A DNA stretch of 64,000 bases from Actinomycetospora corticicola (lineage in GTDB: Bacteria; Actinomycetota; Actinomycetes; Mycobacteriales; Pseudonocardiaceae): the NCBI RefSeq assembly GCF_013409505.1, contig NZ_JACCBN010000001.1, positions 124,001 to 188,000 on the forward strand, in the 5' to 3' direction. Each line of letters opens with the position of its first letter. The first letter of the stretch is position 1. Position numbers and translations under genes: made by a program. The notes under the pieces are model-generated. The model was given only the letters and a program-made list of their open reading frames with translations, was not told the origin of the DNA and searched no databases. Below are positions 1 to 64,000 of this stretch, in pieces.

Positions 1-684
1 CATCCGCACGGTGGCCCCGACCGCGAGGTAGGGCAGCGTGAAGACGTGCATGCCCGCCGAGTGGTAGATCGGCATGCAGACGAGCGGGTCGTCGTCCTGC
101 TCGAGGGTGAGCGCGTGGATGCAGGACACGTAGTGGTGGACCAGGCCACGGTGGGTCATCATCGCGCCCTTGGGCTTCGACGTGGTGCCGCTGGTGTAGA
201 GCAGCTGGACGAGGTCGGTGTCCTCGACCGTCACGTCGAGCTCCGGCACCTCCCCGGTCCGGGCGGCGTCGAGCAGGCTGCCGGGGGCGTCGCGCAACGG
301 GACGACCTGGTCGGGCCGGTGGTCGAGGGCCTCGACGTGTCCGGCGAGCGCGGGGTCGACGGCGAGCACCTTCGACCCCGACTGGTCCACCAGGTACGCG
401 AGCTCCTCGCCGGTGAGCGCGTAGTTGATCGGGACGTGCACCGCACCGATCCGCGCGGCGCCGAGGAAGCTCAGGACGTACGCGTCGGAGTTGCGGCCGT
501 AGGTCGCCACCCGGTCGCCCTGGGCGACGCCGAGCCCGCGCAGCCAGCCCGCCGTGCGGCTGGTGGCCTCGTCGAGCTCGCGGTAGGTCCACGAGCGGTC
601 GGCGAAGACGAGCGCGGTGCGCTCGGGCGTGCGGCGGGCGCTGCGGCGCAGGACGCCGTCCACGGTGTTGGCGCGGGTGTCCAC
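1..684 (-). CDS. acyl-CoA synthetase (AMP-forming), N-terminal 228 residues, cut by window edge
   Basis: Reading leftwards from a GTG at 684 gives an open frame to base 1. The protein starts [20 protein letters not shown] and carries the adenylate-forming P-loop [18 protein letters not shown], followed by the acyl-binding segment [20 protein letters not shown]. This is the N-terminal half of a fatty acyl-CoA ligase (FadD-like), which makes acyl-AMP and then the CoA thioester in the cytoplasm. A GAGGGGA Shine-Dalgarno sequence sits just upstream of the GTG. The C-terminal lid domain lies outside the window, so chain-length preference cannot be judged. It is divergent from the bL32 gene across a 182-bp gap. 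Confidence 0.9.
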
Positions 685-844
685 TTCGTCCCCTCGAGAG
701 CGGTGCGTGTGCCCGGTCACTCTCACCGAATGATCGGGTTCCGTCCAGCGACCGGGCGGCGTCGGTCCGGGCCCGCGAGGTTCACACCATGCAGGTCGGC
801 GGGCCGTTCGGGCGGCCTGGTGTAGCCCTCGCAGTCACCCCAAT

Positions 845-859
845 TGACAACGGTTATCA
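845..859 (+). promoter_or_regulatory. Zur box overlapping the -10 of the bL32 gene
   Basis: TGACAACGGTTATCA is a 7-1-7 palindrome in which six of seven base pairs match, close to the actinobacterial Zur consensus (TGAtAAc-like half sites). It overlaps a -10 hexamer TATCAT (855-860). That -10 puts the transcription start on the A of the bL32 ATG at 867, so the transcript is probably leaderless. Zinc-loaded Zur here would block polymerase; zinc starvation would release it. Seen: the palindrome, the -10 and the spacing. Inferred: Zur binding. Confidence 0.75.
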
Positions 860-866
860 TCACGAT

Positions 867-1037
867 ATGGCTGTCCCGAAGCGCCGGATGTCCCGCGCCA
901 ACACCCACGCCCGCCGGTCGCAGTGGAAGGCGCAGGCGCCCGACCTGGTGCCGATCACGGTGGACGGCAGGGAGATCCGCGTGCCCCGGCCCCTGGTCCG
1001 GGCCTACCAGCGGGGCATCCTCCGGCCGGACGACTGA
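867..1037 (+). CDS. rpmF: 50S ribosomal protein bL32, zinc-independent paralogue
   Basis: This 56-residue protein begins [20 protein letters not shown] and ends in the usual basic/hydrophobic bL32 tail (LVRAYQRGI). It contains no cysteine, so it lacks the CxxC...CxxC zinc knuckle of the standard form. It is the C-minus paralogue that replaces zinc-binding bL32 during zinc starvation. An upstream in-frame ATG at 789 would add 26 unrelated residues, so the start at 867 is chosen: MAVPKRR is the conserved bL32 N-terminus and the -10 of a leaderless promoter lies 7 bp before it. The Zur box immediately upstream fits this role. It stands alone rather than with the other zinc-free ribosomal paralogues. 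Confidence 0.93.
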
Positions 1038-1056
1038 GGCGCGGGACGACGGGAGC

Positions 1057-1263
1057 TCAGCGCCGCCGGGGGCCGCGGCGGAAGAGACCACCCGAGGCCA
1101 CCAGGATCCCGAGCACGACGAGCACGATCCCGATGAACAGCCAGAGTCGTTGCCCGGTCATGAAGCTGCCGCCGACGAGGCCGAGGCCCTGCAGGGCGAA
1201 CAGCAGGCCGAGCAGGGCGGCGACGACCCCGACGATGCGGAGCGGGGTCCGCGCGTTGTTCAT
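1057..1263 (-). CDS. small two-helix membrane protein
   Basis: A 68-residue protein with two hydrophobic helices (about residues 9-30 and 40-60) and a very basic C-terminus, FRRGPRRR, which should face the cytoplasm. It converges on bL32 with a 19-bp gap and lies 37 bp upstream of the RecQ stop region on the same strand, though RecQ begins more than 2 kb away. I do not recognise the family. Coding is supported by clean hydrophobic segments and frame-consistent GC-rich third positions. Confidence 0.6.
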   Translation of the reverse strand: MNNARTPLRIVGVVAALLGLLFALQGLGLVGGSFMTGQRLWLFIGIVLVVLGILVASGGLFRRGPRRR

Positions 1264-1300
1264 GGGCCGACGATAGAGACGGGCGCGCCGCCCGGCCCGC

Positions 1301-3424
1301 TCAGTTCGTCGTCGCCACCGTCAGCGGCAGGACCGCGGGCGCCCCGGCCCGGCGCAGCAGCATCGCCGCGACGGTGAGCGTCCACCCGGAGTCCGACACG
1401 TCGTCGACGAGCAGCACCGGCCCGGACGACGGGTCGAGGTCGACCGGCACGGACAACCGCCCGTACACCTCGGCGAGCCGCTGCGCGGAGTTCGGCGGCT
1501 CCGGCTCGCTGTCGTCCTCCGGGTCGGAGTAGCGGGGCGGCGCGTCGTCGGCGAGCGCCCCGAGCAGCGGGAGCCGTCCGATGGCGGCGATCCGCTGGGC
1601 GAAGCTCTCCACGAGGGCGGGCCGGGTGCGGCTGGGCAGCCACACGATCCCGGTGGGCCGCTCCGTCCAGCCCCAGCCCTTGAGGACCTCGACGGCGGCG
1701 TCGACGATCGCGTCGGGCGCGAGGTCGTCGGACCGCATCAGCGGGCGCAGCCGTGGGCCCCACCCGACGTCGGTGAGCCGGCCGATCGCCCGGCCCTCCT
1801 CGGCGGCCTCCTCCGGCTTGATCTTCCCCTTGAGCGGCACCTCGAGGGCGTCCATCCCGCTCGGCCACTGCTTGCGCGGCGCGAGTGGGACGCCCGGCCG
1901 GTCGAGCACCTCCTGGGCCTGGACGCGGACGTCCTCGCCGACCGACGGGTCGTAGTGCTTCCCCGTGCAGTTGTCGCACCGGCCGCACGGCGCCGCGCCC
2001 GGGTCGTCGAGCTGGCGGCGGAGGAACTCCATCCGGCAGCCGTCGGTGGTGATGTAGTCGAGCATCGCCTGCTGCTCGGCGCGCCGGGCCTTCGCGAGAC
2101 CGAGATACCGCTTGCCGTCGTACTCCCAGGGCTCGCCGGTGGCCTCCCACCCGCCCTTGACCCGCTTCACGGCGCCGTCGGTGTCGAGGACCTTGAGCAT
2201 CATCTCGAGGCGCCCGCGGGACAGCTCGACGCGCGGCTCGAGCGCCGCGGTGGACAGCGGACGGCCGGCGTCGCCGAGCACCGACAGGGCGACCCGCACC
2301 TGCGGCTCGCCGGGGAAGGCGAGCGAGGCGAAGTAGGCCCAGATGTCCTTGTCCTCAGGGCCGGGGAGCAGGAGCACCTCCGCCCGCTCCACACCACGGC
2401 CCGCACGGCCGATCTGCTGGTAGTAGGCCACCGGGGACTGCGGGGCCCCGAGGTGGACGACGAAGCCGAGGTCGGGCTTGTCGAAGCCCATGCCGAGCGC
2501 GCTCGTGGCGACCAGCGCCTTCACGCGGTTGGCCAGCAGGTCGTCCTCCGCGCGCTCCCGGTCCGCCGGGTCGGTCTTGCCCGTGTAGGCCGTGACGGCG
2601 TGCCCACGCTCGCGCAGGAACGCGGCGAGCTCGTCGGCCGCGCTGACGGTGAGCGTGTAGACGATGCCGGAGCCCGGCAGCTCGTCGAGGTGCTGCGCGA
2701 GCCACGCGAACCGGTCGGCCCCCCTGGCCAGCGACAGCACGTTCAGGTGCAGCGACTCCCGGTCGAGTTCGCCGCGCACCACGAGCGCCCCGTCGCCCTG
2801 TCCGCTGACGCCCAGCTGGTCGGCCACGTCGGTGGTCACCCGGTCGTTCGCCGTCGCCGTGGTGGCGAGGACCGGCACGCCCTCGGGCAGCTCCGAGATC
2901 AGCGTGCGCAGGCGCCGGTAGTCGGGCCGGAAGTCGTGCCCCCAGTCGGAGATGCAGTGCGCCTCGTCGACCACCAGCAGCCCCGCCGTGCGCGACAGCT
3001 CCGGGAGCACCTGGTCGCGGAACTCCGGGTTGTTCAGCCGCTCGGGGCTCACCAGCAGCACGTCGACCTCACCGGCGCGCACCTCGCCGTAGACGGCCTG
3101 CCAGTCGTCCGTGTTCGCCGAGTTCACCGTCACCGCGCGGATGCCGGCCCGCTCCGCGGCCTCGATCTGGTTGCGCATGAGCGCGAGCAGCGGGCTGACG
3201 ATGACCGTCGGGCCCTTCCCGCGGGCCCGCAGCAGCGCCGTCGCCACGAAGTACACCGCCGACTTGCCCCACCCGGTGCGCTGCACGACCAGCGCGCGCC
3301 GCCCGTGCGCGACGAGCGCCTCGACGGCCCGCCACTGGTCCTCGCGCAGCTGCGCGCCCGACCCGGCCAGCCGCTGCAGCGTGGCTTCGGCGTCCGCACG
3401 GAGATCGGTGGCTGCGGTGGTCAT
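1301..3424 (-). CDS. recQ: RecQ-family ATP-dependent DNA helicase with C-terminal phosphoribosyltransferase-like domain
   Basis: A 707-residue superfamily-2 3'-5' helicase. Visible in order: Walker A variant TGWGKS, motif II VVDEAHCISDWGHDFRP, motif III ATTATAND, motif VI QQIGRAGRG, and a RecQ-Ct zinc site (C...CGRCDNC). The last 150 residues carry a PRTase-type motif, VLLVDDVSDSGWTL, as in other actinobacterial RecQ proteins, instead of an HRDC domain. The ATG at 3424 (MTTAATDLRADAEATLQ) is chosen; the frame stays open about 870 bp further upstream, but that stretch is the antisense of the GntR gene and is not RecQ-like. Likely role: unwinding of recombination and repair intermediates. The function of the PRTase-like tail is unknown. 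Confidence 0.93.
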   Translation of the reverse strand: MTTAATDLRADAEATLQRLAGSGAQLREDQWRAVEALVAHGRRALVVQRTGWGKSAVYFVATALLRARGKGPTVIVSPLLALMRNQIEAAERAGIRAVTVNSANTDDWQAVYGEVRAGEVDVLLVSPERLNNPEFRDQVLPELSRTAGLLVVDEAHCISDWGHDFRPDYRRLRTLISELPEGVPVLATTATANDRVTTDVADQLGVSGQGDGALVVRGELDRESLHLNVLSLARGADRFAWLAQHLDELPGSGIVYTLTVSAADELAAFLRERGHAVTAYTGKTDPADRERAEDDLLANRVKALVATSALGMGFDKPDLGFVVHLGAPQSPVAYYQQIGRAGRGVERAEVLLLPGPEDKDIWAYFASLAFPGEPQVRVALSVLGDAGRPLSTAALEPRVELSRGRLEMMLKVLDTDGAVKRVKGGWEATGEPWEYDGKRYLGLAKARRAEQQAMLDYITTDGCRMEFLRRQLDDPGAAPCGRCDNCTGKHYDPSVGEDVRVQAQEVLDRPGVPLAPRKQWPSGMDALEVPLKGKIKPEEAAEEGRAIGRLTDVGWGPRLRPLMRSDDLAPDAIVDAAVEVLKGWGWTERPTGIVWLPSRTRPALVESFAQRIAAIGRLPLLGALADDAPPRYSDPEDDSEPEPPNSAQRLAEVYGRLSVPVDLDPSSGPVLLVDDVSDSGWTLTVAAMLLRRAGAPAVLPLTVATTN

Positions 3425-3620
3425 GGCTCCACGAAAGCACAGGGGTCCGACACCGTGGGGCGGGTCCCGGGGATCAGAGCTCCGGGGTCCCGCGCGACCG
3501 CGCCCGGACCGCGACCACACCCGTGGCCGTCCCGGTCGCGACCGGCACCGTCCCGCCACGCAGCGCGGTAGCCCCGGACCGCTACACGAGGCCGGACCCC
3601 GACCCGTCGTCGGGAAGCCC

Positions 3621-3649
3621 TTGACACTGCACGCCATGCAGGATGCAAT
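3621..3649 (+). promoter_or_regulatory. promoter for the GntR-acdS operon, with possible operator repeats
   Basis: TTGACA (3621-3626), a 17-bp spacer and TGCAAT (3644-3649) place the start of transcription at about 3656-3657, on the ATG of the regulator gene, so the mRNA is probably leaderless. The spacer and start region hold repeated GCATGC/ATGCA elements (3634-3660), a plausible GntR autoregulatory operator. The hexamers and repeats are seen; operator function is inferred. Confidence 0.55.
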
Positions 3650-3656
3650 ATTTCGC

Positions 3657-4295
3657 ATGCCGGTTCCCCGCTCCGAGGCCGTTGCTCCGCGCACCTCCCT
3701 GCGCGAGCAGGTGTTCGCGCAGCTCCGCGCCGCGATCGTCGACGGCACGCTCGAGCCGGGGGAGCGGCTGCACGACGCCGAGCTCTGCACGTGGCTCGGC
3801 GTCAGCCGGACCCCCGTGCGCGAGGCGATCGCCCGGCTGGAACTCGCGGGCCTCGTCGTCGTGAAGCCGGGGAGCTCGACCGTCGTCAGCCCGCTGGACC
3901 ACCGCGCCGCGCGGGACGCGGCGCAGGTCGCCGCGGCCATGCACGAGCTCGCCACGCGCACCGCCGCGCCACTCCTCACCGAGGAGCACCGGGCCGCGAT
4001 GACCGGCGCGAACCGACGGTTCGCCGCCGCCCTCCAGGACGACGACGTCGACGCCGCCATCGCCGCCGACGACGCCTTCCACGGCGTGCCCGTCGACGTC
4101 GCCGCCAACCAGGCCCTGCGCGACACCCTCGACCAGGTCACGCCCCTGCTGCGGCGCATGGAGCGGACGCGCTTCGCCTCGCTGACCGGCCGCGCGTCGG
4201 TCGCCCAGCACACCCGGATCGTCGAGCTCCTGGCCGCGGGCGAGGCCGACGAGGCGGGCCGCGAGGCCCGCGCCAACTGGCTCACCCTCACCTAG
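3657..4295 (+). CDS. GntR-family transcriptional regulator (FCD type)
   Basis: A 212-residue protein with an N-terminal winged helix-turn-helix ([25 protein letters not shown]...[21 protein letters not shown]) and a C-terminal all-helical FCD ligand domain. That domain contains the D-x-x-FH and H-x-x-I type residues usually used for metal and ligand binding. The ATG at 3657 is chosen because a promoter -10 lies 7 bp upstream. An in-frame ATG at 3636 (MQDAIF) is possible but would lie inside the promoter. It is followed after 10 bp by the ACC deaminase gene, so it probably controls acdS in response to ACC or a related amino acid. Confidence 0.88.
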
Positions 4296-4305
4296 GAGAT
4301 CGACC

Positions 4306-5313
4306 GTGTCCCTCGACGACTTCGACCGCTACCCGCTGCTCTTCGGCCCCAGCCCGGTCCACCGGCTCGACCGGCTCACCGCGCACCTCGGGGGCGCGGA
4401 GGTCTGGGCCAAGCGCGAGGACTGCAACTCCGGCCTCGCCTACGGCGGCAACAAGACCCGCAAGCTGGAGTACATCGTCCCCGACGTGCTCGCGAGCGGC
4501 GCGGACACGCTCGTCTCCATCGGCGGCGTGCAGTCCAACCACACCCGCCAGGTCGCGGCGGTCGCGGCGAAGCTCGGTCTCAAGGCGCGGCTGGTGCAGG
4601 AACGCTGGGTCGACTGGCCCGACAGCGTCAACGACAAGGTGGGCAACATCCTGCTCTCGCGCATCCTCGGCGCGGACGTGCGGCTCGACCCCGCGGGCTT
4701 CGACATCGGCCTGCGCGACTCCTACGAGCGCGCGCTGGCCGAGGTCCGCGACGCCGGCGGCGTCCCCTACGGCATCCCGGCCGGCGCCTCCGAGCACCCG
4801 CTGGGCGGCCTCGGGTTCGCGCAGTGGGCCCGCGAGGTCGAGGAGCAGGAGGCCGCGCTCGGCGTCTTCTTCGACACGATCGTCGTCTGCACGGTCACCG
4901 GCTCCACGCACGCCGGGATGATCGCGGGCTTCGCGGCGTCCGACCGCCCCCGTCGGGTCATCGGGATCGACGCCTCCGCGACCCTCGAGAAGACCCGCGA
5001 CCAGGTCGACCGCATCGCCCGCCACACCGCGAAGCTCATCGGGCTGGAGCGGGACCTGCGCGACGACGAGGTCACGGTGCTCGAGGGCTGGGCCGGCGAC
5101 CGCTACGGCATCCCGGTCGCCTCCACCCGCGCCGCGATCGAGCTCACGGCCCGGCTCGAGGGCGTGATCATCGACCCGGTCTACGAGGGCAAGTCGATGG
5201 CCGGGCTGGTCGACCTCGTCACGCGCGGGGAGATCGACCGCGGCTCGACGGTCCTCTACGCCCACCTCGGCGGCCAGCCGGCGCTGAACGCGTACGCGGG
5301 TGCGTTCACCTAG
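4306..5313 (+). CDS. acdS: 1-aminocyclopropane-1-carboxylate deaminase
   Basis: A 335-residue PLP enzyme of tryptophan-synthase-beta fold. The PLP lysine is Lys50 in [10 protein letters not shown]; the phosphate and carboxylate region is [10 protein letters not shown]. The stretches [12 protein letters not shown] and [12 protein letters not shown] contain the Glu and Leu that mark true ACC deaminases as opposed to D-cysteine desulfhydrases. It would cleave the plant ethylene precursor ACC to 2-oxobutyrate and ammonia in the cytoplasm, giving a nitrogen source and often marking plant or soil association. GTG start with AGGAG 7 bp upstream, 10 bp after the GntR gene, same operon. D-cysteine desulfhydrase activity is the main alternative. 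Confidence 0.88.
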
Positions 5314-5540
5314 ACCTCCTCGAGGGCCTCGCCCGCCCCTCGGACGGTCGGGTCGGAGCGGTCGGCCGCGAGAAGGTGGCCCGCGCCGAGGACCAGTGCG
5401 ATCGGCCAGTCGATGAAGCCGAGCACCCCGAGCGCGGCCACGCCCCCGACGAAGGCCAGCTGGCCGCGGGACAGTTCGAGTCGGCCGAGCCAGGGGACGT
5501 CGATCCGCGTGGTCGGGGTGGTCGCGTGCGCAGCGGTCAT
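5310..5540 (-). CDS. small membrane protein of unknown function
   Basis: A 76-residue protein: a polar N-terminus of about 25 residues, then two hydrophobic helices (about 28-45 and 47-60) ending in a charged tail. It overlaps the 3' end of acdS tail-to-tail by 4 bp. A GGAGG directly abuts the ATG, which is too close to act as a normal ribosome-binding site, so the start is uncertain. No family recognised. Confidence 0.5.
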
Positions 5541-5646
5541 CCTCCGAGGATGCGCCCGCGCCCGACGCCGTACATCTCCGACCCGACGGCGGGTGTCGCG
5601 AGTCCCGCAAGATCAGCGGGGGACAACTCGACGATCTCCGGGCAGG

Positions 5647-6537
5647 ATGCGGTTCGTGGGCAGCGACGCGACCGGCCGGACGACTCTCTTCGACTCCGTC
5701 GAGGACGTCCAGAGCCGTCTCGCGGACGTCGGCTACCTCGCCTCGACAGCGGTGGCGACGACGGTGTTCCTCGCCGACCGGCTCGGCAAGCCGCTGCTGG
5801 TGGAGGGCCCGGCGGGGGTCGGGAAGACCGAGCTCGCGCGGGCCGTCGCGGAGGCCTGCGGCGCCGGGCTCGTCCGGCTGCAGTGCTACGAGGGCATCGA
5901 CGAGGCGCGCGCGCTCTACGAGTGGAACCACGCGAAGCAGCTGCTGCGCATCCAGGCCAGCCAGGGCCAGGACTGGGACGCCACCCGCGACGACGTCTTC
6001 TCCGAGGAGTTCCTGCTCACCCGCCCGCTGCTCACCGCGATCCGGCGCGACGAGCCGACCGTGCTGCTGGTCGACGAGACCGACAAGGCCGACGTCGAGG
6101 TGGAGGGCCTGCTGCTGGAGGTGCTCGGCGACTTCCAGGTCACGGTGCCCGAGCTCGGCACGATCACCGCGACGCAGCGGCCCTTCACGCTGCTCACCTC
6201 GAACGCCACCCGCGAGCTCTCCGAGGCGCTCAAGCGCCGCTGCCTGTTCCTCCACCTCGACTTTCCCGACGCCGAACTCGAGCGCCGGATCGTCGCCTCC
6301 CGCGTCCCGCAGCTCGGGGAGGCGCTCGCCGGGGAGCTGGTGCGGATCATCGGGGTGCTGCGCGGGCTGGACCTGCGCAAGGCGCCGTCGGTGTCCGAGA
6401 CCATCGACTGGGGGCGGACCCTGGTCGCCCTCGGCCTGGACACCGTCGACGACGACGCGGTCCGGCAGAGCCTGAACGTCGTCCTCAAGCACCGCGCGGA
6501 CCTGGTCAAGGCGTCCGCCGAGCTGCGGTTGAACTGA
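5647..6537 (+). CDS. MoxR/CoxD-type AAA+ ATPase
   Basis: A 296-residue AAA+ protein: Walker A GPAGVGKTE (about 50-60), Walker B LLVDETDKAD, sensor-1 region TSNATRELSEALKRRC, and an arginine-rich C-terminal lid. MoxR ATPases act with a partner carrying a von Willebrand factor A domain to insert metals into, or remodel, protein complexes; CoxD, of the aerobic CO dehydrogenase clusters, is the closest named relative. The VWA gene follows with a TGATG overlap, so the two are translationally coupled. No CO dehydrogenase genes are nearby, so the client is unknown. Confidence 0.88.
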   Translation: MRFVGSDATGRTTLFDSVEDVQSRLADVGYLASTAVATTVFLADRLGKPLLVEGPAGVGKTELARAVAEACGAGLVRLQCYEGIDEARALYEWNHAKQLLRIQASQGQDWDATRDDVFSEEFLLTRPLLTAIRRDEPTVLLVDETDKADVEVEGLLLEVLGDFQVTVPELGTITATQRPFTLLTSNATRELSEALKRRCLFLHLDFPDAELERRIVASRVPQLGEALAGELVRIIGVLRGLDLRKAPSVSETIDWGRTLVALGLDTVDDDAVRQSLNVVLKHRADLVKASAELRLN

Positions 6538-8015
6538 TGGGCACCCCGGATCCGTCCCCCGTCGCTCCGCTCGCCCCTGCCCGCGGCCTCCCGGCCCACC
6601 TCGTCGACTTCGTGCAGGCCCTCCGCCGCCACCACGTCGACGTCGGGCCGGGGGAGACCGTCGACGCCGCCGCGGTGATGGCCGAGGTCGACCTCCTGCG
6701 CCGCGAGCAGCTCCGGGAGGGCCTCGCCGCCGCGCTGCTGCGCCGCAGCGGCCAGCGGCAGACCTTCGACGCCCTCTTCGAGCTCTGGTGGCCGCTCGGG
6801 CAGGGGGCGGCGCTCGGCGAGGTCGCGCTGCCCTACGCCGAGGACGGCTCGGTCGACGTCGACGCCCTGCGCGACCTGCTCGCCGAACTCCTCGTCGACG
6901 GGGACGCCGCGGCGCTCTCCGAGCTCGCCCGCGCGGTCGTCGACGGCCTCGGGGGACTCGGGGCCGGACGCGGGCCGGGTGCGGGCGGGTCCGGCGGGCC
7001 GGGGAAGGACGGCGCGCAGGGCCCGCCGTCGGGCTTCTCCTCCTACCAGGCGCTGAACAGCGTCAAGCCCGAGACGCTGCTCGCCCGCGTGCTCGCCGAG
7101 CTGCGCACCCGACGCCAGGCCGAGGCGGCCGACAGCCCGTTCGCCGAGGAGGTCGCCCGCCGCGAGACCCGCGCGCGCATCGCGGAGTTCCGCCGCCTGG
7201 TGCAGGGCGAGACCACCCGGCGCGGCAGCGAGATCCGGGGCCGCGAGGCCGCGGCCCGCACCGGGGTGCGGCGCCAGGCCGAGCAGACCGACTTCCTCTC
7301 CGCGGGCGCCGACACCCTCGCCGACCTCCGACGACGGGTCGCGCCCCTGGGTCGCCACCTCGCGACGCGCCTCGCCGCCCGCCGTCGTCGGGCGCATCGC
7401 GGCCCGATCGACATGCGCCGCACCCTGCGCCGCTCGATGTCGACCGGCGGCGTCCCGGTCAAGCTCGAGCACCGCCGACCGCGCCCCGGGCGGCCCGAGC
7501 TGGTGCTGCTCTGCGACGTCTCCGGCTCCGTGGCCGGGTTCAGCCACTTCACGATGATGCTGGTCCAGGCGCTGCGCGAGCAGTTCTCCCGCATCCGGAT
7601 CTTCTGCTTCGTCGACGGGTGCGTCGAGGTCACCGACCTGTTCACCCCGGGCGCCGACCTCGCCGGCATCCTCACCGAGGTGCACTCGCGGCGCGGGCTC
7701 GTCGCGTGGAGCGGCCACTCCGACTACGGCCGCGCCTTCGAGCGCTTCGCCGATCGCTGGCCCGACGCCGTCACCTCCCGCAGCTCGCTGCTGGTCCTCG
7801 GCGACGCCCGCACCAACCATCAGGACCCGGCGCTCGGGGTCCTGTCCACCGTCGTCGGGAAGGCGCGGCACGCGCACTGGTTGAATCCCGAGCCGCAACG
7901 GCAGTGGGGGACCGGGGACTCGGCGGCGATCGAGTACGGCCGGGTCATGCCGATGCACGAGTGCCGCACCGCGGCCCAGCTCGCCGGCGTGGTCGGCGGA
8001 CTGCTCCCGGTCTGA
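6537..8015 (+). CDS. CoxE-like VWA-domain protein, partner of the MoxR ATPase
   Basis: A 492-residue protein. The N-terminal 150 residues are helical, then comes a Gly-rich linker (GAGRGPGAGGSGG), a strongly basic helical middle, and a C-terminal VWA domain whose metal-ion-dependent adhesion site starts LVLLCDVSGSVAGFS (D-x-S-x-S). The start overlaps the MoxR stop (TGATG). CoxE family members bind client proteins through the VWA domain while the ATPase supplies force. The pair stands as a two-gene operon 18 bp ahead of nadD. Confidence 0.85.
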   Translation: MGTPDPSPVAPLAPARGLPAHLVDFVQALRRHHVDVGPGETVDAAAVMAEVDLLRREQLREGLAAALLRRSGQRQTFDALFELWWPLGQGAALGEVALPYAEDGSVDVDALRDLLAELLVDGDAAALSELARAVVDGLGGLGAGRGPGAGGSGGPGKDGAQGPPSGFSSYQALNSVKPETLLARVLAELRTRRQAEAADSPFAEEVARRETRARIAEFRRLVQGETTRRGSEIRGREAAARTGVRRQAEQTDFLSAGADTLADLRRRVAPLGRHLATRLAARRRRAHRGPIDMRRTLRRSMSTGGVPVKLEHRRPRPGRPELVLLCDVSGSVAGFSHFTMMLVQALREQFSRIRIFCFVDGCVEVTDLFTPGADLAGILTEVHSRRGLVAWSGHSDYGRAFERFADRWPDAVTSRSSLLVLGDARTNHQDPALGVLSTVVGKARHAHWLNPEPQRQWGTGDSAAIEYGRVMPMHECRTAAQLAGVVGGLLPV

Positions 8016-8033
8016 GCTGGAGCGGAGACGACG

Positions 8034-8645
8034 ATGCGTGTCGGGGTGATGGGCGGGACGTTCGACCCGATCCACCACGGTCACCTGGTGGCGGCGAGCG
8101 AGGCGGCGAGCCGGTTCGACCTGGACGAGGTCGTCTTCGTGCCCACCGGGCAGCCGTGGCAGAAGTCGAAGACCGACGTCACCCCGGCCGAGGACCGCTA
8201 CCTCATGACCGTGGTCGCAACGGCGTCGAACCCGCGCTTCACCGTGAGCCGCGTCGACGTGGACCGCGTCGGGCCCACGTACACCGTCGACACCCTGCAC
8301 GACCTCGCCGCGATCTTCCCCGACGACGAGCTCTTCTTCATCACCGGCGCCGACGCCCTCGAACAGATCCTCTCCTGGCACCGCGCCGACGAGATGTTCC
8401 GCATCGCGCACTTCGTCGGCGTCACCCGCCCCGGCTTCGAGCTCGTCTCCGACCACCTGCCCAAGGGCGCGGTGTCGCTGATCGAGGTGCCCGCGATGGC
8501 GATCTCGTCCACCGACTGCCGCACGCGCGTGGGCAAGGGCGAGCCGGTCTGGTACCTCGTGCCCGACGGCGTGGTGCAGTACATCGCCAAGCGCGGCCTC
8601 TACCGCGACGGCCGCCCGCCGTCCCGCCTGGAGCACCTGGGGTAG
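8034..8645 (+). CDS. nadD: nicotinate-nucleotide adenylyltransferase
   Basis: A 203-residue nucleotidyltransferase with the T/HxGH signature as [12 protein letters not shown] at the N-terminus and the C-terminal motif SSTDCRTRV (the usual ISSTxIR region) followed by VPDGVVQYI. It converts nicotinate mononucleotide and ATP to deamido-NAD in the cytosol. GGAG lies upstream of the ATG. The order nadD - rsfS - gpgP downstream is the conserved actinobacterial arrangement, here interrupted by two inserted genes. Confidence 0.96.
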
Positions 8646-8758
8646 CACCTCGCCCCCTGGGCCCACCCCGGTGGCAGCGAAGCGTCGTTGCTGTCATCCA
8701 GTGGCAGGGAAGCCACATCGTCGACCTCGTCGCGGCGGGCACGGCAGGATGGCCCGCC

Positions 8759-9352
8759 GTGGACCAGCCGGAACTCCTCCTTCCCGACGCCGGGGCGTGG
8801 CGGCTCTGGCTCGAGGCCAACCATGCCGACCCGACCGGGGTGTGGCTGGTGCTCGCGAAGAAGGCGGCGCTCGCGGTGCCGGAGCCGCCGACGGTGCTCA
8901 CCTACGCGACGGCGCTCGACGAGGCGCTGTGCTTCGGGTGGATCGACGGCCAGGCCCGTCGTCGGGACGCGCTGACATCGTTCCAGCGGTTCACCCCGCG
9001 CCGCGCCCGGTCCCCGTGGTCGGCCCGCAACGTCGGCCACGTCGCGCGGCTCACCGAGGAGGGGCGGATGCACGACGCCGGGCTCGCGGAGGTCGAGCGG
9101 GCCCGCGCCGACGGGCGGTGGGACGCGGCCTACGCCGGACCCGCAACGGCGACGGTGCCCGAGGACCTGGCCGCCGCGATCGCGGCCTCACCCGCCGCGG
9201 CGGCGATGTTCGAGACGCTGACCAGCCAGAACCGCTACGCGCTGACCCACCGGCTGGGGCAGCTGAAGACGACCCGGACCCGGGAGCGCCGCATCGCCGA
9301 GTACGTCGCGATGCTCGAGCGAGGGGAGACGATCCACCCGCAGAAGCGCTGA
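8759..9352 (+). CDS. YdeI/OmpD-associated family protein
   Basis: A 197-residue protein with the YdeI signature: WRLWLEANHADPTGVWLVLAKK, then VLTYATALDEALCFGWIDGQ, FTPRRARSPWSARN, and a C-terminal YVAML region. The family is a conserved soluble protein linked in enterobacteria to peptide and bacteriocin resistance; the biochemical role is unsettled. The GTG at 8759 starts just before the conserved block; the frame runs open upstream only because it shadows the preceding genes. It lies inside the nadD-rsfS interval and is absent from that interval in mycobacteria. Confidence 0.82.
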   Translation: MDQPELLLPDAGAWRLWLEANHADPTGVWLVLAKKAALAVPEPPTVLTYATALDEALCFGWIDGQARRRDALTSFQRFTPRRARSPWSARNVGHVARLTEEGRMHDAGLAEVERARADGRWDAAYAGPATATVPEDLAAAIAASPAAAAMFETLTSQNRYALTHRLGQLKTTRTRERRIAEYVAMLERGETIHPQKR

Positions 9353-9368
9353 GGACCCGTCGTCGGGG

Positions 9369-10577
9369 TCAGCCGAAGGCCAGCACCGACGCGGTGAACC
9401 CGTGGAGGTGGTTCTTCGCCGCGACGGGTCCGATCTCGCCGTCGGCGAAGAACCCGGCCACGCGCGGCGCGAGGCCCCGGCGGATGGCGCGGACGTCGTG
9501 CGACACGTCGTCCCCGAACATCACCCGGCCGCGGCCGGTGCAGGAGAACAGGAGCGCCCCGCCCGCGGGCGCGTCGGTCGCGGTGAGCGCCATGAGCGCG
9601 TCGAGGTCCTCGCCCGCGGTCGAGGCGTCCCGGACGTGGAAGCGCACGGTGCGGCCCACCTCCACGACGTCCCCCACGGTCACCGTCCCCGCCTCCTCGT
9701 CGGCCCCGACCACGCCCCGGACCAGGAAGTCGCCCCGGCCGTGCTCGTCGGCGTACTCGTCCATCGCGATCCCGAGGTGCAGCCCGCGCATCGCGAGGGC
9801 CGAGTCGTCCTCGCCGAGCTCGCGCAGGATCTCCTCGAGCTTGCGGTAGGCCGGCGCCCCCGCGAGGGAGGTCAGCTGCGAGCCGGAGGAGCCGGTGACG
9901 GTCATCGCCGGCCCGATCGGCCGGCAGCCCTGGCTGACCAGCGTGCGCACGGCCACGTCCCCGCCGAGCAGCACGCCCACGGCGCCCCGCTCGTGCACCT
10001 CACCGTCGAGGAACAGCCGCGCCCCGCCCGGGCCGGGACGGGCGGGTCCGAGCGCCGTGCTGCCGACCGGCGCGGTGGCGAGACCGCCGACCAGCGGCAG
10101 GCCCGGCAGCGCCTGCCCGGACTGCTCGACGAAGCCCTGCGCCGGGAACGTGAACGGATCGGCGAGCAGCACGGCCACGGCGTCGTCCTCGGCGGGGACC
10201 GGCATGCCGCCGACCGAGATCCCGCCCTCGTGACGCGCCGCCTGCAGGTGGAACGGGGTGACCCGCACGCCCGGCAGGGAGGCGGCCCACACCGAGACCG
10301 CCGGCGCGTCCTCGACCCCGCGCCCGTCCCCGATCACCCCGGAGGCGCGGCACCCGAGGGTGGTGGTGGCCCCCGCGATCTGCATCGCCTGCCGTCCGAC
10401 GGCCGCCGCGACGTCCGGGTCGGGGTGCGAGACGAACACCGACATCAGGTCGGGCCGACGGCCCTGCAGCGGTGCGGTGGCGGCGGCCACCGCGGTCTCG
10501 GCGGCGGCCTCGAGGTCCGGCCCCTGGGCGAGGCCGTCCCCGAACGCCGAGGTCTGCGTCGTCGCGGGGTCTCCCAT
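9369..10577 (-). CDS. FIST-domain sensory protein
   Basis: A 402-residue soluble protein made of FIST N and FIST C domains: the GCRASGVIGDGRGVEDAPAV region, typical of FIST-N, then a C-terminal half with GLHLGIAMDEYADEHGRGDF and SCTGRGRVMFG. FIST proteins are thought to bind small ligands such as amino acids and to accompany signalling proteins; this one has no kinase or methyl-acceptor domain and stands alone. It is the only gene on the opposite strand inside the nadD-lepA block apart from thrC and rpsT. Ligand unknown. Confidence 0.8.
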   Translation of the reverse strand: MGDPATTQTSAFGDGLAQGPDLEAAAETAVAAATAPLQGRRPDLMSVFVSHPDPDVAAAVGRQAMQIAGATTTLGCRASGVIGDGRGVEDAPAVSVWAASLPGVRVTPFHLQAARHEGGISVGGMPVPAEDDAVAVLLADPFTFPAQGFVEQSGQALPGLPLVGGLATAPVGSTALGPARPGPGGARLFLDGEVHERGAVGVLLGGDVAVRTLVSQGCRPIGPAMTVTGSSGSQLTSLAGAPAYRKLEEILRELGEDDSALAMRGLHLGIAMDEYADEHGRGDFLVRGVVGADEEAGTVTVGDVVEVGRTVRFHVRDASTAGEDLDALMALTATDAPAGGALLFSCTGRGRVMFGDDVSHDVRAIRRGLAPRVAGFFADGEIGPVAAKNHLHGFTASVLAFG

Positions 10578-10636
10578 GACCGGAGTATGAACCCGACCAC
10601 CGACAGCGAAACGCGGACAGCGGTAAGCTCACCGCG

Positions 10637-11020
10637 ATGGCCGCCACCGATCACGCGCTCCGCCTGGCCGAGGTCGCGGCCCTGGCCGCCGCCGACAAGC
10701 TCGCCCAGGACGTCGTCGCGATCGACGTCTCCGAACGCCTCCCGCTGACCGACTGCTTCGTCATCGCCTCCGCGCCGAACGAGCGCCAGGTGCAGGCGGT
10801 GGTCGACAACGTCGAGGAGAGGCTGCGGGGCGAGGACGTCAAGCCGGTGCGCCGCGAGGGCACGCAGGAGGCCCGGTGGGTGCTCCTGGACTTCGGCGAC
10901 GTCGTGGTGCACGTGCTGCACACCGACGAGCGCGACTTCTACGGCCTGGAGCGGCTGTGGAAGGACTGCCCGCAGATCGACCTGCCGGCCGAGGTCTCGC
11001 TGCCGCGCAGCGCGGAGTGA
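10637..11020 (+). CDS. rsfS: ribosomal silencing factor RsfS
   Basis: A 127-residue protein of the Iojap/RsfS family: SERLPLTDCFVIASAPNERQVQAVVDNVEE, then RREGTQEARWVLLDFGDVVVHVL, and the FYGLERLW signature. It binds uL14 on the 50S subunit and blocks subunit joining during starvation. It lies 8 bp upstream of the phosphatase gene, as in mycobacteria. Confidence 0.96.
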   Translation: MAATDHALRLAEVAALAAADKLAQDVVAIDVSERLPLTDCFVIASAPNERQVQAVVDNVEERLRGEDVKPVRREGTQEARWVLLDFGDVVVHVLHTDERDFYGLERLWKDCPQIDLPAEVSLPRSAE

Positions 11021-11027
11021 GCCGAGG

Positions 11028-11627
11028 GTGCTGAGCCGCATCGTCCTGCTCCGGCACGGGCGGACCGCGTGGAACGCCGAGCGCCGCATGCAGGGCCGCC
11101 TCGACCCGCCGCTGGACCCGACCGGGGAGGCGCAGGCCGACGCGACCGCGCCCGGTGTCCGGGACCTCGCACCCGTCGTCGTGATCGCCTCCGACCAGAC
11201 CCGGGCCTGGCAGACCGCCGCGGCCGCGACCGAGGGTCTCGACGTCGAGCCGCGCAAGGAGCCCCGGCTGCGCGAGACCGACGTCGGGCGGTGGCAGGGC
11301 CTCGTCGACAGCGAGGTGGACGCGGGCTGGCCCGGCGGGATGGACGCCTGGCGGACCGACGCGCAGTACCGCCCGCCCGACGGCGAGTCCCGGCACGACG
11401 CCTACCTGCGGGCGCTGCCGGTGCTGCACGAGCTGCTCGACGCCGACCTCGAGGGCACGGCGCTGCTCGTCGCCCACGGCGGCGTGATCCTGGCGCTGAC
11501 CTGCGGCTTCCTCGGCATCCCGACGGAGCACTGGGGCGCGCTGGCACCCCTGGGCAACTGCCGGTGCGCCGTCCTGGAGTACCGGATCGACCGCTGGCGA
11601 CTCGTCCGGTGGGGCGCCGAGGTGTGA
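11028..11627 (+). CDS. gpgP: glucosyl-3-phosphoglycerate phosphatase (histidine phosphatase family)
   Basis: A 199-residue histidine phosphatase: the catalytic RHG is in IVLLRHGRTAWN, the second histidine in ALLVAHGGVI, and the family glutamate precedes the GRWQG segment. In mycobacteria the gene after rsfS is gpgP, which dephosphorylates glucosyl-3-phosphoglycerate in methylglucose lipopolysaccharide (MGLP) synthesis. The assignment rests on this gene order and on octT being next; a general phosphoglycerate-mutase-like phosphatase is the alternative. GTG start; the stop overlaps octT by 4 bp. Confidence 0.82.
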   Translation: MLSRIVLLRHGRTAWNAERRMQGRLDPPLDPTGEAQADATAPGVRDLAPVVVIASDQTRAWQTAAAATEGLDVEPRKEPRLRETDVGRWQGLVDSEVDAGWPGGMDAWRTDAQYRPPDGESRHDAYLRALPVLHELLDADLEGTALLVAHGGVILALTCGFLGIPTEHWGALAPLGNCRCAVLEYRIDRWRLVRWGAEV

Positions 11628-12409
11628 CCCTGCTGGTGCTCGGGGACTCGCTGAGCTTCCACGGGCCCCGCACCGCGCACCCGGTCGACGAGCCGCGGCT
11701 GTGGCCCCGGGTCGCCGGTGCGTGCCTCGGGACCTCGACCGACCTGCACGCGGGTCTCGGGTGGACCGCCCGGCACGCCTGGACCGCGGTGCGCACGGAC
11801 CCGCGGGTGTGGGCGTCGGTGCGGACCGCGGACGCCGTGGTGCTGGGGATCGGCGGGATGGACTCGCTGCCCTCGCCGCTGCCGACGGCCGTGCGCGAGC
11901 TGATCCCGGTCCTCCGTCCGCCGTCGCTGGCCGCGCGGGCGCGCCGGCTCTACCGCGACCGGCACGCGCGGCTCGTCCGGCTCTCGCGGGGGCGGCCGAC
12001 CGCGTTGCCGCCCGGGGAGACCGTGCGGTGCCTGGAGCAGATCCGGGTGGCGGTGACGACCCTGCGTCCGCACGCCCCGGTGGTGCTGCTGCTGCCGTCG
12101 GTGCACCGGTCCGCGCTGTACGGCGGGGTGCATCCCGGGCGGTCGGCGCACGTCGCGGCGATGCGGACGTGGGCGGCGTCGACGGGGGTGCGGCCGTTGG
12201 AGGTGGCGCCGCTCGTCGCGGAGCACGTGCTCGGCGGGCACGGCAACCCCGACGGTATCCACTGGGGCTGGCCGGCCCATCGACTGGTCGGAGAGGCCGT
12301 CGCGGGGTTGCTCCGTCCGTCGCAGCGAGTTGTCCCCAGTGGCACCGCCGACCCCGGTGATCCACAGGCCGACGCGCTGACCTGGGAGGACACGGCCCGA
12401 CGCTCCTAA
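11624..12409 (+). CDS. octT: diglucosylglycerate octanoyltransferase (SGNH-fold)
   Basis: A 261-residue protein with an N-terminal SGNH block I motif, GDSLSFHG, and a C-terminal GIHWGWPAH block supplying the catalytic Asp/His. It overlaps gpgP (GTGA). In mycobacteria the equivalent gene, next to gpgP, transfers octanoate to diglucosylglycerate early in MGLP synthesis. The identification comes from the motif plus position; it could in principle act on another glycoside. The last 30 residues look poorly conserved. Confidence 0.75.
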   Translation: MTLLVLGDSLSFHGPRTAHPVDEPRLWPRVAGACLGTSTDLHAGLGWTARHAWTAVRTDPRVWASVRTADAVVLGIGGMDSLPSPLPTAVRELIPVLRPPSLAARARRLYRDRHARLVRLSRGRPTALPPGETVRCLEQIRVAVTTLRPHAPVVLLLPSVHRSALYGGVHPGRSAHVAAMRTWAASTGVRPLEVAPLVAEHVLGGHGNPDGIHWGWPAHRLVGEAVAGLLRPSQRVVPSGTADPGDPQADALTWEDTARRS

Positions 12410-12419
12410 CGTCGGGCGG

Positions 12420-13268
12420 GTGACCCAGGATCCCCGGCTCCGGCTGCAGGCCGCCCTTCCCGACGACGGGGCGGTGCGGCAGGGGCGGCAGGGCTGGCCG
12501 ACGGCGCCGCCCGGCACGCCGGGAGCCGGGCTCACCTACGTCGAGGACGTCCCGGAGAGCGAGCCGCTCCGCGCGAGCGCGTGGGACCCGCCGACGCGCG
12601 GGGTCGCCCGGTGGCTGCCCGCGTCGTGGGCCGCGGCGCGCTGGGACCCGGGCCGGTGGGGGGCGGTCGCGCTGGCGGCGGTCGTGGTGGTGGCGGCCGT
12701 GGTCACGGGCATCGGGGTGTGGGGTGGCCGGCCGGTGGCCGAGCCCGTCCCGGCGTTGCCGGTGGTGGCGGGGGCGCCGTCGTCCCCGGCGTCGGCACCG
12801 GCGTCGGCGCCGCCCCCGGTGGCGGGTGCGCCGGTGGTGGTGCACGTCGCGGGGAAGGTGCAGCGCCCGGGTCTGGTGACCCTGCCCGACGGGGCGCGGG
12901 TCGGGGAGGCCGTGGAGGCGGCCGGAGGGGCGTTGCCCAAGGTCGACCTGACGTCGTTGAACCTGGCCGCGCGGGTGGTGGACGGGCAACAGATCGTGGT
13001 CGGGGCGCCGGCTCCCGCCCCGGGCCCGACGGCGGTCCCCGGGGCGCCGGCCGTCGCGGCGGCCCCCGCGGGCGACGGGAAGCTGGACCTCAACGCGGCC
13101 ACCCTCGAGCAGCTCGACGGGCTGCCCGGCGTCGGGCCGGTCACCGCGAAGAAGATCCTCGACTGGCGGACGCAGAACGGGCGGTTCGGCGCCGTCGAGC
13201 AGCTGCGCGAGATCCCGGGGATCGGCGAGGCCCGCTTCGGCACGCTGCGCGAGCTGGTGCGGGTGTGA
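12420..13268 (+). CDS. comEA: ComEA-type DNA-binding protein
   Basis: A 282-residue protein: about 80 cytoplasmic residues, one transmembrane helix (VALAAVVVVAAVVTGIGVW, about 82-100), an Ala/Pro-rich linker, a SLBB-like beta domain (VVHVAGKVQRPGLVTLPDGARV), a second Ala/Pro linker, and a C-terminal pair of helix-hairpin-helix motifs (LNAATLEQLDGLPGVGPVTAKKI ... LREIPGIGEARF, written here in part). It presents double-stranded DNA at the outer face of the membrane to ComEC. The stop overlaps the comEC start (GTGA). Confidence 0.92.
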   Translation: MTQDPRLRLQAALPDDGAVRQGRQGWPTAPPGTPGAGLTYVEDVPESEPLRASAWDPPTRGVARWLPASWAAARWDPGRWGAVALAAVVVVAAVVTGIGVWGGRPVAEPVPALPVVAGAPSSPASAPASAPPPVAGAPVVVHVAGKVQRPGLVTLPDGARVGEAVEAAGGALPKVDLTSLNLAARVVDGQQIVVGAPAPAPGPTAVPGAPAVAAAPAGDGKLDLNAATLEQLDGLPGVGPVTAKKILDWRTQNGRFGAVEQLREIPGIGEARFGTLRELVRV

Positions 13269-15628
13269 CCGGCCCCGACGAGGACCGGCCGCGCCTCGAC
13301 GCCCGCCTCGTGCCCGCGGCGCTCGGGGCCTGGGGTGCGGTGCTGGTGGCGCTCGGCCTCGGCTGGGGACCGGGTGCGGCGGTCGTCCTGCTCGCGCTGG
13401 TGGGGGTCGGGGCGGGGATCGCGCGGCGGGACCGGCGGTGGGCGGCGGGCCTGTTCGCCGCTGGTGCGTGCGCGGCGGCCGTCGGCGGGGTGGCGTCCGC
13501 GGCGGCGTTCCGGGTCGCCGACCACCCGGTCCGCGCGGCGGCGGCCTCGGGGTCGGCGGCGACGCTCGAGGTGGTGCTCACCGACGACCCGGCACCGCTG
13601 CGCTCGTCGGGACTCGGCGGGCCCCGCGTGGTCGTCCGCGCCGATCTCGTCACGGCCCAGACCGGGGGCGGCCGCTGGGCGGGGGAGGGGCACGTCGTGC
13701 TGCTCGCGCCGGCCGAGGGCTGGGTCGGGCTCCTCCCCGGGCAGCGGGCCACGGCGAGCGGGTCGCTCGCGGCGTCGTCCCGCGGCGACCTCACGGTGGC
13801 GGTGCTGCGGACCCGCGGCCCGCCGCGCGAGGTCGGACCGCCTCCACCGGTCCAGGTCGCGGCGGGCGACCTGCGGGCCGGCCTGCGCGACGCCGCCCGC
13901 GCGGTGCTCCCCGAGGATCCGGCGGGGCTGCTGCCCGGCCTCGTCGTCGGGGACACCTCGGGCGTCGGGACCGACCTCGCCGACGACTTCCGGACGGCGG
14001 GGCTGACGCACCTCACGGCGGTGTCCGGGTCCAACGTCGCGTTCGTCCTCGGGGCGGTGCTGCTGCTGGTGCGCCTGGCCCGGCTCGGACCCCGGACGGC
14101 GGCGGCACTGGCGGCGGTGGCGCTGGTCGGGTTCGTGGTGCTGGCGCGGCCGTCGCCGAGCGTGCTGCGGGCGGGCGCGATGGGCGCGGTGGTGCTGCTG
14201 GCCCTGGCCCTCGGACGGCGCCGGTCGGTGCTACCCGCGCTGGCGGCGACCGTCGTGGGGCTGCTGCTGGTCGACCCGTCGCTGGCCACCGACGCCGGGT
14301 TCGCCCTCTCGGTGCTGGCCACGGGGGCCCTCGTGCTCCTCGCTCCGCCGCTGGTCGCCGCCCTGCGGGCGCGACGGGTGCCACCGGTCGTGGCCGAGGC
14401 GCTCGCGGTGCCGGTGGCGGCACACGTGGTCACGGCGCCCGTGGTGGCGGGGCTCTCGGGCGAGGTCAGCCTCGTCGCCGTGCTGGCGAACCTGCTGGTG
14501 GCCCCGGTCGTCGCGCCCGCCACGGTGCTGGGTGTGGTGGCGGCGCTGTGCGCGCCGTGGTGGACGTGGGGTGCGCACGCGGCGGTGTGGCTCGCCGGGC
14601 CGGAGGTCTCGTGGCTGGTCGTCGTCGCGCGGCGGTGCGCCGGGGTCGACGGCGCCACGGTCGGCTGGCCCGGTGGGGTGGTCGGTGGTCTGGCGCTGGC
14701 GGGCCTGGTGGCGCTCGGCGCGGTTGCACTGCGGTGGCGACGGGTCCGACTCGTGGCGCTCGCCGCCGCGGTCGGGCTCCTGCTGGTGTTCGTGCCCACC
14801 CGGGTGGTGCCGGTCGGCTGGCCGCCGACGGGCTGGACGGTGGTGGCGTGCGACGTCGGGCAGGGCGATGCGCTCGTGCTGGCGACCGGTGAGCCGGGGC
14901 GGGCGGTGCTGGTCGACGCCGGCCCGGACGCGGGGCCGGTGGACCGGTGCCTCGCGCGCCTCGGGGTGCGGTCGCTGGCCCTCGTCGTGCTCTCCCACCT
15001 GCACGTCGACCACGTCGGCGGGCTGGCGGGAGCGCTGCGGGCACGGTCGACCGCGGCGGTGGCGGTCGGCCCGGTGCGGGAACCGGCCGCCACCCTCGCG
15101 CAGGTGGGCGCGCGCGCCCGGGCCGCGGGAGCACCCGTCGTCGGGATGGAGCGGGGGATGGTGCTGCGGTGGCCGGGACTGGTGCTGGAGGTGCTCGGGC
15201 CGCTGCACCCGAGCCCGCACGTCGACGCCGACGACGGGTCGCAGGTGAACGACACGTCGCTGGTGCTGCGGGCGAGCACCCCGCTCGGGCGGGTGCTGCT
15301 GCCCGGCGACGCCGAACGGTCCTCCCAGGACGCCCTGCTCGCCGCCGGGGTGGACCTGCGGGCGGAGGTGCTCAAGGTCCCGCACCACGGGTCGCGGTCC
15401 TCGTTGCCGCCGTTCCTGGTCGCGCCGGGGGCACGGTTGGCGCTGGTCAGCGTCGGTCGCGGGAACTCCTACGGGCACCCGAACCCGTCGGTCGTGGGTC
15501 TGCTCGCGGGGACCGGCGCACTGGTACGTCGGACCGACGAGAGCGGGGACCTCGCGCTCGTGCCGGGCCTGCGGGGTCCGGCGGTGGTCGCCCGGGGCGA
15601 CCCGTTGCCGGACCCGCGGCGGCGCTAG
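13265..15628 (+). CDS. comEC: ComEC/Rec2 DNA-uptake channel protein
   Basis: A 787-residue polytopic membrane protein. An N-terminal soluble region is followed by the Competence domain with its many hydrophobic helices (about 230-520; LTAVSGSNVAFVLG marks its start). A C-terminal metallo-beta-lactamase domain carries VLSHLHVDHVGGL, VNDTSLVLR and LKVPHHGSRSS. The family transports one DNA strand across the membrane; the lactamase domain is the presumed nuclease. GTG start, coupled to comEA. The 3' end overlaps the convergent threonine-synthase-like gene by 4 bp. Confidence 0.94.
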   Translation: MTGPDEDRPRLDARLVPAALGAWGAVLVALGLGWGPGAAVVLLALVGVGAGIARRDRRWAAGLFAAGACAAAVGGVASAAAFRVADHPVRAAAASGSAATLEVVLTDDPAPLRSSGLGGPRVVVRADLVTAQTGGGRWAGEGHVVLLAPAEGWVGLLPGQRATASGSLAASSRGDLTVAVLRTRGPPREVGPPPPVQVAAGDLRAGLRDAARAVLPEDPAGLLPGLVVGDTSGVGTDLADDFRTAGLTHLTAVSGSNVAFVLGAVLLLVRLARLGPRTAAALAAVALVGFVVLARPSPSVLRAGAMGAVVLLALALGRRRSVLPALAATVVGLLLVDPSLATDAGFALSVLATGALVLLAPPLVAALRARRVPPVVAEALAVPVAAHVVTAPVVAGLSGEVSLVAVLANLLVAPVVAPATVLGVVAALCAPWWTWGAHAAVWLAGPEVSWLVVVARRCAGVDGATVGWPGGVVGGLALAGLVALGAVALRWRRVRLVALAAAVGLLLVFVPTRVVPVGWPPTGWTVVACDVGQGDALVLATGEPGRAVLVDAGPDAGPVDRCLARLGVRSLALVVLSHLHVDHVGGLAGALRARSTAAVAVGPVREPAATLAQVGARARAAGAPVVGMERGMVLRWPGLVLEVLGPLHPSPHVDADDGSQVNDTSLVLRASTPLGRVLLPGDAERSSQDALLAAGVDLRAEVLKVPHHGSRSSLPPFLVAPGARLALVSVGRGNSYGHPNPSVVGLLAGTGALVRRTDESGDLALVPGLRGPAVVARGDPLPDPRRR

Positions 15629-16887
15629 ATGCCCAGGGCCTCGCGGACCGCCTTCGAGGTCGCCGGAACCGTGGCCTTCGGTCCGACCTGGTGCTCGATC
15701 GCGTCGAGGGTCTTGAGCCCGTCGCCGGTGATGAGCAGGACGGTGTCGGCGTCGGGGTCGAGCTGTCCGGTCTCGACGAGCTTCTTCGCGTTCGCGACGG
15801 TCACGCCGCCGGCGGTCTCGGCGAAGACGCCCTCGGTGCGGGCGAGCAGGCGGATGCCGTCGCGGACCTCGTCGTCGGTCACGTCGGTGACGGCGCCACC
15901 GGTGCGCCGGACGGTGTCGAGGACGTAGGGGCCGTCGGCCGGGTTCCCGATCGCGAGCGAGCGGGCGATCGTGTCGGGCCGCTGCGGCCGGACGACGTCG
16001 GTGCCCTCGCGGAAGGCGGTCGACACGGGGGAGCAGCCCGCGGCCTGGGCGCCGAAGATCTTCCAGTCGGCCGCGTCGACGAGCCCGAGCGAGACCAGCT
16101 CGCCGTACGCCTTGTCGATCTTCGTGAGCTGGGAGCCGGAGGCCACGGGGATCACGGTCTGCGCGGGGACGCGCCAGCCGAGCTGCTCGGAGATCTCGTA
16201 GCCCAGGCTCTTCGAGCCCTCGGCGTAGTAGGGGCGGACGTTGACGTTGACGAACGCCCAGTCCTCCTGCTCGAACGCGAGCTCGGTGGCCAGGCGGTTC
16301 ACGTCGTCGTAGTTGCCCTCGACGGCGAGCAGGTTGGTGTCGTACACGGCGGTCATGAGGACCTTGGCCCGCTCCAGCGAGGAGGGGATGAGCACGACCG
16401 AGTCCCAGCCGGCGCGGGCGGCCGCGGCGGCGGTGGCGTTGGCCAGGTTCCCGGTGGACGGGCAGGCCAGGACGGTGAAGCCGAGCTCGCGGGCGGCGGC
16501 GAGGGCCACCGCGACGACGCGGTCCTTGAAGGAGTGCGTCGGGTTGCCCGTGTCGTCCTTGACCCAGAGGTTCCGGATGCCGAGCTCGGCGCCGAGCCGG
16601 TCGGCGCGGATGAGTCGGGTGAAGCCCGGGTCCATGTTCGGGTGGTCCTCGACCGTGGTCGGCACCGGGAGGAGCTTCTTGTACCGCCAGATCGACTTCG
16701 GGCCCCGCTCGATCTCCTCACGGGTGATCGCCGGGAAGTCGTACGCGATCTCGAGGGGCCCGAAACACTGCGGGCACGCGAACTCCGGGGCGAGCGGGGT
16801 GCGGTGGCCGCAGGCGCGACACGAGAGGGCGGCGGCCGGGCCGAGGTCGTAGCCGGTCGACGTCTGGTCGGGCGCAGTCAAGGTCAT
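15625..16887 (-). CDS. threonine-synthase homologue with zinc ribbon, behind a SAM riboswitch (threonine synthase or O-phosphohomoserine-dependent homocysteine synthase)
   Basis: A 420-residue PLP enzyme of the threonine synthase family. A four-cysteine zinc ribbon (Cys23, 26, 38, 41) precedes the catalytic domain; the PLP lysine is Lys121 in NPTHSFKDR, with CPSTGNLANA and the GDGLKTLD tail as phosphate-binding and closing motifs. The usual actinobacterial ThrC is roughly 350-360 residues, without the ribbon and next to hom/thrB. This gene is longer, stands alone between comEC and holA, and sits behind a SAM-I riboswitch. From memory, Streptomyces has ribbon-bearing homologues (MetM) that make homocysteine from O-phosphohomoserine with a sulfur-carrier protein. 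The SAM control fits that role better than threonine synthesis. Family is certain; the reaction is not. Confidence 0.85.
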   Translation of the reverse strand: MTLTAPDQTSTGYDLGPAAALSCRACGHRTPLAPEFACPQCFGPLEIAYDFPAITREEIERGPKSIWRYKKLLPVPTTVEDHPNMDPGFTRLIRADRLGAELGIRNLWVKDDTGNPTHSFKDRVVAVALAAARELGFTVLACPSTGNLANATAAAAARAGWDSVVLIPSSLERAKVLMTAVYDTNLLAVEGNYDDVNRLATELAFEQEDWAFVNVNVRPYYAEGSKSLGYEISEQLGWRVPAQTVIPVASGSQLTKIDKAYGELVSLGLVDAADWKIFGAQAAGCSPVSTAFREGTDVVRPQRPDTIARSLAIGNPADGPYVLDTVRRTGGAVTDVTDDEVRDGIRLLARTEGVFAETAGGVTVANAKKLVETGQLDPDADTVLLITGDGLKTLDAIEHQVGPKATVPATSKAVREALGI

Positions 16888-16901
16888 GGAAGAGTGTTCT
16901 C

Positions 16902-17015
16902 CTCATCTTCCCCGCCTCTCGGCGGGTCGGAATTGGCACCGGTCTTGCGCGTTCAGATCCGCGCCGCCGGTTGCCGGGGTGTCGTCGGGCCGTTCCCTCT
17001 ACCCCTCTGGATGAG
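16902..17015 (-). ncRNA. SAM-I (S-box) riboswitch with the ribosome-binding site inside P1
   Basis: Read on the minus strand, CUCAUC (17015-17010) pairs perfectly with GAUGAG (16907-16902) to form P1. Between them are the S-box core elements in order: AGAGGGA, GGCCCGACGA, CCCCGGCAACC, GGTGCCAATTCC, and a P4 hairpin CCCGCC-GAGA-GGCGGG. The GAGGAG Shine-Dalgarno (16904-16899) shares bases with the 3' strand of P1 and lies 11 nt before the ATG. SAM binding, which stabilises P1, would therefore hide the ribosome site and switch translation off. All pairing is visible in the sequence; ligand and direction are inferred from the SAM-I class. Confidence 0.88.
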
Positions 17016-17154
17016 CCGTATGCAGTTGTCGGCGTCCGCCGGGCCGGGGCCCGTGGTCGCGCTCCGGGCACGTTACGGCACCCGGAGCACACGGGGCCAC
17101 CGGCGCGGGCGTTGCCCACACCACGCTGTCGGGGGGCGGTGCGAGGATGAGGAC

Positions 17155-18156
17155 GTGCCACCTCGCGCCCGGAGCAGACCCGCCGACGAACTCGCGCCCG
17201 TGCGGCTCGTCGTCGGCGACGAGGGCCTGCTCGTCGAACGGGCCGTGTCCACGGCGATCGTCGCGGCCCGCCGTCAGGACCCGGACGTCGAGGTCCGCAC
17301 CCTGCGGGCCAACGAGATCACGGCGGGGGTGCTGGCGGAGCTGGTGAGCCCGTCGCTGTTCGCGGAGTCCCGGGTGGTGGTGCTCGAGGCGGCGCAGGAC
17401 GCGAACGCCGAGGTCACCACCGTGCTCGTCGAGTACGCGAAGGCGCCGACCGACGGGGTCGCGCTCGTCGTCGTGCACCCCGGCGGTGCGAAGGGGAAGG
17501 CGCTGGTCGACGGCCTGAAGAAGGCCGGCGCCGCGGTCAGCGAGGCGGCGAAGTTCAAGCCCTGGGAGAACGACCGGCGGGCCGACTTCGTGCGCAACGA
17601 GGTCCGGCAGTCCGGCGGCGGCATCACGGGGGAGGCCCTGAGCCTGCTCATGGAGGCGGTCGGCGCCGACCTGCGTGAGCTCGCGGCCGCGGCGTCGCAG
17701 CTGGTCAGCGACTCGGGCGGGCAGGTCGATGCCGAGTCGGTGCGCCGCTTCCACCGGGGGCGCGCGGACGTGACGGGGTTCGCCGTGGCCGAGAAGGCCG
17801 TGTCGGGCGACCGGGCCGGAGCGCTCGAGGCGCTGCGCTACGCCCTGGACACCGGGGTGCCGCACGTCCTCGTCGCCGATGCGCTGGCCGATGCGGTGCG
17901 CACCATCGCGCGGGTGTCGGCGGCCGGGAGGGGCGACCCGGGGGCGCTGGCGAGCCGACTGCGGATGCCGCCGTTCAAGGTGAAGAAGGCGATGGGGCAG
18001 GCCCGCGGCTGGGACGCCCCCGGCCTCACGCGCGCGATGGCACTGGTCGCGGACGTGAACGCCGACGTCAAGGGCGTCGCCGCGGACGCGTCCTACGCCC
18101 TGGAGCGGGCCACCTCGGAGCTCGCGGAGCTGGCCGGGCAGTCGCGCCGCCGCTGA
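17155..18156 (+). CDS. holA: DNA polymerase III delta subunit
   Basis: A 333-residue protein: an N-terminal AAA+-like domain without a working Walker A (LVVGDEGLLVERAV), a middle lid (KFKPWENDRRADFVRNEV), and a C-terminal helical collar domain with the typical LRMPPFKVKKAMGQARGW segment. It opens the sliding clamp as part of the clamp loader. GTG at 17155 with GAGGATGAGG upstream. The order comEC - holA - rpsT - lepA is the mycobacterial one, apart from the inserted threonine-synthase homologue. Confidence 0.94.
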   Translation: MPPRARSRPADELAPVRLVVGDEGLLVERAVSTAIVAARRQDPDVEVRTLRANEITAGVLAELVSPSLFAESRVVVLEAAQDANAEVTTVLVEYAKAPTDGVALVVVHPGGAKGKALVDGLKKAGAAVSEAAKFKPWENDRRADFVRNEVRQSGGGITGEALSLLMEAVGADLRELAAAASQLVSDSGGQVDAESVRRFHRGRADVTGFAVAEKAVSGDRAGALEALRYALDTGVPHVLVADALADAVRTIARVSAAGRGDPGALASRLRMPPFKVKKAMGQARGWDAPGLTRAMALVADVNADVKGVAADASYALERATSELAELAGQSRRR

Positions 18157-18166
18157 GGTCCGGCGC

Positions 18167-18308
18167 GAGAGTCACATGAGGCAGCTTCCGCGGCCGGCGC
18201 GGATGCCTGGTGTGCACCTCGGGATGGGGCGCACAGCAGGCCGCGCCCCGAGAGTCACGTGAGGCAGCTCCCGCGGCCCGCGGGCCTGCCTGATGTGAAT
18301 CTCGCGGG
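18167..18308. repeat. two tandem imperfect palindromic units (GAGAGTCAC family)
   Basis: Two copies of about 57-59 bp start at 18167 and 18250. Each opens GAGAGTCAC(A/G)TGAGGCAGC, has a GC-rich centre, and closes with an approximate inverted copy (GCCTG-rTGTG-n-ACCTC-like). They fill the gap between the convergent holA and rpsT genes. They could be a dispersed palindromic element or tandem terminators. The similarity of the two copies is read directly; whether other copies exist cannot be seen here. Confidence 0.6.
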
Positions 18309-18324
18309 CCCCGGAAACGACGAA

Positions 18325-18355
18325 GGGCGCCGTCCGGTCGGAACCGGAGGCGCCC
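18325..18355 (-). terminator. rpsT terminator hairpin
   Basis: On the minus strand GGGCGCC-t-CCGGT-tccg-ACCGG-ac-GGCGCCC folds into a strong stem and is followed by the T-rich TTCGTCGTTT. It lies 16 bp past the rpsT stop. Confidence 0.65.
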
Positions 18356-18370
18356 GTCGTCGGGAAGGGA

Positions 18371-18664
18371 CTAGGCCGGGGTCTTGCCGGCCTTCGCGTC
18401 GACCGTGAACGTGGTCGCACGGTGGGCCATGCGCGACTTCTTGTTCGCGGCCTGGTTCTTGTGGATCACGCCGCGGCTCACGGCCTTGTCGAGCAGGCGC
18501 GCGGCGTGGCGGCGACGCTCGTCGGCGGCGGTGGCGTCGCCGGACTCGACGGTCTCGCGGTAGCGACGGATGGCCGTCTTGATCTCGGACTTGACCGCCT
18601 TGTTGCGCTGGCGGGCTTCCTCGTTCTTCCGGTTACGCTTGACCTGCTGCTTGATGTTCGCCAC
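18371..18664 (-). CDS. rpsT: 30S ribosomal protein bS20
   Basis: A 97-residue, lysine/arginine-rich protein starting [20 protein letters not shown] and containing the family segment [18 protein letters not shown]. It binds 16S rRNA early in 30S assembly. The GTG at 18664 with AGAGG upstream gives the canonical (M)ANIKQQ start; the open frame continues 31 codons upstream without family resemblance. It diverges from lepA, as in mycobacteria. Confidence 0.96.
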
Positions 18665-18797
18665 GGGGCTTTCGAACCTCTTGATCGCTGGGGTGTCTTC
18701 GTGCGGGCGCGCAACAGGCGTCCAGCCCGCACGGCGCAGTAGGCCCCAGGTTACCAACGGGCCTCACCGACGATGACCGTCGGGGTGGCGTGGGACG

Positions 18798-20756
18798 ATG
18801 GAGCAGACACCGCACCAGCAGGAAGGCGTGACCTCGTTGACCGAGACCACCACCCAGCAGTCGACCAAGACCCCTGGCCGACCGGGCACCGTGGGCTACG
18901 CCGACGAGACGTTCACGCCCCCGGACCGGATCCGCAACTTCTGCATCATCGCGCACATCGACCACGGGAAGTCGACGCTGGCCGACCGGATGCTGCAGCT
19001 CACCGGCGTCCTGGGCGACCGTGCCTACCGCGCGCAGTACCTCGACCGCATGGACATCGAGCGCGAGCGCGGCATCACCATCAAGGCGCAGAACGTGCGT
19101 CTGCCCTGGTACGCCGCGGGGCCCGACGGCGAGATGCGCGACCACGTCCTGCACCTCATCGACACCCCCGGGCACGTCGACTTCACCTATGAGGTGAGCC
19201 GCTCCCTCGCCGCGTGCGAGGGAGCGATCCTGCTGGTCGACGCCGCGCAGGGGATCGAGGCGCAGACGCTCGCGAACCTCTACCTCGCGCTCGACCACGA
19301 CCTCGAGATCATCCCGGTCCTGAACAAGATCGACCTGCCGGCGGCCGAGCCGGACCGGTACGCGGCGGAGATCGCGCACCTCATCGGCTGCGAGCCCGAC
19401 GACGTGCTGCGCATCAGCGCCAAGACCGGCGACGGCGTCGGCGCGGTGCTCGACGAGGCCGTGCGCCGCATCCCGGCCCCGGTCGGCGACCCCGACGCCC
19501 CGGCCCGCGCGATGATCTTCGACTCGGTCTACGACACCTACCGCGGCGTCGTCACCTACATCCGCGTCGTCGACGGCAAGATCACCCCGCGCGAGCGCAT
19601 CCGCATGATGAGCACGAACGCGGTGCACGAGCTGCTCGAGGTCGGGATCATCTCGCCGGACCAGAAGCCCTGTCAGGGGCTCGGCGTCGGCGAGGTCGGC
19701 TACCTGATGACCGGCGTGAAGGACGTGCGCCAGTCCCGCGTCGGCGACACGGTCACGTGGGAGCGCCGCGGCGCCGCCGAGCCGCTCGGGGGCTACGCCG
19801 ACCCGCAGCCGATGGTCTTCTCCGGGCTCTATCCGATCGACGGCAGCGACTACCCGCTGCTGCGCGACGCGCTGGACCGGCTGCGCCTCAACGACGCCGC
19901 GCTGTCCTACGAGCCGGAGACCTCCGCCGCACTGGGCTTCGGGTTCCGCTGCGGGTTCCTCGGGCTGCTGCACCTGGAGATCACGCGCGACCGGCTCGAG
20001 CGCGAGTACGGACTCGACCTCATCTCCACCGCGCCGAACACCGTCTACCGGCTCGAGCTCGACGACGGCAGCGAGGCCGAGGTGACCAACCCGGCCGACT
20101 GGCCCGACGGCAAGGTCCGCACGATCTACGAGCCGATCACCAAGGTCTCGGTGCTGGCCCCGAGCGAGTTCGTGGGCCCGATCATGGAGCTCTGCCAGTC
20201 GCGTCGCGGCCAGCTCGAGGGCATGGACTACCTGTCCGACAGTCGGGTCGAGCTGCGCTACACGATGCCGCTCGCCGAGATCATCTTCGACTTCTTCGAC
20301 ATCCTGAAGTCGCGGACCCGGGGCTACGCGTCGCTCAACTACGAGCCGGCGGGGGAGCAGGCGGCCGACCTGGTCAAGGTCGACATCCTGCTGCAGGGCG
20401 AGGCGGTCGACGCGTTCTCCGCGATCGTGCACAAGGACGCCGCCTACGCCTACGGGAACTCGATGGCCTCGAAGCTGCGCGAGCTCATCCCGCGCCAGCA
20501 GTTCGAGGTGCCGATCCAGGCCGCGATCGGCGCGAAGATCATCGCCCGCGAGACGATCCGCGCGATCCGCAAGGACGTGCTCTCCAAGTGCTACGGCGGC
20601 GACATCACGCGCAAGCGCAAGCTGCTGGAGAAGCAGAAGGAGGGCAAGAAGCGGATGAAGACGATCGGCCGGGTCGACGTCCCGCAGGAGGCCTTCGTGG
20701 CCGCGCTCTCCACCGACCAGAACGCCGTGGACAAGGCCAAGTCCGGCAAGAAGTGA
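18798..20756 (+). CDS. lepA: elongation factor 4 (LepA)
   Basis: A translational GTPase of up to 652 residues: G1 [12 protein letters not shown]3 DTPGHVDF, G4 NKIDLP, followed by EF-G-like domains II, III and V and the LepA-specific C-terminal domain with its basic tail. It acts on stalled or mis-translocated ribosomes at the membrane. The start is uncertain: ATG 18798 gives the longest form, while a TTG at 18837 has AGGAAGG 10 bp upstream and gives 639 residues, nearer the usual length. The GTP-binding domain is unaffected by the choice. Confidence 0.95.
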
Positions 20757-20768
20757 GCCATCGCTCGG

Positions 20769-20791
20769 CGTCGGGAAGGCCCTTCCCGACG
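20769..20791 (+). terminator. lepA terminator hairpin
   Basis: CGTCGGGAAGG-C-CCTTCCCGACG is a perfect 11-bp inverted repeat 12 bp after the lepA stop, without a T tract. A -10-like TACGAT (20812-20817) follows, giving the helicase mRNA a 5' leader of about 95 nt. Confidence 0.55.
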
Positions 20792-20918
20792 TCGGGTGGG
20801 GGCGCCTCGCGTACGATGGTCATGTAGGTGCCGAGCTGTCGGCCTGGGATGGATCGCGTGTGTGACGGGTCCGCGGACAGCTCTCACCGTCCGACGAACC
20901 CCTCCCTGAAAGAGATCT

Positions 20919-22739
20919 GTGACCCACGCTGCTGTCCTGTCCGACTCCGACCTCCCCCTCGACCCGTTCGTCGACTCCGACGACGCGTCGACCGACGAGC
21001 CCGCCAACGGCTTCGTCGCGCTCGGCCTCGACGACCGGGTGATCTCCACCCTCGTCGAGCAGGGCTTCCACACCCCGACGCCGATCCAGTCCGAGACGAT
21101 CCCGCTGCTGCTCTCCGGCCGCGACGTCCTCGGCCTGGCGCAGACCGGCACCGGGAAGACCGCGGCCTTCGCGCTGCCGCTGCTCTCGCGCATCGACCCG
21201 AGCGTGCGCGCCCCGCAGGCCCTCATCCTGACGCCGACCCGTGAGCTCGCGATCCAGGTGGCCGAGGCCATCGAGTCGTTCGCGACGGCCCTGCCCCACG
21301 TCCACGTGGTCCAGCTCTACGGCGGCGCGCCCTACGGCCCGCAGCTCTCGTCGCTGCGCCGCGGCGCGCAGATCGTCGTGGGCACGCCCGGTCGCGTGGC
21401 CGACCACCTGGAGAAGAGCACCCTCAACCTCACCGACGTCGGGTACTTCGTGCTCGACGAGGCCGACGAGATGCTGCAGATGGGCTTCCTCGAGGAGGTC
21501 GAGAACATCTTCGGCCTGCTCCCGGCCGACCGTCAGGTGGCGCTCTTCTCCGCCACGATGCCGACGGCGATCCGCGAGGTCAGCCGCAAGCACCTGAACG
21601 CGCCCGCCGAGGTGTCGATCAAGGGCAAGACGACCACCGCGGCGAACACCCGCCAGCGCTACGTCGTGGTGCCCGAGCGCCAGAAGGCCGACGCCCTCGC
21701 CCGCATCCTGCAGGTCGAGGACTTCGACGCCGCCCTGGTGTTCGTGCGCACCCGGCAGAACACCACCGACGTCACCGAGGCGCTCAACCGCCGCGGGTTC
21801 TCGTCGGTCGCCATCTCGGGTGACCTGTCGCAGGTCCAGCGCGAGAAGACGATCGCCGACCTCCGCTCGGGGAAGATCGACGTCCTGGTCGCCACCGACG
21901 TCGCCGCCCGCGGCCTGGACGTCGAGCGCATCACCCTCGTCGTGAACCACGACCTGCCGACGGACCCCGAGTCCTACGTGCACCGCATCGGGCGCACCGG
22001 GCGTGCGGGCCGGTCCGGCGACGCGATCTCGTTCGTCACGCGCGGCCAGATCCGGCTGATGCGCGCGATCGAGAACACCACCCGCCAGAAGGCGGAGGAG
22101 ATGTCGGTGCCCGGCACCGACGAGGTCAACGCCCGCCGCCGGTCGCGCTTCGCGACCCGGATCACCGCCGAGCTCGAGGGTCACGACGACGGGGGCGACT
22201 CCATCGACGTGTTCCGGCGCGTCATCGACGAGTACGTCGCCGAGCACGACGTCGACCCGCTGGCCCTTGCCGCCGCTCTCGCGAAGATGGCCCAGGGCGG
22301 CAAGCCGCTCCTGGTCGACGAGCTCCCGGTGGCCCCGGTACGCGGCGACAAGCGCGTGCGGGACGACAAGCCGGGTCGCGGCCAGGGTAAGCGCCCGACC
22401 ACGGCCTCGTCCTGGAACGTCGGCTCCGGTACCGACACGTACCGGATCGAGGTCGGGCACAACCAGCGCGTGAAGCCCGGCGCGATCGTCGGCGCCATCG
22501 CCAACGAGGCGGGCCTCGACTCGGCGCACATCGGCCACATCGACATCCGCACCGACCACACGCTGGTCGAGCTGCCCGCCGACGTGCCCGAGCCCGTCGT
22601 CAAGCGCCTCCAGCGGGCGCGCGTGGCCGGTCGCCCGATGGGCCTGCGCCGTGCGTCCGACTCGGACCGGGCCGGTTCCGGCCCGCGCCCGGAGCGTCGC
22701 GGCCCGAGCCGTGACCGCCGGGAGCGCCCGACCCGCTAG
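20919..22739 (+). CDS. deaD: DEAD-box ATP-dependent RNA helicase (DeaD/CsdA type)
   Basis: A 606-residue helicase: Q-motif TPTPIQSETIP, motif I AQTGTGKTA, Ia PTRELAIQ, II VLDEADEML, III SATMP, VI HRIGRTGRAGR. After a linker, a DbpA-type RNA-binding domain (YRIEVGHNQRVKPGAIVGAI ... IDIRTDHTLVELP) and a basic RG/RR-rich tail follow. It unwinds short RNA duplexes in ribosome assembly and mRNA turnover, mainly in the cold. The GTG at 20919 follows a leader of about 95 nt, which cold-shock helicase genes often have. Confidence 0.94.
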   Translation: MTHAAVLSDSDLPLDPFVDSDDASTDEPANGFVALGLDDRVISTLVEQGFHTPTPIQSETIPLLLSGRDVLGLAQTGTGKTAAFALPLLSRIDPSVRAPQALILTPTRELAIQVAEAIESFATALPHVHVVQLYGGAPYGPQLSSLRRGAQIVVGTPGRVADHLEKSTLNLTDVGYFVLDEADEMLQMGFLEEVENIFGLLPADRQVALFSATMPTAIREVSRKHLNAPAEVSIKGKTTTAANTRQRYVVVPERQKADALARILQVEDFDAALVFVRTRQNTTDVTEALNRRGFSSVAISGDLSQVQREKTIADLRSGKIDVLVATDVAARGLDVERITLVVNHDLPTDPESYVHRIGRTGRAGRSGDAISFVTRGQIRLMRAIENTTRQKAEEMSVPGTDEVNARRRSRFATRITAELEGHDDGGDSIDVFRRVIDEYVAEHDVDPLALAAALAKMAQGGKPLLVDELPVAPVRGDKRVRDDKPGRGQGKRPTTASSWNVGSGTDTYRIEVGHNQRVKPGAIVGAIANEAGLDSAHIGHIDIRTDHTLVELPADVPEPVVKRLQRARVAGRPMGLRRASDSDRAGSGPRPERRGPSRDRRERPTR

Positions 22740-22753
22740 TCCGACGTGACCGA

Positions 22754-22791
22754 GGGGTCCCTTCGCGCGAACAGATCGCGCGAAGGGGCCC
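22754..22791 (+). terminator. deaD terminator hairpin
   Basis: CCCTTCGCGCGA (22759-22770), a 5-nt loop and TCGCGCGAAGGG (22776-22787) form a perfect 12-bp stem that extends further through GGG/CCC. A second, smaller hairpin of the same GAGGGGACCCTTCG character lies at 22842-22865, just before the next gene's leader. Confidence 0.65.
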
Positions 22792-22918
22792 TTCGATCGT
22801 TCCAGGCCGACCTGGCGATGGGCGCCCACGGCCCGCCTATTCGAGCGAGGGGACCCTTCGCTCGGGAGCGCGCCACATCCGGTGGCCGCAACCGGGTGCC
22901 GCGCCTACCGTCGGAGGG

Positions 22919-24853
22919 ATGACGCGTTCGGTCGTGATCGTCGGTGGCGGACCACGCGGGACCGGGGTGCTGGAACGGCTCGTGGCCGGCGCCCCCGCGG
23001 CGGGGGTGGACGCGGACCACCCGCTCGACGTCCACCTCGTCGACCCCTACCCGGCCGGCGCCGGCCGGGTGTGGCGCACCCGGCAGTCCGAGCTGCTGTG
23101 GATGAACTCCATGGCCGCCGACGTCACGATGTGGACCGACGATTCGGTCACGTGCGCAGGGCCGATCGTCCCCGGCCCGAGCCTCATCGAGTGGGCTGAG
23201 GAGGTCCGCGACGCCCACTCCGAGCCGGAGGGCCGGGTCGGCGAGGAGGTCCGCTCGCTGACCGGGAGCACCTTCCCCACCCGCCAGCTGCAGAGCCACT
23301 ACCTCGCCGACGTCCTGGCGCGCGTCCTCGACTCCGCCCCCGAGGGCGTCCACGTGCACGTGCACGAGCAGCGCGCCGTCGGGATCGAGGACGGCGACGT
23401 GCGCCGCGTCCGCCTCGAGGACGGCGAGGTGCTCACCGCCGACGCCGTCGTGCTCGCGTCCGGCCACCTCGACGCGTCCCCGACCGACGACGAGATCGCC
23501 CTTCTGCGTTGCTCGCGGCGTCTCGGTCTGCACTACTTCGCCCCGGAGCAGACCACCGACTCCGACCTCGATGCCATCCCGGCCGGGGAGACGGTCATCG
23601 CGCGGGGCATGGGCCTCGCGTTCATCGACCTCATGGTGCTGCTCTTCGAGGGCCGCGGCGGTCGGTTCGTCGAGGACCCGGACGGTCCCGACGACGGGTC
23701 GGGCCGGGGGCGGTTGACCTACGTCCCGAGCGGGCGGGAGGTGTCGCTGCACGTCGGCTCCGGCCGTGGCGTGCCGTACCACGCGAAGACCGAGTACGGC
23801 CTGCTCGGTCCGCGCCCGCCGCTGCCGCGCTTCTTCGGGCCCGACCAGATCGACGAGCTCGCCGCGCGACAGGGCGGCGTCAGCCTGCGCGCGGATGCCT
23901 GGCCGCTGATCGCGAAGGAGGCCGGCTGGGGCTGGTACCACGAGCTGTTCCACGGCCACCCCGACCGCGTCGCCGGGGACTGGGACACCTTCGCCGCCGC
24001 GTACGCCGACGTCGACTGGTACTCCGCGGAGCGGGAACGGCTCGTCGAGGCGTCCGTGCCCGACGAGGCGGACCGGCTGGACTTCGAGCACCTCGACCGG
24101 CCGCTCGACGGTCTGCGCACCGACGGCGACACGTTGCAGAAGTTCCTGCGCACCTACATCAGCGACGACCTGGCCCGGCACGTCGACCCGCGGCACACCG
24201 AGGAGCTGGGCGCGTTCGTCGCGATCCTGAGCGCCTACATGCAGTCGGTGGAGCTGACGAGCCGGGGCGCGCTCACGGCGAAGTCCCGCGCCCGGGACCT
24301 CGGCTGGTGGCAGAACCTGTTCTCGTCGCTCGCGAGCGGGCCGCCCGGACCGCGTCTGCGGCAGCTGCTCGCGCTGAACCGGGCCGGGTACGTGACGTTC
24401 CTGGGCTCGGGGCTGAGCGTGGAGATCGACGAGGAGAACGGCACCTTCGTCGCGACCGGCGCGGCGCTCGACGGCCCGCCGACCCGGGCCACGACCTTCG
24501 TCGACGCGCGCCTGGCCTCACCGAGCGTGCGCCGCACCTCCGACCCGATGCTGCGGTCGTTGATGCGGGCCGGGCTCGTCGACGAGGAGACGCTGAGCTG
24601 GAACGCGTGCACGCGCGGCGACGACTACTCGGGCGTCGTCGAGCACTCCACGGGGCTCCTCCCGGTGGACCCGGCCGACCACCGGGTGCTCACCGGGCCC
24701 GAGCAGGAGCCGCACCCGCGGCTCTTCGCGATCGGCCCGCACACCACCGTCCGGCTGCCGGGCGCCTTCACCCGGCCGAACACGAACAGTCTGAGCTTCC
24801 GTGCCAACGACGCGGTGGCTCAGGCGCTCCTCGCGATCACCGACGACGACTGA
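22919..24853 (+). CDS. FAD/NAD(P)-binding protein, large actinobacterial type
   Basis: A 644-residue protein beginning with a dinucleotide-binding motif, SVVIVGGGPRGTGVLERL, followed by YPAGAGRVWRTRQSELLWMN and a second region (ADAVVLASGHLD). The C-terminus GPHTTVRLPGAFTRPNTN resembles the FAD-closing segment of flavoprotein monooxygenases. It belongs to the FAD-NAD(P)-binding family common in actinomycetes, with no assigned substrate. ATG with GGAGGG just upstream. The last 34 bp overlap the convergent sigma factor gene. Single-gene unit by the look of its flanking hairpins. Confidence 0.8.
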   Translation: MTRSVVIVGGGPRGTGVLERLVAGAPAAGVDADHPLDVHLVDPYPAGAGRVWRTRQSELLWMNSMAADVTMWTDDSVTCAGPIVPGPSLIEWAEEVRDAHSEPEGRVGEEVRSLTGSTFPTRQLQSHYLADVLARVLDSAPEGVHVHVHEQRAVGIEDGDVRRVRLEDGEVLTADAVVLASGHLDASPTDDEIALLRCSRRLGLHYFAPEQTTDSDLDAIPAGETVIARGMGLAFIDLMVLLFEGRGGRFVEDPDGPDDGSGRGRLTYVPSGREVSLHVGSGRGVPYHAKTEYGLLGPRPPLPRFFGPDQIDELAARQGGVSLRADAWPLIAKEAGWGWYHELFHGHPDRVAGDWDTFAAAYADVDWYSAERERLVEASVPDEADRLDFEHLDRPLDGLRTDGDTLQKFLRTYISDDLARHVDPRHTEELGAFVAILSAYMQSVELTSRGALTAKSRARDLGWWQNLFSSLASGPPGPRLRQLLALNRAGYVTFLGSGLSVEIDEENGTFVATGAALDGPPTRATTFVDARLASPSVRRTSDPMLRSLMRAGLVDEETLSWNACTRGDDYSGVVEHSTGLLPVDPADHRVLTGPEQEPHPRLFAIGPHTTVRLPGAFTRPNTNSLSFRANDAVAQALLAITDDD

Positions 24854-25632
24854 CCGGACGACGTCGCCTCCCGGACCCGGGCGCGCTCGCGGAGGCGCTC
24901 CAGGGTCTGGGCGAGCAGCCGGGACACGTGCATCTGGGAGATCGACAGGCGCTCGGCGATCTCGGACTGCGTCTTCTCGTGCACGAAGCGCAGCACGAGG
25001 ATGGTGCGCTCGCGCTCGGGCAGGGTGCCGACGAGGTCGCGCACGAGGGCCCGTGACTCGACGTGCGCCAGGTCCGGGTCGTCGTGTCCGAGCACGTCGG
25101 CCACGGTGGTGTCGGTGCCCTGCGTGAGCGTCGAGTCGAGCGAGTCCGGCCGGTAGGAGTGGTGCGCCGAGATGGCCTCGATGACCTCCTCGCGGTCGAT
25201 CCCGAGGTGCTCGGCGAGCTCGGTGGCCGTGGGGGCGCGCCCGAGCTGCTGGCCGAGGGTGGTCGACGCGGTGCCGACCTGCAGGTAGCGGTCCTTCACG
25301 CCACGCGGCGTGCGGATCGCCCAGGCGGCGTCGCGGAAGTGGCGCCGGACCTCACCCATCATCGTGGGGACGGCGTAGGACAGGAAGTCGCGACCCTGCT
25401 CGGGGTCGAAGCGCCGCAGGGCGTGCAGCAGGCCGATCGCGGCGACCTGCTCGAGGTCGTCGACGGCCTCGCCCCGACGCGAGAAGCGGCGGGCGATGTT
25501 GCGGGCGACGGGCCGGAACGCGTCGGTGAGCTCGGCCGTCAGCTGGTCCCGGCGAGGGTGTCCCAGCGGGAGCGAGGCGAGTTCCTCGAGCTGCGGGGCG
25601 TACTGGTCATAAGCGCTGGTGCGTTCGGACAC
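24820..25632 (-). CDS. alternative RNA polymerase sigma factor, SigB/SigF family
   Basis: A 270-residue group-3 sigma factor: region 2 (DLEQVAAIGLLHALRRFDPE ... FLSYAVPTMMGEVRRHFRD), region 3, and a region 4 helix-turn-helix (TQSEIAERLSISQMHVSRLL). Such factors drive general stress and stationary-phase genes. No anti-sigma (RsbW) or antagonist gene is adjacent, unlike many homologues. The 5' leader carries a GTTT-N15-GGGAAT promoter that fits its own consensus, so it is probably autoregulated. Its 3' end runs 34 bp into the convergent FAD gene. Confidence 0.92.
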   Translation of the reverse strand: MSERTSAYDQYAPQLEELASLPLGHPRRDQLTAELTDAFRPVARNIARRFSRRGEAVDDLEQVAAIGLLHALRRFDPEQGRDFLSYAVPTMMGEVRRHFRDAAWAIRTPRGVKDRYLQVGTASTTLGQQLGRAPTATELAEHLGIDREEVIEAISAHHSYRPDSLDSTLTQGTDTTVADVLGHDDPDLAHVESRALVRDLVGTLPERERTILVLRFVHEKTQSEIAERLSISQMHVSRLLAQTLERLRERARVREATSSGQSSSVIARSA

Positions 25633-25771
25633 GGGCAGACCTCACAGACACGCAAGACACGCAAGGGATGCGGTCCGCCTGGCTGCGGTGTGAACCACGA
25701 CGGGGGAGCAGGGGCCACCTGAAGAGGCAGGCCCGGAACCAGAACTGGTTGCTCAACCCTGGGACATCGGC

Positions 25772-25796
25772 ATTCCCCGGAGACGGGGGGCTAAAC
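25772..25796 (-). promoter_or_regulatory. SigB/SigF-type promoter of the sigma factor gene
   Basis: On the minus strand GTTT (25796-25793) and GGGAAT (25777-25772) are separated by exactly 15 nt. This matches the stress-sigma consensus GTTT-N14-17-GGGTAT with one difference. It lies about 140 bp upstream of the sigma gene start and points at it. Autoregulation is inferred. Confidence 0.6.
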
Positions 25797-25797
25797 A

Positions 25798-25836
25798 TCC
25801 CGACGACGGGTCCCGCGGCGGGACCCGTCGTCGGGA
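25798..25836 (-). terminator. hairpin terminator after the quinone oxidoreductase gene
   Basis: A perfect inverted repeat of two 19-nt arms (TCCCGACGACGGGTCCCGC and its complement) around a single centre base, beginning 8 bp after the stop of the gene at 25844. It separates that gene from the sigma promoter, which starts 2 bp further on. Confidence 0.65.
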
Positions 25837-25843
25837 AGGGGAA

Positions 25844-26809
25844 CTAGCGGGTGAAGACGATCTTGCCGGCGGTCTCGCCGTCGGACATGGCGCGGAACCC
25901 GGTGGCGGCCTCGGTCATCGGCAGCTCCTGGCCGATCTCGGGGGTGATCCCCGTCGTGGCCACGAAGTCGAGGAGGTCGCGCAGCTCGTCGAGCGTGCCC
26001 ATCGTGGAGCCGACCAGGTTCTTCTGCAGGAAGAACATCTGGGCGAGCTCGGCGGGCGGCTGGTTGCCCGACGTGGCGCCGGAGCAGACGATCGTGCCGC
26101 CGGGCACCAGGGAGCGCACCGAGTGCTTCCAGGTGGCCTCGCCGACGGTCTCGAAGACGGCCTGCACCTTGCCGGGCAGCTTGCCGTTGGACTCGAAGAC
26201 CTGGTGGGCGCCGAGGCGCAGCGCGAGCTCGCGCTTCTCCTCGGTGCGGCCCGTGACCCAGACCTGCATGCCCGCGGCGCGCCCGAGGGCGATCAGGGCG
26301 GTGGAGACGCCGCCGGAGGCGCCCTGCACGAGCATCGTCTGCCCGCCGCGCAGGCCGGACTTGGTGAACAGCATGCGGTAGGCGGTCAGCCAGGCCGTGC
26401 CCATGACGGAGCCGGCGACGGCGGACATGCCCTCGGGGCGGGGGAGCGCGTTGCGCTTCGGGACGACGACGTAGTCGGCGAAGCTGCCCTGCGCCCACTC
26501 GGTGAGCATCTTGCGCTTCGGGTCGAGGGTCTCGTCGTCCTTCCAGTCCGGGTCGCCCATGAGCGAGTGCAGGACGACCGGCGTGCCGTCGTCGAGCGTG
26601 CCGGCGCCGTCGCAGCCCAGGATCATGGGGAACTGCTCGGGCTTGATGCCGACGCCCCGCAGCGTCCACAGGTCGTGCATGTTGAGGCTCGCGGCCTCGA
26701 CCTTGACCCGCACCCAGCCCTCGGGGACCTCCGGGTCGGGACGCTCACCCACGACGAGGGAGGCGAGCGGATCGTCGGCGTTGGGCTCGGACGCGTAGAC
26801 GGCGAACAT
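25844..26809 (-). CDS. zinc-free medium-chain dehydrogenase / quinone oxidoreductase
   Basis: A 321-residue MDR-superfamily protein: a GroES-like N-terminal domain (LNMHDLWTLRGVG ... ILGCDGAGTL) and an NADPH-binding Rossmann domain with VQGASGGVSTALIALGRAAG. The catalytic zinc cysteine and the four structural-zinc cysteines are absent, which points to the quinone/enone reductase branch (QOR, crotonyl reductase-like) rather than alcohol dehydrogenase. The ATG at 26809 gives MFAVYASEPNADDPL. It is divergent from the small membrane-protein pair. Substrate unknown. Confidence 0.85.
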   Translation of the reverse strand: MFAVYASEPNADDPLASLVVGERPDPEVPEGWVRVKVEAASLNMHDLWTLRGVGIKPEQFPMILGCDGAGTLDDGTPVVLHSLMGDPDWKDDETLDPKRKMLTEWAQGSFADYVVVPKRNALPRPEGMSAVAGSVMGTAWLTAYRMLFTKSGLRGGQTMLVQGASGGVSTALIALGRAAGMQVWVTGRTEEKRELALRLGAHQVFESNGKLPGKVQAVFETVGEATWKHSVRSLVPGGTIVCSGATSGNQPPAELAQMFFLQKNLVGSTMGTLDELRDLLDFVATTGITPEIGQELPMTEAATGFRAMSDGETAGKIVFTR

Positions 26810-26898
26810 GGGGCCGAACCTATCGGGGAGCGCCCCGATGTGCCCGGACGACGGGAGCGCGGCGGAGCCCGATCTCGGCGGCCCGGTACCGTGGCGGC

Positions 26899-27099
26899 GT
26901 GCTGCACGCCGTCGCGACCTGGTGGGACGGGGTCGAGCTGTGGCTCACCCAGCTCGACTTCACGCTGCAGGTGATCATCGTGATCGGCGTCCTCGGCCCG
27001 GCCTGCTGGGCGCTCGCCGCGCTCGTGGACACCCTCGTCGAGCGCACGGTCGCGTGGCGGCTCGCGGCCCTCGAGCGCCGCAGCGGCGCAACCGACTAG
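26899..27099 (+). CDS. small membrane protein, first of a coupled pair
   Basis: A 66-residue protein with a central hydrophobic stretch (LQVIIVIGVLGPACWALAAL, about 23-42), probably one long or two short helices, and a charged C-terminus (LEERR-like). GTG start. Its TAG stop overlaps the GTG of the next tiny gene by one base, indicating translational coupling. No family recognised. Confidence 0.6.
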   Translation: MLHAVATWWDGVELWLTQLDFTLQVIIVIGVLGPACWALAALVDTLVERTVAWRLAALERRSGATD

Positions 27100-27188
27100 T
27101 GGACCGCCGCTACGCCCGGCTCTGGGTCACGGGCACCCTGGTCGCGCTGATCCTGCTGGTGATCGTGCTCGATGTGCTCCGCAGGTGA
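27099..27188 (+). CDS. 29-residue single-helix membrane protein, coupled to the gene before it
   Basis: Short frame VDRRYARLWVTGTLVALILL then VIVLDVLRR: basic ends around a 15-residue hydrophobic helix. It starts on a GTG overlapping the previous stop (TAGTG), and its TGA lies in the GTGAGC arm of a palindromic repeat. Support is the coupling, the codon-position pattern and a well-formed membrane helix. Confidence 0.5.
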   Translation: MDRRYARLWVTGTLVALILLVIVLDVLRR

Positions 27189-27224
27189 GCACTGATGGTC
27201 GCCATGGCGACCGTTAGTGCTCAC
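27185..27224. repeat. 40-bp-core palindromic unit, copy 1
   Basis: GTGAGCACT ... AGTGCTCAC with an inner GGTCGCcatgGCGACC stem; 40 bp end to end. The right flank is GAGG-GCGGAGCCCA, the left flank TGTGCTCCGC. It holds the stop codons of both neighbours: the tiny plus-strand gene, and the minus-strand enoyl-CoA hydratase. It could serve as a bidirectional terminator. Confidence 0.75.
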
Positions 27225-28009
27225 GAGGGCGGAGCCCACCGGGGCGGACGCTTCTCCGCGAACGCCGCCATCCCCTCCTGCCCCTCCTCGGAGGCGAAGA
27301 AGTCGGCGGACAGCGCGAGCATGGTGTCGAACTCGGCGGCCATGTCCGGCGCCGGCGTCCGGCGCAGCATCTCCTTGGTCGCGGCGAGCGCCTGCGGGGC
27401 GCCCAGGGCGAGCATGTCGACGTAGCGGTCGACGGTAGCGTCGAGCTCGCCCGGATCGACGGCGGCGTTGAGCAGGCCGACGGCCGCGGCCCGGTCGGCG
27501 TCGAACACCTCGCCGGTCAGCATGAGCTCGTGGGCGGCCCGGGAGAGCAGCCGCGGCAGCACCGTCACCGAGATGACGGCGGGGACGACGCCGATGCGCA
27601 CCTCGCTGAAGGCGAACGTCGAGCCCTTCGCGTCCGCACCCGCCCGTGCCGCGACGGCGATGTCGCAGGCCGCGACGAGGCCCACGCCGCCGGCGCGCGC
27701 CGGTCCGGCCAGGCGGGCCACCACCGGCTTCGGCGACTCCCACAGCAGCTGCAGGATGGCCGGGAACTCCTGCACCCCCTGGTCGCCGGATCCGGCCCCG
27801 CGGGACTCGCGGAGGTCCATCCCGGAGCAGAACACCGACCCGGTGTGGGTCAGCACCATCACCCGCACGGCCTCGTCGTCGAGGGCGGTCTGCAGGTGTC
27901 CGCGCAGCTCGCGGCGGAGCTGGGCGGAGAGGGCGTTGCGGTTCGACGGCGAGTCGAGGGTGATGGTCGCGCGGCCCGCGGCGACGTCGAGGTGCACGAG
28001 TTCATCCAC
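27221..28009 (-). CDS. enoyl-CoA hydratase/isomerase family protein
   Basis: A 262-residue crotonase: N-terminal strand pair (ATITLDSPSNRNALS), first oxyanion segment VFCSGMDLRE, second LAGPARAGGVGLVAACDIAVAA, and the family C-terminal tail FAEKRPPRWAPPS. The second oxyanion loop has GGVGL where most have GGGCE/L, and the catalytic-glutamate position reads FSEVRIGVVPA, so hydratase chemistry is plausible. It acts on acyl-CoA esters in the cytosol. Its stop lies inside the palindromic unit. No pathway partner adjoins. Confidence 0.87.
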   Translation of the reverse strand: MDELVHLDVAAGRATITLDSPSNRNALSAQLRRELRGHLQTALDDEAVRVMVLTHTGSVFCSGMDLRESRGAGSGDQGVQEFPAILQLLWESPKPVVARLAGPARAGGVGLVAACDIAVAARAGADAKGSTFAFSEVRIGVVPAVISVTVLPRLLSRAAHELMLTGEVFDADRAAAVGLLNAAVDPGELDATVDRYVDMLALGAPQALAATKEMLRRTPAPDMAAEFDTMLALSADFFASEEGQEGMAAFAEKRPPRWAPPS

Positions 28010-28033
28010 GACGCACGACCGTAGTGGTGCTCC

Positions 28034-28792
28034 CTAGCGGACGACGCCCGCCCGCATGGCGAGGGCGACCATCTGGGCGCGGTCGCCCGTGCCGAGCTTG
28101 CGCCCGATGCGGGAGAGGTGGGACTTGACCGTGAGGGCGGACAGGCCGAGCTCCGTGCCGATCTCGGCGTTGGAGTGGCCGTCGGCGACCTGCTGGAGCA
28201 CCTGCGCCTCCCGCTGGGAGAGCTCGCGTGGGGCGCCGTCCACGGCGGCGATGCGGGTGCCCGAGCCGGTGAGCGGCCCGGCCGCGGCGTCCGGTTCGAC
28301 GACGCGGCAGACGCCCGAGGCCGAGGTCAGGTAGGCGAGCGCGCCGACGCCGAAGGCGGCCTGTGCGGCGACGTGGTCGTCCGGGCCGACCGCGACGGCA
28401 CGCCAGCCGTCGGCCCGCAGCTCGGCGATGAGGGCGAGCGCGTCGCCCTCCGCGAGGCCCAGGTCGACGACGGCGAGCTCGCAGGGCGGTCCGGTCCGGG
28501 CCCGACGGCGGGCCTCGTCGGCCGACGACACCTCGTGGACGGTGCCGGCGCCGGCCTCCGCGAGGGAGCGGGTGAGCACCTCGCGACGGCGTTGGTCGCC
28601 GTCGACCACGAGCACCGACAGGCGCGCCTGGTCGTCGGCGGAGCGCTGCAGGGTCGGGGCGAAGAGGCCGCCGGGGGCGGGCCGCTCCGCGACGGGGGTG
28701 CGTGCGGCCGGGATCATCGCCCGACGGGTGTCACCCGAGGGAGCGGCAGCCTCCGGACGGACGAAGGACTGGTGGTCGATGAGCGGGAACAC
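28034..28792 (-). CDS. LuxR-type response-regulator-like transcription factor
   Basis: A 252-residue protein: about 55 disordered residues, a receiver-like domain (SVLVVDGDQRRREVL ... LAVVDLGLAEGDALAL), and a C-terminal LuxR helix-turn-helix (ELSQREAQVLQQVADGHSNA ... ALTVKSHLSRIGRKL). In the receiver the acidic pocket is reduced (VDGD) and the phospho-aspartate VVDLGLAEGD lacks its usual neighbours, so it may act without a kinase. None is adjacent. The GTG at 28792 has GGAG 4 bp upstream. Confidence 0.82.
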   Translation of the reverse strand: MFPLIDHQSFVRPEAAAPSGDTRRAMIPAARTPVAERPAPGGLFAPTLQRSADDQARLSVLVVDGDQRRREVLTRSLAEAGAGTVHEVSSADEARRRARTGPPCELAVVDLGLAEGDALALIAELRADGWRAVAVGPDDHVAAQAAFGVGALAYLTSASGVCRVVEPDAAAGPLTGSGTRIAAVDGAPRELSQREAQVLQQVADGHSNAEIGTELGLSALTVKSHLSRIGRKLGTGDRAQMVALAMRAGVVR

Positions 28793-29078
28793 ACCACTCC
28801 ATCGGTCGACCCCCGATCAGGCTTGAGCGACCCGGTCGAGGTCGAGGTGGCCGTCCGGAGGTCGCCGTGTACGCGCCGTAGGTCCCGCTCGGCGATCCGG
28901 GGAGCCGATGGCCACTCGATGAGATCATCGACCACGACGGCGAGGATCGGCTGCCCCGGTCTGCCGGGCCCGTGCTGCACCACACGGAGCAGCAGCTCCT
29001 GTGACCCGGATCACGCTACAGCTCGATCGTCGGCACGGCCCGTCCCGACGGCGGGTGTGGCCGGTCTGGTGCGCCGGA
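28793..29078. other. gene-poor stretch upstream of the LuxR-type gene
   Basis: About 290 bp without a convincing gene. A minus-strand frame from a GTG at 28983 reads VVQHGPGRPGQPILAVVVDD and keeps GC-rich third positions for some 50 codons. It then runs out of frame over the LuxR start, so it is either a small gene or a decayed one. It must also contain the LuxR promoter. A copy of GACGGCGGGTGTGGCCGGT lies at 29047-29065 and recurs at about 47849. Confidence 0.3.
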
Positions 29079-29131
29079 GACAGCGGTGGCCCACCGCTGA
29101 CATCGGATGTCAGCGGTGGGCCACGGCTGTC
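29079..29131 (-). terminator. long hairpin terminator after the MFS gene
   Basis: GACAGCgGTGGCCCACCGCT-GACAT, a 3-nt centre CGG, and the inverted copy form a 25-bp stem with two mismatches, 13 bp beyond the MFS stop on the minus strand. Confidence 0.65.
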
Positions 29132-29143
29132 AGGTGCTGTGCC

Positions 29144-31333
29144 CTACGAGCCCGCCACCGGCGTCCGGGCGCCGCGGCCCGTCGCCTCCAGCACCACGTC
29201 GTGCCGGGTGCCGCCGACGCCGATCGTCAGCGTCTCCGCCCGCGGGGCGTGGCCGGGCGCGGAGCAGATCAGCAGCGCCGTCCCGGGGCGGGCGCGCAGG
29301 GTGAAGCCGCCCTCCGAGTCGGTGCGGGCGCGGCCGATCTGCCGGCCGCTCGCGTCGGTGGCGGTGAGGGTCGCGCCGACCGGGCGGCCGTCGGCCGTGG
29401 TGACGCGCCCGCTGAGGACGGCCCCCGACGACGTGCCGTTCCTGCCTCCGGACGGCGACGACGCGTCGGCGGCGCGAGGGGTGGCGGCCGCACCCGTCGT
29501 CGCGAACTCCGCGGTGTCGGCCGTGTCGTCGGCGTCGATCGCGGCGGGCGCCGCGTGCGAGACCGTGGGCGCGGGGAGGGCGGGGCCGGCCGGGTCGCCC
29601 TCGGCGGGCTCGACCCGGTCGGCGGCGTCGTCCTGCCCGTGCACGTACTTGCCGCCGCGGAAGAGCGAGGCGATCGCGCCGACCAGCGAGACCGCGATGG
29701 CGACCGCGAACACGACCACGAGGCCGTCGTGGAAGGCGCCGGTGACGAGGTTCGGGAAGAACTGCTTGCCGACCAGCGTCGCGGCGTTGCCGGGCGGCAG
29801 CGCGCCGAGCACCTGCGGGCCGAGGATCTCCGCCATCGGGTTGTAGCCGAGGAACGCGGCGAACAGGGTGCCGACCGGCGGCAGCGCCGCGACCTGCTGC
29901 GCCACCGGGAGCGGGACGTTCTGCGCGGTCAGCCCGCCCAGCAGCGCCGCGGGCATCGAGGAGGCGAGGCCCGCGATCAGCATCGAGAAGAAGATGCCGA
30001 TGGAAAGCGCCATGCCGGAGTTCTGCAGCGTCGACATCATGCCGCTGCCGGCGCCGCGCTGGTCGGCGGGCAGCGAGTTCATGATCCCGGTCATGTTGGG
30101 GGAGATGAACAGGCCCGACCCGACGCCGTTGACGAACAGGATCGCCGCGAACCACCAGTAGTTGAAGTCCGTGGGCAGCAGGAGCAGCCCGACGAAGGTC
30201 AGGGCCACGATCACGAGGCCGCCGGTGGCGAAGAGCCGTGCGCCGAACCGGTCGGAGAGCACGCCGGAGATCGGCGCCGAGATCAGGAAGCCCACGGTCA
30301 GCGGCAGCATGTAGATGGCCGACCAGAGCGGCGTCTGCTCGTAGTCGTACCCGTGCAGCGGCAGCCAGATCCCCTGCAGCCAGATGATGAGCATGAACTG
30401 CAGGCCGCCGCGGGAGAGCGCGCTCATCAGCGTCGCGACCAGGCCCGAGGTGAAGGCCCGGATCCGGAACAGCTCGAGGTGGAACATCGGCTGGTCGACC
30501 CGGGTCTCGACGAAGCAGAAGACCGCCAGCACGACGACGCCGCCGATGAGGCAGGTCAGAACGAACGGGTTGGTCCAGCCCTCGGCGTGACCGCCGTAGG
30601 GCTGGATCGCGTAGATCACGCCGACGAGCAGCAGGATCAGCCCGACGCCGAAGGTCAGGTTGCCCCACCAGTCGATCTTGTGCTCCCGACGACCGGCGGG
30701 GTCGCGCAGGGTCTTGTAGGCCCAGATCGTGCCGAGCACGCCGAAGGGCACGCTGACCCAGAACACCAGGCGCCAGTCGACCTCGGAGAGCACGCCACCG
30801 ACGAGCAGGCCGATGAACGACCCGCCGATCGCCGCCACCGAGTTGGTGCCGATCGCGAAGCCGCGCCGCTCGGCGGGGAAGGCGTCGGTGAGGATCGCGG
30901 TCGCGTTCGCCATGAGCATCGCACCGCCGATGCCCTGCACGACGCGCACGAGGATCAGCCACAGCGCGCCGCCGCCCCCGGAGAACGGGTCGAGGGCCAG
31001 CGCGATCGAGGCGACGGTGAACACCGCGAAGCCGGCGTTGTAGATCTTCGCGCGCCCGTACATGTCGCCGAAGCGGCCCAGCGTGACCACCAGCACCGCG
31101 GTGACCAGCATGTAGCCCATGATCATCCACAGCAGGTAGCTGATGTTGCCGGGCTCGAGCGGGTTGATGCCGATGCCCCGGAAGATCGCGGGCAGGGAGA
31201 TGAGGACGATCGACGAGTTCATCGTCGCCATCAGCACGCCGAGCGTGGTGTTCGACAGGGCGAGCCACTTGTACCCGGGGTGGTCCGGGTGGGCCCGGGA
31301 GACGGGCACGGGCTCGAGGGCGGTCGAGGTCAT
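29144..31333 (-). CDS. 14-helix MFS exporter (DHA2 type) with C-terminal carboxypeptidase-regulatory-like domain
   Basis: A 729-residue protein. The N-terminal 560 or so residues hold about 14 hydrophobic helices with DHA2 signatures ([14 protein letters not shown] after helix 2, [20 protein letters not shown] in helix 4). A linker of about 70 residues rich in Asp, Ala and Thr follows. The last 90 residues ([20 protein letters not shown] ... [12 protein letters not shown]-like ... VVLEATGRG) form a beta-sandwich of the carboxypeptidase regulatory-like type, not a normal part of an MFS pump. Likely a proton-driven drug or metabolite exporter. An inverted repeat lies upstream (31361-31377). No TetR gene adjoins. 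Confidence 0.88.
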
Positions 31334-31360
31334 GGGTCGTACCCCTGATCGTTAGGGCGA

Positions 31361-31377
31361 GCAACGACAACCGTTGC
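31361..31377. promoter_or_regulatory. inverted repeat upstream of the MFS exporter gene
   Basis: GCAACG-acaac-CGTTGC, perfect 6-bp arms, 28 bp upstream of the MFS ATG and between it and the divergent DoxX gene. A candidate operator for a dimeric (TetR-like) repressor; the cognate regulator is not next to it. Confidence 0.45.
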
Positions 31378-31473
31378 ATTGTGCACCTATCCGACCCGGT
31401 CGGCACCTGTGACGTCCGACCGGCGGAGGTCTAGGTTGATGCCACAACTGTTTGCTGACGTAACGGAGACCTC

Positions 31474-31962
31474 GTGAAGATCGGAATCGCCGTCCTGCGG
31501 CTCGTGGTGGGCCTGCTGTTCGTGGGCCACGGCATGCAGAAGCTCGCCGGCTGGTTCGGCGGCGGCGGGGTGGAGGGCACGGCGCAGGGGTTCGAGAGCA
31601 TGGGCATCAAGCCGGGCCGCGACAACGCGGTGGCGGCGGGCGTCTCGGAGGCGGGCGGTGGGGCCCTGCTCGCGGCCGGGCTCGCGACCCCGCTCGCCGC
31701 GATGATGATCTCGGGCGCCATGGGGTCGGCGGTCTACCACGTGCACAGCGCCAACGGCCCGTGGGTCACGCAGGGCGGCTGGGAGTACAACGCCGTCCTC
31801 ACCGCGGTCGTCTTCGCCGTCGCGGCCGCGGGACCGGGGGAGCTGTCGCTCGACCACGCGCTCGGCATCGAGCGCTCGGGTCCGGCCGTCGCCCTGGCCG
31901 CGATCGGGGCGGGACTGCTCGGCTCCGCCGGTGTGGCGGCGCGGGCGAGGTCGCTGGCCTGA
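31474..31962 (+). CDS. DoxX-family membrane protein
   Basis: A 162-residue protein with four hydrophobic helices and the DoxX start KIGIAVLRLVVGLLFVGHGM then QKLAGWFGG. The family is linked to redox and thiol homeostasis in actinobacteria (with SodA and SseA in mycobacteria) and to quinone/thiosulfate enzymes elsewhere. GTG at 31474 with GGAG upstream. It is divergent from the MFS exporter. Confidence 0.85.
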   Translation: MKIGIAVLRLVVGLLFVGHGMQKLAGWFGGGGVEGTAQGFESMGIKPGRDNAVAAGVSEAGGGALLAAGLATPLAAMMISGAMGSAVYHVHSANGPWVTQGGWEYNAVLTAVVFAVAAAGPGELSLDHALGIERSGPAVALAAIGAGLLGSAGVAARARSLA

Positions 31963-32025
31963 GCGGTGTGGGGGCCGCCACGGTGCCCTCCGTGGTGGAC
32001 CCCCGACCGGGCAGGGTGACCCGAC

Positions 32026-33192
32026 GTGGACGCCGCGCTGATCAGTGGTCGCCGGGTGGTCGTCGACGCGGAGCGACCGCCGCTCGACCACGCGGCCGTC
32101 CTGGTCGCCGACGGCGCGGTCGTCACGGTCGGCCCGACGGCGGAGCTGACCGCGGCGCACCCGGAGGTCGTGCACCACGCCTTCCCGGGCTGCACCGTCC
32201 TGCCCGGGCTGATCGACGCCCACGTGCACCTGGCCTTCGAGGTCGACCGCGATCCCGTGCCCGCGCTCCGCGACGCCGACCACGACGTGCTCCGCGCGAC
32301 CGTCGCCGACCACGCCGCGGCGATGCTCGCGGCCGGCATCACGTCGGTGCGCGACCTCGGCGACCGCGACGGCCTGGTCGCGGCCTTCCGCGACGAGGTG
32401 GCCTCCGGTTCCGTCCGCGGTCCACGGGTCCTGACGGCGGGTGCGCCGCTCACCCCGCCCGGCGGGCACTGCTGGTTCCTGGGCGGGGAGGTCGAGCGCG
32501 ACGGCATCCGCGCGGCCGTCGCGGCACGGGCCGCGGCAGGGCTCGACGTCGTGAAGGTGATGGCGAGCGGCGGCATGATGACGCCGACCGGGCCCGGCAT
32601 CGCGGACACGCAGTTCGACCTGCCGACCCTGCAGCTGGTGGTCGCGGCCGCGCGTGAGGTCGGGCTGCCCGTGGCGGCGCACGCGCACGGGACCACGTCG
32701 ATCGCGATGGCGGCCCGCGCGGGCGTGGACACCGTCGAGCACGCCGGGTGGTACGGGGCCGACGGCGGCCGCAACCGCGACGACGCCGTCGCCGAGGAGC
32801 TCGCCGCGAGCGGGGCGGTCACCGTGCCGACCCGGTTCCGCGGCTGGCCGGACTGGCCGGCGGAGGAGCTCGAGGCCGCGCTCGACCGGCAGCGGTGGGC
32901 CGATGCGCACGGCATCCCGGTCATTGTCGGGAACGACGCGGGAGCCGGCAGGGGACGGTTCGACGACCTGCACGACGCGCTGACCTACTACGTCGAGGTC
33001 GGGTGGACCCCGGCGCAGGTACTCGCGGCGACGACCTGCCGTTCGGCGGACGCGCTGGGGCTGGGCGACGTCACCGGGCGGCTCGTGCCGGGCCTCGCGG
33101 CGGACCTCCTCGTCGTCGACGGGGACCCGCTCGCGGACGTCCGGGCCCTCGCGCGGCCTCGCCTCGTGTGCGCCCGGGGGAGATGGGCATGA
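32026..33192 (+). CDS. amidohydrolase (imidazolonepropionase-like)
   Basis: A 388-residue metal-dependent hydrolase: N-terminal beta-sandwich strand, PGLIDAHVHL metal motif (about 64-73), a lysine in DVVKVMASGGMM, AHAHGTTSIAMAARAGVDTVEHA carrying further metal ligands (quoted in part), and VGNDAGAGRG for the last aspartate. The C-terminal segment VPGLAADLLVVDGDPL is typical of the family. Probable hydrolysis of a cyclic amide or peptide-like substrate; specificity unknown. It lies 63 bp after DoxX and 40 bp before an SDR gene. Confidence 0.85.
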   Translation: MDAALISGRRVVVDAERPPLDHAAVLVADGAVVTVGPTAELTAAHPEVVHHAFPGCTVLPGLIDAHVHLAFEVDRDPVPALRDADHDVLRATVADHAAAMLAAGITSVRDLGDRDGLVAAFRDEVASGSVRGPRVLTAGAPLTPPGGHCWFLGGEVERDGIRAAVAARAAAGLDVVKVMASGGMMTPTGPGIADTQFDLPTLQLVVAAAREVGLPVAAHAHGTTSIAMAARAGVDTVEHAGWYGADGGRNRDDAVAEELAASGAVTVPTRFRGWPDWPAEELEAALDRQRWADAHGIPVIVGNDAGAGRGRFDDLHDALTYYVEVGWTPAQVLAATTCRSADALGLGDVTGRLVPGLAADLLVVDGDPLADVRALARPRLVCARGRWA

Positions 33193-33232
33193 TGCGGGAC
33201 CGCATCGAGGTGGATCCGACGGAGGAGAACCA

Positions 33233-34000
33233 GTGCAGCTGTTCGACCTGACCGGCAAGGTCGCCGTGGTCACCGGCGGGACCCGCGGCATCGGGCTCAT
33301 GATCGCCCGCGGCCTGCTCGACGCCGGGGCGCGCGTGTACATCAGCTCGCGCAAGGAGGCCGCCGGCGAGGACGCGGTGCGGGAGCTCTCGCCCCACGGC
33401 GACGTCGTGTCGATCCCGGCGGACGTCTCGACCGAGGGGCAGTGCAAGCACCTCGCCGCCCTCGTGCGGGAGCGGGAGTCGGCCGTGCACGTGCTCGTCA
33501 ACAATGCGGGCGCGACGTGGGGAGCGCCGTTGGAGGAGTACCCGGCCGAGGCGTGGGACAAGGTCCTCGACCTGAACCTCAAGGCGCCGTTCTTCCTGAC
33601 CCGCGCCTTCGTGGACCTGCTCGAGGCCTCGGGGTCGGCGGAGGAGACGGCGTCGGTGATCAACATCGGCAGCATCGACGGCCTACGCGTGACGCCGTTG
33701 CCGACCTACGCGTACTCGGCGTCGAAGGCGGGCGTGCACCAGCTGACGCGTGTCCTGGCCGCCGAGCTCGGGCCGCGGAACGTGCGGGTCAACGCGATCG
33801 CGCCGGGCCCGTTCGAGTCGAAGATGATGGCGGCGACCCTCGCCGAGCGCGGCGACGAGATCGCGGCCGCCTCGGTGCTGGGGCGCATCGGCGCGCCGGA
33901 CGACATGGCAGGCGTGGCGGTGTTCCTCGCCTCGCGTGCCTCGGCGTACGTGACGGGAGCCGTGCTCCCGGTCGACGGGGGGATCTGGGCCGCGAGGTGA
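33233..34000 (+). CDS. SDR-family oxidoreductase (RhlG/FabG-like)
   Basis: A 255-residue short-chain dehydrogenase: cofactor motif VVTGGTRGIG, NNAGATWG, and catalytic YSASK in TYAYSASKAGVHQL; SSRKEAAGEDAV after beta-2 suggests NADP preference and resembles RhlG-type 3-oxoacyl reductases. Start GTG with GGAGGAG upstream. Its TGA begins the left flank of a palindromic repeat unit. Likely a cytosolic carbonyl reductase with unknown substrate. Confidence 0.87.
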   Translation: MQLFDLTGKVAVVTGGTRGIGLMIARGLLDAGARVYISSRKEAAGEDAVRELSPHGDVVSIPADVSTEGQCKHLAALVRERESAVHVLVNNAGATWGAPLEEYPAEAWDKVLDLNLKAPFFLTRAFVDLLEASGSAEETASVINIGSIDGLRVTPLPTYAYSASKAGVHQLTRVLAAELGPRNVRVNAIAPGPFESKMMAATLAERGDEIAAASVLGRIGAPDDMAGVAVFLASRASAYVTGAVLPVDGGIWAAR

Positions 34001-34011
34001 GCTCCGCTCCC

Positions 34012-34051
34012 GTGGGTTCCAGGCCCCGTCCTGACACGGATTAGTGCACAC
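34012..34051. repeat. 40-bp-core palindromic unit, copy 2 (diverged)
   Basis: GTGGGT ... GCACAC, 40 bp, preceded by GCTCCGC-TCCC and followed by GGGC-CGGAGGCA, the same flank pattern as the other units. Its right half, GACACGGATTAGTGCACAC (34033-34051), is identical over 19 nt to the complement of the unit at 62406. Confidence 0.6.
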
Positions 34052-34072
34052 GGGCCGGAGGCACCCCCGCGC

Positions 34073-34534
34073 GTGAGCGATCAACGCCTCGAAGCGTCCC
34101 GCGTCGTCGACGCCCGCCCCGACCAGGTGTTCGCCTTGCTGGCGACCCCCGACCGGCACCCCGAGCTCGATGCCTCCGGCACCGTGCGCGGGTCCCGGAC
34201 CCACCAGCCGTTGACGGGCGTCGGCGACGTCTTCGAGATGGAGATGCACGGCCGCGACATGGGCGACTACGTCGTCGACAACCACGTCGTGACCTTCGAG
34301 CCCGACACAGAGATCGCCTGGGCACCCGCGACACACGGCGGCGACCGGGGCGGCCAGGTGTGGGGCTACCGGCTGGAGTCGGTCGACGGCGGCGGGAGCA
34401 CGCGGCTCACGCACGTCTACGACTGGTCGGGCGTGACGCTCGAGCGCCTGCTGCCCTACCTGCCGGTGGTCGACGCGGACGGCTTGGCGGCGACGCTGGA
34501 CCGGGTCGCGATGTGCTTCGCAGGTGAGCACTGA
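34073..34534 (+). CDS. SRPBCC-family protein
   Basis: A 153-residue START/polyketide-cyclase-like protein: EASRVVDARPDQVFALLATP at the N-terminus, WGYRLESVDGGGSTRLTHVYDW in the later strands, and a long C-terminal helix. These proteins form a hydrophobic pocket for lipids or aromatic molecules. Its last residues (AGEH) and stop are encoded by the arm of the palindromic unit at 34524. GTG start. Confidence 0.8.
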   Translation: MSDQRLEASRVVDARPDQVFALLATPDRHPELDASGTVRGSRTHQPLTGVGDVFEMEMHGRDMGDYVVDNHVVTFEPDTEIAWAPATHGGDRGGQVWGYRLESVDGGGSTRLTHVYDWSGVTLERLLPYLPVVDADGLAATLDRVAMCFAGEH

Positions 34535-34563
34535 GTGGGGCTATAGCCCCCGTTACTGCTCAC
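34524..34563. repeat. 40-bp-core palindromic unit, copy 3
   Basis: GTGAGCACT ... TACTGCTCAC with a perfect inner palindrome GGGGCTATAGCCCC, 40 bp. Outer arms extend as CAGGTGAGCA/TGCTCACCTG (34521-34566). Right flank CTGC-GCGGAGCGCA; left flank TGTGCTTCGC. It ends the SRPBCC gene and lies 16 bp from the stop of the convergent SDR gene. Confidence 0.8.
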
Positions 34564-34578
34564 CTGCGCGGAGCGCAA

Positions 34579-35376
34579 TTACCAGGCGACGGCGCCGCCG
34601 TCCACCAGCAGGTTCGCGCCCGTGACGTAGGAGGCCGCCCCGCTGAGCAGGAACACGACCGGGCCGACGAGCTCCTCGGTCTCGGCCATCCGCCCGAGCG
34701 GGATGTCCTTGGTGTACGCCTGCACGTGCGGCCACACGTCCGGGTGCTTCGCCATCGGCGTCGCGGTGTAGCCGGGGCTGACCGCGTTCACGCGCACCCC
34801 GCGGTCCGCCCACTCCAGCGCCAAGGACGTCGTCAGGTGCAGCACGCCGGCCTTCGCGGCGTTGTAGTGCACCTGCGACAGGCCGCGGTTGGCGATCGTG
34901 GCCGAGATCGACCCGATGTTGACGATGCTGCCGCCGCCGTGGGCGAGCATGGCAGCGCCCTCGGCCTGGCAGCACGTGAACACGCCGGTGAGGTTGACGT
35001 CGAGCAGGCGCTGCCACTGCGCCCGGGGCATCGACTCGGCCGGGGCGTTGTCGTGCACCCCCGCGCAGTTCACCGCGTGCCGCAGCGGGCCCAGCTCGTC
35101 CTGCGCCCGCCGGACGGCCGCGGCCATCGCGTCCGCGTCGGCGACGTCGGCCTCGATCGCCACCGCACGGCGTCCGACCCCCTCGATCGCGGTGACCGTC
35201 TCCTTCAGCCCGTCGACGGAGACGTCCACGCAGGTCACGTCCGCGCCGAACTCCGCGAGGCCGAGCGCCACCCGGGCACCGATCCCGCCGGCCGCCCCCG
35301 TCACGAGGGCGACCGGGGCGCCGTCGACGTCGAGGCGGAACGACGGGGCCGGCCCCGCGGCGAAGGAGGCGGTCAC
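34579..35376 (-). CDS. SDR-family oxidoreductase of the catabolic island
   Basis: A 265-residue short-chain dehydrogenase: ALVTGAAGGIGARVALGLAE, acidic CVDVSVDG after beta-2 (NAD preference), NCAGVH, and catalytic YNAAKAG in SQVHYNAAKAGVLHL. It starts on a GTG overlapping the stop of the luciferase-like gene (GTGA), so the two are coupled. In context it would oxidise a secondary alcohol to a ketone ahead of the Baeyer-Villiger enzyme. Part of the GTCAAC-N6-GTTGAC regulon through the upstream gene. Confidence 0.88.
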   Translation of the reverse strand: MTASFAAGPAPSFRLDVDGAPVALVTGAAGGIGARVALGLAEFGADVTCVDVSVDGLKETVTAIEGVGRRAVAIEADVADADAMAAAVRRAQDELGPLRHAVNCAGVHDNAPAESMPRAQWQRLLDVNLTGVFTCCQAEGAAMLAHGGGSIVNIGSISATIANRGLSQVHYNAAKAGVLHLTTSLALEWADRGVRVNAVSPGYTATPMAKHPDVWPHVQAYTKDIPLGRMAETEELVGPVVFLLSGAASYVTGANLLVDGGAVAW

Positions 35377-36560
35377 GCCTGCGACACCTGACGCGACTCC
35401 CGCTCGGCCTGGTGCTTCGCGGTGAAGGCGTTGATCGCGTCCCACTGCTTCGCGGCCAGCGGGTCGCGCACGCTGCGGGTCCACGCCTCGTTCGCGAGCA
35501 GGCGCCGGTCGGTCTTCTTGAACTTCGGGATCACGTGGTTGGCGAACAGGTGGTAGTGGTGCAGGGTCGCCTCCCATGGCGCCCAGTTGTGGGCGAACAT
35601 CAGGTAGGCGCCGAAGCAGCCCTTGGACTGCTCCTCGAGACGCTCGATCTGGTTGACCGCGTCGTCAACGGTGCCGATGACGCCCATGCCCGACTCGATG
35701 ACGAACTCGATGCGCTCCTTGGTGGTCTCACCCTGCACGCCGAGCTGCGGCGCGGCCGCGGTGTGCTGGAGGTAGTCGAACCACTCGTTGATGCCGTACT
35801 CGACGTCCTTGATCGCCTGGTCCTTCGTGTCGGCGATGTGCATCGGGCCGACGAGGCGCCAGCCCTCACGGCTGGGCTCGGTTCCGTGCTCGGTCGCCAT
35901 CTCCTGGACGACGTCCCAGTGCATGGCCAGGGCGTCGAAGCCGGCGGCGCTCATGGTCGCGCCGATCGAGATCATCCCGAGGCCGTGCTTGCCCACGAGA
36001 CGGGGACCCGACGGCGAGACGATCGCAGCGGTGGCGATCTCCGGGTGCGGCCACGAGTAGGCGTCCATCTGCAGGCGCGCGTCGACCAGCTTGTAGCGGC
36101 CGGTGTCGATCGAGATCGGCTCGTCGCTGGTCAGCAGGTGCATGAGGACGTCGACGTCCTGCTCCAGGGCGGCCCGGGCGTCCGCAGGGTCGAGGCCGAA
36201 CATGCCGGCGTCGGTGGCCAGGGCGCCGGGTCCGACGCCGAGGATCGTGCGGCCCCGGGTGAGGTGGTCGAGCAGGATCAGACGATCCGCGATGTGGAAC
36301 GGGTTGTGGTACGGCAGCGACATCACGCCGGTCCCGAGCTTGATGTGCTTGGTCACCTGGGCGACGTGGGCGATGAAGAGCATCGGGTCGCCGATGAGTT
36401 CGACGCCGCAGGAGTGGTGCTCGCCGAACCACGCCTCGTCGAAGCCCATCTCGTCGAGGCGCTGCACGAGCTCGACGTCGCGCTGCAGCGAGTAGGTCGG
36501 GTTCTGCCCGACGGGGACGTGGTGCGGCGGCAGGAAGATGCCGAAACGCATGCGGGACAC
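35373..36560 (-). CDS. luciferase-like (LLM-class) flavin-dependent monooxygenase
   Basis: A 395-residue TIM-barrel flavoprotein: MRFGIFLPPHHVPVGQNPTY at the start, GFDEAWFGEHHS, LGTGVMSLPYHNPFHIADRL, and GRTILGVGPGALATDAGMFG. These are the usual bacterial-luciferase-family blocks for FMNH2-dependent oxygenation. The GTG at 36560 (VSRMRFGIF) is chosen because AAGGAG lies 5 bp upstream; the ATG at 36551 would leave 14 bp. The operator at 36624 lies about 64 bp upstream. A separate flavin reductase is not evident in the window. Confidence 0.87.
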   Translation of the reverse strand: MSRMRFGIFLPPHHVPVGQNPTYSLQRDVELVQRLDEMGFDEAWFGEHHSCGVELIGDPMLFIAHVAQVTKHIKLGTGVMSLPYHNPFHIADRLILLDHLTRGRTILGVGPGALATDAGMFGLDPADARAALEQDVDVLMHLLTSDEPISIDTGRYKLVDARLQMDAYSWPHPEIATAAIVSPSGPRLVGKHGLGMISIGATMSAAGFDALAMHWDVVQEMATEHGTEPSREGWRLVGPMHIADTKDQAIKDVEYGINEWFDYLQHTAAAPQLGVQGETTKERIEFVIESGMGVIGTVDDAVNQIERLEEQSKGCFGAYLMFAHNWAPWEATLHHYHLFANHVIPKFKKTDRRLLANEAWTRSVRDPLAAKQWDAINAFTAKHQAERESRQVSQA

Positions 36561-36623
36561 GAGGACTCCTTCGTCGGCCGGGGCTTCGCCGATGATCGAA
36601 ACTGTGGCTCCGATCACCCTGTA

Positions 36624-36641
36624 GTCAACGTAAACGTTGAC
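36624..36641 (-). promoter_or_regulatory. regulon operator 1: GTCAAC-gtaaac-GTTGAC
   Basis: Perfect 6-bp arms with a 6-bp spacer, in fact GTCAACGT-aa-ACGTTGAC. On the minus strand the right arm supplies a TTGACT -35 (36628-36623) for the monooxygenase-SDR operon; the matching -10 is weak (ACAGTT). The MFS gene on the plus strand starts 127 bp away and may share it. Confidence 0.7.
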
Positions 36642-36767
36642 GCTCGTCGCGACAAGGGTCGGTGTCCGGTCCACCGGCGTCGTCGGGCAGGTCCGGCAGG
36701 CATCCGCGGCGACCGGCTCCGCCGCGCGCGAGGTCGGGGCGGCCTCCTGTCGGGGCACCATGGAGGC

Positions 36768-37973
36768 GTGGCGAGTGCAGTGACGGCCTACCGGGAGGTG
36801 CTGGCGCAGCCCGGGCTCCGGGCGCTCTACGCAGTCGGGTTCGCCGCCCGGCTCCCGCTGACCGCGACCGGGGTCGTGCTGACCCTGCACGTCGCGGTCG
36901 GGCTCGACCGCGGGTTCGCGGCGGCTGGTCTGGTCGGGGGCGCGGTCACGTTCGGGACGGTGCTCGGAGCGCCCCTGCTGGGACGGCTGATCGACCGGGT
37001 CGGCCTGCGCCCGGTCCTGCTCCTCTGCGGGCTCTCCGAGGCGGTCTTCTGGGGGCTCGCGCCTCTTCTCGACGTCGGGCCCCTCGCCGCCACGGCCTTC
37101 CTCGCGGGGGTGCTCGCCCTGCCCGCCTTCCCCGTCGTCCGCCAGTCGCTCGGCGCCGTGGCGCCCGAGGGGAGGCGGCGACCGGCCTTCGCGCTCGACG
37201 CGATGTCGGCGGAGGTCTCGTTCATCGTGGGTCCGGCGGTCGGCACCGGAGCCGTCCTCGCCCTGCCGACGCCGGTGGCGCTGTGGCTGGTGGGTGCGGG
37301 CTTCGTCCTCGCGACGGCCGCGCTCTGGTGGCTGGACCCCCCGACCCGCGCGGAGCAGGAGCGGACGGACGCGCCCTCGATGCGCCACTGGCTCGGCGCG
37401 CCGATGGTCACGGCCCTGGCGGGCGCGGTCGCCGCGGTCCTGCTGCTGTCGGCCACCGAGCTGAGCGTCGTCGCGGCGCTCACCGCGCGGGGCGAGACCG
37501 GATGGTTCGCGCTCGCGAACACGGTGTGGTGCCTCGCGTCGCTGGTCGGCGGGTTCGTCTACGGCGTCGCCACCCGGCCACCGGCACTGCCGACGCTGCT
37601 CGCGGCCCTGGCCGTGGGCACGATCCCGGTCGCGTTCGGCGGACCGTGGTGGCTCGTGACCGTGCTGATCGTCGCGGCGGGAGCGTTCTGCGCGCCGGCG
37701 CTGTCCTCATCGGCGGAGGCAGTGGGACGGCTCGCACCGGACGCCGCGCGCGGGGTCGCGACCGGCTTGCACGGCTCGGCGATCATGCTCGGCGCCGCGC
37801 TCGCCCAACCGCTCACCGGCGTGCTGATCGACCGGGTGTCCCCGACGGCGGCGCTGCTCGCCGCCGTCGGGATCTGCCTGGCGGTCGCCGCGGGCGCCGG
37901 AGCCGTGCTGCGGGCCGGCGGTCAGCCGGCCGGCACCGCCTCGCGGCTGCCGACGAACACGAAGCCCTCGTAG
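36768..37973 (+). CDS. MFS transporter, 12-helix
   Basis: A 401-residue hydrophobic protein with about 12 helices; LLGRLIDRVGLRPVLLLCGL after helix 2 is the MFS loop and GALRAGG-like basic residues follow the last helix. It looks like a small-molecule exporter or importer of the CynX/YcaD size class. A GGAGG at 36762-36766 is 1 bp from the GTG at 36768 and 13 bp from a second in-frame GTG at 36780, so the start is uncertain. Its 3' end overlaps the convergent Baeyer-Villiger monooxygenase gene by 52 bp. Confidence 0.8.
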   Translation: MASAVTAYREVLAQPGLRALYAVGFAARLPLTATGVVLTLHVAVGLDRGFAAAGLVGGAVTFGTVLGAPLLGRLIDRVGLRPVLLLCGLSEAVFWGLAPLLDVGPLAATAFLAGVLALPAFPVVRQSLGAVAPEGRRRPAFALDAMSAEVSFIVGPAVGTGAVLALPTPVALWLVGAGFVLATAALWWLDPPTRAEQERTDAPSMRHWLGAPMVTALAGAVAAVLLLSATELSVVAALTARGETGWFALANTVWCLASLVGGFVYGVATRPPALPTLLAALAVGTIPVAFGGPWWLVTVLIVAAGAFCAPALSSSAEAVGRLAPDAARGVATGLHGSAIMLGAALAQPLTGVLIDRVSPTAALLAAVGICLAVAAGAGAVLRAGGQPAGTASRLPTNTKPS

Positions 37974-39544
37974 TCGTTGCCCGCGACCTGGTCGAGCGTG
38001 CGCCGGTACCCGCGCACCCCACCGACGTAGGGCATGAACACGCGTGGTTTCCCGGGGACCTCGGCACCCATGTAGTACGAGGCCGCCTTCGGGTACAGCG
38101 TGGCGGCCGCCCGCTCGTTGACGTGGTCGACCCAGTCGACCTCGGCCTGCGCGGACGCCTCGATCTCGTCCGCACCCTGCGCGGCCGCGTGGTCGAGCAG
38201 CCCGGCGATCCAGTCGACGTGCGCCTCGATCGACAGCAGCACGTTGGAGAGCAGGGACGGGCTGCCCGGGCCGGCGATGACGAAGAGGTTGGGGAAGCCC
38301 GAGACCCCGACGCCGAGGTAGGTGCGGGGTCCGGAGTTCCAGTGCTCGCGCAGCGTCCGGCCGCCGCGCCCGACGATCTCCGGCTTGAGCAGGGCACCCG
38401 TCATGGCGTCGAAGCCGGTGGCGAAGACAATCGTGTCCAGCTCGATCTCCTCCGCCGTCGTCCGGATGCCCTTCTCGGTGATCCGCTCGAGCGGGGTGTC
38501 GCGCATGTCGACGAGGTCGACGTTGTCCCGGTTGAAGGCCTCGAAGTAGCCGGAGTCGACCGGCGGCCGCTTCGCGCCGAAGGGGTAGCCGCGGGGCATG
38601 AGCCGCTCGGCCGTCGCCGGGTCGTCGACCTTCTCGGCGATCTTCGCGCGGATGAAGTCGGCGGCGGTGTCGTTGGCGCGCTCGTCGAGCATGAGGTCGT
38701 AGAAGGCGAGCAGGAAGCCGAAGCCCGCCGTCTTCCACTGCTCCTCGTACAGCGCGCGCCGCTCGTCCTCCGGCACCTCCACCGCGGACTGCTTGTTGGG
38801 TGCGAACCCCAGCCCGGACGGTGATCGGCGCGCCCGTTCACGCCGCTCGGAGTAGGTGGCCTTGACCTCGGCGTCGCGCTCGTCCGAGAGCGGCGCGTTG
38901 TTGGCGGGGATGGAGAAGTTCGGGGTGCGCTGGAAGACCGTGAGGTGGTCGACCTCCCGGGCGAGCACCGGGATGAGCTGCGTGCCGGACGACCCGGTGC
39001 CGATGACGCCGACGCGCTGCCCCGACAGGTCGACCGGCTCGTGCGGCCAGGCCCCGGTGTGCAGGATCCGGCCGCGGAAGTCGTCCTGGCCCTCGAGCTG
39101 TGGCTGCTTGGTCACCGACAGCTGGCCGGTCGCCATGACGAGGTACCGCGCGCTCCACGTGCCGGCCGTGTCGCCCTCGGTGGTGACGGTCCAGTGGTGC
39201 GCGTCCTCGTCGTACTCGGCGCGGGTCATCCGGGTGGAGAGGTGCACGTCGCGGCGCAGCCCGAACCGCTCCGCGACGTGGTCGACGTAGCGCAGGATCT
39301 CGGGCTGCGTCGCGTAGCGCTCGCTCCAGCGCCACTCCTGCTCGAGCTCCGGGGAGAACGAGAGCGAGTAGTCGTAGCTCTCGACGTCGCACCGCGCGCC
39401 CGGGTACCGGTTGACGTACCAGACACCTCCGAGACCGTCGTTGGCCTCGACGACCGCGACCTCGAGGCCACGCTCGCGGAAGGTGTGCAGGGTGCGGAGC
39501 CCGGCGAAACCGGCCCCCACCACGAGCATGTCGACCTGGCGCAT
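37922..39544 (-). CDS. Baeyer-Villiger monooxygenase (FAD, NADPH)
   Basis: A 540-residue type I BVMO. Rossmann motif GAGFAG (10-15), the BVMO fingerprint FRGRILHTGAWP (156-167; F-x-G-x3-H-x3-W-P), and a second nucleotide motif VIGTGSSGTQ. Length and motifs match cyclohexanone/cycloalkanone monooxygenases. It would insert oxygen next to a ketone to give an ester or lactone. The ATG at 39544 (MRQVDMLVVGAG) is chosen: a TTGACG-N17-TAACCT promoter ends 7 bp upstream, giving a leaderless mRNA. It is controlled by the shared operator. Confidence 0.93.
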   Translation of the reverse strand: MRQVDMLVVGAGFAGLRTLHTFRERGLEVAVVEANDGLGGVWYVNRYPGARCDVESYDYSLSFSPELEQEWRWSERYATQPEILRYVDHVAERFGLRRDVHLSTRMTRAEYDEDAHHWTVTTEGDTAGTWSARYLVMATGQLSVTKQPQLEGQDDFRGRILHTGAWPHEPVDLSGQRVGVIGTGSSGTQLIPVLAREVDHLTVFQRTPNFSIPANNAPLSDERDAEVKATYSERRERARRSPSGLGFAPNKQSAVEVPEDERRALYEEQWKTAGFGFLLAFYDLMLDERANDTAADFIRAKIAEKVDDPATAERLMPRGYPFGAKRPPVDSGYFEAFNRDNVDLVDMRDTPLERITEKGIRTTAEEIELDTIVFATGFDAMTGALLKPEIVGRGGRTLREHWNSGPRTYLGVGVSGFPNLFVIAGPGSPSLLSNVLLSIEAHVDWIAGLLDHAAAQGADEIEASAQAEVDWVDHVNERAAATLYPKAASYYMGAEVPGKPRVFMPYVGGVRGYRRTLDQVAGNDYEGFVFVGSREAVPAG

Positions 39545-39551
39545 GGACCCG

Positions 39552-39593
39552 AGGTTAGGTCGGCGCCCGAGGATCGTCAACGACCGTGTTGAC
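39552..39593 (-). promoter_or_regulatory. BVMO promoter with regulon operator 2
   Basis: Minus strand: -35 TTGACG (39580-39575), 17-bp spacer, -10 TAACCT (39557-39552), then 7 bp to the ATG. The operator GTCAAC-gaccgt-GTTGAC covers 39576-39593 and overlaps the -35, so a bound dimer would exclude polymerase. Confidence 0.75.
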
Positions 39594-39655
39594 GGTCGTC
39601 CCGACGACGGGTCGCCTGGCACGTGGGACGGCCCGCAGGGCTCCGCGGTGAGGGC

Positions 39656-40423
39656 TCAGTGCCCCGACCACCGGGGCGCGCGCTTCTCGCCGAACGCGCG
39701 CGCCCCCTCACGGGCGTCCTCGGTGGCCTTGATGGCGACCAGTTCGGTCTCCTGGCGCTCCCACGCCTCGTCGACGGGGAGGTCGGACGCGGCGAGCATC
39801 CGCTTCGTCGCCGCCAGGGCGAGCGGGGCGTTCCGGGCGATGCGGGCCGCCAGCTCCACCGCGGCGGTCACGGCCGCACCGGGCGCCACCAGCCGGTTGA
39901 CCAGCCCCCACCGGTGGGCGTCGGCCGCGCCGAAGCGGTCGCCGGTCAGGGCGAGTTCCGCGGCCACCGAGCGGGGGATCCGGTGCGGCAGCCGCAACAA
40001 CCCGCCCGAACCCGCGATCAGGCCGATACCCACCTCCGGCAGGCCGAACGACGCGTCGTCGGCCGCCACCACGAGGTCGCACGCCAGCACCAGCTCGCAC
40101 CCGCCGGCCAGGGCGAACCCCTCGACCGCGGCGATCAACGGTTTCGCGGGCGGCGCCTGGGTGAGTCCGCCGAACCCGCGCCCGGGCACCTCGGGAGCGT
40201 CACCGTCGAGGAAGGCGCGCAGGTCCATCCCGCTGCAGAAGGTGCCTCCGGCCCCGGTGAGCACTCCGACCGACGAGGACGGGTCGGCGTCGAACCCGTC
40301 GAGCACCCGGGCGATCTCCCGGCTCATCGCCCCGTCGATCGCGTTCCGCCGCTCCGGGCGGTCCAGGGTGATCAGCAGGACCCCGTCGGACGGCCGCTCC
40401 GTGCGCACACCGGTGCTCTCCAC
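39656..40423 (-). CDS. enoyl-CoA hydratase/isomerase of the catabolic island
   Basis: A 255-residue crotonase: LLITLDRPERRNAID, first oxyanion loop TFCSGMDLRAF, second AVEGFALAGGCELVLACDLV, catalytic region FGLPEVGIGLIAGSGG, and tail FGEKRAPRWSGH. This is a complete hydratase signature, including the Glu of GGCEL and the Glu in LPEVGIG. The GTG at 40423 follows a TTGACT-N17-CAGGCT promoter by 6 bp, again leaderless, with the operator at 40454 over its -35. It would hydrate the enoyl-CoA made by the acyl-CoA dehydrogenase of the cluster. Confidence 0.9.
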   Translation of the reverse strand: MESTGVRTERPSDGVLLITLDRPERRNAIDGAMSREIARVLDGFDADPSSSVGVLTGAGGTFCSGMDLRAFLDGDAPEVPGRGFGGLTQAPPAKPLIAAVEGFALAGGCELVLACDLVVAADDASFGLPEVGIGLIAGSGGLLRLPHRIPRSVAAELALTGDRFGAADAHRWGLVNRLVAPGAAVTAAVELAARIARNAPLALAATKRMLAASDLPVDEAWERQETELVAIKATEDAREGARAFGEKRAPRWSGH

Positions 40424-40453
40424 CCGTGCAGCCTGGACATCATCCCGAGGCTA

Positions 40454-40471
40454 GTCAACACTACGGTTGAC
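40454..40471. promoter_or_regulatory. regulon operator 3: GTCAAC-actacg-GTTGAC
   Basis: Perfect 6-bp arms, 6-bp spacer, between the divergent enoyl-CoA hydratase (start 40423) and NTF2-like (start 40487) genes. On the minus strand TTGACT is used as the -35 with CAGGCT 17 bp further. For the plus strand it lies 16 bp before the GTG and would cover the start of transcription. Confidence 0.75.
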
Positions 40472-40486
40472 GACAGGGAGGTCATC

Positions 40487-41260
40487 GTGGACATCCACCC
40501 GATGGGTGCGCTGATGCGGCGCTTCGTCGTGGACTGGCTCGACCGGGCCGACCCCGAGGTCCCGCCGCAGATCATGGCGCCCGGCTACGCGATCGACATC
40601 GCGGGGGTGCAGATGCCCGGGCGGGACGCCTACCTGGAGGCGACCAGCGGCCAGCTCGCGCGCTTCCCGGGCCTGACGGTCACCGTCCACGACGCGATGT
40701 ACACCCCCGACGGCCTGGCCGCGCTGCGCTTCACCGAGCACGGTGCTTCGGTGCGTGGCGGATCGGCGGCCTGGCGGGGCATCGGGCTCTTCCGGACCGA
40801 GGACGGCGTCCTGGTGCACAACGCGACCGAGGAGGACTACCTCGGCCGGCGCCGCCAGCTCCTCGCCGGCACCCCCGACCCGGTCGACCCGCCGATGGTC
40901 GCACCCTGGACCGAGCCGCCGGCCGCGCCCGACGCCGACGCCGAGCAGGTCGTCCGTCGCTGGCTCGACGCCGGCGCCCCGGTCCGGCCGGGGATCACCT
41001 ACGACGACGGGATGACGCGGTCCGACCTCCTCGAGGCGCCGACGGTCGAGGTCGACACCGTCGTCGTCGCCGGACGACGGGTCGCCGTGCACGGCCTCGC
41101 GCGCGGCGCCTACGCCGGCGGGCTGCCCGAGCGTCCCGATCCCGACGGCACCGAGGTGACCCTCGGTCTCGCCGCCCTCCTCGACGTCGCCGTCGACGGG
41201 ACGCTGACCGGTCACGTGGTCCGCGACCGCCTCGGCGTCCACCGGGCCCTCACCCGATGA
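40487..41260 (+). CDS. NTF2-like (SnoaL-type) protein, two-domain length
   Basis: A 257-residue protein whose first 125 residues (MRRFVVDWLDRADPEVPPQI ... GRDAYLEATSGQLARFPGL ... LFRTEDGVLVHNATEEDYLG) fit a SnoaL/NTF2 cone fold. The second half (about 150-257) is of similar size with a beta-rich C-terminus and may be a degenerate second copy. NTF2-like proteins include epoxide hydrolases, ketosteroid isomerases and cyclases. GTG at 40487 with GGGAGG upstream; overlaps the hydrolase start by 4 bp. First gene of the three-gene operon NTF2 - hydrolase - dehydrogenase. Confidence 0.75.
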   Translation: MDIHPMGALMRRFVVDWLDRADPEVPPQIMAPGYAIDIAGVQMPGRDAYLEATSGQLARFPGLTVTVHDAMYTPDGLAALRFTEHGASVRGGSAAWRGIGLFRTEDGVLVHNATEEDYLGRRRQLLAGTPDPVDPPMVAPWTEPPAAPDADAEQVVRRWLDAGAPVRPGITYDDGMTRSDLLEAPTVEVDTVVVAGRRVAVHGLARGAYAGGLPERPDPDGTEVTLGLAALLDVAVDGTLTGHVVRDRLGVHRALTR

Positions 41261-42276
41261 CCGCTCCGGGACGTGCCGCCGACGAAGGTGCTCGGAGCGT
41301 CAATGACTTCCCTGACGCATCCCCTGCGACGGATCGGCCATCGACGACCGGAGAGGCACGGCTCGCCCCCGAGGCCGCCGACCTGCTGCGCCGCCTCACC
41401 GAGCTCGGACTGCGGCCGTACGCCGAGGTCGGGGTGCTCGCCGCCCGGCACGCCGTCGAGGCCGCGCGATGGATGCAGGGAGAGAAGGTGGACGGGGTCG
41501 CGGTCACCGATCTCCTCGTCGACGGCGGGGACGGCCGCGTCCCGGCCCGGGTGTACCGCCCCACGGCTGCATCGAGCACGGAGGTCCCGCTCGTCGTCTG
41601 GTTCCACGGCGGCGGCTGGGTCTGCGGCAGCGTCGCGTCCGTCGACCGTCCGTGCCGGGCCATCGCGCGCGCCGCGGGCGCCGTCGTGGTCTCCGTCGAG
41701 TACCGACGCCCACCCGAGACGCCCTTCCCGGGACCGCTCGAGGACGCCGTCGCCGCGACCGCCTGGTGCGCCGACCACGCCGCAGAGCTCGGTGCGCACC
41801 CCGGCCGGGTCGTGATCGGCGGGGACAGCGCCGGTGGCAACCTCGCGGCGGCGGCCGCCCGGTGGCTGCGCGACCGGGTCGCGCGCCAGGTGCTCGTCTA
41901 CCCGGTGCTCGTGCCGCCCGACGCGGCCGGCTACCCGGCGCACAACGACGGGTACCTGCTCACCCACGCCGACATGGTGTGGTTCTGGGAGCACCACCTC
42001 GACGGGCGCCCCGTAACACCGGACGCCGCCCCACTGCTCGCGTCCGACGACGAGCTCCGCGGCCTCCCGTCCGTCGCGATCGCCGTCGCCGGCTTCGACC
42101 CGTTGCACGACGAGGGCGTCACCTACGCGGAGCGGCTGCGCGCGGCCGGTGTCGACGTCGAGCTGCGCGACTGGCCGGACATGATCCACGGCTTCCTCGG
42201 CATGGCCGGGGAGCTGCCGCAGAGCGCCGGCCTCATCACCTGGATCGCCGAACGGATCGGGAGGACCACGACATGA
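41257..42276 (+). CDS. alpha/beta hydrolase, hormone-sensitive-lipase family
   Basis: A 339-residue esterase: oxyanion motif HGGGWVCG, nucleophile GDSAGGN, acid AGFDPLHDEG and histidine DMIHGFLG, in the order typical of the HSL family. It hydrolyses short acyl esters or lactones. Placed with a Baeyer-Villiger enzyme, it is the natural candidate to open the ester or lactone product. The ATGA overlaps on both sides show translational coupling. Confidence 0.92.
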   Translation: MTAPGRAADEGARSVNDFPDASPATDRPSTTGEARLAPEAADLLRRLTELGLRPYAEVGVLAARHAVEAARWMQGEKVDGVAVTDLLVDGGDGRVPARVYRPTAASSTEVPLVVWFHGGGWVCGSVASVDRPCRAIARAAGAVVVSVEYRRPPETPFPGPLEDAVAATAWCADHAAELGAHPGRVVIGGDSAGGNLAAAAARWLRDRVARQVLVYPVLVPPDAAGYPAHNDGYLLTHADMVWFWEHHLDGRPVTPDAAPLLASDDELRGLPSVAIAVAGFDPLHDEGVTYAERLRAAGVDVELRDWPDMIHGFLGMAGELPQSAGLITWIAERIGRTTT

Positions 42277-43112
42277 GCGTTGCCGTCATCGGGGGCGGGA
42301 CGATGGGCCGCGGGATCGCCTACGTGTTCGCCGCCGCCGGCCTGTCCACCACGGTCGTGGAGCCGGACCGGGCCCGGGCGGACGCCCTGGTCGACGAGCT
42401 CGCGCAGCGGGCGCGCACCGGCGCGGAGCGCGGCAAGCTCGACCCGACGGCCGCGGAGCGCCTGCCCGGGCTGCTCGACGTGGTCGATGGCGTGGACGAG
42501 CTCGCGACCGGCCTCGACCTCGTCGTCGAGTCCGTGCCGGAGGTCCCGGAGCTCAAGGCCGAGGTCCTGACGACGGCGGAGGCCCGCGCGCCGCGGCTGC
42601 TCGCCTCCAACACGAGCTCGATCTCGATCGACGCGCTGGCCGCGAACCTGGCCCGCCCCCAGGCCTTCCTGGGCATGCACTTCTTCAACCCGGTCTGGTC
42701 GCTGCCGCTGGTCGAGGTGGTGCGCGGCCGGGCCAGCGACGAGCAGGCGATCACCTCCGCCCAGGACTACGCCACGACGATCGGCAAGGAGTCGATCGTC
42801 GTCCGGGACGTCCCGGGCTTCGCCACCAGCCGCCTCGACAACATCGCCGCCTTCGAGGCGATGCGGATGGTGGAGGAGGAGGTGGCGACGGCGGAGGACA
42901 TCGACAAGGCGGCCGTCCTCGCCTACGGCCACCCGATCGGCCCGCTCCGCCTGTCCGACGTCGTCGGGCTCGACGTGCGCCTCGACATCGCACGCCACCT
43001 GTCGGGCGTCTACGGCGAGCGCTACGCCGCCCCGGCGATCCTCGAGCGGCTCGTGGCCCAGGGCCACCTCGGCCGCAAGTCGGGGCAGGGGTTCTACCGC
43101 TGGGAGCGTTGA
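42273..43112 (+). CDS. 3-hydroxyacyl-CoA dehydrogenase
   Basis: A 279-residue NAD-dependent dehydrogenase: VAVIGGGTMGRGIAYVFAAAG, LVVESVPEVPELK, SNTSSISIDALA, GMHFFNPVWSLPLVEVV carrying the catalytic His, and KSGQGFYRW at the C-terminus. This is the short, single-function form (as 3-hydroxybutyryl-CoA dehydrogenase). It overlaps the hydrolase by ATGA. Its last codons contain the -35 of the next promoter. Confidence 0.93.
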   Translation: MSVAVIGGGTMGRGIAYVFAAAGLSTTVVEPDRARADALVDELAQRARTGAERGKLDPTAAERLPGLLDVVDGVDELATGLDLVVESVPEVPELKAEVLTTAEARAPRLLASNTSSISIDALAANLARPQAFLGMHFFNPVWSLPLVEVVRGRASDEQAITSAQDYATTIGKESIVVRDVPGFATSRLDNIAAFEAMRMVEEEVATAEDIDKAAVLAYGHPIGPLRLSDVVGLDVRLDIARHLSGVYGERYAAPAILERLVAQGHLGRKSGQGFYRWER

Positions 43113-43153
43113 CGACCCGGAGCGCCCGACCTAGAGTCAACAGTGCTGTTGAA
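43109..43153 (+). promoter_or_regulatory. acyl-CoA dehydrogenase operon promoter with regulon operator 4
   Basis: TTGACG (43109-43114), a 17-bp spacer and TAGAGT (43132-43137). The operator GTCAAC-agtgct-GTTGAa covers 43136-43153, across the end of the -10 and the expected start (about 43144). The -35 overlaps the stop of the preceding gene. AGGAG and ATG follow at 43156 and 43166. Confidence 0.78.
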
Positions 43154-43165
43154 ACAGGAGGCGAC

Positions 43166-44356
43166 ATGGCCGACGGCATCGTGAAGGACGACCTGCTCCT
43201 CGACACCGACGAGCGCAAGGCGTTGCGCGAGAGCGTGGCGAAGCTCGTGGGGAGCTACGGACGGAGCTACTTCCAGGACGTCACGAAGCGCGGGGCGCGT
43301 CCGGACGAGCTGTGGAAGGACCTGGGCGACGCCGGCTACCTCGGCGTGCACCTGCCCGAGGAGTACGGCGGGGGCGGGGGCGGCCTGACCGACCTCTCCA
43401 TCGTCATCGAGGAGACCTCGGCCGCGGGCTGCCCGCTGTTCATGCTCGTGATCTCCCCGGCCATCGCCGGGTCGCTGCTCACCGCGCACGCCTCGGAGGC
43501 CCAGAAGCAGACGTGGCTCGCGGGCGTGGCCGACGGCACGAAGCGCATCGCCTTCGCCATCACCGAGCCCGACGCCGGGACGAACACCCACAACATCACG
43601 ACGACGGCGCACGCCGACGGTCCCGACGCCTGGCGCATCCGCGGCCAGAAGTACTGGACGTCGGGCATCGACGACGCCGACGCCGTCATCGTCGTGGCCC
43701 GCGGTGCGGAGCCCGACGCGCGGGGTCGCCACCCGATCTCGATGTTCCTGGTCCCCACCGACGCCGAGGGTCTGAGCTTCCAGCCCATCGACTCCGCGCT
43801 GCAGATCCCGGAGAACCAGTTCACCACGTTCTTCGACGACGTCCGGGTCACCCGGGACGACCTCATCGGCGAGGAGGGCGCGGGCCTGCGCCAGGTGTTC
43901 GCCGGGCTGAACCCCGAGCGGGTCACGGCCGCCGCGCAGGCCAACGGCATCGCCCGCTTCGCCCTCGCGAAGGCCGCCCGCTACGCCACCGACCGCGTCG
44001 TGTGGTCCACCCCGATCGGCGCCCACCAGGGCGTGTCGCACCCGCTGGCCAAGTGCTTCGTCGAGGTCCAGCTCGCCCGGCTGATGACGATGCACGCCGC
44101 GAAGCTGACCGACGAGGGGGCCGACCCGGCGGCGACCGGGAGCGCGTCCACCGTCGCGAAGTACGCGGCGGGGGAGGCCGCGGCCGCCGCGGTCGACCAG
44201 GCCATCCAGACCCACGGCGGGAACGGCCTGTCCAACGAGTACGGGCTCTCCGACCTGTGGTTCGCGGCGCGGATGTTCCGCACCGCGCCGGTGAGCCGCG
44301 AGATGGTGCTCAACCACGTCGCCCAGCACAACCTCGGCCTGCCCAAGAGCTACTGA
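43166..44356 (+). CDS. acyl-CoA dehydrogenase
   Basis: A 396-residue FAD flavoprotein: LHLPEEYGGGGGGLTDLSIV in the N-terminal domain, FAITEPDAGTNTHN (FAD/substrate loop), RIRGQKYWTSGIDDAD, and C-terminal TQGGNGLSNEYG-type motif (QTHGGNGLSNEY). The glutamate region is near the last helix pair. It forms trans-2-enoyl-CoA. The ATG at 43166 follows AGGAG; a TTG 57 bp upstream in frame lies inside the promoter and is rejected. The stop overlaps the next start (TGATG). Confidence 0.93.
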   Translation: MADGIVKDDLLLDTDERKALRESVAKLVGSYGRSYFQDVTKRGARPDELWKDLGDAGYLGVHLPEEYGGGGGGLTDLSIVIEETSAAGCPLFMLVISPAIAGSLLTAHASEAQKQTWLAGVADGTKRIAFAITEPDAGTNTHNITTTAHADGPDAWRIRGQKYWTSGIDDADAVIVVARGAEPDARGRHPISMFLVPTDAEGLSFQPIDSALQIPENQFTTFFDDVRVTRDDLIGEEGAGLRQVFAGLNPERVTAAAQANGIARFALAKAARYATDRVVWSTPIGAHQGVSHPLAKCFVEVQLARLMTMHAAKLTDEGADPAATGSASTVAKYAAGEAAAAAVDQAIQTHGGNGLSNEYGLSDLWFAARMFRTAPVSREMVLNHVAQHNLGLPKSY

Positions 44357-45873
44357 TGACGGCGACCGCGGCCACGACCCCCGTCATGGACGCCACCCTG
44401 GGCGACACGCTCACCCGGGTGGCGTCCCTCGGCGCCGACCGACCGGCGCTCACGCTGGACGACCGGACGGTGACCTTCGGCGAGTTCGACCGCCGCGCCC
44501 ACGAGGTCGCCCGGGCTCTCGTCCGGGAGGGCCTGCGGCCGGGTGACCGGGTGGCGGTCCTGCTCCGGAACTGTCCGGAGTACTTCCAGCTGCTGTTCGG
44601 GGCGGCCCGGGCGGGGGTCGTGCTGGTCGCGCTCAACTGGCGCCTGGCGGGGCCGGAGGTCCGCGCCATCCTCGACGACGCCGAGCCGGCGCTGCTGGTG
44701 TGCGGTCGCGACCAGCTCGGGCTCGTGCCGGCCGACCGTCGACCGCTGGTCCTCGAGGACGACTACGAGGGCTGGCTGGCGGAGGTCCCCGCCGACCCGG
44801 TTGAGCACGAGCCGGAGCCCGACGACGTCGTCCTGCAGCTGTACAGCTCCGGCACGACGGGGCTGCCCAAGGGCGCCCGTCTCACCCACGCCAACCTCGC
44901 GTTCACCCCGCGGATGGGCCGCGAGTTCTACGGGATGGGCCCGGACTCGGTGAACCTGGTGCCCTCGCCGCTGTTCCACATCGGCGGCATCGGGTACGGG
45001 CTCACCACGCTCGGGCAGGGCGGCCACACGGTCCTGCTCTCCGACCTGAGCCCCGACCACCTCGTCGCGGTCATGGAACGCCACCGGGTCACGCACGCGT
45101 TCGCCGTGCCGGCGATCGTCGCGGCCATCCTGGCCTCACCCGCCGTCGGGACGGCGGATCTCTCCGCGCTCGAGCGCATCGCCTACGGCGGGGCGCCGAT
45201 GACCGAGGCGCTGCTGCGCCGCGCCATCGAGGTGCTGGGCTGTGGTTTCATGGCCGTCTACGGGATGACCGAGACCGCGGGCACCGTCGTCAGCATGGCC
45301 CCCGAGGAGCACGAGCCGCACCGGCTGCGCTCGGTCGGACGACCGCTCCCGTGGCTGGAGATCACGCTGGTGGACCCGGTCTCCGAGGAGGAGGTCGGGG
45401 TCGGCGAGGTCGGCGAGATCCGGGTGCGGTCCGGGCAGAACACCCCGGGCTACTGGCACCGGCCCGAGGAGTCGGCGGCGACGCTCGTCGAGGGTGGCTG
45501 GCTGCGCACCGGGGACGCCGGCTACCGCGACGCCCAGGGCTACCTCTACCTGCACGACCGCATCAAGGACCTCATCATCTCCGGCGGGGAGAACGTGTAC
45601 CCGGCGGAGGTCGAGAACGCGCTGGCCGCGCACCCCGGCATCGCCGACGTCGCGGTCATCGGGGTGCCGTCGGAGCGCTGGGGCGAGACGGTGAAGGCGA
45701 TCGTCGTGCCGGCACCCGGGGCCACGCTCGACGTCGACGAGCTCCTCGCCGACGTGCGCACGCGGTTGGCCCGCTACAAGTGCCCGACGTCGATCGACGT
45801 AGTGGAGGCTCTGCCACGCAACGCGGCTGGCAAGGTACTCAAGCGCGAGCTCCGCGCCCCGTTCTGGCGCTGA
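44356..45873 (+). CDS. acyl-CoA synthetase (AMP-forming)
   Basis: A 505-residue ligase: LYSSGTTGLPKGARLTHANL P-loop, AVYGMTETAG, LRTGDAGYRDAQGYLYLHDR hinge, IISGGENVYPAEVEN, and catalytic lysine in PRNAAGKVLKREL. It activates the carboxylic acid released by the hydrolase for beta-oxidation. It is coupled to the dehydrogenase and followed after 23 bp by the TetR gene. Confidence 0.92.
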   Translation: MTATAATTPVMDATLGDTLTRVASLGADRPALTLDDRTVTFGEFDRRAHEVARALVREGLRPGDRVAVLLRNCPEYFQLLFGAARAGVVLVALNWRLAGPEVRAILDDAEPALLVCGRDQLGLVPADRRPLVLEDDYEGWLAEVPADPVEHEPEPDDVVLQLYSSGTTGLPKGARLTHANLAFTPRMGREFYGMGPDSVNLVPSPLFHIGGIGYGLTTLGQGGHTVLLSDLSPDHLVAVMERHRVTHAFAVPAIVAAILASPAVGTADLSALERIAYGGAPMTEALLRRAIEVLGCGFMAVYGMTETAGTVVSMAPEEHEPHRLRSVGRPLPWLEITLVDPVSEEEVGVGEVGEIRVRSGQNTPGYWHRPEESAATLVEGGWLRTGDAGYRDAQGYLYLHDRIKDLIISGGENVYPAEVENALAAHPGIADVAVIGVPSERWGETVKAIVVPAPGATLDVDELLADVRTRLARYKCPTSIDVVEALPRNAAGKVLKRELRAPFWR

Positions 45874-45896
45874 GCAGGAGCGGGGGAGGAGGCGGG

Positions 45897-46559
45897 ATGG
45901 CGGCACGTGACGAGCCGAGTGCCATCTCCCGACGTCGGGCCGCGGCGCTCGACGAGGGAGGTGCGGCCTACCGGGAGCGCCGCGCCGCGATCGTGCGGGC
46001 GGCCGGCGACGTCTTCAAGCGGCACGGGTTCCGCGGCACGAAGATCGGCGACATCGCCGAGGCCGTGGGCATGGACCGCGCGACGATCTACTACTACGTC
46101 GGCGGCAAGGAGGAGCTCTTCCACACCGCCGTCGGCGACGCGGTGGAGCGCAACTGTCTCCGCGCGGAGGAGATCCTCGCCGCGGACGGGACGCCCCCGG
46201 AGAAGCTGCGGACGCTGATCACCGAGCTGATGGTGTCCTACGCCGACAACTACCCCTACCTGTACCTCTACATCCAGGAGGACCTCAGCGCGCTCGCGCC
46301 GCGGTCGCAGTGGGGCCGCACGATGGCCCGCTACAACAAGCGCTACGAGAACGTCCTGGTCGCGATCGTGGAGGACGGGCTGGCCGACGGCAGCTTCCAC
46401 GCGACGACGAGGCCGTGGGTGGTCGCCTACGGCATCCTCGGGATGGTCGCGTGGTCGAACCGGTGGTTCGACCCGGAGACCTCGACCGTCCCCGCCGCCG
46501 AGATCGGCGCCGCCTACGCCGACACCGTGCTCGGCGGTCTCCTCCGCGAACCGCTCTGA
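45897..46559 (+). CDS. TetR-family regulator, likely repressor of the island
   Basis: A 220-residue regulator: helix-turn-helix AAGDVFKRHGFRGTKIGDIA then EAVGMDRATIYYYVGGKEEL, and a helical C-terminal domain with aromatic residues (YADNYPYLYLYIQED) lining a presumed ligand pocket, as in FadR/KstR-like proteins with a TetR_C_33-like fold. GGAGGAGGCGGG precedes the ATG. It is the last gene of the dehydrogenase-ligase operon, so it is itself under operator 4. The shared palindrome in four island promoters is its most likely target; the ligand is probably an acyl-CoA intermediate. Confidence 0.88.
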   Translation: MAARDEPSAISRRRAAALDEGGAAYRERRAAIVRAAGDVFKRHGFRGTKIGDIAEAVGMDRATIYYYVGGKEELFHTAVGDAVERNCLRAEEILAADGTPPEKLRTLITELMVSYADNYPYLYLYIQEDLSALAPRSQWGRTMARYNKRYENVLVAIVEDGLADGSFHATTRPWVVAYGILGMVAWSNRWFDPETSTVPAAEIGAAYADTVLGGLLREPL

Positions 46560-46562
46560 GCG

Positions 46563-47918
46563 TCAGACCTTGTCCGCCGCGAGGTCGGTGTCGCGGGTCT
46601 CGCGGAAGAAGAACACGCAGACGAGCAGGCTGATCAGCGCGGCGACGCTCGCGTAGGCGGCGACCGAGAGCACGGTGCCGGTCGCCGCCACGAGCGCGGT
46701 CCCGACCAGCGGCGCGGTGCCGCCGAACAGGCCGTACGAGACGTTGAACCCGATGCCGCTCGCGGTGGCGCGGACCCTCGTCGGGAAGAGCTCCGGGATC
46801 AGCACGGTCACCACCGCCGAGTTCAGCGACACCGGGATCATGAACAGCAGCTGCGCGGTCAACGCGCTCGCGAACGTCCCGTCGTCGGCGATCGTGTACG
46901 CGACGGCGGGGAGCACGACGTAGATCGCGGCCGCCGTCAGGTGCACCGGTTTGCGCCCGACCCGGTCGACCAGCAGTCCGGTGAACGGCAGCGTCACGAG
47001 CAGGACGCCCATCGCGATCACGCTCGTGGCGAAGGCGGCGTCCGAGTCGAGCCCGACGTCGTTGATGAGGTGCTGCGGCAGGTAGGTGATGACGCTGTAG
47101 GAGGAGACCGACCCGCCGACCGTCATGCCGATGTAGAGCAGGATCGCCCGCCACTGGGTGCGCAGCGTGGTCCGCAGCGGACTGGCCTCGACCGCGCCCT
47201 GCTCCCGCTTGAACCGCTCGAACTCCGGGCTCTCCTCGACGGCGAGCCGTAGCACCAGACCCAGCGCGCACAGCGGGATCGCGATGAGGAACGGCAGCCG
47301 CCAGCCCCACGTCGCCAGCTGCTCGTCGGTCAGGGTCGCGGTGAGGACCGTCGCCGTCGCCGCCCCCGACATCAGCCCGAGGTAGACCCCGAGCGACGCG
47401 AAGCTCGCGAAGAAGCCCCGACGGTGCGGCGGCGCGTGCTCGACCATGAAGCCCACGGCGCCGGAGTACTCCCCGCCCGCCGCGAGCCCCTGCAGCATGC
47501 GCAGGACCAGCAGCAGGATCGGGGCCGCGATCCCGGCGCTCGCGTAGGTCGGCAGGACGCCGATCAGGCCGGTGAACACACCGATCAGCAGGACGGTCAG
47601 CGAGAGCATCGCCCGCCGACCGAGACGGTCGCCGATCACGCCGAACAGCGCGCCCCCGACCGGCCGCATGATGAACGAGATCGCGTAGATCCCGTACGTC
47701 GCGAGCAGTCCTGCGACCGGGTTCTCGTCGGGGAAGAACAACGGCGCGAGGATCGGCGCGAGGTAGCCGTAGACGCCGAAGTCGTACTGCTCGACGAAGT
47801 TGCCGATCCCGCTCGCCAGCACCGCTCGCCGCGAGGGTCGGTTCCCGACGGCGGGTGTGGCCGGTTCGGTGCGCGTGCTCACGATCGCCAGGGTGAAGGA
47901 CGTGTGAGCCCGGCGCAC
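46563..47918 (-). CDS. MFS transporter, metabolite:H+ symporter (MHS) family
   Basis: A 451-residue, 12-helix protein: SGIGNFVEQYDFGVYGYLAP near the start, RPVGGALFGVIGDRLGRRAM (MHS loop 2-3), LRMLQGLAAGGEYSGAVGF, and LFPTRVRATASGIGFNVSYG. These mark importers of organic acids and osmolytes (ProP, KgtP, ShiA relatives). GTG 47918 has AGGA upstream; a GTG at 47882 is the alternative. It converges on the TetR gene with a 3-bp gap and diverges from an ArsR-like gene. A role in taking up the island's substrate is likely but not shown. Confidence 0.88.
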   Translation of the reverse strand: MRRAHTSFTLAIVSTRTEPATPAVGNRPSRRAVLASGIGNFVEQYDFGVYGYLAPILAPLFFPDENPVAGLLATYGIYAISFIMRPVGGALFGVIGDRLGRRAMLSLTVLLIGVFTGLIGVLPTYASAGIAAPILLLVLRMLQGLAAGGEYSGAVGFMVEHAPPHRRGFFASFASLGVYLGLMSGAATATVLTATLTDEQLATWGWRLPFLIAIPLCALGLVLRLAVEESPEFERFKREQGAVEASPLRTTLRTQWRAILLYIGMTVGGSVSSYSVITYLPQHLINDVGLDSDAAFATSVIAMGVLLVTLPFTGLLVDRVGRKPVHLTAAAIYVVLPAVAYTIADDGTFASALTAQLLFMIPVSLNSAVVTVLIPELFPTRVRATASGIGFNVSYGLFGGTAPLVGTALVAATGTVLSVAAYASVAALISLLVCVFFFRETRDTDLAADKV

Positions 47919-47987
47919 GACCAGACGTCGTCCTGTTCGTCCGGTGTCGGGGCGGGCGGCGGCACATCCACGGCGAGCAGCGCGACC

Positions 47988-48019
47988 GACCGCATTTCAC
48001 GTCGCTGTGAAAAGCGGTC
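47988..48019. promoter_or_regulatory. 32-bp palindrome between the MHS transporter and the ArsR-like gene
   Basis: GACCGCATTTCAC-gtcgct-GTGAAAAGCGGTC: 13-bp arms with one mismatch, around a 6-bp spacer, in the 185-bp divergent interval. A good candidate operator for the ArsR-like protein. Confidence 0.6.
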
Positions 48020-48103
48020 CGTGGTCCTCGGACGGGCGCAGGTCGACCCACCGTCCCGGCCGAAACGCCCCCGCATCGCGCGCCGCCGACCGACCATCCC
48101 TCC

Positions 48104-48409
48104 ATGCGTCGTCACGAGGGCACCGCCACCGAGACCCTGTCCCGGGTCGTCCATGCGATCGACCACCCGGCTCGTCGCGCCATCGTCGACCGGCTCGTCG
48201 ACGGCGAGGCCGACGTCGCCGAGCTCGCCGACCTGGTCTGGGACGGCTTCCGCCTGGGGCAGTCATCGACGTCGAACCACCTGAGGGTGCTCCGCGAGGC
48301 CGATCTCGTCGCCGTGTCCGTGCGGTACGGGGAGCGCTACTGCGTCCTGTGTCCGGCCTCCCTGTCCGAACTGATGCGATGGGTGTCGCGATGCGTGGGT
48401 CCGGTCTGA
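48104..48409 (+). CDS. ArsR-family winged-helix regulator
   Basis: A 101-residue protein with one domain: AIDHPARRAIVDRLVDGEAD then VAELADLV, recognition helix QSSTSNHLRVLREADLV, and a beta-wing (VSVRYGERYCVL). The metal-site CxC of ArsR/SmtB is absent, so it probably senses something other than a soft metal. It is divergent from the MHS transporter, with a strong palindrome between them. Confidence 0.82.
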   Translation: MRRHEGTATETLSRVVHAIDHPARRAIVDRLVDGEADVAELADLVWDGFRLGQSSTSNHLRVLREADLVAVSVRYGERYCVLCPASLSELMRWVSRCVGPV

Positions 48410-48435
48410 GTGCCCCTCGCGCGGCCGGCGTCGCC

Positions 48436-49170
48436 CTACGCCACCCGCACCGACCCGTCGTCGAGAACCTCCGCCGGCGGACCGGAGCGGACGATCCGCC
48501 CGCCGTCGAGCACGACCACGGTGTCCGCCACCTCGCGGGCGAAGGCGATCTCGTGGGTGACCACCACCATCGTCGTGCCACCTGCGGCGAGGTCGCGCAG
48601 GACCTCGAGGACCTCGCCGACCAGCGCCGGGTCGAGGGCGGAGGTCGGCTCGTCGAAGAGCATGAGGGTCGGTTCCATCGCGAGGGCCCGGGCGATGGCC
48701 ACCCGCTGCTGCTGGCCGCCCGAGAGCTGGCGCGGGTAGGCGTCCTCGCGGCCCTCGAGCCCCACGCGGGCCAGCAGCGTCCGCCCGCGCGCGAGAGCCT
48801 CGCGCCGCGGCACCCCGAGCACCCCGATCGGCGCCTCGATCACGTTGGCGAGCGCCGTCATGTGCCCGAAGAGTTGGAACTGCTGGAACACCATGCCGAT
48901 CGCCCGGCGTTGGGCGGCGATCGCCCGCTCCGGCAGTTCGCGGAGCACGTCGCCGTCACGCCGGTAGGCGACGAGCGAGCCGTCGACGGAGATCGTCCCG
49001 GCGTCCGGGGTCTCCAGGTGGTTGACACAGCGCAGCAGAGTCGACTTGCCCGAGCCGCTGGGGCCCACGAGCACCGTCACCGACCCGGCGTCGACGTCGA
49101 GGTCCACGCCTTCGAGCACGGTCACGCCGGCGAACGCCTTGGTGAGGCCCCGGATCTCGAGCAGGCTCAT
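48436..49170 (-). CDS. polar amino-acid ABC transporter ATP-binding protein (orphaned)
   Basis: A 244-residue ATPase of the GlnQ/HisP class: Walker A GPSGSGKST, FQQFQLFGHMTALANVIEAP, signature LSGGQQQRVAIARAL, Walker B LMLFDEPTSALDP, VVTHEIAFAREVAD. The ATG at 49170 has GGAGG 8 bp upstream and overlaps the stop of a permease remnant (ATGA). The ATPase is intact, but its own permease and binding protein are destroyed, so it is either borrowed by another transporter or on its way out. Confidence 0.9.
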   Translation of the reverse strand: MSLLEIRGLTKAFAGVTVLEGVDLDVDAGSVTVLVGPSGSGKSTLLRCVNHLETPDAGTISVDGSLVAYRRDGDVLRELPERAIAAQRRAIGMVFQQFQLFGHMTALANVIEAPIGVLGVPRREALARGRTLLARVGLEGREDAYPRQLSGGQQQRVAIARALAMEPTLMLFDEPTSALDPALVGEVLEVLRDLAAGGTTMVVVTHEIAFAREVADTVVVLDGGRIVRSGPPAEVLDDGSVRVA

Positions 49171-49202
49171 CGGAACGACCTCCGCAGTCGCTGCAGGGGA
49201 GT
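49167..49202 (-). pseudogene. 3' remnant of an amino-acid ABC permease gene
   Basis: On the minus strand the last dozen codons before the ATPase read TPLQRLRRSFR-stop, a basic tail typical of HisM/GlnP permeases, overlapping the ATPase ATG by 4 bp. Upstream of this the permease is gone and the sequence runs into the truncated binding-protein gene on the other strand. Confidence 0.5.
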
Positions 49203-49697
49203 GGGCGGCAACGTCCGTTCCGCCCCGCGCGCGCCTTCGCCGTGCGCGCCGACGACCCGCAGCCACCGATCACCGACCTCGTGCAGCTCTGCGGCCGCGC
49301 CGTCTCGGTGCTGAACGGGTCGACGTTCGAGTCCACGCTCGCCAAGGCCCAGCCGCGATGTCGCCAGGCGGGCCGCCCGGACATCGAGGTCCGCAGCTAC
49401 CCCGACGGCGCAACGTCGGGTCTCGCCCTCGCGCAGCGGCGCGCGGACGTCACGATGAGCACGATCAACGGTCTGCGCTACCTCGTGTCCCAGCAGCCCC
49501 GGCTGCGGTTCGTCAACGAGTTCCGCCGGCTCGACGTCGGGTTCGCCCTGGCGAAGGACTCCCCACTGGTCCCGGCCGTGCAGGCCGCCGTCACGCGACT
49601 CATGGCCGACGGCACCTACGCCCGGATCCTCGCCAAGTGGGGCACCTCGCCGTCCGCGCTGCGCACCTCCCAGGTCGACCCGCCCGAACCGGCCTGA
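49203..49697 (+). pseudogene. 5'-truncated amino-acid ABC substrate-binding protein (SBP_bac_3)
   Basis: The readable part covers only the C-terminal half of a periplasmic amino-acid-binding protein: AFAVRADDPQPPITDLVQLC, LCGRAVSVLNGST, SYPDGATSGLALAQRRADVT, GFALAKDSPLVPAVQAAVTR, and DGTYARILAKWG. The signal peptide and first lobe (about 130 residues) are missing. A GTG at 49242 could start translation of a fragment, but it could not be exported or bind ligand normally. A single deletion joining a leftward permease to a rightward binding-protein gene explains the junction near 49203. Confidence 0.75.
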
Positions 49698-49739
49698 CCC
49701 CCCTCTTCTCCCTTTCGACCCGAGCACCAGGAGACACCT

Positions 49740-49940
49740 GTGCCCTTCACGCCCCGTGGCGCCGCCGTCGCCACGTTCCTCACCCATCTCGACGCGGTCG
49801 TCCAGCGCGAGGTCTCGGCGGTCGACGCCGGCGCCGGACGCTGGGAGATCGAGGCCGAGCGGATCGCCGCCGAGGTGGCCGGTTCGCTCGCCCTGCTGCG
49901 CACCGAGCTGCAGCGCCACCGCACCGCGTTCGCGGAATGA
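49740..49940 (+). CDS. small hypothetical protein
   Basis: A 66-residue, mostly helical, soluble protein (PFTPRGAAVATFLTHLDAVV ... GSLALLRTELQRHRTAFAE) starting on GTG with GGAG 7 bp upstream. No cysteine, no signal peptide, no family recognised. It lies between the transporter scar and the sulfur locus, 83 bp before the leader peptide. Confidence 0.5.
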   Translation: MPFTPRGAAVATFLTHLDAVVQREVSAVDAGAGRWEIEAERIAAEVAGSLALLRTELQRHRTAFAE

Positions 49941-50023
49941 CCCGTCCGGTCGTGCAGGGCCGCTCGGGTCGCCCCCGTCACGTCGGTGGCCCCCACGGAC
50001 GGGGCATGGCAGTCTTGGCGCCC

Positions 50024-50110
50024 ATGACCTCCGCGGCCGACGTGCGCCTCGTGGCCCGTCGTCACGTGGACTACGGCCGCGTCTTCAGCTGCGCCTGTCC
50101 GGTCTCCTGA
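50024..50110 (+). CDS. cysteine-rich leader peptide of the sulfonate transporter operon
   Basis: A 28-residue frame: MTSAADVRLVARRHVDYGRV then FSCACPVS-stop. It fits the actinobacterial leader-peptide pattern (basic R-R-H-[IV]-D-x-x-R-V followed by closely spaced cysteines) found ahead of sulfur-assimilation operons. In mycobacteria polycysteine leaders of this kind attenuate downstream genes in response to cysteine. Stalling at TGC-GCC-TGT when Cys-tRNA is short would alter folding of the perfect hairpin just downstream (50122-50150). A CAGTCT -10-like hexamer at 50010 suggests a leaderless start. Confidence 0.78.
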   Translation: MTSAADVRLVARRHVDYGRVFSCACPVS

Positions 50111-50121
50111 CCCACCCGCGG

Positions 50122-50150
50122 GACCCGCCGTCCGGACCGGACGGCGGGTC
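50122..50150 (+). promoter_or_regulatory. attenuator hairpin after the leader peptide
   Basis: GACCCGCCGTCCGG and its exact complement around one base, 12 bp past the leader-peptide stop. About 60 bp later CTCC-tca-GGAG places an anti-Shine-Dalgarno directly beside the AGGAG of the transporter gene. Together they could couple cysteine supply to transcription or translation of the transporter. Confidence 0.6.
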
Positions 50151-50229
50151 GAACGCGGGTGCGCGCGCCTGACCGCCGTCATCCGACCCCGCCTCTGCGC
50201 GCGGGGCCTCCTCAGGAGAACCACCACCC

Positions 50230-51306
50230 GTGACCCGCCTCCGTCGGCGCACCCTGCCCGCCGTCGTCGCCCTCGCCGCCGCGTTGCTCGTCCTGACCGG
50301 GTGCACCCGCGCCCAGGAGTCCGCCCCGGCGCCCGCCGCCGACGCCGGGCCCGCGCCCGAGCTGCGCCTCGGCTTCTTCCCGAACATCACCCACGCCGGC
50401 GCGCTGATCGGCGTGCAGAACGGCCTGTTCGCCCAGCAGCTCGGCGCGACCAAGCTGTCGACGCAGACGTTCAACGCCGGCCCGGAGGAGACGAGCGCCC
50501 TCTTCGGCAACTCGATCGACCTCGGGTTCATCGGCTCGGGCCCCGCGATCAACGCCTACAAGCAGAACCCCGACGGCGTCCGCATCATCGCGGGCGCGAC
50601 GTCCGGTGGTGCGCAGCTCGTGGTGCGTCCCGGCATCACCAGCCCGCAGCAGCTGCTCGGGAAGAAGATCGCCACGCCGCAGCTCGCGAACACGCAGGAC
50701 ATCGCGCTGAAGAAGTGGCTGAAGGACAACAACCTGCCGACCGGCACCGGTCCGGGTGCCGTCGAGGTCGTCAACATCGACAACGCCCGCGCGCTCGACG
50801 CCTACAAGACTGGCCAGCTCGACGGCGGGTGGCTGCCGGAGCCGTTCGCGTCGCGCTTCGTGCTCGAGGGTGGCGCGACCCCGCTGCTCGACGAGAAGAC
50901 GCTGTGGCCGAACGGGCAGTTCCCGACCACGGTCGTCATCGCCCGCACCGACTACGTGCAGCAGCATCCGACCACCGTCGCCGCGTTCCTGAAGGGCCTC
51001 GTCGCGGCCGAGAACCTGGCGCAGAGCGACCCGAACGCCGCGAAGGCGGCCGCGAACGCCGGTCTCGGTGCTGCGGGCAGCAAGCCGCTCGCGCAGAACG
51101 TGCTCGACCGGGCGTGGAGCGAGGTCTCGCTGAACCCCGACCCGCTCGCGTCGACCTTTCCGGTCCTCGCGCAGAACGCCGTCACGGCCGGGACCGCGCA
51201 GTCGGCCACCGACGTGAAGGGGCTCTTCGCCCTGGACCCGCTCAACCAGGCCCTCCAGGCCGCCGGACGTCCGACCGTGTCGGCCGCCGGGCTCGACACC
51301 AAGTAA
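50230..51306 (+). CDS. sulfonate/taurine-type ABC transporter substrate-binding lipoprotein
   Basis: A 358-residue protein with a lipoprotein signal (hydrophobic LPAVVALAAALLVLTGC, lipid-anchored Cys at about 25) and an SsuA/NitT/TauT-family body: LRLGFFPNITHAGALIGVQN at the first strand, GSGPAINAY, and the WLPEPFASRFV segment. It binds an organosulfur or related anion outside the cell. GTG start with AGGAG upstream. First structural gene after the cysteine leader, which argues for sulfonates over nitrate or thiamine precursors. Confidence 0.9.
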   Translation: MTRLRRRTLPAVVALAAALLVLTGCTRAQESAPAPAADAGPAPELRLGFFPNITHAGALIGVQNGLFAQQLGATKLSTQTFNAGPEETSALFGNSIDLGFIGSGPAINAYKQNPDGVRIIAGATSGGAQLVVRPGITSPQQLLGKKIATPQLANTQDIALKKWLKDNNLPTGTGPGAVEVVNIDNARALDAYKTGQLDGGWLPEPFASRFVLEGGATPLLDEKTLWPNGQFPTTVVIARTDYVQQHPTTVAAFLKGLVAAENLAQSDPNAAKAAANAGLGAAGSKPLAQNVLDRAWSEVSLNPDPLASTFPVLAQNAVTAGTAQSATDVKGLFALDPLNQALQAAGRPTVSAAGLDTK

Positions 51307-51320
51307 TCGGGAGAGCAGCC

Positions 51321-52124
51321 ATGACCGCCACGCTCGAACGTTCCGCCCCGGGGCCCCGCACCGGGCCGCCCGCCCTGGACGTCCGCGGGGTCTCCAAGGT
51401 CTTCGGGACGGGGAACGACGCCGTGGTCGCCCTGGACGGGGTCGACCTCGCCGTGCACCCGGGGGAGTTCGTCTGCCTCCTCGGGGCGTCGGGCTGCGGC
51501 AAGTCGACGCTGCTCAACCTCGTCGCGGGTCTCGACCGGCCGACCAGCGGGACGGTCGAGACCACCTCGGCGCGCCCGGCGGTGATGTTCCAGGAGGCGG
51601 CGCTGCTGCCGTGGCTGGACGCCGGGCGCAACGTCGAGCTCCCGCTGCGGCTGGCCGGCCTCGGCCGGGCACAGCGGCGGGAGCGCGCGCAGGAACTGCT
51701 CGCCCTCGTGCGGCTCGAGGGCCAGGCGGCGAAGCGTCCGCACGAGCTCTCCGGCGGCATGCGGCAGCGCGTCGCGCTGGCGCGGGCCCTGGCCGCGGCG
51801 ACCGGCCTCGGGGAGGGCGGGAAGTCCCGTCAGGAGGCCGGCGTCCTGCTCATGGACGAGCCGTTCGGGGCGCTCGACGCGATCACCCGCGACGTGCTGC
51901 AGGCCGAGCTGCTCCGGGTGTGGGAGGCGACCGGCACCACGGTGCTGTTCGTGACCCACGACGTCCGGGAGTCGGTCCGGCTCGCGGAACGGGTCGTGCT
52001 GCTGTCCTCGCGGCCGGGCCGCGTCGTCCGCGAGTGGGCGACCTCGACCGACACCGATGCCGAGGAGCTGCACGGCGACATCACCGGTGAGCTCCGCGAG
52101 GTGATCTCCGCCCATGGCCGCTGA
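51321..52124 (+). CDS. sulfonate-type ABC transporter ATP-binding protein
   Basis: A 267-residue ATPase of the SsuB/TauB class: Walker A GASGCGKST, VMFQEAALLPWLDAGRNVEL, signature LSGGMRQRVALARAL, Walker B LLMDEPFGALDAITRD, VTHDVRESVRLAERV. A 10-residue insert (GLGEGGKSRQ) lies between signature and Walker B. The stop lies inside the next gene's first codons (11-bp overlap). Confidence 0.93.
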   Translation: MTATLERSAPGPRTGPPALDVRGVSKVFGTGNDAVVALDGVDLAVHPGEFVCLLGASGCGKSTLLNLVAGLDRPTSGTVETTSARPAVMFQEAALLPWLDAGRNVELPLRLAGLGRAQRRERAQELLALVRLEGQAAKRPHELSGGMRQRVALARALAAATGLGEGGKSRQEAGVLLMDEPFGALDAITRDVLQAELLRVWEATGTTVLFVTHDVRESVRLAERVVLLSSRPGRVVREWATSTDTDAEELHGDITGELREVISAHGR

Positions 52125-52989
52125 CACGACCCTCGACGACGCCGTCGACGTCGGGCGCGGTCTCGACGCCCTCGACACCCCGACCGAGCAGCGCACCCCG
52201 CTGTGGAAGCGGCTCCTCACCGGGGTGGTGCCGCCGATCGTCGCGGTGGTGCTGTTCATCGTCGTCTGGCAGATCCTGTGGGCGTCGGCGATCTGGCCGG
52301 AGTTCAAGCTGCCGTCGCCCGAGGCCGTGTTCGGCACGATCGGCGACGACTTCGCCGACGGGCGGGCGTTCTCGATCATCTGGACCTCGATCAGCCGGGC
52401 GATCCTCGGCTTCCTGCTGGCCGTGGTGGTCGCGACCCCGCTCGGCCTGCTGGTGGCCACCGTGCCGCTGGTGCGCTCCGCGATCGGCCCGATCCTCACC
52501 GGGCTGCAGAGCCTGCCCTCGGTGGCGTGGGTCCCGGCGGCGGTCCTGTGGTTCGGGCTGAGCGACGCGACGATCTACTTCGTCGTCCTGATGGGCGCCG
52601 TGCCGTCGATCGCCAACGGCCTGGTGTCGGGCATCGACCAGGTGCCCCCGCTGCTGCCGCGCGTGGGCTTCGCGATGGGGGCCTCGCGCTCGCAGTCGGC
52701 GCGGCTGATCATGCTGCCCGCAGCTCTGCCGGGCTTCCTCGGTGGCCTCAAGCAGGGGTGGGCGTTCTCCTGGCGCTCCCTCATGGCGGCGGAGATCATC
52801 GCGACGTCCCCGAGCCTCGGTTTCGGGCTCGGCGCCTACCTGAACGAGGGGCAGTCCCTGTCCGACATGCCCTCGGTGATGGCGGCGATCATCCTGATCC
52901 TCATCGTCGGGATCGGCGTCGAACTGCTCTTCTTCCGGCCCGCCGAGCTGCGCGTCCTGCGGGCCCGCGGCCTCGCGACGGGGCCGTGA
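52114..52989 (+). CDS. sulfonate-type ABC transporter permease
   Basis: A 291-residue membrane protein with six hydrophobic helices and the BPD_transp_1 coupling loop GASRSQSARLIMLPAALPGF (EAA-like). The family segments LQSLPSVAWVPAAVLWFGLS and AEIIATSPSLGFGL are as in SsuC/TauC. The N-terminal 30 residues are acidic and cytoplasmic. Last gene of the leader-controlled operon; a small hairpin follows. Confidence 0.92.
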   Translation: MAADTTLDDAVDVGRGLDALDTPTEQRTPLWKRLLTGVVPPIVAVVLFIVVWQILWASAIWPEFKLPSPEAVFGTIGDDFADGRAFSIIWTSISRAILGFLLAVVVATPLGLLVATVPLVRSAIGPILTGLQSLPSVAWVPAAVLWFGLSDATIYFVVLMGAVPSIANGLVSGIDQVPPLLPRVGFAMGASRSQSARLIMLPAALPGFLGGLKQGWAFSWRSLMAAEIIATSPSLGFGLGAYLNEGQSLSDMPSVMAAIILILIVGIGVELLFFRPAELRVLRARGLATGP

Positions 52990-53007
52990 CGAACGAGCTG
53001 CGGAAAG

Positions 53008-53034
53008 GGACGGTGGCGGCCCCGGACACCGTCC
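53008..53034 (+). terminator. hairpin after the sulfonate-type transporter operon
   Basis: GGACGGTG ... CACCGTCC, an 8-bp stem with an 11-nt GC-rich loop, 19 bp past the permease stop and 16 bp before the end of the convergent gene. Confidence 0.45.
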
Positions 53035-53049
53035 GTTCCTGACGACGGG

Positions 53050-53637
53050 TCAGGCGGCCATCGCGAGCATGGCCACCATGCCGAGGTCCATGACGACGTG
53101 CGGGACGCTCGCGACGCGCAACGTCCGGACCGTGGACGCCGTGGCGGGGGCGCCCGCCAGGGCGGTCCGCGGCGCCAGGGCGACCAGCCCCGTCGTCAGC
53201 ACCGCGTCGAGCAGGAACGTCGCGGCGAGGACCCAGGCCACGGTGCTCTGCCACGCCGGCGCGGTCACGGCCATCGTCATCGTCAGGTGGTCGTGGTCGG
53301 TCGTCAGGACGGCGAAGAGCATCGCCCCTGCGGCGACGAGGTGGAACAGGTGCGCGGGGCGGGACGGTGAACCGCGGACGAGCAGCGCGCCGAACCCGAG
53401 GGCGAGGACCGCGAGCACGACCACGCCCGCCGTCCGGAGAGCACCGCCCCACCACGGCGTCAGCATCGCGACCATGACGACGTTCATGACGAGGTGGCCG
53501 GTCTCGGCGCTGGGCGTCGTGAGGTAACGGTCGACGGACCGCCCGCGCAGCAGGCCGACGGCGCTCACGGCGACCGCCACGAGCAGGGCGGCGAGCAGCA
53601 GGCCGTCGAGCGCGGCGGACCCGGTCACACCCCGCAT
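53050..53637 (-). CDS. multi-pass membrane protein, DUF5134-like
   Basis: A 195-residue protein with about six hydrophobic helices; several His/Met-rich segments (HLVMNVVMVAMLTPWW, HLFHLVAAGAMLFAV, VPHVVMDLGMVAMLAMA) resemble the DUF5134 family of actinobacterial membrane proteins, possibly metal-linked. The ATG at 53637 is chosen; the frame runs open for 29 further codons of low-complexity basic sequence. Function unknown. Confidence 0.65.
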   Translation of the reverse strand: MRGVTGSAALDGLLLAALLVAVAVSAVGLLRGRSVDRYLTTPSAETGHLVMNVVMVAMLTPWWGGALRTAGVVVLAVLALGFGALLVRGSPSRPAHLFHLVAAGAMLFAVLTTDHDHLTMTMAVTAPAWQSTVAWVLAATFLLDAVLTTGLVALAPRTALAGAPATASTVRTLRVASVPHVVMDLGMVAMLAMAA

Positions 53638-53741
53638 TCTGACACGGAGGCGTTCCCACTTTCCGCTCGCAGCGCTCCTGTGGTGGCGGGTGTGACCCCC
53701 GCTATAGCGTGATGATCCACCCACCTGCAGGAGGAGTCGTC

Positions 53742-54179
53742 GTGCCGCGTCCGTACGCCAGTGGAGTCATCGCCGCCCCCGCCGACACGGTCTGGGCCCA
53801 GCTGCGTGCCTTCAACGACCTGCCCTCGTGGCACCCGGCCTTGAGCCACAGCGAGCTCGTCGAGGGTGTCGACGGACAGGTCGGAGCGGTGCGCCGCCTG
53901 ACCATGGCCTCCGGCGGGGACCCGTTCGACGAGAAGCTGATCACCCTCGACGACACGGTCCGCACCTTCACCTACACCTTCACCGGCGCGAACCCGTTCG
54001 GGGTCCGCCGCTACCTGTCGACGGTGCGGGTCAGCCCGATCACCGACACCGGCGAGACCTTCGTCGAGTGGTGGGCCGAGTACGACGCCGACGCGAGCCA
54101 GGAGGAGGAGCTGAACACGACCTTCGCCGACGGCGTGTTCGGCACCGGCATCAAGGAGCTGCGCGAGAAGCTGGCCTGA
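53742..54179 (+). CDS. SRPBCC-family protein (Bet v1/START-like)
   Basis: A 145-residue protein: VIAAPADTVWAQLRAFNDLP, LPSWHPALSHSELVEGVDG, then beta strands and a C-terminal helix ending GIKELREKL. The fold is a hydrophobic-ligand-binding cup. GTG at 53742 with GGAGGAG 5 bp upstream; an in-frame ATG 33 bp before lacks a ribosome site. Followed by a perfect hairpin. Ligand unknown. Confidence 0.82.
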   Translation: MPRPYASGVIAAPADTVWAQLRAFNDLPSWHPALSHSELVEGVDGQVGAVRRLTMASGGDPFDEKLITLDDTVRTFTYTFTGANPFGVRRYLSTVRVSPITDTGETFVEWWAEYDADASQEEELNTTFADGVFGTGIKELREKLA

Positions 54180-54201
54180 CCTGGTCCGGCCACCAGTCAG
54201 C

Positions 54202-54239
54202 TGATCATGCCGAGTGCGACGTCGCACTCGGCATGATCA
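54202..54239 (+). terminator. perfect 38-bp palindrome, bidirectional terminator
   Basis: Two 19-nt arms, TGATCATGCCGAGTGCGAC and its complement, meet with no spacer between the convergent SRPBCC and ferredoxin genes. It should fold into a very stable stem. No T tract. Confidence 0.65.
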
Positions 54240-54252
54240 ACTGCTTAGGGCG

Positions 54253-54597
54253 TCACACGAGCGGCGGCCCGGGCGGGTCGCCGGGCTCGTGGATCAACGG
54301 CGGGCCGATCGCGATGCGGGAGCCGGGCGTGCGGCCGTGGCCCCAGCCGAGGGCCTCGCGGTAGCTGCCGAGCGCCACCTTGTCCTCGGTGGGCGCGGCG
54401 GGCAGGGGCGTCCGCTCGGCCGCCACCCACAGCGCGTCGACTGGGCACCAGGCCTCGCACAGGAAGCAGGTCTGGCAGTCGCCCTGCCGCGCGATCACCG
54501 GGACGGCACCGGGCACCCGGTCGAAGACGTCGGTGGGGCAGACGTCGACGCAGCGGTCGCAGCCGATGCAGCGGGTGGCGGAGAGCAGCTCGATCAC
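54253..54597 (-). CDS. 2x[4Fe-4S] ferredoxin, AprB-like partner of the flavoprotein
   Basis: A 114-residue iron-sulfur protein: CIGCDRCVDVCP (about 12-23) and CQTCFLCEAWCP (about 41-52), then a C-terminal tail of about 60 residues. The GTG start overlaps the flavoprotein stop (GTGA), so the two are made together. A ferredoxin fused by translation to a fumarate-reductase-type flavoprotein recalls adenylylsulfate reductase AprBA. The position near sulfur-transport genes fits a sulfur-redox role, but the substrate is unproven. Confidence 0.88.
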   Translation of the reverse strand: MIELLSATRCIGCDRCVDVCPTDVFDRVPGAVPVIARQGDCQTCFLCEAWCPVDALWVAAERTPLPAAPTEDKVALGSYREALGWGHGRTPGSRIAIGPPLIHEPGDPPGPPLV

Positions 54598-56114
54598 GCG
54601 GCGACCCACACGTCGTCGAGGCCGCCGACGGTGATCCGGCGCTGCCAGGCCGGATCGCTGCCCGGCCGGTCCTCCCGCTTGTGCATCCCGCGGGACTCGT
54701 CGCGCGCGAGAGCCGCCGTGTACATCCAGCGGGCGACCGCGGTCATCGCCGCCGCCTCCCGCGCCCGCCACGACCCGCCGTCGAGACCCTCGCGGACCGT
54801 GTCCCACACCCCGTCGAGCCGTTCCAGCGCGGGGCGGAGTCGGTCGCCGTGGCGGATCAGGTTGATGTCGTAGGGCAGCACCTCGGCCTGGACCGCCGAG
54901 ACCACGTCCCGGGCGGGAGTCCGCCCGGACGGGACGGGACCCGCACCGGTCGTCGGGAAGGGTCTCCCTCCGGCGAGCGCGTGCGCGGCCGCGGCACGCC
55001 CGGCCCAGCTGCCCGAGGAGAGCGCCCAGGCGGCGTTGTGGCTGCCGCCACCGGTGAAGCCGCCGCAGATGTCCTCGCGGCTCGCGGCGTCGCCCGCCGC
55101 GTACAGGCCGGGGACGCCGGTCGCGCAGTCCGCCGAGGTCAGGGCGATGCCGCCGGTGCCGCGCACCGTGCCCTCGGCGATGAGCGTGATCTCGAAGAGG
55201 TCGCGGAACGGATCGATGCCGGCGCGGTCGAAGGGCAGGAAGAAGTTGGGCTGGCCGCGGCGCATGGCGGCCTGCTCGACCGGCCCGGCGTGGTCGAGCC
55301 GGCAGAGCACGGGCTCGTCGAGCAGCGTGCGGGCGATGACCGACCGGCCCCGCGTGCTGCCCGCACCGTCCAGGATCGTGCCGTCGGCGCGGTAGAAACT
55401 CGCGTAGCTGTAGTAGGCGGTCTTGGTCACCGAGCTGTGCGCCGGGGCGATCGCGTAGGCGTTGGAGAACTCCATGCCCGAGAGGTGCGCCCCGACCTCC
55501 ACGGCCGCGAGGGCACCGTCACCGGTGTCGACGTCGCAGCCCAGTGCTCCGCTCCCGAAGGCGCAGCCACCGGTCGCGAGGACCACCGCGCCGGCCCGGA
55601 CGCGGTAGTCCACGCCCTCCTGACGACGGGTGCCCGCGGCGCCCGCGACGTGGCCGTCGGCGGCGGTGAGCAACCCGGTGAGCGGGGAGTGGTCGAGGAT
55701 CCGGACGCCGGCGCGGCGCACGAGCGCCCGCATCCGCCGCATGTACTCCGGGCCCTGCACCCCGCGCCGGATCTCGTGTCCCTCGTCATCGCGGGGGAAC
55801 GGGTAGCGCCCCCGGTCGGCGAGCTCGTCGACGCCGGCGTAGGTCTCGTCGAGCACGCGCGCCATCCACCCGCGGTCCGAGAGGTACCCGCCGAGCCCCT
55901 CGCGGGCGGCCATCGCCGTCTCGCGGGCCTCCGGGTCGGGCTCGACGTACCAGATGCTGGTGCCCGAGGCGGCCGTCGCGCCGCTCGCCCCGCACCAGCC
56001 CTTGTCGACCAGCACCACGTCCGCGCCGGCGTCCGCCGCCCGGAGCGCGGCCCACGTGCCGGCGGGGCCACCTCCGGCGACCAGCACGTCGGCCTCGAGC
56101 TCGAGCACGGGCAT
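54594..56114 (-). CDS. FAD-dependent reductase, fumarate reductase / AprA-like flavoprotein
   Basis: A 506-residue flavoprotein: ADVLVAGGGPAGTWAALRAA, WCGASGATAASG (flavin-binding Ser/Gly/Ala loop), GAVVLATGGCAFGSGALGCD, and GLYAAGDAASREDICGGFTG. The C-terminal helical domain resembles succinate dehydrogenase/APS reductase A. The usual fumarate-binding His/Arg pair is not obvious. Coupled to the 2x[4Fe-4S] gene. It may belong to the leader-peptide unit of OsmC, but a strong hairpin separates the two genes, so a separate promoter (TAGCGT -10-like, weak) is also possible. Confidence 0.87.
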   Translation of the reverse strand: MPVLELEADVLVAGGGPAGTWAALRAADAGADVVLVDKGWCGASGATAASGTSIWYVEPDPEARETAMAAREGLGGYLSDRGWMARVLDETYAGVDELADRGRYPFPRDDEGHEIRRGVQGPEYMRRMRALVRRAGVRILDHSPLTGLLTAADGHVAGAAGTRRQEGVDYRVRAGAVVLATGGCAFGSGALGCDVDTGDGALAAVEVGAHLSGMEFSNAYAIAPAHSSVTKTAYYSYASFYRADGTILDGAGSTRGRSVIARTLLDEPVLCRLDHAGPVEQAAMRRGQPNFFLPFDRAGIDPFRDLFEITLIAEGTVRGTGGIALTSADCATGVPGLYAAGDAASREDICGGFTGGGSHNAAWALSSGSWAGRAAAAHALAGGRPFPTTGAGPVPSGRTPARDVVSAVQAEVLPYDINLIRHGDRLRPALERLDGVWDTVREGLDGGSWRAREAAAMTAVARWMYTAALARDESRGMHKREDRPGSDPAWQRRITVGGLDDVWVAA

Positions 56115-56171
56115 CTCCTCACGACGGTCGGGCCGGACGCTACGGGAGACCGGGAACGCGCTCCCCCCGAT

Positions 56172-56223
56172 GCACGAACGGGCCGTTCGTCACGATCGGT
56201 CGTGACGAACGGCCCGCTCGTGC
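56172..56223 (-). terminator. 24-bp-stem hairpin between OsmC and the flavoprotein gene
   Basis: GCACGAACGGGCCGTTCGTC-ACGA, loop TCGG, and its complement with one mismatch, starting 9 bp past the OsmC stop. It should end or reduce transcription before the flavoprotein gene. Confidence 0.6.
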
Positions 56224-56231
56224 GGTCCGGC

Positions 56232-56714
56232 TCAGACCGTCGCGGTGGCCTCGACGCGGGTCCACCGGTTGTCGAACTCCAGGCCGCTGCGCGTGAACAT
56301 CTGCGTCACCGGGCAGCGGCGCGCGACCTCCGAGACGAACTGCTCGAACTGCTCCTCGGTCGCGTCGGTCTCGACCGTCGCCCGTACCTCGACGCGGTCG
56401 AAGTTGGCGTTGCCGTCGGCGCCGCCCACGAACACCGCGGTGTCGAGGTCACCGACGATGTCGAAGGTCCACTTCGTGACGGTGATGCCCAGGTCCTTCG
56501 CGACGAGGCTGCCGGTCACCTGGTTGCACGAGGTCAGGGCGCCGAGCAGGTAGAACAGCGGGCTCGGGGCCGAGTCCTTGCCACCGAAGGCCGGGTAGGC
56601 GTCGGTGTGGAAGACGTGGCCGCCCTCGCCACCGGCGGTGAGGGTCTGGTAGACGCCGGTCCCCTCCGCGTGCACGGGGAACGGGACGACGGTCTCCTTG
56701 GGCTTGATGGCCAT
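56232..56714 (-). CDS. OsmC-family protein
   Basis: A 160-residue protein with the two family cysteines: [17 protein letters not shown] (about 63) and RRCPVTQMF (about 134). OsmC/Ohr proteins reduce peroxides through these thiols; the YhfA-like branch, with sulfur neighbours, may handle thiol intermediates. The ATG at 56714 has AGGAG 9 bp upstream. A cysteine leader peptide lies 121 bp upstream on the same strand, so it is probably derepressed when cysteine is short. Confidence 0.88.
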
Positions 56715-56747
56715 GCTCGATGTCTCCTGGAGGACAGGCGGGAACCG

Positions 56748-56767
56748 GGTCCGCGGAGGTGCGGACC
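56748..56767 (-). promoter_or_regulatory. hairpin in the OsmC leader
   Basis: GGTCCGC-n6-GCGGACC, a 7-bp stem between the leader peptide and the OsmC start. As in the other leader, a CCTCC anti-Shine-Dalgarno abuts the AGGAG of the gene. Confidence 0.4.
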
Positions 56768-56835
56768 GGGAGGTCAGGGCGCTCGTCGTCCGCGCAGCAC
56801 ACCGCGACCAGTTCGGCGCGGGTGAGCGGGATCGC

Positions 56836-56922
56836 TCAGACGAGCGGGCGGGCGGGGCGACAGCCCATCGCCGGCACACGGCACAGATCGACGTGCAGAC
56901 GACGCACGAGGTTCCGGGCCAT
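56836..56922 (-). CDS. cysteine leader peptide of the OsmC unit
   Basis: A 28-residue frame: [20 protein letters not shown] then CRPARPLV-stop. It matches the same pattern as the leader at 50024 (R-R-x-H-V-D-x-x-R-V then Cys), with cysteines at 14 and 21, and has the same length. The ATG is the expected first base of the transcript: TTGGCG-N17-TTCAAT ends 7 bp upstream. No Shine-Dalgarno is needed. Confidence 0.75.
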
Positions 56923-56928
56923 ACGATC

Positions 56929-56957
56929 ATTGAACACCGAATGGTCGTGGACGCCAA
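56929..56957 (-). promoter_or_regulatory. leaderless promoter of the second leader peptide
   Basis: Minus strand: -35 TTGGCG (56957-56952), 17-bp spacer, -10 TTCAAT (56934-56929), first base at about 56922 on the ATG. The 302-bp interval 56715-57016 thus holds this promoter, the leader, its hairpin, and the upstream region of the divergent nitrile hydratase operon. Confidence 0.6.
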
Positions 56958-57016
56958 CCCGGGAGGCTCGACGCGGAGCCCCCGGGCGCCCGACGCGGCC
57001 CGTGGAGAGGACCCGC

Positions 57017-57679
57017 ATGGACTCGATCGCCGACATGGGCGGGACCCAGGGCTGGGGGCCTGCCCGGATCCCCACCGACGAGCCACCCTTCGCCGAGCCG
57101 TGGGAGGGCCGCAGCTTCGCGCTGACGGTCCTCACCATGGGCCGCATCTCGGGACGCAACCTGGACGCCTTCCGGCACGCCCTCGGCCGCCTCCACCCGG
57201 TCGACTACCTCGTCGACGGGTACTACGGCCGCTGGCTGAACGCGGCCGAGCTCATGCTCACCGACAGCACCGTCCTGGCCCCCGGCGCCGTCGACGCCCG
57301 GGCCCGCCGCAACCGGGGCGAGGACGTCGAGGAGCCGGCGTTCCCCGAGCCCACCCGGCCCGACTACCAGGCGACCGCCCCGGGCTCCCTGCGCGAGGTC
57401 GACCACGGGCCCGCGTTCGGGGTCGGCGAGGTGGTGCACACGAAGGACCTGCACCCGCAGGGCCCCACCAAGCTGCCCCGCTACCTGCGACGCCGGACCG
57501 GCACGGTGCATGCCGTCCGCCCCCCGCACGTCCTGCCCGACACCCACGCCGTGTTCGCGGGAGAGAACCCGCAGCACGTCTACACCGTCGCATTCCCCTC
57601 GACCGAGCTGTGGGGGCCCGACGCCGAGCCGTTCACCCTGCACGCCGAGGTGTTCGAGAGCTACCTGGAGACGCGATGA
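57017..57679 (+). CDS. nitrile hydratase beta subunit
   Basis: A 220-residue protein with the family start [32 protein letters not shown], a helical arm ([19 protein letters not shown]), and an SH3-like C-terminal barrel ([20 protein letters not shown] ... [18 protein letters not shown]). It binds the catalytic alpha subunit and lines the active-site channel. GGAGAGG precedes the ATG at 57017. The beta-alpha-accessory order is that of cobalt-type enzymes. Confidence 0.9.
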
Positions 57680-58269
57680 CCGACGCCCCTTCCGGCCGCC
57701 TGTCCCCGGCCCTGCGCACCGAGGCGCTCGAGCAGCTCCTCGTCGAGCGCGAACTGGTCGACCCGGCGGTGATGGACGCCTTCATCACCACCTACGAGCG
57801 CGACGTCGGCCCGCTCAACGGGGCCCGGGTGGTCGCGCGGGCGTGGACCGACCCGGAGTACCGCGCCTGGCTGTTGCAGGACGGCACCGCGGCGATCAAG
57901 GACCTCGGGTACGGGGGACCGCAGGGCGAGCACATGGTGGTGCTCGAGCAGACCGAGGACGTCCACCACGTGGTGGTCTGCACCCTGTGCTCCTGCTACC
58001 CGTGGCCGGTCCTGGGGCTGCCCCCGAGCTGGTACAAGGACCCGGCCTACCGGGCGGGCATGGTGCGGACCCCCCGCCGGACGCTGCGGGAGATGGGCCT
58101 GGAGGTGCCCGAGGGCCGGGAGATCCAGGTGTGGGACTCGAGCGCCGAGGTCCGCTACCTCGTCCTGCCCCGACGGCCCGCCGGGACCGAGGAGTGGGAC
58201 GCCGAGGCGCTCGCGGCCCTCGTCACCCGCGACGCCATGGTCGGCGTGGCCGAGGTGGCCGCGCCGTGA
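57676..58269 (+). CDS. nitrile hydratase alpha subunit, cobalt type
   Basis: A 197-residue metal subunit with the claw [17 protein letters not shown]: Cys102, Cys105, Ser106 and Cys107 bind the metal, and threonine at 103 marks the cobalt type (iron enzymes have serine). Two of the cysteines become sulfenic and sulfinic acids. The enzyme hydrates nitriles to amides in the cytosol. Overlaps beta (ATGA) and the accessory gene (GTGA). Thiocyanate hydrolase gamma has the same claw and is the main alternative, but its partner genes differ. Confidence 0.92.
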
Positions 58270-58682
58270 GCACCGGCCCGGACCGTCCGCCCGGGCCGGC
58301 GCTCGACGTCGAGGGCCCGGGCGCCCCGCCCCGCGCCAACGGCGAACTTCTCTTCGCCGAGCCCTGGGAGAGCCGGGCCTTCGCGATGGCGGTGACCCTC
58401 GCCCAGACGGGCCTGTTCACCTGGGACGAGTTCCGCGACGACCTCGTCGCCCGGATCGCCGCGTGGGAGGCCCACCATCCCGATGGCGAGCCCTTCCGCT
58501 ACTACCGCTGCTGGCTCGCCGCCCTCGAGGACCGCGTCGTGGCGGCGGGGGCCCTCGACGCCGTGACCGTCGACGAACGCTCGGCCCACCTCGCCGAGCG
58601 CCCCGCGGGGCACGACCACGGGGGCCACGGCCACGGCCACGGCCACGGTCACAGCAGCGGGAGCACGCCCTCCCCGAACTGA
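58266..58682 (+). CDS. nitrile hydratase accessory protein with His-rich tail
   Basis: A 138-residue protein. The middle, [20 protein letters not shown] ... [10 protein letters not shown] ... [17 protein letters not shown], is the beta-subunit-like accessory (NhlE/P14K) fold, which swaps cobalt into the alpha subunit. The last 25 residues are a run of His-Gly ([15 protein letters not shown]), a likely cobalt/nickel store that standard NhlE proteins do not need. The GTG overlaps the alpha stop. Confidence 0.85.
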
Positions 58683-58746
58683 CAGGCCTCCTCGAGGTGC
58701 GGATAGCCGGCGTGGCGGCGCGCGACATGGTGTGCGCTCCGCGCAT

Positions 58747-58786
58747 GTGAGCAGAAAGTGGGCCTATAGCCCCACTTTCTGCTCAC
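58747..58786. repeat. 40-bp-core palindromic unit, copy 4
   Basis: GTGAGCAGAAAGTGGG-cctatagc-CCCACTTTCTGCTCAC, exactly 40 bp, 16-bp perfect arms. Both flanks are present: TGCGCTCCGC-GCAT on the left, GTGG-GCGGAGCCCA on the right. It lies 64 bp after the nitrile hydratase operon. Confidence 0.8.
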
Positions 58787-58825
58787 GTGGGCGGAGCCCA
58801 CCTCGGTGGGACAGGGCGACGGTGT

Positions 58826-58935
58826 CTACCGACAGGTCGCCGCGTCGAGGCGCATGAGGTCCTCGTGGCGCCGATGCGTGAGGAGCATGTCCTCGATCGT
58901 CGGGAAGCGGGCGTCGGTCCGCAACCGGCTCCATG
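58826..58935 (-). pseudogene. 3' remnant of an unidentified gene
   Basis: On the minus strand a frame ends RTDARFPTIEDMLLTHRRHE ... LDAATCR-TAG with GC at nearly every third position, which is coding-like. A TGA cuts the frame just upstream, where the hairpin at 58933 begins, and no proper start or ribosome site exists (only a TTG). It looks like the last 35 codons of a deleted gene. The rest of the interval 58683-59155 holds the palindromic unit, the hairpin and the next gene's leader, nothing else that I can see. Confidence 0.4.
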
Positions 58936-58997
58936 ATCAACGAGCACCCTCGGCGGTCGGGCAGGTCCGCCCGCCACCGAGGGTGCTCGTTGATCAT
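58933..58997. terminator. hairpin with 21-bp perfect stem
   Basis: ATGATCAACGAGCACCCTCGG (58933-58953, complement at 58977-58997) encloses 23 nt that form a further GGCGG/CCGCC stem. It sits between the remnant gene and the amidohydrolase. Confidence 0.55.
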
Positions 58998-59155
58998 GAC
59001 GAAGCCCGGCCCCACCAGGAGGTGGGGCCGGGCTCTCGGTCGGTGGATCACTTCCGCTGCTCTGCTCGCTGCCGGTCGACCCGCCATTCGCGGTCGACCC
59101 GCCGTCCTCAGGGACGGCCCTGTCCACGCAGCGCCCTCACGCGGCCGGGAGCACG

Positions 59156-60157
59156 ATGATGAGCATGCGCAAGCTCATTGCCCTCGAGGAGCACCTGGCG
59201 ACGCCGGAGGTCGCCGAGGCTTGGCGAACCGCGCCAGGCACGGACCGGGACCGCGCCGACGTGGCCTCGATGATGGACATGGCCGGTGAGGCCCTGCTCG
59301 ACGTCGGGAAGGGGCGGATCGCGGCGATGGACGACCAGGGCATCGACGTCCAGGTCCTCTCCCTCACTGCTCCCGGGGTGCAGAACCTCGAGGCGGAGCG
59401 GGCCGTCCCGCTCGCGCGGGGCGCCAACGACGCGATCGCCAAGGCGGTCTCGGCGCACCCCGACCGCTTCGACGGGTTCGCCACCCTGCCCACCCCGGAC
59501 CCGGAGGCGTCGGCGGTCGAGCTGCGCCGCGCCGTCACCGACCTGGGCCTGGCCGGCGCGATGATCCACGGCCGGACCGGACCGGTGCGGCTGGACGACC
59601 CCCGCAACGAGCCGATCTGGGCGGCCGCCGCGGAGCTCGGCGCGCCGATCTACGTCCACCCGCACCAGCCGGTCGACGAGGTCCGCGACGCCTACTACAC
59701 CGGCTTCGACCCGGCCACGGACTCGGCGCTGGCGAGCGCCGCGATCGGCTGGCACTACGAGACCGGCATGCAGGTCCTGCGCCTGATCCTCTCCGGTGCC
59801 TTCGACCGGCACCCCGACCTGCAGCTGATCGTCGGGCACTGGGGCGAGGTCGTGCTCTTCTACCTCGACCGGATCACCGCGGTCTCCGGCCGGTTCGGGA
59901 CCGACCTGCGCCGGCCGATCGCGGACTACTTCCGGGAGAACGTCTCCTACACCGGCAGCGGACTCACCGTGCCGCGCATGTTGCGGTGGACGATCGAGCT
60001 GGTCGGGGTCGAGCGGGTCATGACCGCCGTGGACCATCCGTTCATCGACAACTCCGGTGGCGGCGCGCGTCGGTTCCTGGAGGAGGCCGACCTCACCGAG
60101 GCGGAGAAGGACGCGATCGGCTCCGGCAACTGGGAACGGATCCGACCGGCACGCTGA
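59156..60157 (+). CDS. amidohydrolase-2 family protein, probable aromatic-acid decarboxylase type
   Basis: A 333-residue TIM-barrel protein: IALEEHLATPEVAEAW with Glu-x-His in place of the usual His-x-His, PIYVHPHQPVDEV, LQLIVGHWGEVVLFYLDRI, and TAVDHPFIDNSGG. Glu and His on strand 1, His-x-x-His, a later His and an Asp are the metal ligands of the gamma-resorcylate / 2,3-dihydroxybenzoate / 5-carboxyvanillate decarboxylase branch. Non-oxidative decarboxylation of a hydroxybenzoate is likely; hydrolysis cannot be excluded. GGGAG precedes the ATG. Followed by a shared terminator. Confidence 0.85.
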   Translation: MMSMRKLIALEEHLATPEVAEAWRTAPGTDRDRADVASMMDMAGEALLDVGKGRIAAMDDQGIDVQVLSLTAPGVQNLEAERAVPLARGANDAIAKAVSAHPDRFDGFATLPTPDPEASAVELRRAVTDLGLAGAMIHGRTGPVRLDDPRNEPIWAAAAELGAPIYVHPHQPVDEVRDAYYTGFDPATDSALASAAIGWHYETGMQVLRLILSGAFDRHPDLQLIVGHWGEVVLFYLDRITAVSGRFGTDLRRPIADYFRENVSYTGSGLTVPRMLRWTIELVGVERVMTAVDHPFIDNSGGGARRFLEEADLTEAEKDAIGSGNWERIRPAR

Positions 60158-60162
60158 CCACG

Positions 60163-60202
60163 ACGAGACCCCCGGTGCCTGGTGGCGCACCGGGGGTCTC
60201 GT
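60163..60202. terminator. bidirectional hairpin between convergent genes
   Basis: ACGAGACCCCCGGTGC ... GCACCGGGGGTCTCGT, 16-bp perfect stem, 8-nt loop, 5 bp past the amidohydrolase stop and 12 bp from the end of the DUF6777-like gene. Confidence 0.7.
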
Positions 60203-60214
60203 CGGGAGTGGCGG

Positions 60215-62245
60215 TCAGCCGTTGCCCTGGCTCTCACCGCCGGTCGAGGTCGAGCCCTCCGAGGAGGAGCCTCCCGACGACGACCCGGTGGACGAGGAGC
60301 CCTCGGAGGAGGAACCGTCCGTCGACCCGGTCGAGGTCGAGCCCGTCGTACCGGAGCCGTCCGTCGTGCCGCCGGCAGTCGTGCCGTCGGTCGTTCCGGC
60401 CGGGGCCTGCTGGACCTCGGGCTGCGTCACGCCGCCCGTCGTGCACGCCGGGTCGACGACGACGCCGTTGCAGACCGGGGCGGTGACTTCGCCCTGCGGC
60501 GTGACCGGCTCCTTCGCCGTCCCGTCCGCGGTGCCGGCGCCGTCGGCGGCGGGCGTCCGCACCGAGCCGTCGGGGTTCAGCACGGTCCCGTCGGGCAGCG
60601 TCACGTTGCCCTGGGCGTCGACCGCGGAGCCCTGCGGGAGCTTCGCGGTGTCGACGGTGCCGTCGTCCTTGAGCGTCACGCCCTGGGTCTTCAGCGCCTG
60701 GGCGTCCGGGGACTTCCCGTCGTCGACCGGCTTGTTGTCGGTCAGCGTCTGACCCGCGAAGGGCGCGGCTCCGATCGGCGGCGTGGTTCCGCCGTTCTTG
60801 TCGAGGACCGAGTCGTCGGGGAGGACGATCTTGGGCTGGCGGGTCGTGCCGTCCGGGTTCACGACGGTCCCGTCGACCTTCACGATCGAGCCGTCGGGGT
60901 TGAGGCGTTCACCCGGGCCCACCACCCGTCCGCTCTTGACCACACCGTCCGGACCGACGACGGTCACCGCCGGCTTGGCGTTGTTCCCGCCGAAGAAGAC
61001 GAGCGTGAAGGTGCCGTCGTGGTTCCACTGCACCTTGCTGACGAGCGCGCCGATCGGGGTGACCGAGCCGTCCGGGTTGATCGTGGCGCCGGCGAACTGG
61101 ACCGGCTTGCGCTCGGTTCCGTCGATGTTGAACACCCGCCCGTCCGGGTGTGTCACCGACCCGTCGCCGTTGATGGTGCTGCCCTTGGGATGAGTGACGT
61201 CGACGGCGGGCTTCACGAAGGAACCGTCGGGACGCATGATGCGGCCGTCGGACAGCCGGACGGTGCCGTCGTAGTTGTGGGTGCCCGTCAGTCGGAGCTG
61301 CTGGTCCGGCGTCGTCGGTGGGGCCGGATTCGGGGTGTTCGGGCCGGGCTGCGTCTTCACGGGAGCCGGTGTCTGCGTGTTGGTGGTGGGGTTGACGACG
61401 GTGAGCGTCCGTTGTGCCACCGGGGCGGGCGTGATCCGGATCGTCCGCTCGGTGGCGAAGCCCTGCCAGACCGGACCCACCGGCCGACCGGTGTCGTTCG
61501 ACGAGGTCGCTGCCCCGAGCGGGTTGCCGTTGTGGCACTTCACCGTGGGTTCGCCGTAGCTGTTGACCATGACCGCCGTGCCGGCCTGCAGCACCGCCGG
61601 GTAGGGCTGGAAGGCGCCGTCGGCGTAGCCGTACTCGGTCACGGCGGTGTCGGCGCGCAGGGTCACGGCGCTCAGGCTGGTCACGAAGGCGTTGATGCCA
61701 CCCGGCTCGACGTTCAGCGGACGGCCCCACGCCGCGGCCTTGGCGGGGTCGGCGGTGAGCTGGGCGATCAGTGCCTGGGTGTCGCAGGCGGGGGCGGCCG
61801 GGTCCTGGGCGTAGAGCCCGCCGGTGTTGCCGGCCTGCGGACCGGCCGCGTTCTCGGGGCTGGCGACGTTCGCGACGTCGTTCCCGACGGGCGCGGTGAA
61901 CGGCATGGCGCCGGCGGAGGACACGGTCTCCAGCTGCACCTGCGCGGTCTCCGCGTCGGCGTTCCCGGTGAGGCCGACCCAGGCGACCGCACCGATCGCG
62001 ACGACGGCGGTGAGCGCCCCGACCTTGAGGCGCCACTTCGGGCGCCGACGTTCGGGCGACTGCGGACCGCGGAGCGCCTCCGGCACCTGCTGGTCCATGA
62101 CCGGCTGTCCGACGGGTCGGCCGAACTGCGGGTGCGGCGGCATCGCCGGGTGCGGCATGCCCGGGTGCGGCCCGGCGTACGGCGGGCGCGGGCCCATCGG
62201 CCCGGCGACGGGGAAGCGGGGGTAGGGGTGCTGGTCGGCGCGCAT
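60215..62245 (-). CDS. single-pass surface protein, DUF6777-like, with Asp-Gly strand repeats
   Basis: A 676-residue protein. About 95 Pro-rich cytoplasmic residues (GPRPPYAGPHPGMPHPAMPP), one transmembrane helix (VGALTAVVAIGAVAWVGLTG), then an exported DUF6777-like domain (LETVSSAGAMPFTAP ... GGLYAQDPAAPACDTQALIA ... VLQAGTAVMVNSYGEPTVKC, about 125-280). A Pro/Thr linker is followed by some 12 repeats with the pattern [LIV]-x-x-DG-[ST]-[VI] (NPDGSV, RPDGSF, NGDGSV). A Ser/Gly/Thr tail of about 50 residues ends it. ATG at 62245 with AGGAG. Probably anchored in the membrane and reaching into the wall; function unknown. Confidence 0.8.
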   Translation of the reverse strand: MRADQHPYPRFPVAGPMGPRPPYAGPHPGMPHPAMPPHPQFGRPVGQPVMDQQVPEALRGPQSPERRRPKWRLKVGALTAVVAIGAVAWVGLTGNADAETAQVQLETVSSAGAMPFTAPVGNDVANVASPENAAGPQAGNTGGLYAQDPAAPACDTQALIAQLTADPAKAAAWGRPLNVEPGGINAFVTSLSAVTLRADTAVTEYGYADGAFQPYPAVLQAGTAVMVNSYGEPTVKCHNGNPLGAATSSNDTGRPVGPVWQGFATERTIRITPAPVAQRTLTVVNPTTNTQTPAPVKTQPGPNTPNPAPPTTPDQQLRLTGTHNYDGTVRLSDGRIMRPDGSFVKPAVDVTHPKGSTINGDGSVTHPDGRVFNIDGTERKPVQFAGATINPDGSVTPIGALVSKVQWNHDGTFTLVFFGGNNAKPAVTVVGPDGVVKSGRVVGPGERLNPDGSIVKVDGTVVNPDGTTRQPKIVLPDDSVLDKNGGTTPPIGAAPFAGQTLTDNKPVDDGKSPDAQALKTQGVTLKDDGTVDTAKLPQGSAVDAQGNVTLPDGTVLNPDGSVRTPAADGAGTADGTAKEPVTPQGEVTAPVCNGVVVDPACTTGGVTQPEVQQAPAGTTDGTTAGGTTDGSGTTGSTSTGSTDGSSSEGSSSTGSSSGGSSSEGSTSTGGESQGNG

Positions 62246-62405
62246 CGGGTTCTCCTGGTTCGTTCCGGCCCCGGTGGGACCGGGTGTTTCGACTGGAGAA
62301 ACCATCGCGAATCCGCAGCTCCACGCCGATGGAGCTGACCCTGCGGTGCGCGGGGAGCCGACCCTCGTCCCGAGGTAGGGCTGACCCCAGGTGCGCTCCG
62401 CGCCT

Positions 62406-62445
62406 GTGTGCACTAATCCGTGTCCGGGCACGGAGAAGTACTCAC
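62406..62445. repeat. 40-bp-core palindromic unit, copy 5 (diverged)
   Basis: GTGTGCACT ... AGTACTCAC, 40 bp, inner CCGTGtccgggCACGG. Flanks TGCGCTCCGC-GCCT and GAGC-GCGGAGCGCA are complete. It contains the TAG of the convergent transsulfuration gene (62413). Its left 19 nt are the exact complement of 34033-34051. Confidence 0.75.
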
Positions 62446-63639
62446 GAGCGCGGAGCGCACATCGCTGATCAGGTCGTCCGCGTCCTCCAGCCCCACCGAG
62501 AGCCGGAGGTGCCCGTACCGGCGGAACTCCTCGGGCCAGTGCGCCGCCCGTGGCCCGTCCGGCCCGACGTGCACGATCAGCGACTCGTCGTGCCCCACCG
62601 ACACCGCCGAGGTGATCACGCGCAGGTCGGCGACGAACCGGTTCTGGGTGTCGGCGTCACCGTGCAGCGCGAACGCCATCACCGCGCCCGGCGGCTCCCC
62701 GTCGAAGAGGCGCCGTGCCACCGAACGTTGGGGGTGCGACGGCAGGCCGGGGTAGGCGACGTAGGCGACCTCGGGCCTCGTCGTCAGGAACTCCGCGACC
62801 CGCTGCGCCGACGCCAGGTGCTGCCGCAGGCGCAGGGGGAGCGTGATCGCCCCGCGGGAGATCAGCCAGGCGTTGAACGGCGAGATCACGCCGCCCACGT
62901 CGATCATGACGTCGGCGCGGATCGGGTCGAGCAGCTCCGTCGCGCCCAGCACGGCCCCGCCCATCGCGTCGCCGTGCCCGTTGACGAACTTCGTCAGCGA
63001 GTGCACGACGAGGTCCGCGCCGTGCTCGAGCGGCCGGTACAGCGGGGGCGGGGTGAAGGTCGAGTCGACCGACAGCAGCGCGCCGGCCTCGTGCGCGATC
63101 GCCGCCACGGCCGGGATGTCGCAGACCCGCGTCGTCGGGTTCGCGACCACCTCGGTGTGCACGAGCTTCGTCGTCGGCCGGATCGCGGCGCGGACGGCGT
63201 CGGGGTCGGAGGTGTCCACGAACGTCGCCTCGACGCCGTAGCGGGCGGGCAGGATGTCGCGGAACAGCCGGAACGTCGCCTCGTAGGTCACGTCGGAGAT
63301 CACCGCGTGGTCCCCGGTGCGCAGCAGACTGAAGAACACGGCGTGCAGGGCGGCGACCCCGGAGGCCAGCACGACGGCGTCCTCGGCATGCTCCAGCGCG
63401 GCCAGCTTCCGTTGCAGCGCGATCTGGTTGACCCCCGAGTTCCGCGTGTACAGCGGCGTGTCGAACCCCGACCACGACAACGACGACGGGTCCTCCGGCA
63501 ACGCGTACGAGTTGGCCAGCACCAGGGGCGTGCGGATCGCCCGCGTCCCCGGGTCGACGGCGTTGCCGCCGTGCACGGCCTGCGTCTCCAGCCGGCACGA
63601 CGACGGGTCGTGCTTGTCGGGTCGGTGTGGCTTCGCCAT
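62413..63639 (-). CDS. cystathionine gamma-synthase / gamma-lyase family PLP enzyme
   Basis: A 408-residue Cys/Met-metabolism enzyme: LETQAVHGGNAVDPGTRAIR, LYTRNSGVNQIALQRKLAAL, LASGVAALHAVF, TEVVANPTTRVCDI, SVDSTFTPPPLYRPLEHGAD, PLP lysine in SLTKFVNGHGDAMGG, and the C-terminal RLSVGLEDADDLISDV. It either joins cysteine to activated homoserine or cleaves cystathionine. ATG at 63639. The CBS-domain gene 30 bp upstream suggests reverse transsulfuration (homocysteine to cysteine). Start and stop abut palindromic units at both ends. Confidence 0.88.
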   Translation of the reverse strand: MAKPHRPDKHDPSSCRLETQAVHGGNAVDPGTRAIRTPLVLANSYALPEDPSSLSWSGFDTPLYTRNSGVNQIALQRKLAALEHAEDAVVLASGVAALHAVFFSLLRTGDHAVISDVTYEATFRLFRDILPARYGVEATFVDTSDPDAVRAAIRPTTKLVHTEVVANPTTRVCDIPAVAAIAHEAGALLSVDSTFTPPPLYRPLEHGADLVVHSLTKFVNGHGDAMGGAVLGATELLDPIRADVMIDVGGVISPFNAWLISRGAITLPLRLRQHLASAQRVAEFLTTRPEVAYVAYPGLPSHPQRSVARRLFDGEPPGAVMAFALHGDADTQNRFVADLRVITSAVSVGHDESLIVHVGPDGPRAAHWPEEFRRYGHLRLSVGLEDADDLISDVRSALVSTSPCPDTD

Positions 63640-63679
63640 GTGAGCATTAAAGGCCGCCATCACGGCCGTTAGTGCTCAC
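63640..63679. repeat. 40-bp-core palindromic unit, copy 6
   Basis: GTGAGCATTAAAGGCCG-ccatca-CGGCCGTTAGTGCTCAC, exactly 40 bp; right flank CTGC-GCGGAGCGCA. It fills the whole gap between two same-strand genes: the upstream protein's final AGEH-stop (TAA at 63671-63669) is encoded by it, and the ATG of the downstream gene touches its edge. Confidence 0.8.
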
Positions 63680-64000
63680 CTGCGCGGAGCGCACCCCGCG
63701 TCACCAACCCCGCCAACCGGCCGTCGCACACCAGGTGTGCGACCTCGCCGTCGGGAAAGCGCTCCAGGGCGTCGACGACCGGCTCGCCGACCCCGAGCCC
63801 CACCGGGGGAGAAGCGGCCGGCCCGACCGTGCCGGCGCCGGACAACTCCGACGCCGTGAGCAGGGCCAGCACCTCCCCGGCGGCCGGCGGGAACCGGTCG
63901 GACCGCCCGGCCAGCACCACCGGCAACGCCGGCTGACCCGACTCCGAGAGCGCCCGCGACGCCTCCGCGACCGGCGTCCCCACCGGCACCGACACCACGG
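63669..64000 (-). CDS. cbs: C-terminal CBS-domain pair of a probable cystathionine beta-synthase, cut by window edge
   Basis: About 110 residues open to the window edge: VSVPVGTPVAEASRALSESG, LPVVLAG, VLALLTASEL, then a second CBS unit VGLGVGEPVVDALERFPDGE and VAHLVCDGRLAGLVTRGALR. In actinomycetes the gene before cystathionine gamma-synthase/lyase is cbs, whose C-terminus carries such a pair. The PLP domain is outside the window, so the name rests on the neighbour and the CBS domains. Its last codons come from the palindromic unit. Confidence 0.7.
   Translation of the reverse strand, partial: VVSVPVGTPVAEASRALSESGQPALPVVLAGRSDRFPPAAGEVLALLTASELSGAGTVGPAASPPVGLGVGEPVVDALERFPDGEVAHLVCDGRLAGLVTRGALRAGEH

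Follow-up and report, generated by a model that had tools for sequence, protein, structure and literature searches.

We found a catabolic island in Actinomycetospora corticicola that is likely repressed by one TetR-family regulator through four copies of a single palindromic operator, GTCAAC-N6-GTTGAC, and whose predicted products fit a Baeyer-Villiger monooxygenase (BVMO) and CoA-ester route. The evidence observed directly consists of the gene families, the sites and their rarity, their co-inheritance with the TetR gene, and their overlap with promoter-like boxes.

Genes and putative operators of the island

The window is a stretch of 64,000 nt of the A. corticicola assembly GCF_013409505.1 (NZ_JACCBN010000001.1, forward strand 124,001-188,000). 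Positions within it are as follows.

33233..34000, + strand: SDR (SDR_a), outside the island as the sequence-only reading drew it; no operator before it here
34073..34534, + strand: SRPBCC / Polyketide_cyc2 protein (domain match)
34579..35376, - strand: SDR (SDR_b), same strand as the LLM gene and overlapping its end
35373..36551, - strand: luciferase-like (LLM) flavin monooxygenase (family match)
36624..36641, no strand: operator 1, exact, separating LLM (-) from MFS (+)
36768..37973, + strand: MFS transporter, start approximate
37922..39544, - strand: type I BVMO, both BVMO fingerprints present
39576..39593, no strand: operator 2, exact, in front of BVMO; one arm forms a -35-like box, TTGACG, followed 17 bp on by TAACCT
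39656..40423, - strand: enoyl-CoA hydratase/isomerase (ECH, crotonase; family match; searches ran with 39656-40414)
40454..40471, no strand: operator 3, exact, separating ECH (-) from SnoaL (+)
40502..41260, + strand: SnoaL/NTF2-like protein, probably with two such domains
41257..42276, + strand: HSL-type alpha/beta hydrolase (Abhydrolase_3)
42273..43112, + strand: 3-hydroxyacyl-CoA dehydrogenase (family match)
43136..43153, no strand: operator 4, one mismatch (GTCAACAGTGCTGTTGAA), before the ACAD-ligase-TetR operon
43166..44356, + strand: acyl-CoA dehydrogenase (ACAD; family match)
44356..45873, + strand: acyl-CoA ligase (family match)
45897..46559, + strand: TetR/AcrR regulator (TetR_N + TetR_C_24)
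46563..47918, - strand: MHS-type MFS importer, not preceded by an operator

Domain and profile matches bore out the gene families named by the sequence-only reading. Type I BVMOs are marked by FxGxxxHxxxW[PD], [AG]GxW....[FY]P[GM]...D and two GxGxxG motifs, and the island BVMO carries FRGRILHTGAWP, GGVWYVNRYPGARCD, GAGFAG and GTGSSG; HSL-type hydrolases are marked by HGGG and GxSxG, present here as HGGG and GDSAG. The TetR protein scores over the cut-offs for PF00440 and PF17932, combining a TetR_N helix-turn-helix (HTH) with a TetR-type C-terminal domain, and its all-helical model matches TetR structures. SDR_a probably also belongs to the conserved set, because homologues sit directly beside the TetR gene in genome G077 and on the Sphingopyxis plasmid, and with a single gene in between in G460 and G484. 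The SRPBCC gene adjoins SDR_a in Actinomycetospora G014 and G016, the two others whose fetched stretch shows both.

The exact palindrome occurs three times in the 6,166,488 bases (~6.17 Mb) of the genome, every time inside the island, and the reversed-pattern control yielded no exact copy in the same scan. The exact copies at 36624, 39576 and 40454 and the copy at 43136 with one arm mismatch were all as first reported: the four precede island genes, the TetR gene at 45897 does end the operon behind operator 4, and the palindrome is not common across the genome, its exact copies being confined to the island. Behind the operators stand the LLM/MFS divergon, BVMO, the ECH/SnoaL divergon and the ACAD-ligase-TetR operon; SDR_a and the MHS gene are operator-free, which counts against our explanation. 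Allowing one mismatch gave 16 places genome-wide versus 4 for the backwards control, namely the three exact sites, operator 4, a copy at 35664 within the LLM gene, and 11 beyond the window. The 35664 copy and the 10 distant ones examined (all but 6,110,088) sit within long open frames, which is weak evidence at a GC content of 73%. Loose copies with up to three mismatches are in excess in the window, at 52 versus a shuffle mean of 21.4; many of them are GTCGAC-type.

Proposed catabolic route, substrate and inducer

From this arrangement we infer binding, repression, ligand, reaction order and substrate. The TetR protein would bind the palindrome at the four promoters and repress the island by covering core promoter boxes, and it would restrict its own supply, since its gene ends the operon behind operator 4. 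The LLM protein and the SDRs would oxidise an alcohol, or an alkene-derived alcohol, to a ketone, into which the BVMO would insert oxygen; the HSL hydrolase would then open the lactone or ester, the ligase would make a CoA ester, and the acyl-CoA dehydrogenase, hydratase and hydroxyacyl-CoA dehydrogenase would degrade it, with a CoA-ester intermediate probably releasing the repressor. Counting against this scheme, the 38 window proteins scanned, a part of the open frames, yielded no thiolase, and the LLM gene has no flavin reductase next to it.

A CoA ester or acyl-CoA is a plausible inducer, judging from the TetR model, because CoA-bound regulators are among its fold neighbours: FadR with stearoyl-CoA and AibR with isovaleryl-CoA appear in the top 50 matches. 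The near fold neighbours also include DarR, which binds cyclic nucleotides; this counts against our explanation. The best solved fold match is KstR2, at 23% identity in the structural alignment. KstR2 is a TetR repressor of CoA-ester catabolism (cholesterol catabolism in M. tuberculosis and relatives), with an operator that we take to differ from the palindrome described here. Its likeness to the island TetR is remote in both sequence and fold (no KstR2 model came up in the profile scan), the island protein reaches 20.4 bits against an NCBIfam KstR cut-off of 280, and the island, unlike the KstR2 regulon, has BVMO, LLM and SnoaL genes.

The sequence-only reading had proposed a cyclic or terpenoid substrate and a pathway matching none that is named. 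The substrate proposal stays as one option among others, because the BVMO is closest by sequence, among solved structures, to steroid monooxygenase (E 5.5e-194) and phenylacetone monooxygenase. The second proposal is weakened by a possible, though rather doubtful, route of the limonene-1,2-epoxide type, in which the LLM protein would epoxidise a cyclic alkene, the SnoaL/NTF2 protein would open the epoxide, an SDR would form the hydroxyketone and the BVMO the lactone. LimB is a luciferase-like protein, which speaks for such a route, as do two of the SnoaL fold matches, at rank 21 a polyether epoxide hydrolase complex and at rank 42 a limonene epoxide hydrolase. The enzyme classes, compared by order and not by sequence, also run parallel to the limonene-1,2-epoxide pathway of Rhodococcus erythropolis DCL14, given in the source excerpts as monooxygenase, epoxide hydrolase, dehydrogenase, BVMO, ring cleavage, CoA activation and beta-oxidation (PMC7794910, PMC4097962). 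Unlike in that pathway, the island SnoaL protein falls outside the Pfam LEH family (PF07858, no match even at E 10), and its best fold matches are polyketide cyclases. The cluster holds no LEH-family epoxide hydrolase, the one LEH match of the genome lying at 5.376 Mb. PF07858, used to look for a LimA-LimB-like neighbourhood, is matched in 106 of 298 genomes of the order, and none of 30 fetched LEH loci had an island-gene homologue (E 1e-8) within about 1.5 kb, an outcome also compatible with a LimB-like LLM protein. The BVMO relatives likewise speak against this route.

Those relatives, and the match of the TetR model to a regulator of steroid catabolism, fit instead a scheme in which the BVMO would turn a side-chain or aryl ketone into an ester for the HSL hydrolase to cleave, as in the catabolism of steroids, acetyl-terpenoids or aryl ketones. 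We consider this scheme conceivable but rather doubtful: it leaves the LLM and SnoaL proteins unexplained, and the window proteins scanned gave no recognisable steroid-ring enzyme.

A TetR clade and its predicted operator across genomes

Across 18 genomes of the genus Actinomycetospora, the TetR gene and the exact palindrome occur together in 5 and are both missing from 13. The genomes with the TetR are thus the only ones with the palindrome, which supports the link between them. Seven of 100 relatives encode a TetR of at least 38% identity; their 18 exact sites all lie no more than about 13 kb from such a gene, and the remaining 93 hold 36 in total. Operators in relatives precede the same genes, BVMO and ACAD foremost, and the other genes at operator-bearing loci vary widely. 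The pair also occurs in Pseudonocardia and other actinobacterial families, and on plasmids of Rhodococcus, Sphingopyxis and Sphingobium. A. corticicola is a soil actinobacterium; the excerpted source for Sphingopyxis FD7 gives industrial cooling water as its origin. One further candidate, plasmid pRHL3 of R. jostii RHA1 (LLM homologue, 54%), was rejected, the fetched stretch having two-mismatch sites only and no match to the TetR clade, although an annotated TetR gene runs off its edge.

In a tree of 48 TetR rows, 24 of the 25 operator-linked rows fall in one 32-row clade (97/95), whose other 8 rows form a single nested subclade (100/99). All 25 operator-linked rows, two of which are one strain, share DR[AVS][ST]xYYY in the HTH; the operator-less nested subclade has DRAAIYYY in 9 rows, and six of its loci showed no convincing common palindrome with 6-bp arms. 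Locus L080, with a stop codon within its TetR stretch, was left out of the counts; L023-L045 were scanned ~1.5 kb either side of the TetR, and L024 has one one-mismatch site.

The pair holds predictive value beyond the source genome. A later set of 27 loci from 19 genomes, several from one genome or close relatives, was picked by TetR profile alone; an exact site is present in 19 of them and, once one mismatch is allowed, a site in 23. Exact sites total 41, where 20 permuted palindromes average 0.0. Four loci lack a site even with one mismatch, namely L228 (helix DRAN), L218 (DRAT), L234 (DRAS) and L230 (ERAT, close to a 69% BVMO), which counts against our explanation. The helix rule for site presence is only a tendency, because L236, L237 and L239 (ERAS), L220 (DRASLYHY; 71% BVMO, one-mismatch site only) and L224 (DRASLYFY) have sites regardless. 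Together, the genome scan, the co-inheritance and the later set strongly support the proposed TetR regulon with one operator, and sequence and comparison place the palindrome at the predicted target promoters, as in TetR/AcrR regulators.

It is improbable that the sites serve another regulator inherited with the islands while the TetR binds elsewhere. Other regulators do occur in site-bearing stretches (LysR on pSFD01, LacI on pR8L1, MerR and a second TetR on pSH1), the pairing is drawn from sequence comparison, and TetR presence is no evidence in itself at loci selected by TetR; but the occurrence of the site tracks the TetR subclade and, for the most part, its recognition helix, and the other genes differ widely.

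Promoter overlap and known regulons

TTGAC arms of the operators have TANNNT at a spacing of 16-18 in 19 of 76 cases, a count without L136, which comes from the strain of L082. A promoter-like pair is present at 16 of 38 exact sites, and TANNNT stands at that spacing for 13 of 562 TTGACs elsewhere. In the -10 scan, high scores (6 and 20) also fell on offsets 8 and 9, which lie within the site; we attribute them to the letters of the site and set them aside. Operator 4 overlaps a -10-like TAGAGT, with TTGACG 17 bp upstream. The frequent coincidence of operator arms with -35-like or -10-like boxes fits repression. The strict rule finds no pair at operators 1 and 3 nor at 22 of the 38 exact sites, which counts against our explanation. 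That the palindrome is instead a pair of -35 boxes set back to back, one TTGAC per strand, in divergent promoters, and no repressor site, is very improbable: the -35-like arms and their TANNNT spacing agree with it, but sites also stand at the one-directional promoters of operators 2 and 4, 13 of 18 genus genomes lack any exact copy, and copies cluster next to one TetR clade. The 6 bp gap, fixed by the search pattern, is no evidence in itself.

TetR catabolic regulons are already known, and the island pair is a further, widely spread one. In the excerpts consulted, EdcR (estrogen catabolism; operator TnnCnnTACnAnTnGTAnnGnnA, overlapping a -10 box; PMC8700777) and BkaR (acyl-CoA catabolism; GTTA(N)T(N4)A(N)TAAC; PMC3920632) are likewise TetR repressors with palindromic operators, of different sequence. 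Neither operator hexamer appears in the excerpted text on EdcR, BkaR or the mycobacterial TetR survey, whose motif logos are not text. A literature text search found no paper with the operator string, and searches on Actinomycetospora/TetR/BVMO and BVMO/TetR/terpenoid clusters gave no evident match.

We are evenly divided on a wider reading, in which a TetR subfamily absent from the papers searched, spread over Actinomycetota and alphaproteobacterial plasmids, would bring one conserved operator into varied oxygenase-plus-CoA islands, so that the 18-bp address would mark a class of undescribed catabolic pathways, here for a cyclic terpenoid or steroid-like compound without a known route. If the TetR proves to bind it, the address could serve to outline regulons and, in bacteria not yet studied and on catabolic plasmids, to single out pathways with BVMO, LLM and CoA-ligase enzymes; the TetR itself could act as a sensor of the pathway intermediate.

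Operator copies and gene content of the island

The sequence-only reading had placed an 18-bp palindrome, GTCAAC-N6-GTTGAC, at four positions of an island of Baeyer-Villiger monooxygenase (BVMO) and beta-oxidation genes. This observation is confirmed, with three exact copies and a fourth carrying one mismatch:

36624, operator 1, exact, between divergent genes
39576, operator 2, exact, in front of the BVMO gene
40454, operator 3, exact, between divergent genes
43136, operator 4, one mismatch, in front of the acyl-CoA dehydrogenase, ligase and TetR genes
45897-46559 (+), TetR gene

The genome scan proposed alongside it found the exact operator at those three places only in the single-contig 6.17 Mb genome, and the backwards control nowhere. 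At up to one mismatch there are 16 places versus 4 for the control; eleven of the one-mismatch places lie beyond the window, and the ten of these that were inspected sit within long open frames, as does the copy at 35664. Written as a string, the operator had no match in the open-access papers searched.

Family searches bear out the gene families read for the island: SDR, luciferase-like monooxygenase (LLM), MFS, FAD-dependent monooxygenase (the BVMO), enoyl-CoA hydratase (ECH), SnoaL-like protein, alpha/beta hydrolase, 3-hydroxyacyl-CoA dehydrogenase (HADH), acyl-CoA dehydrogenase (ACAD), CoA ligase, TetR and MHS-type importer. The BVMO has both BVMO fingerprints and the hydrolase has HGGG and GDSAG motifs; no thiolase was found among the 38 window proteins scanned. 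Two other genes of the window were noted:

29144-31333 (-), MFS transporter with a carboxypeptidase-regulatory-like domain close to the C-terminus
56720-57679 (+), nitrile hydratase beta-subunit-type protein

Co-occurrence of the TetR and the operator

Among 100 genomes of relatives, 18 of the same genus, five genus genomes encode a TetR with 83% identity or more, and exactly those five have the exact operator (two or three copies each); the other 13, three of them less than 85% complete, have none. Beyond the genus, G077 has TetRs of 54 and 51% identity and three exact sites, and G054 a TetR of 38% and two. Together these seven genomes have 18 exact sites, none more than about 13 kb from such a TetR. 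In G066, whose TetR ranks next (34%), the one exact site is distant from it. A single operator copy is no evidence, since 36 exact sites are spread over 30 of the other 93 genomes and the backwards pattern turns up 25 times across all 100. Gene by gene, sites in Actinomycetospora and Pseudonocardia loci precede the same genes, chiefly BVMO and ACAD. In G014 a one-mismatch operator (L087, 646-663) lies immediately upstream of a homologue of the SDR gene at 33233-34000 (+), a place with no copy in the window. G036, without a close TetR relative, has two exact palindromes 27 bp apart (C3:76552-76596), perhaps sites of another regulator.

At E 1e-45, a profile built from 16 TetRs matched 17 of the 297 family genomes and gave 22 TetR rows. 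For 13 of them an exact site is present in the stretch examined, eight fall in one operator-less subclade, and the last (G512) has two one-mismatch sites only. The same threshold matched 15 of 397 order and 9 of 394 class genomes (overlapping samples). At a looser 1e-35, 15 of 396 phylum genomes matched; of the eight scanned, the window's genome, G460 and G484 have sites, and G066, G455, G352, G341 and G257 none in the stretches scanned. One batch of 20 fetched loci comprised nine with three or more sites within one mismatch, one (L147) with two, and ten with none.

In a 48-row TetR tree, rows with at least two sites within one mismatch were counted as operator-linked. Of these 25 rows, 24 group in one 32-row clade, whose remaining eight rows are a single nested subclade. 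The recognition helix reads DR[AVS][ST]xYYY in 25/25 operator-linked rows of the helix alignment and DRAAIYYY in nine rows of the operator-less subclade. Members of this sister subclade (L137, L139, L141-L144) mostly adjoin CoA ligase and LLM genes; 20 kb around them holds no operator copy, and the subclade's own operator was not found. The TetR of L147, more distant and with an SRAT helix, lies outside the 32-row clade; the two one-mismatch sites near it (3096 and 3142, 46 bp apart) are possibly a related operator.

A later set of 27 loci from 19 genomes, taken around TetRs found by profile alone, covers all 29 TetR rows new in the order and class searches. Exact sites occur in 19 of the 27 and sites within one mismatch in 23, totalling 41 and 73, versus means of 0.0 and 1.35 for 20 permuted palindromes. 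The four loci without a site within one mismatch differ in bearing: L228 (DRAN helix) agrees with the helix rule, L218 and L234 (DRAT, DRAS) go against it, and L230 (ERAT, 69% BVMO nearby) goes against the TetR-operator reading itself. Because sites are present despite off-rule helices in L236, L237 and L239 (ERAS), L220 (YHY) and L224 (YFY), the rule is only a tendency. The order HADH, site, ACAD, ligase, SnoaL recurs in L215, L216, L217, L219, L221 and L222, and BVMOs of 61-71% identity in L215, L217, L220, L222 and L224. Genome scan, relatives and later set together strongly support, in silico, the proposed single-operator TetR regulon.

TetRs of this type also occur on plasmids, again accompanied by exact sites. 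The plasmid of Sphingopyxis FD7 encodes TetRs of 45 and 43% identity, an LLM of 66%, a BVMO of 59%, and ECH, HADH and ACAD of 60-62%; those of Rhodococcus ruber YC-YT1 (TetR 42%), Rhodococcus sp. 008 (44%) and Sphingobium xenophagum (32%) carry mostly different gene sets. The FD7 plasmid, pSFD01 (L092), is mobilizable, and its two clade TetRs and its homologues of most island genes adjoin ligK-type genes. The YC-YT1 plasmid (L093) is conjugative, and its operator-TetR pair adjoins AtuA-type acyclic terpene genes, a thiolase and a 44% BVMO.

Promoter overlap and candidate inducer

From 23 chosen loci we took 38 exact sites, with their 76 arms, and scanned them for promoter-like pairs. TANNNT follows the TTGAC arm at 16, 17 and 18 bp in 3, 10 and 6 cases, and in 0-2 at every other spacing from 6 to 32. 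A count on both strands of 92 sites within one mismatch gives 12 ends that a TANNNT overlaps at offset -4; ten of these have a TTG 17-18 bp upstream. One of the two pairs occurs at 16 of the 38 exact sites; in a control for the arm type only, among 562 TTGACs lying outside the sites in these loci, 13 have TANNNT at 16-18 bp. By the strict rule, window operators 2 and 4 have a promoter-like pair and operators 1 and 3 have none. The simplest reading is that the TetR would repress by covering core promoter boxes.

The best solved fold match of the TetR model is KstR2, and the top 50 include PfmR, FadR with stearoyl-CoA, AibR with isovaleryl-CoA, and DarR, whose cyclic nucleotides mean that this neighbourhood is not purely CoA. 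We favour as inducer a CoA ester, which would be made through the island ligase.

Likeness to the limonene route

The island shows the enzyme classes, and their order, that two reviews (PMC7794910 and PMC4097962) describe for the limonene route of strain DCL14. Several features speak against its belonging to that route: its SnoaL protein falls outside the Pfam limonene epoxide hydrolase family and best matches polyketide cyclases in fold, with epoxide hydrolases further down the list; its second domain is SnoaL-like by model and a weak match only (E 0.013), and the BVMO is nearest to steroid and phenylacetone monooxygenases. The island therefore only may work like that route, and the chemistry proposed for it is plausible.
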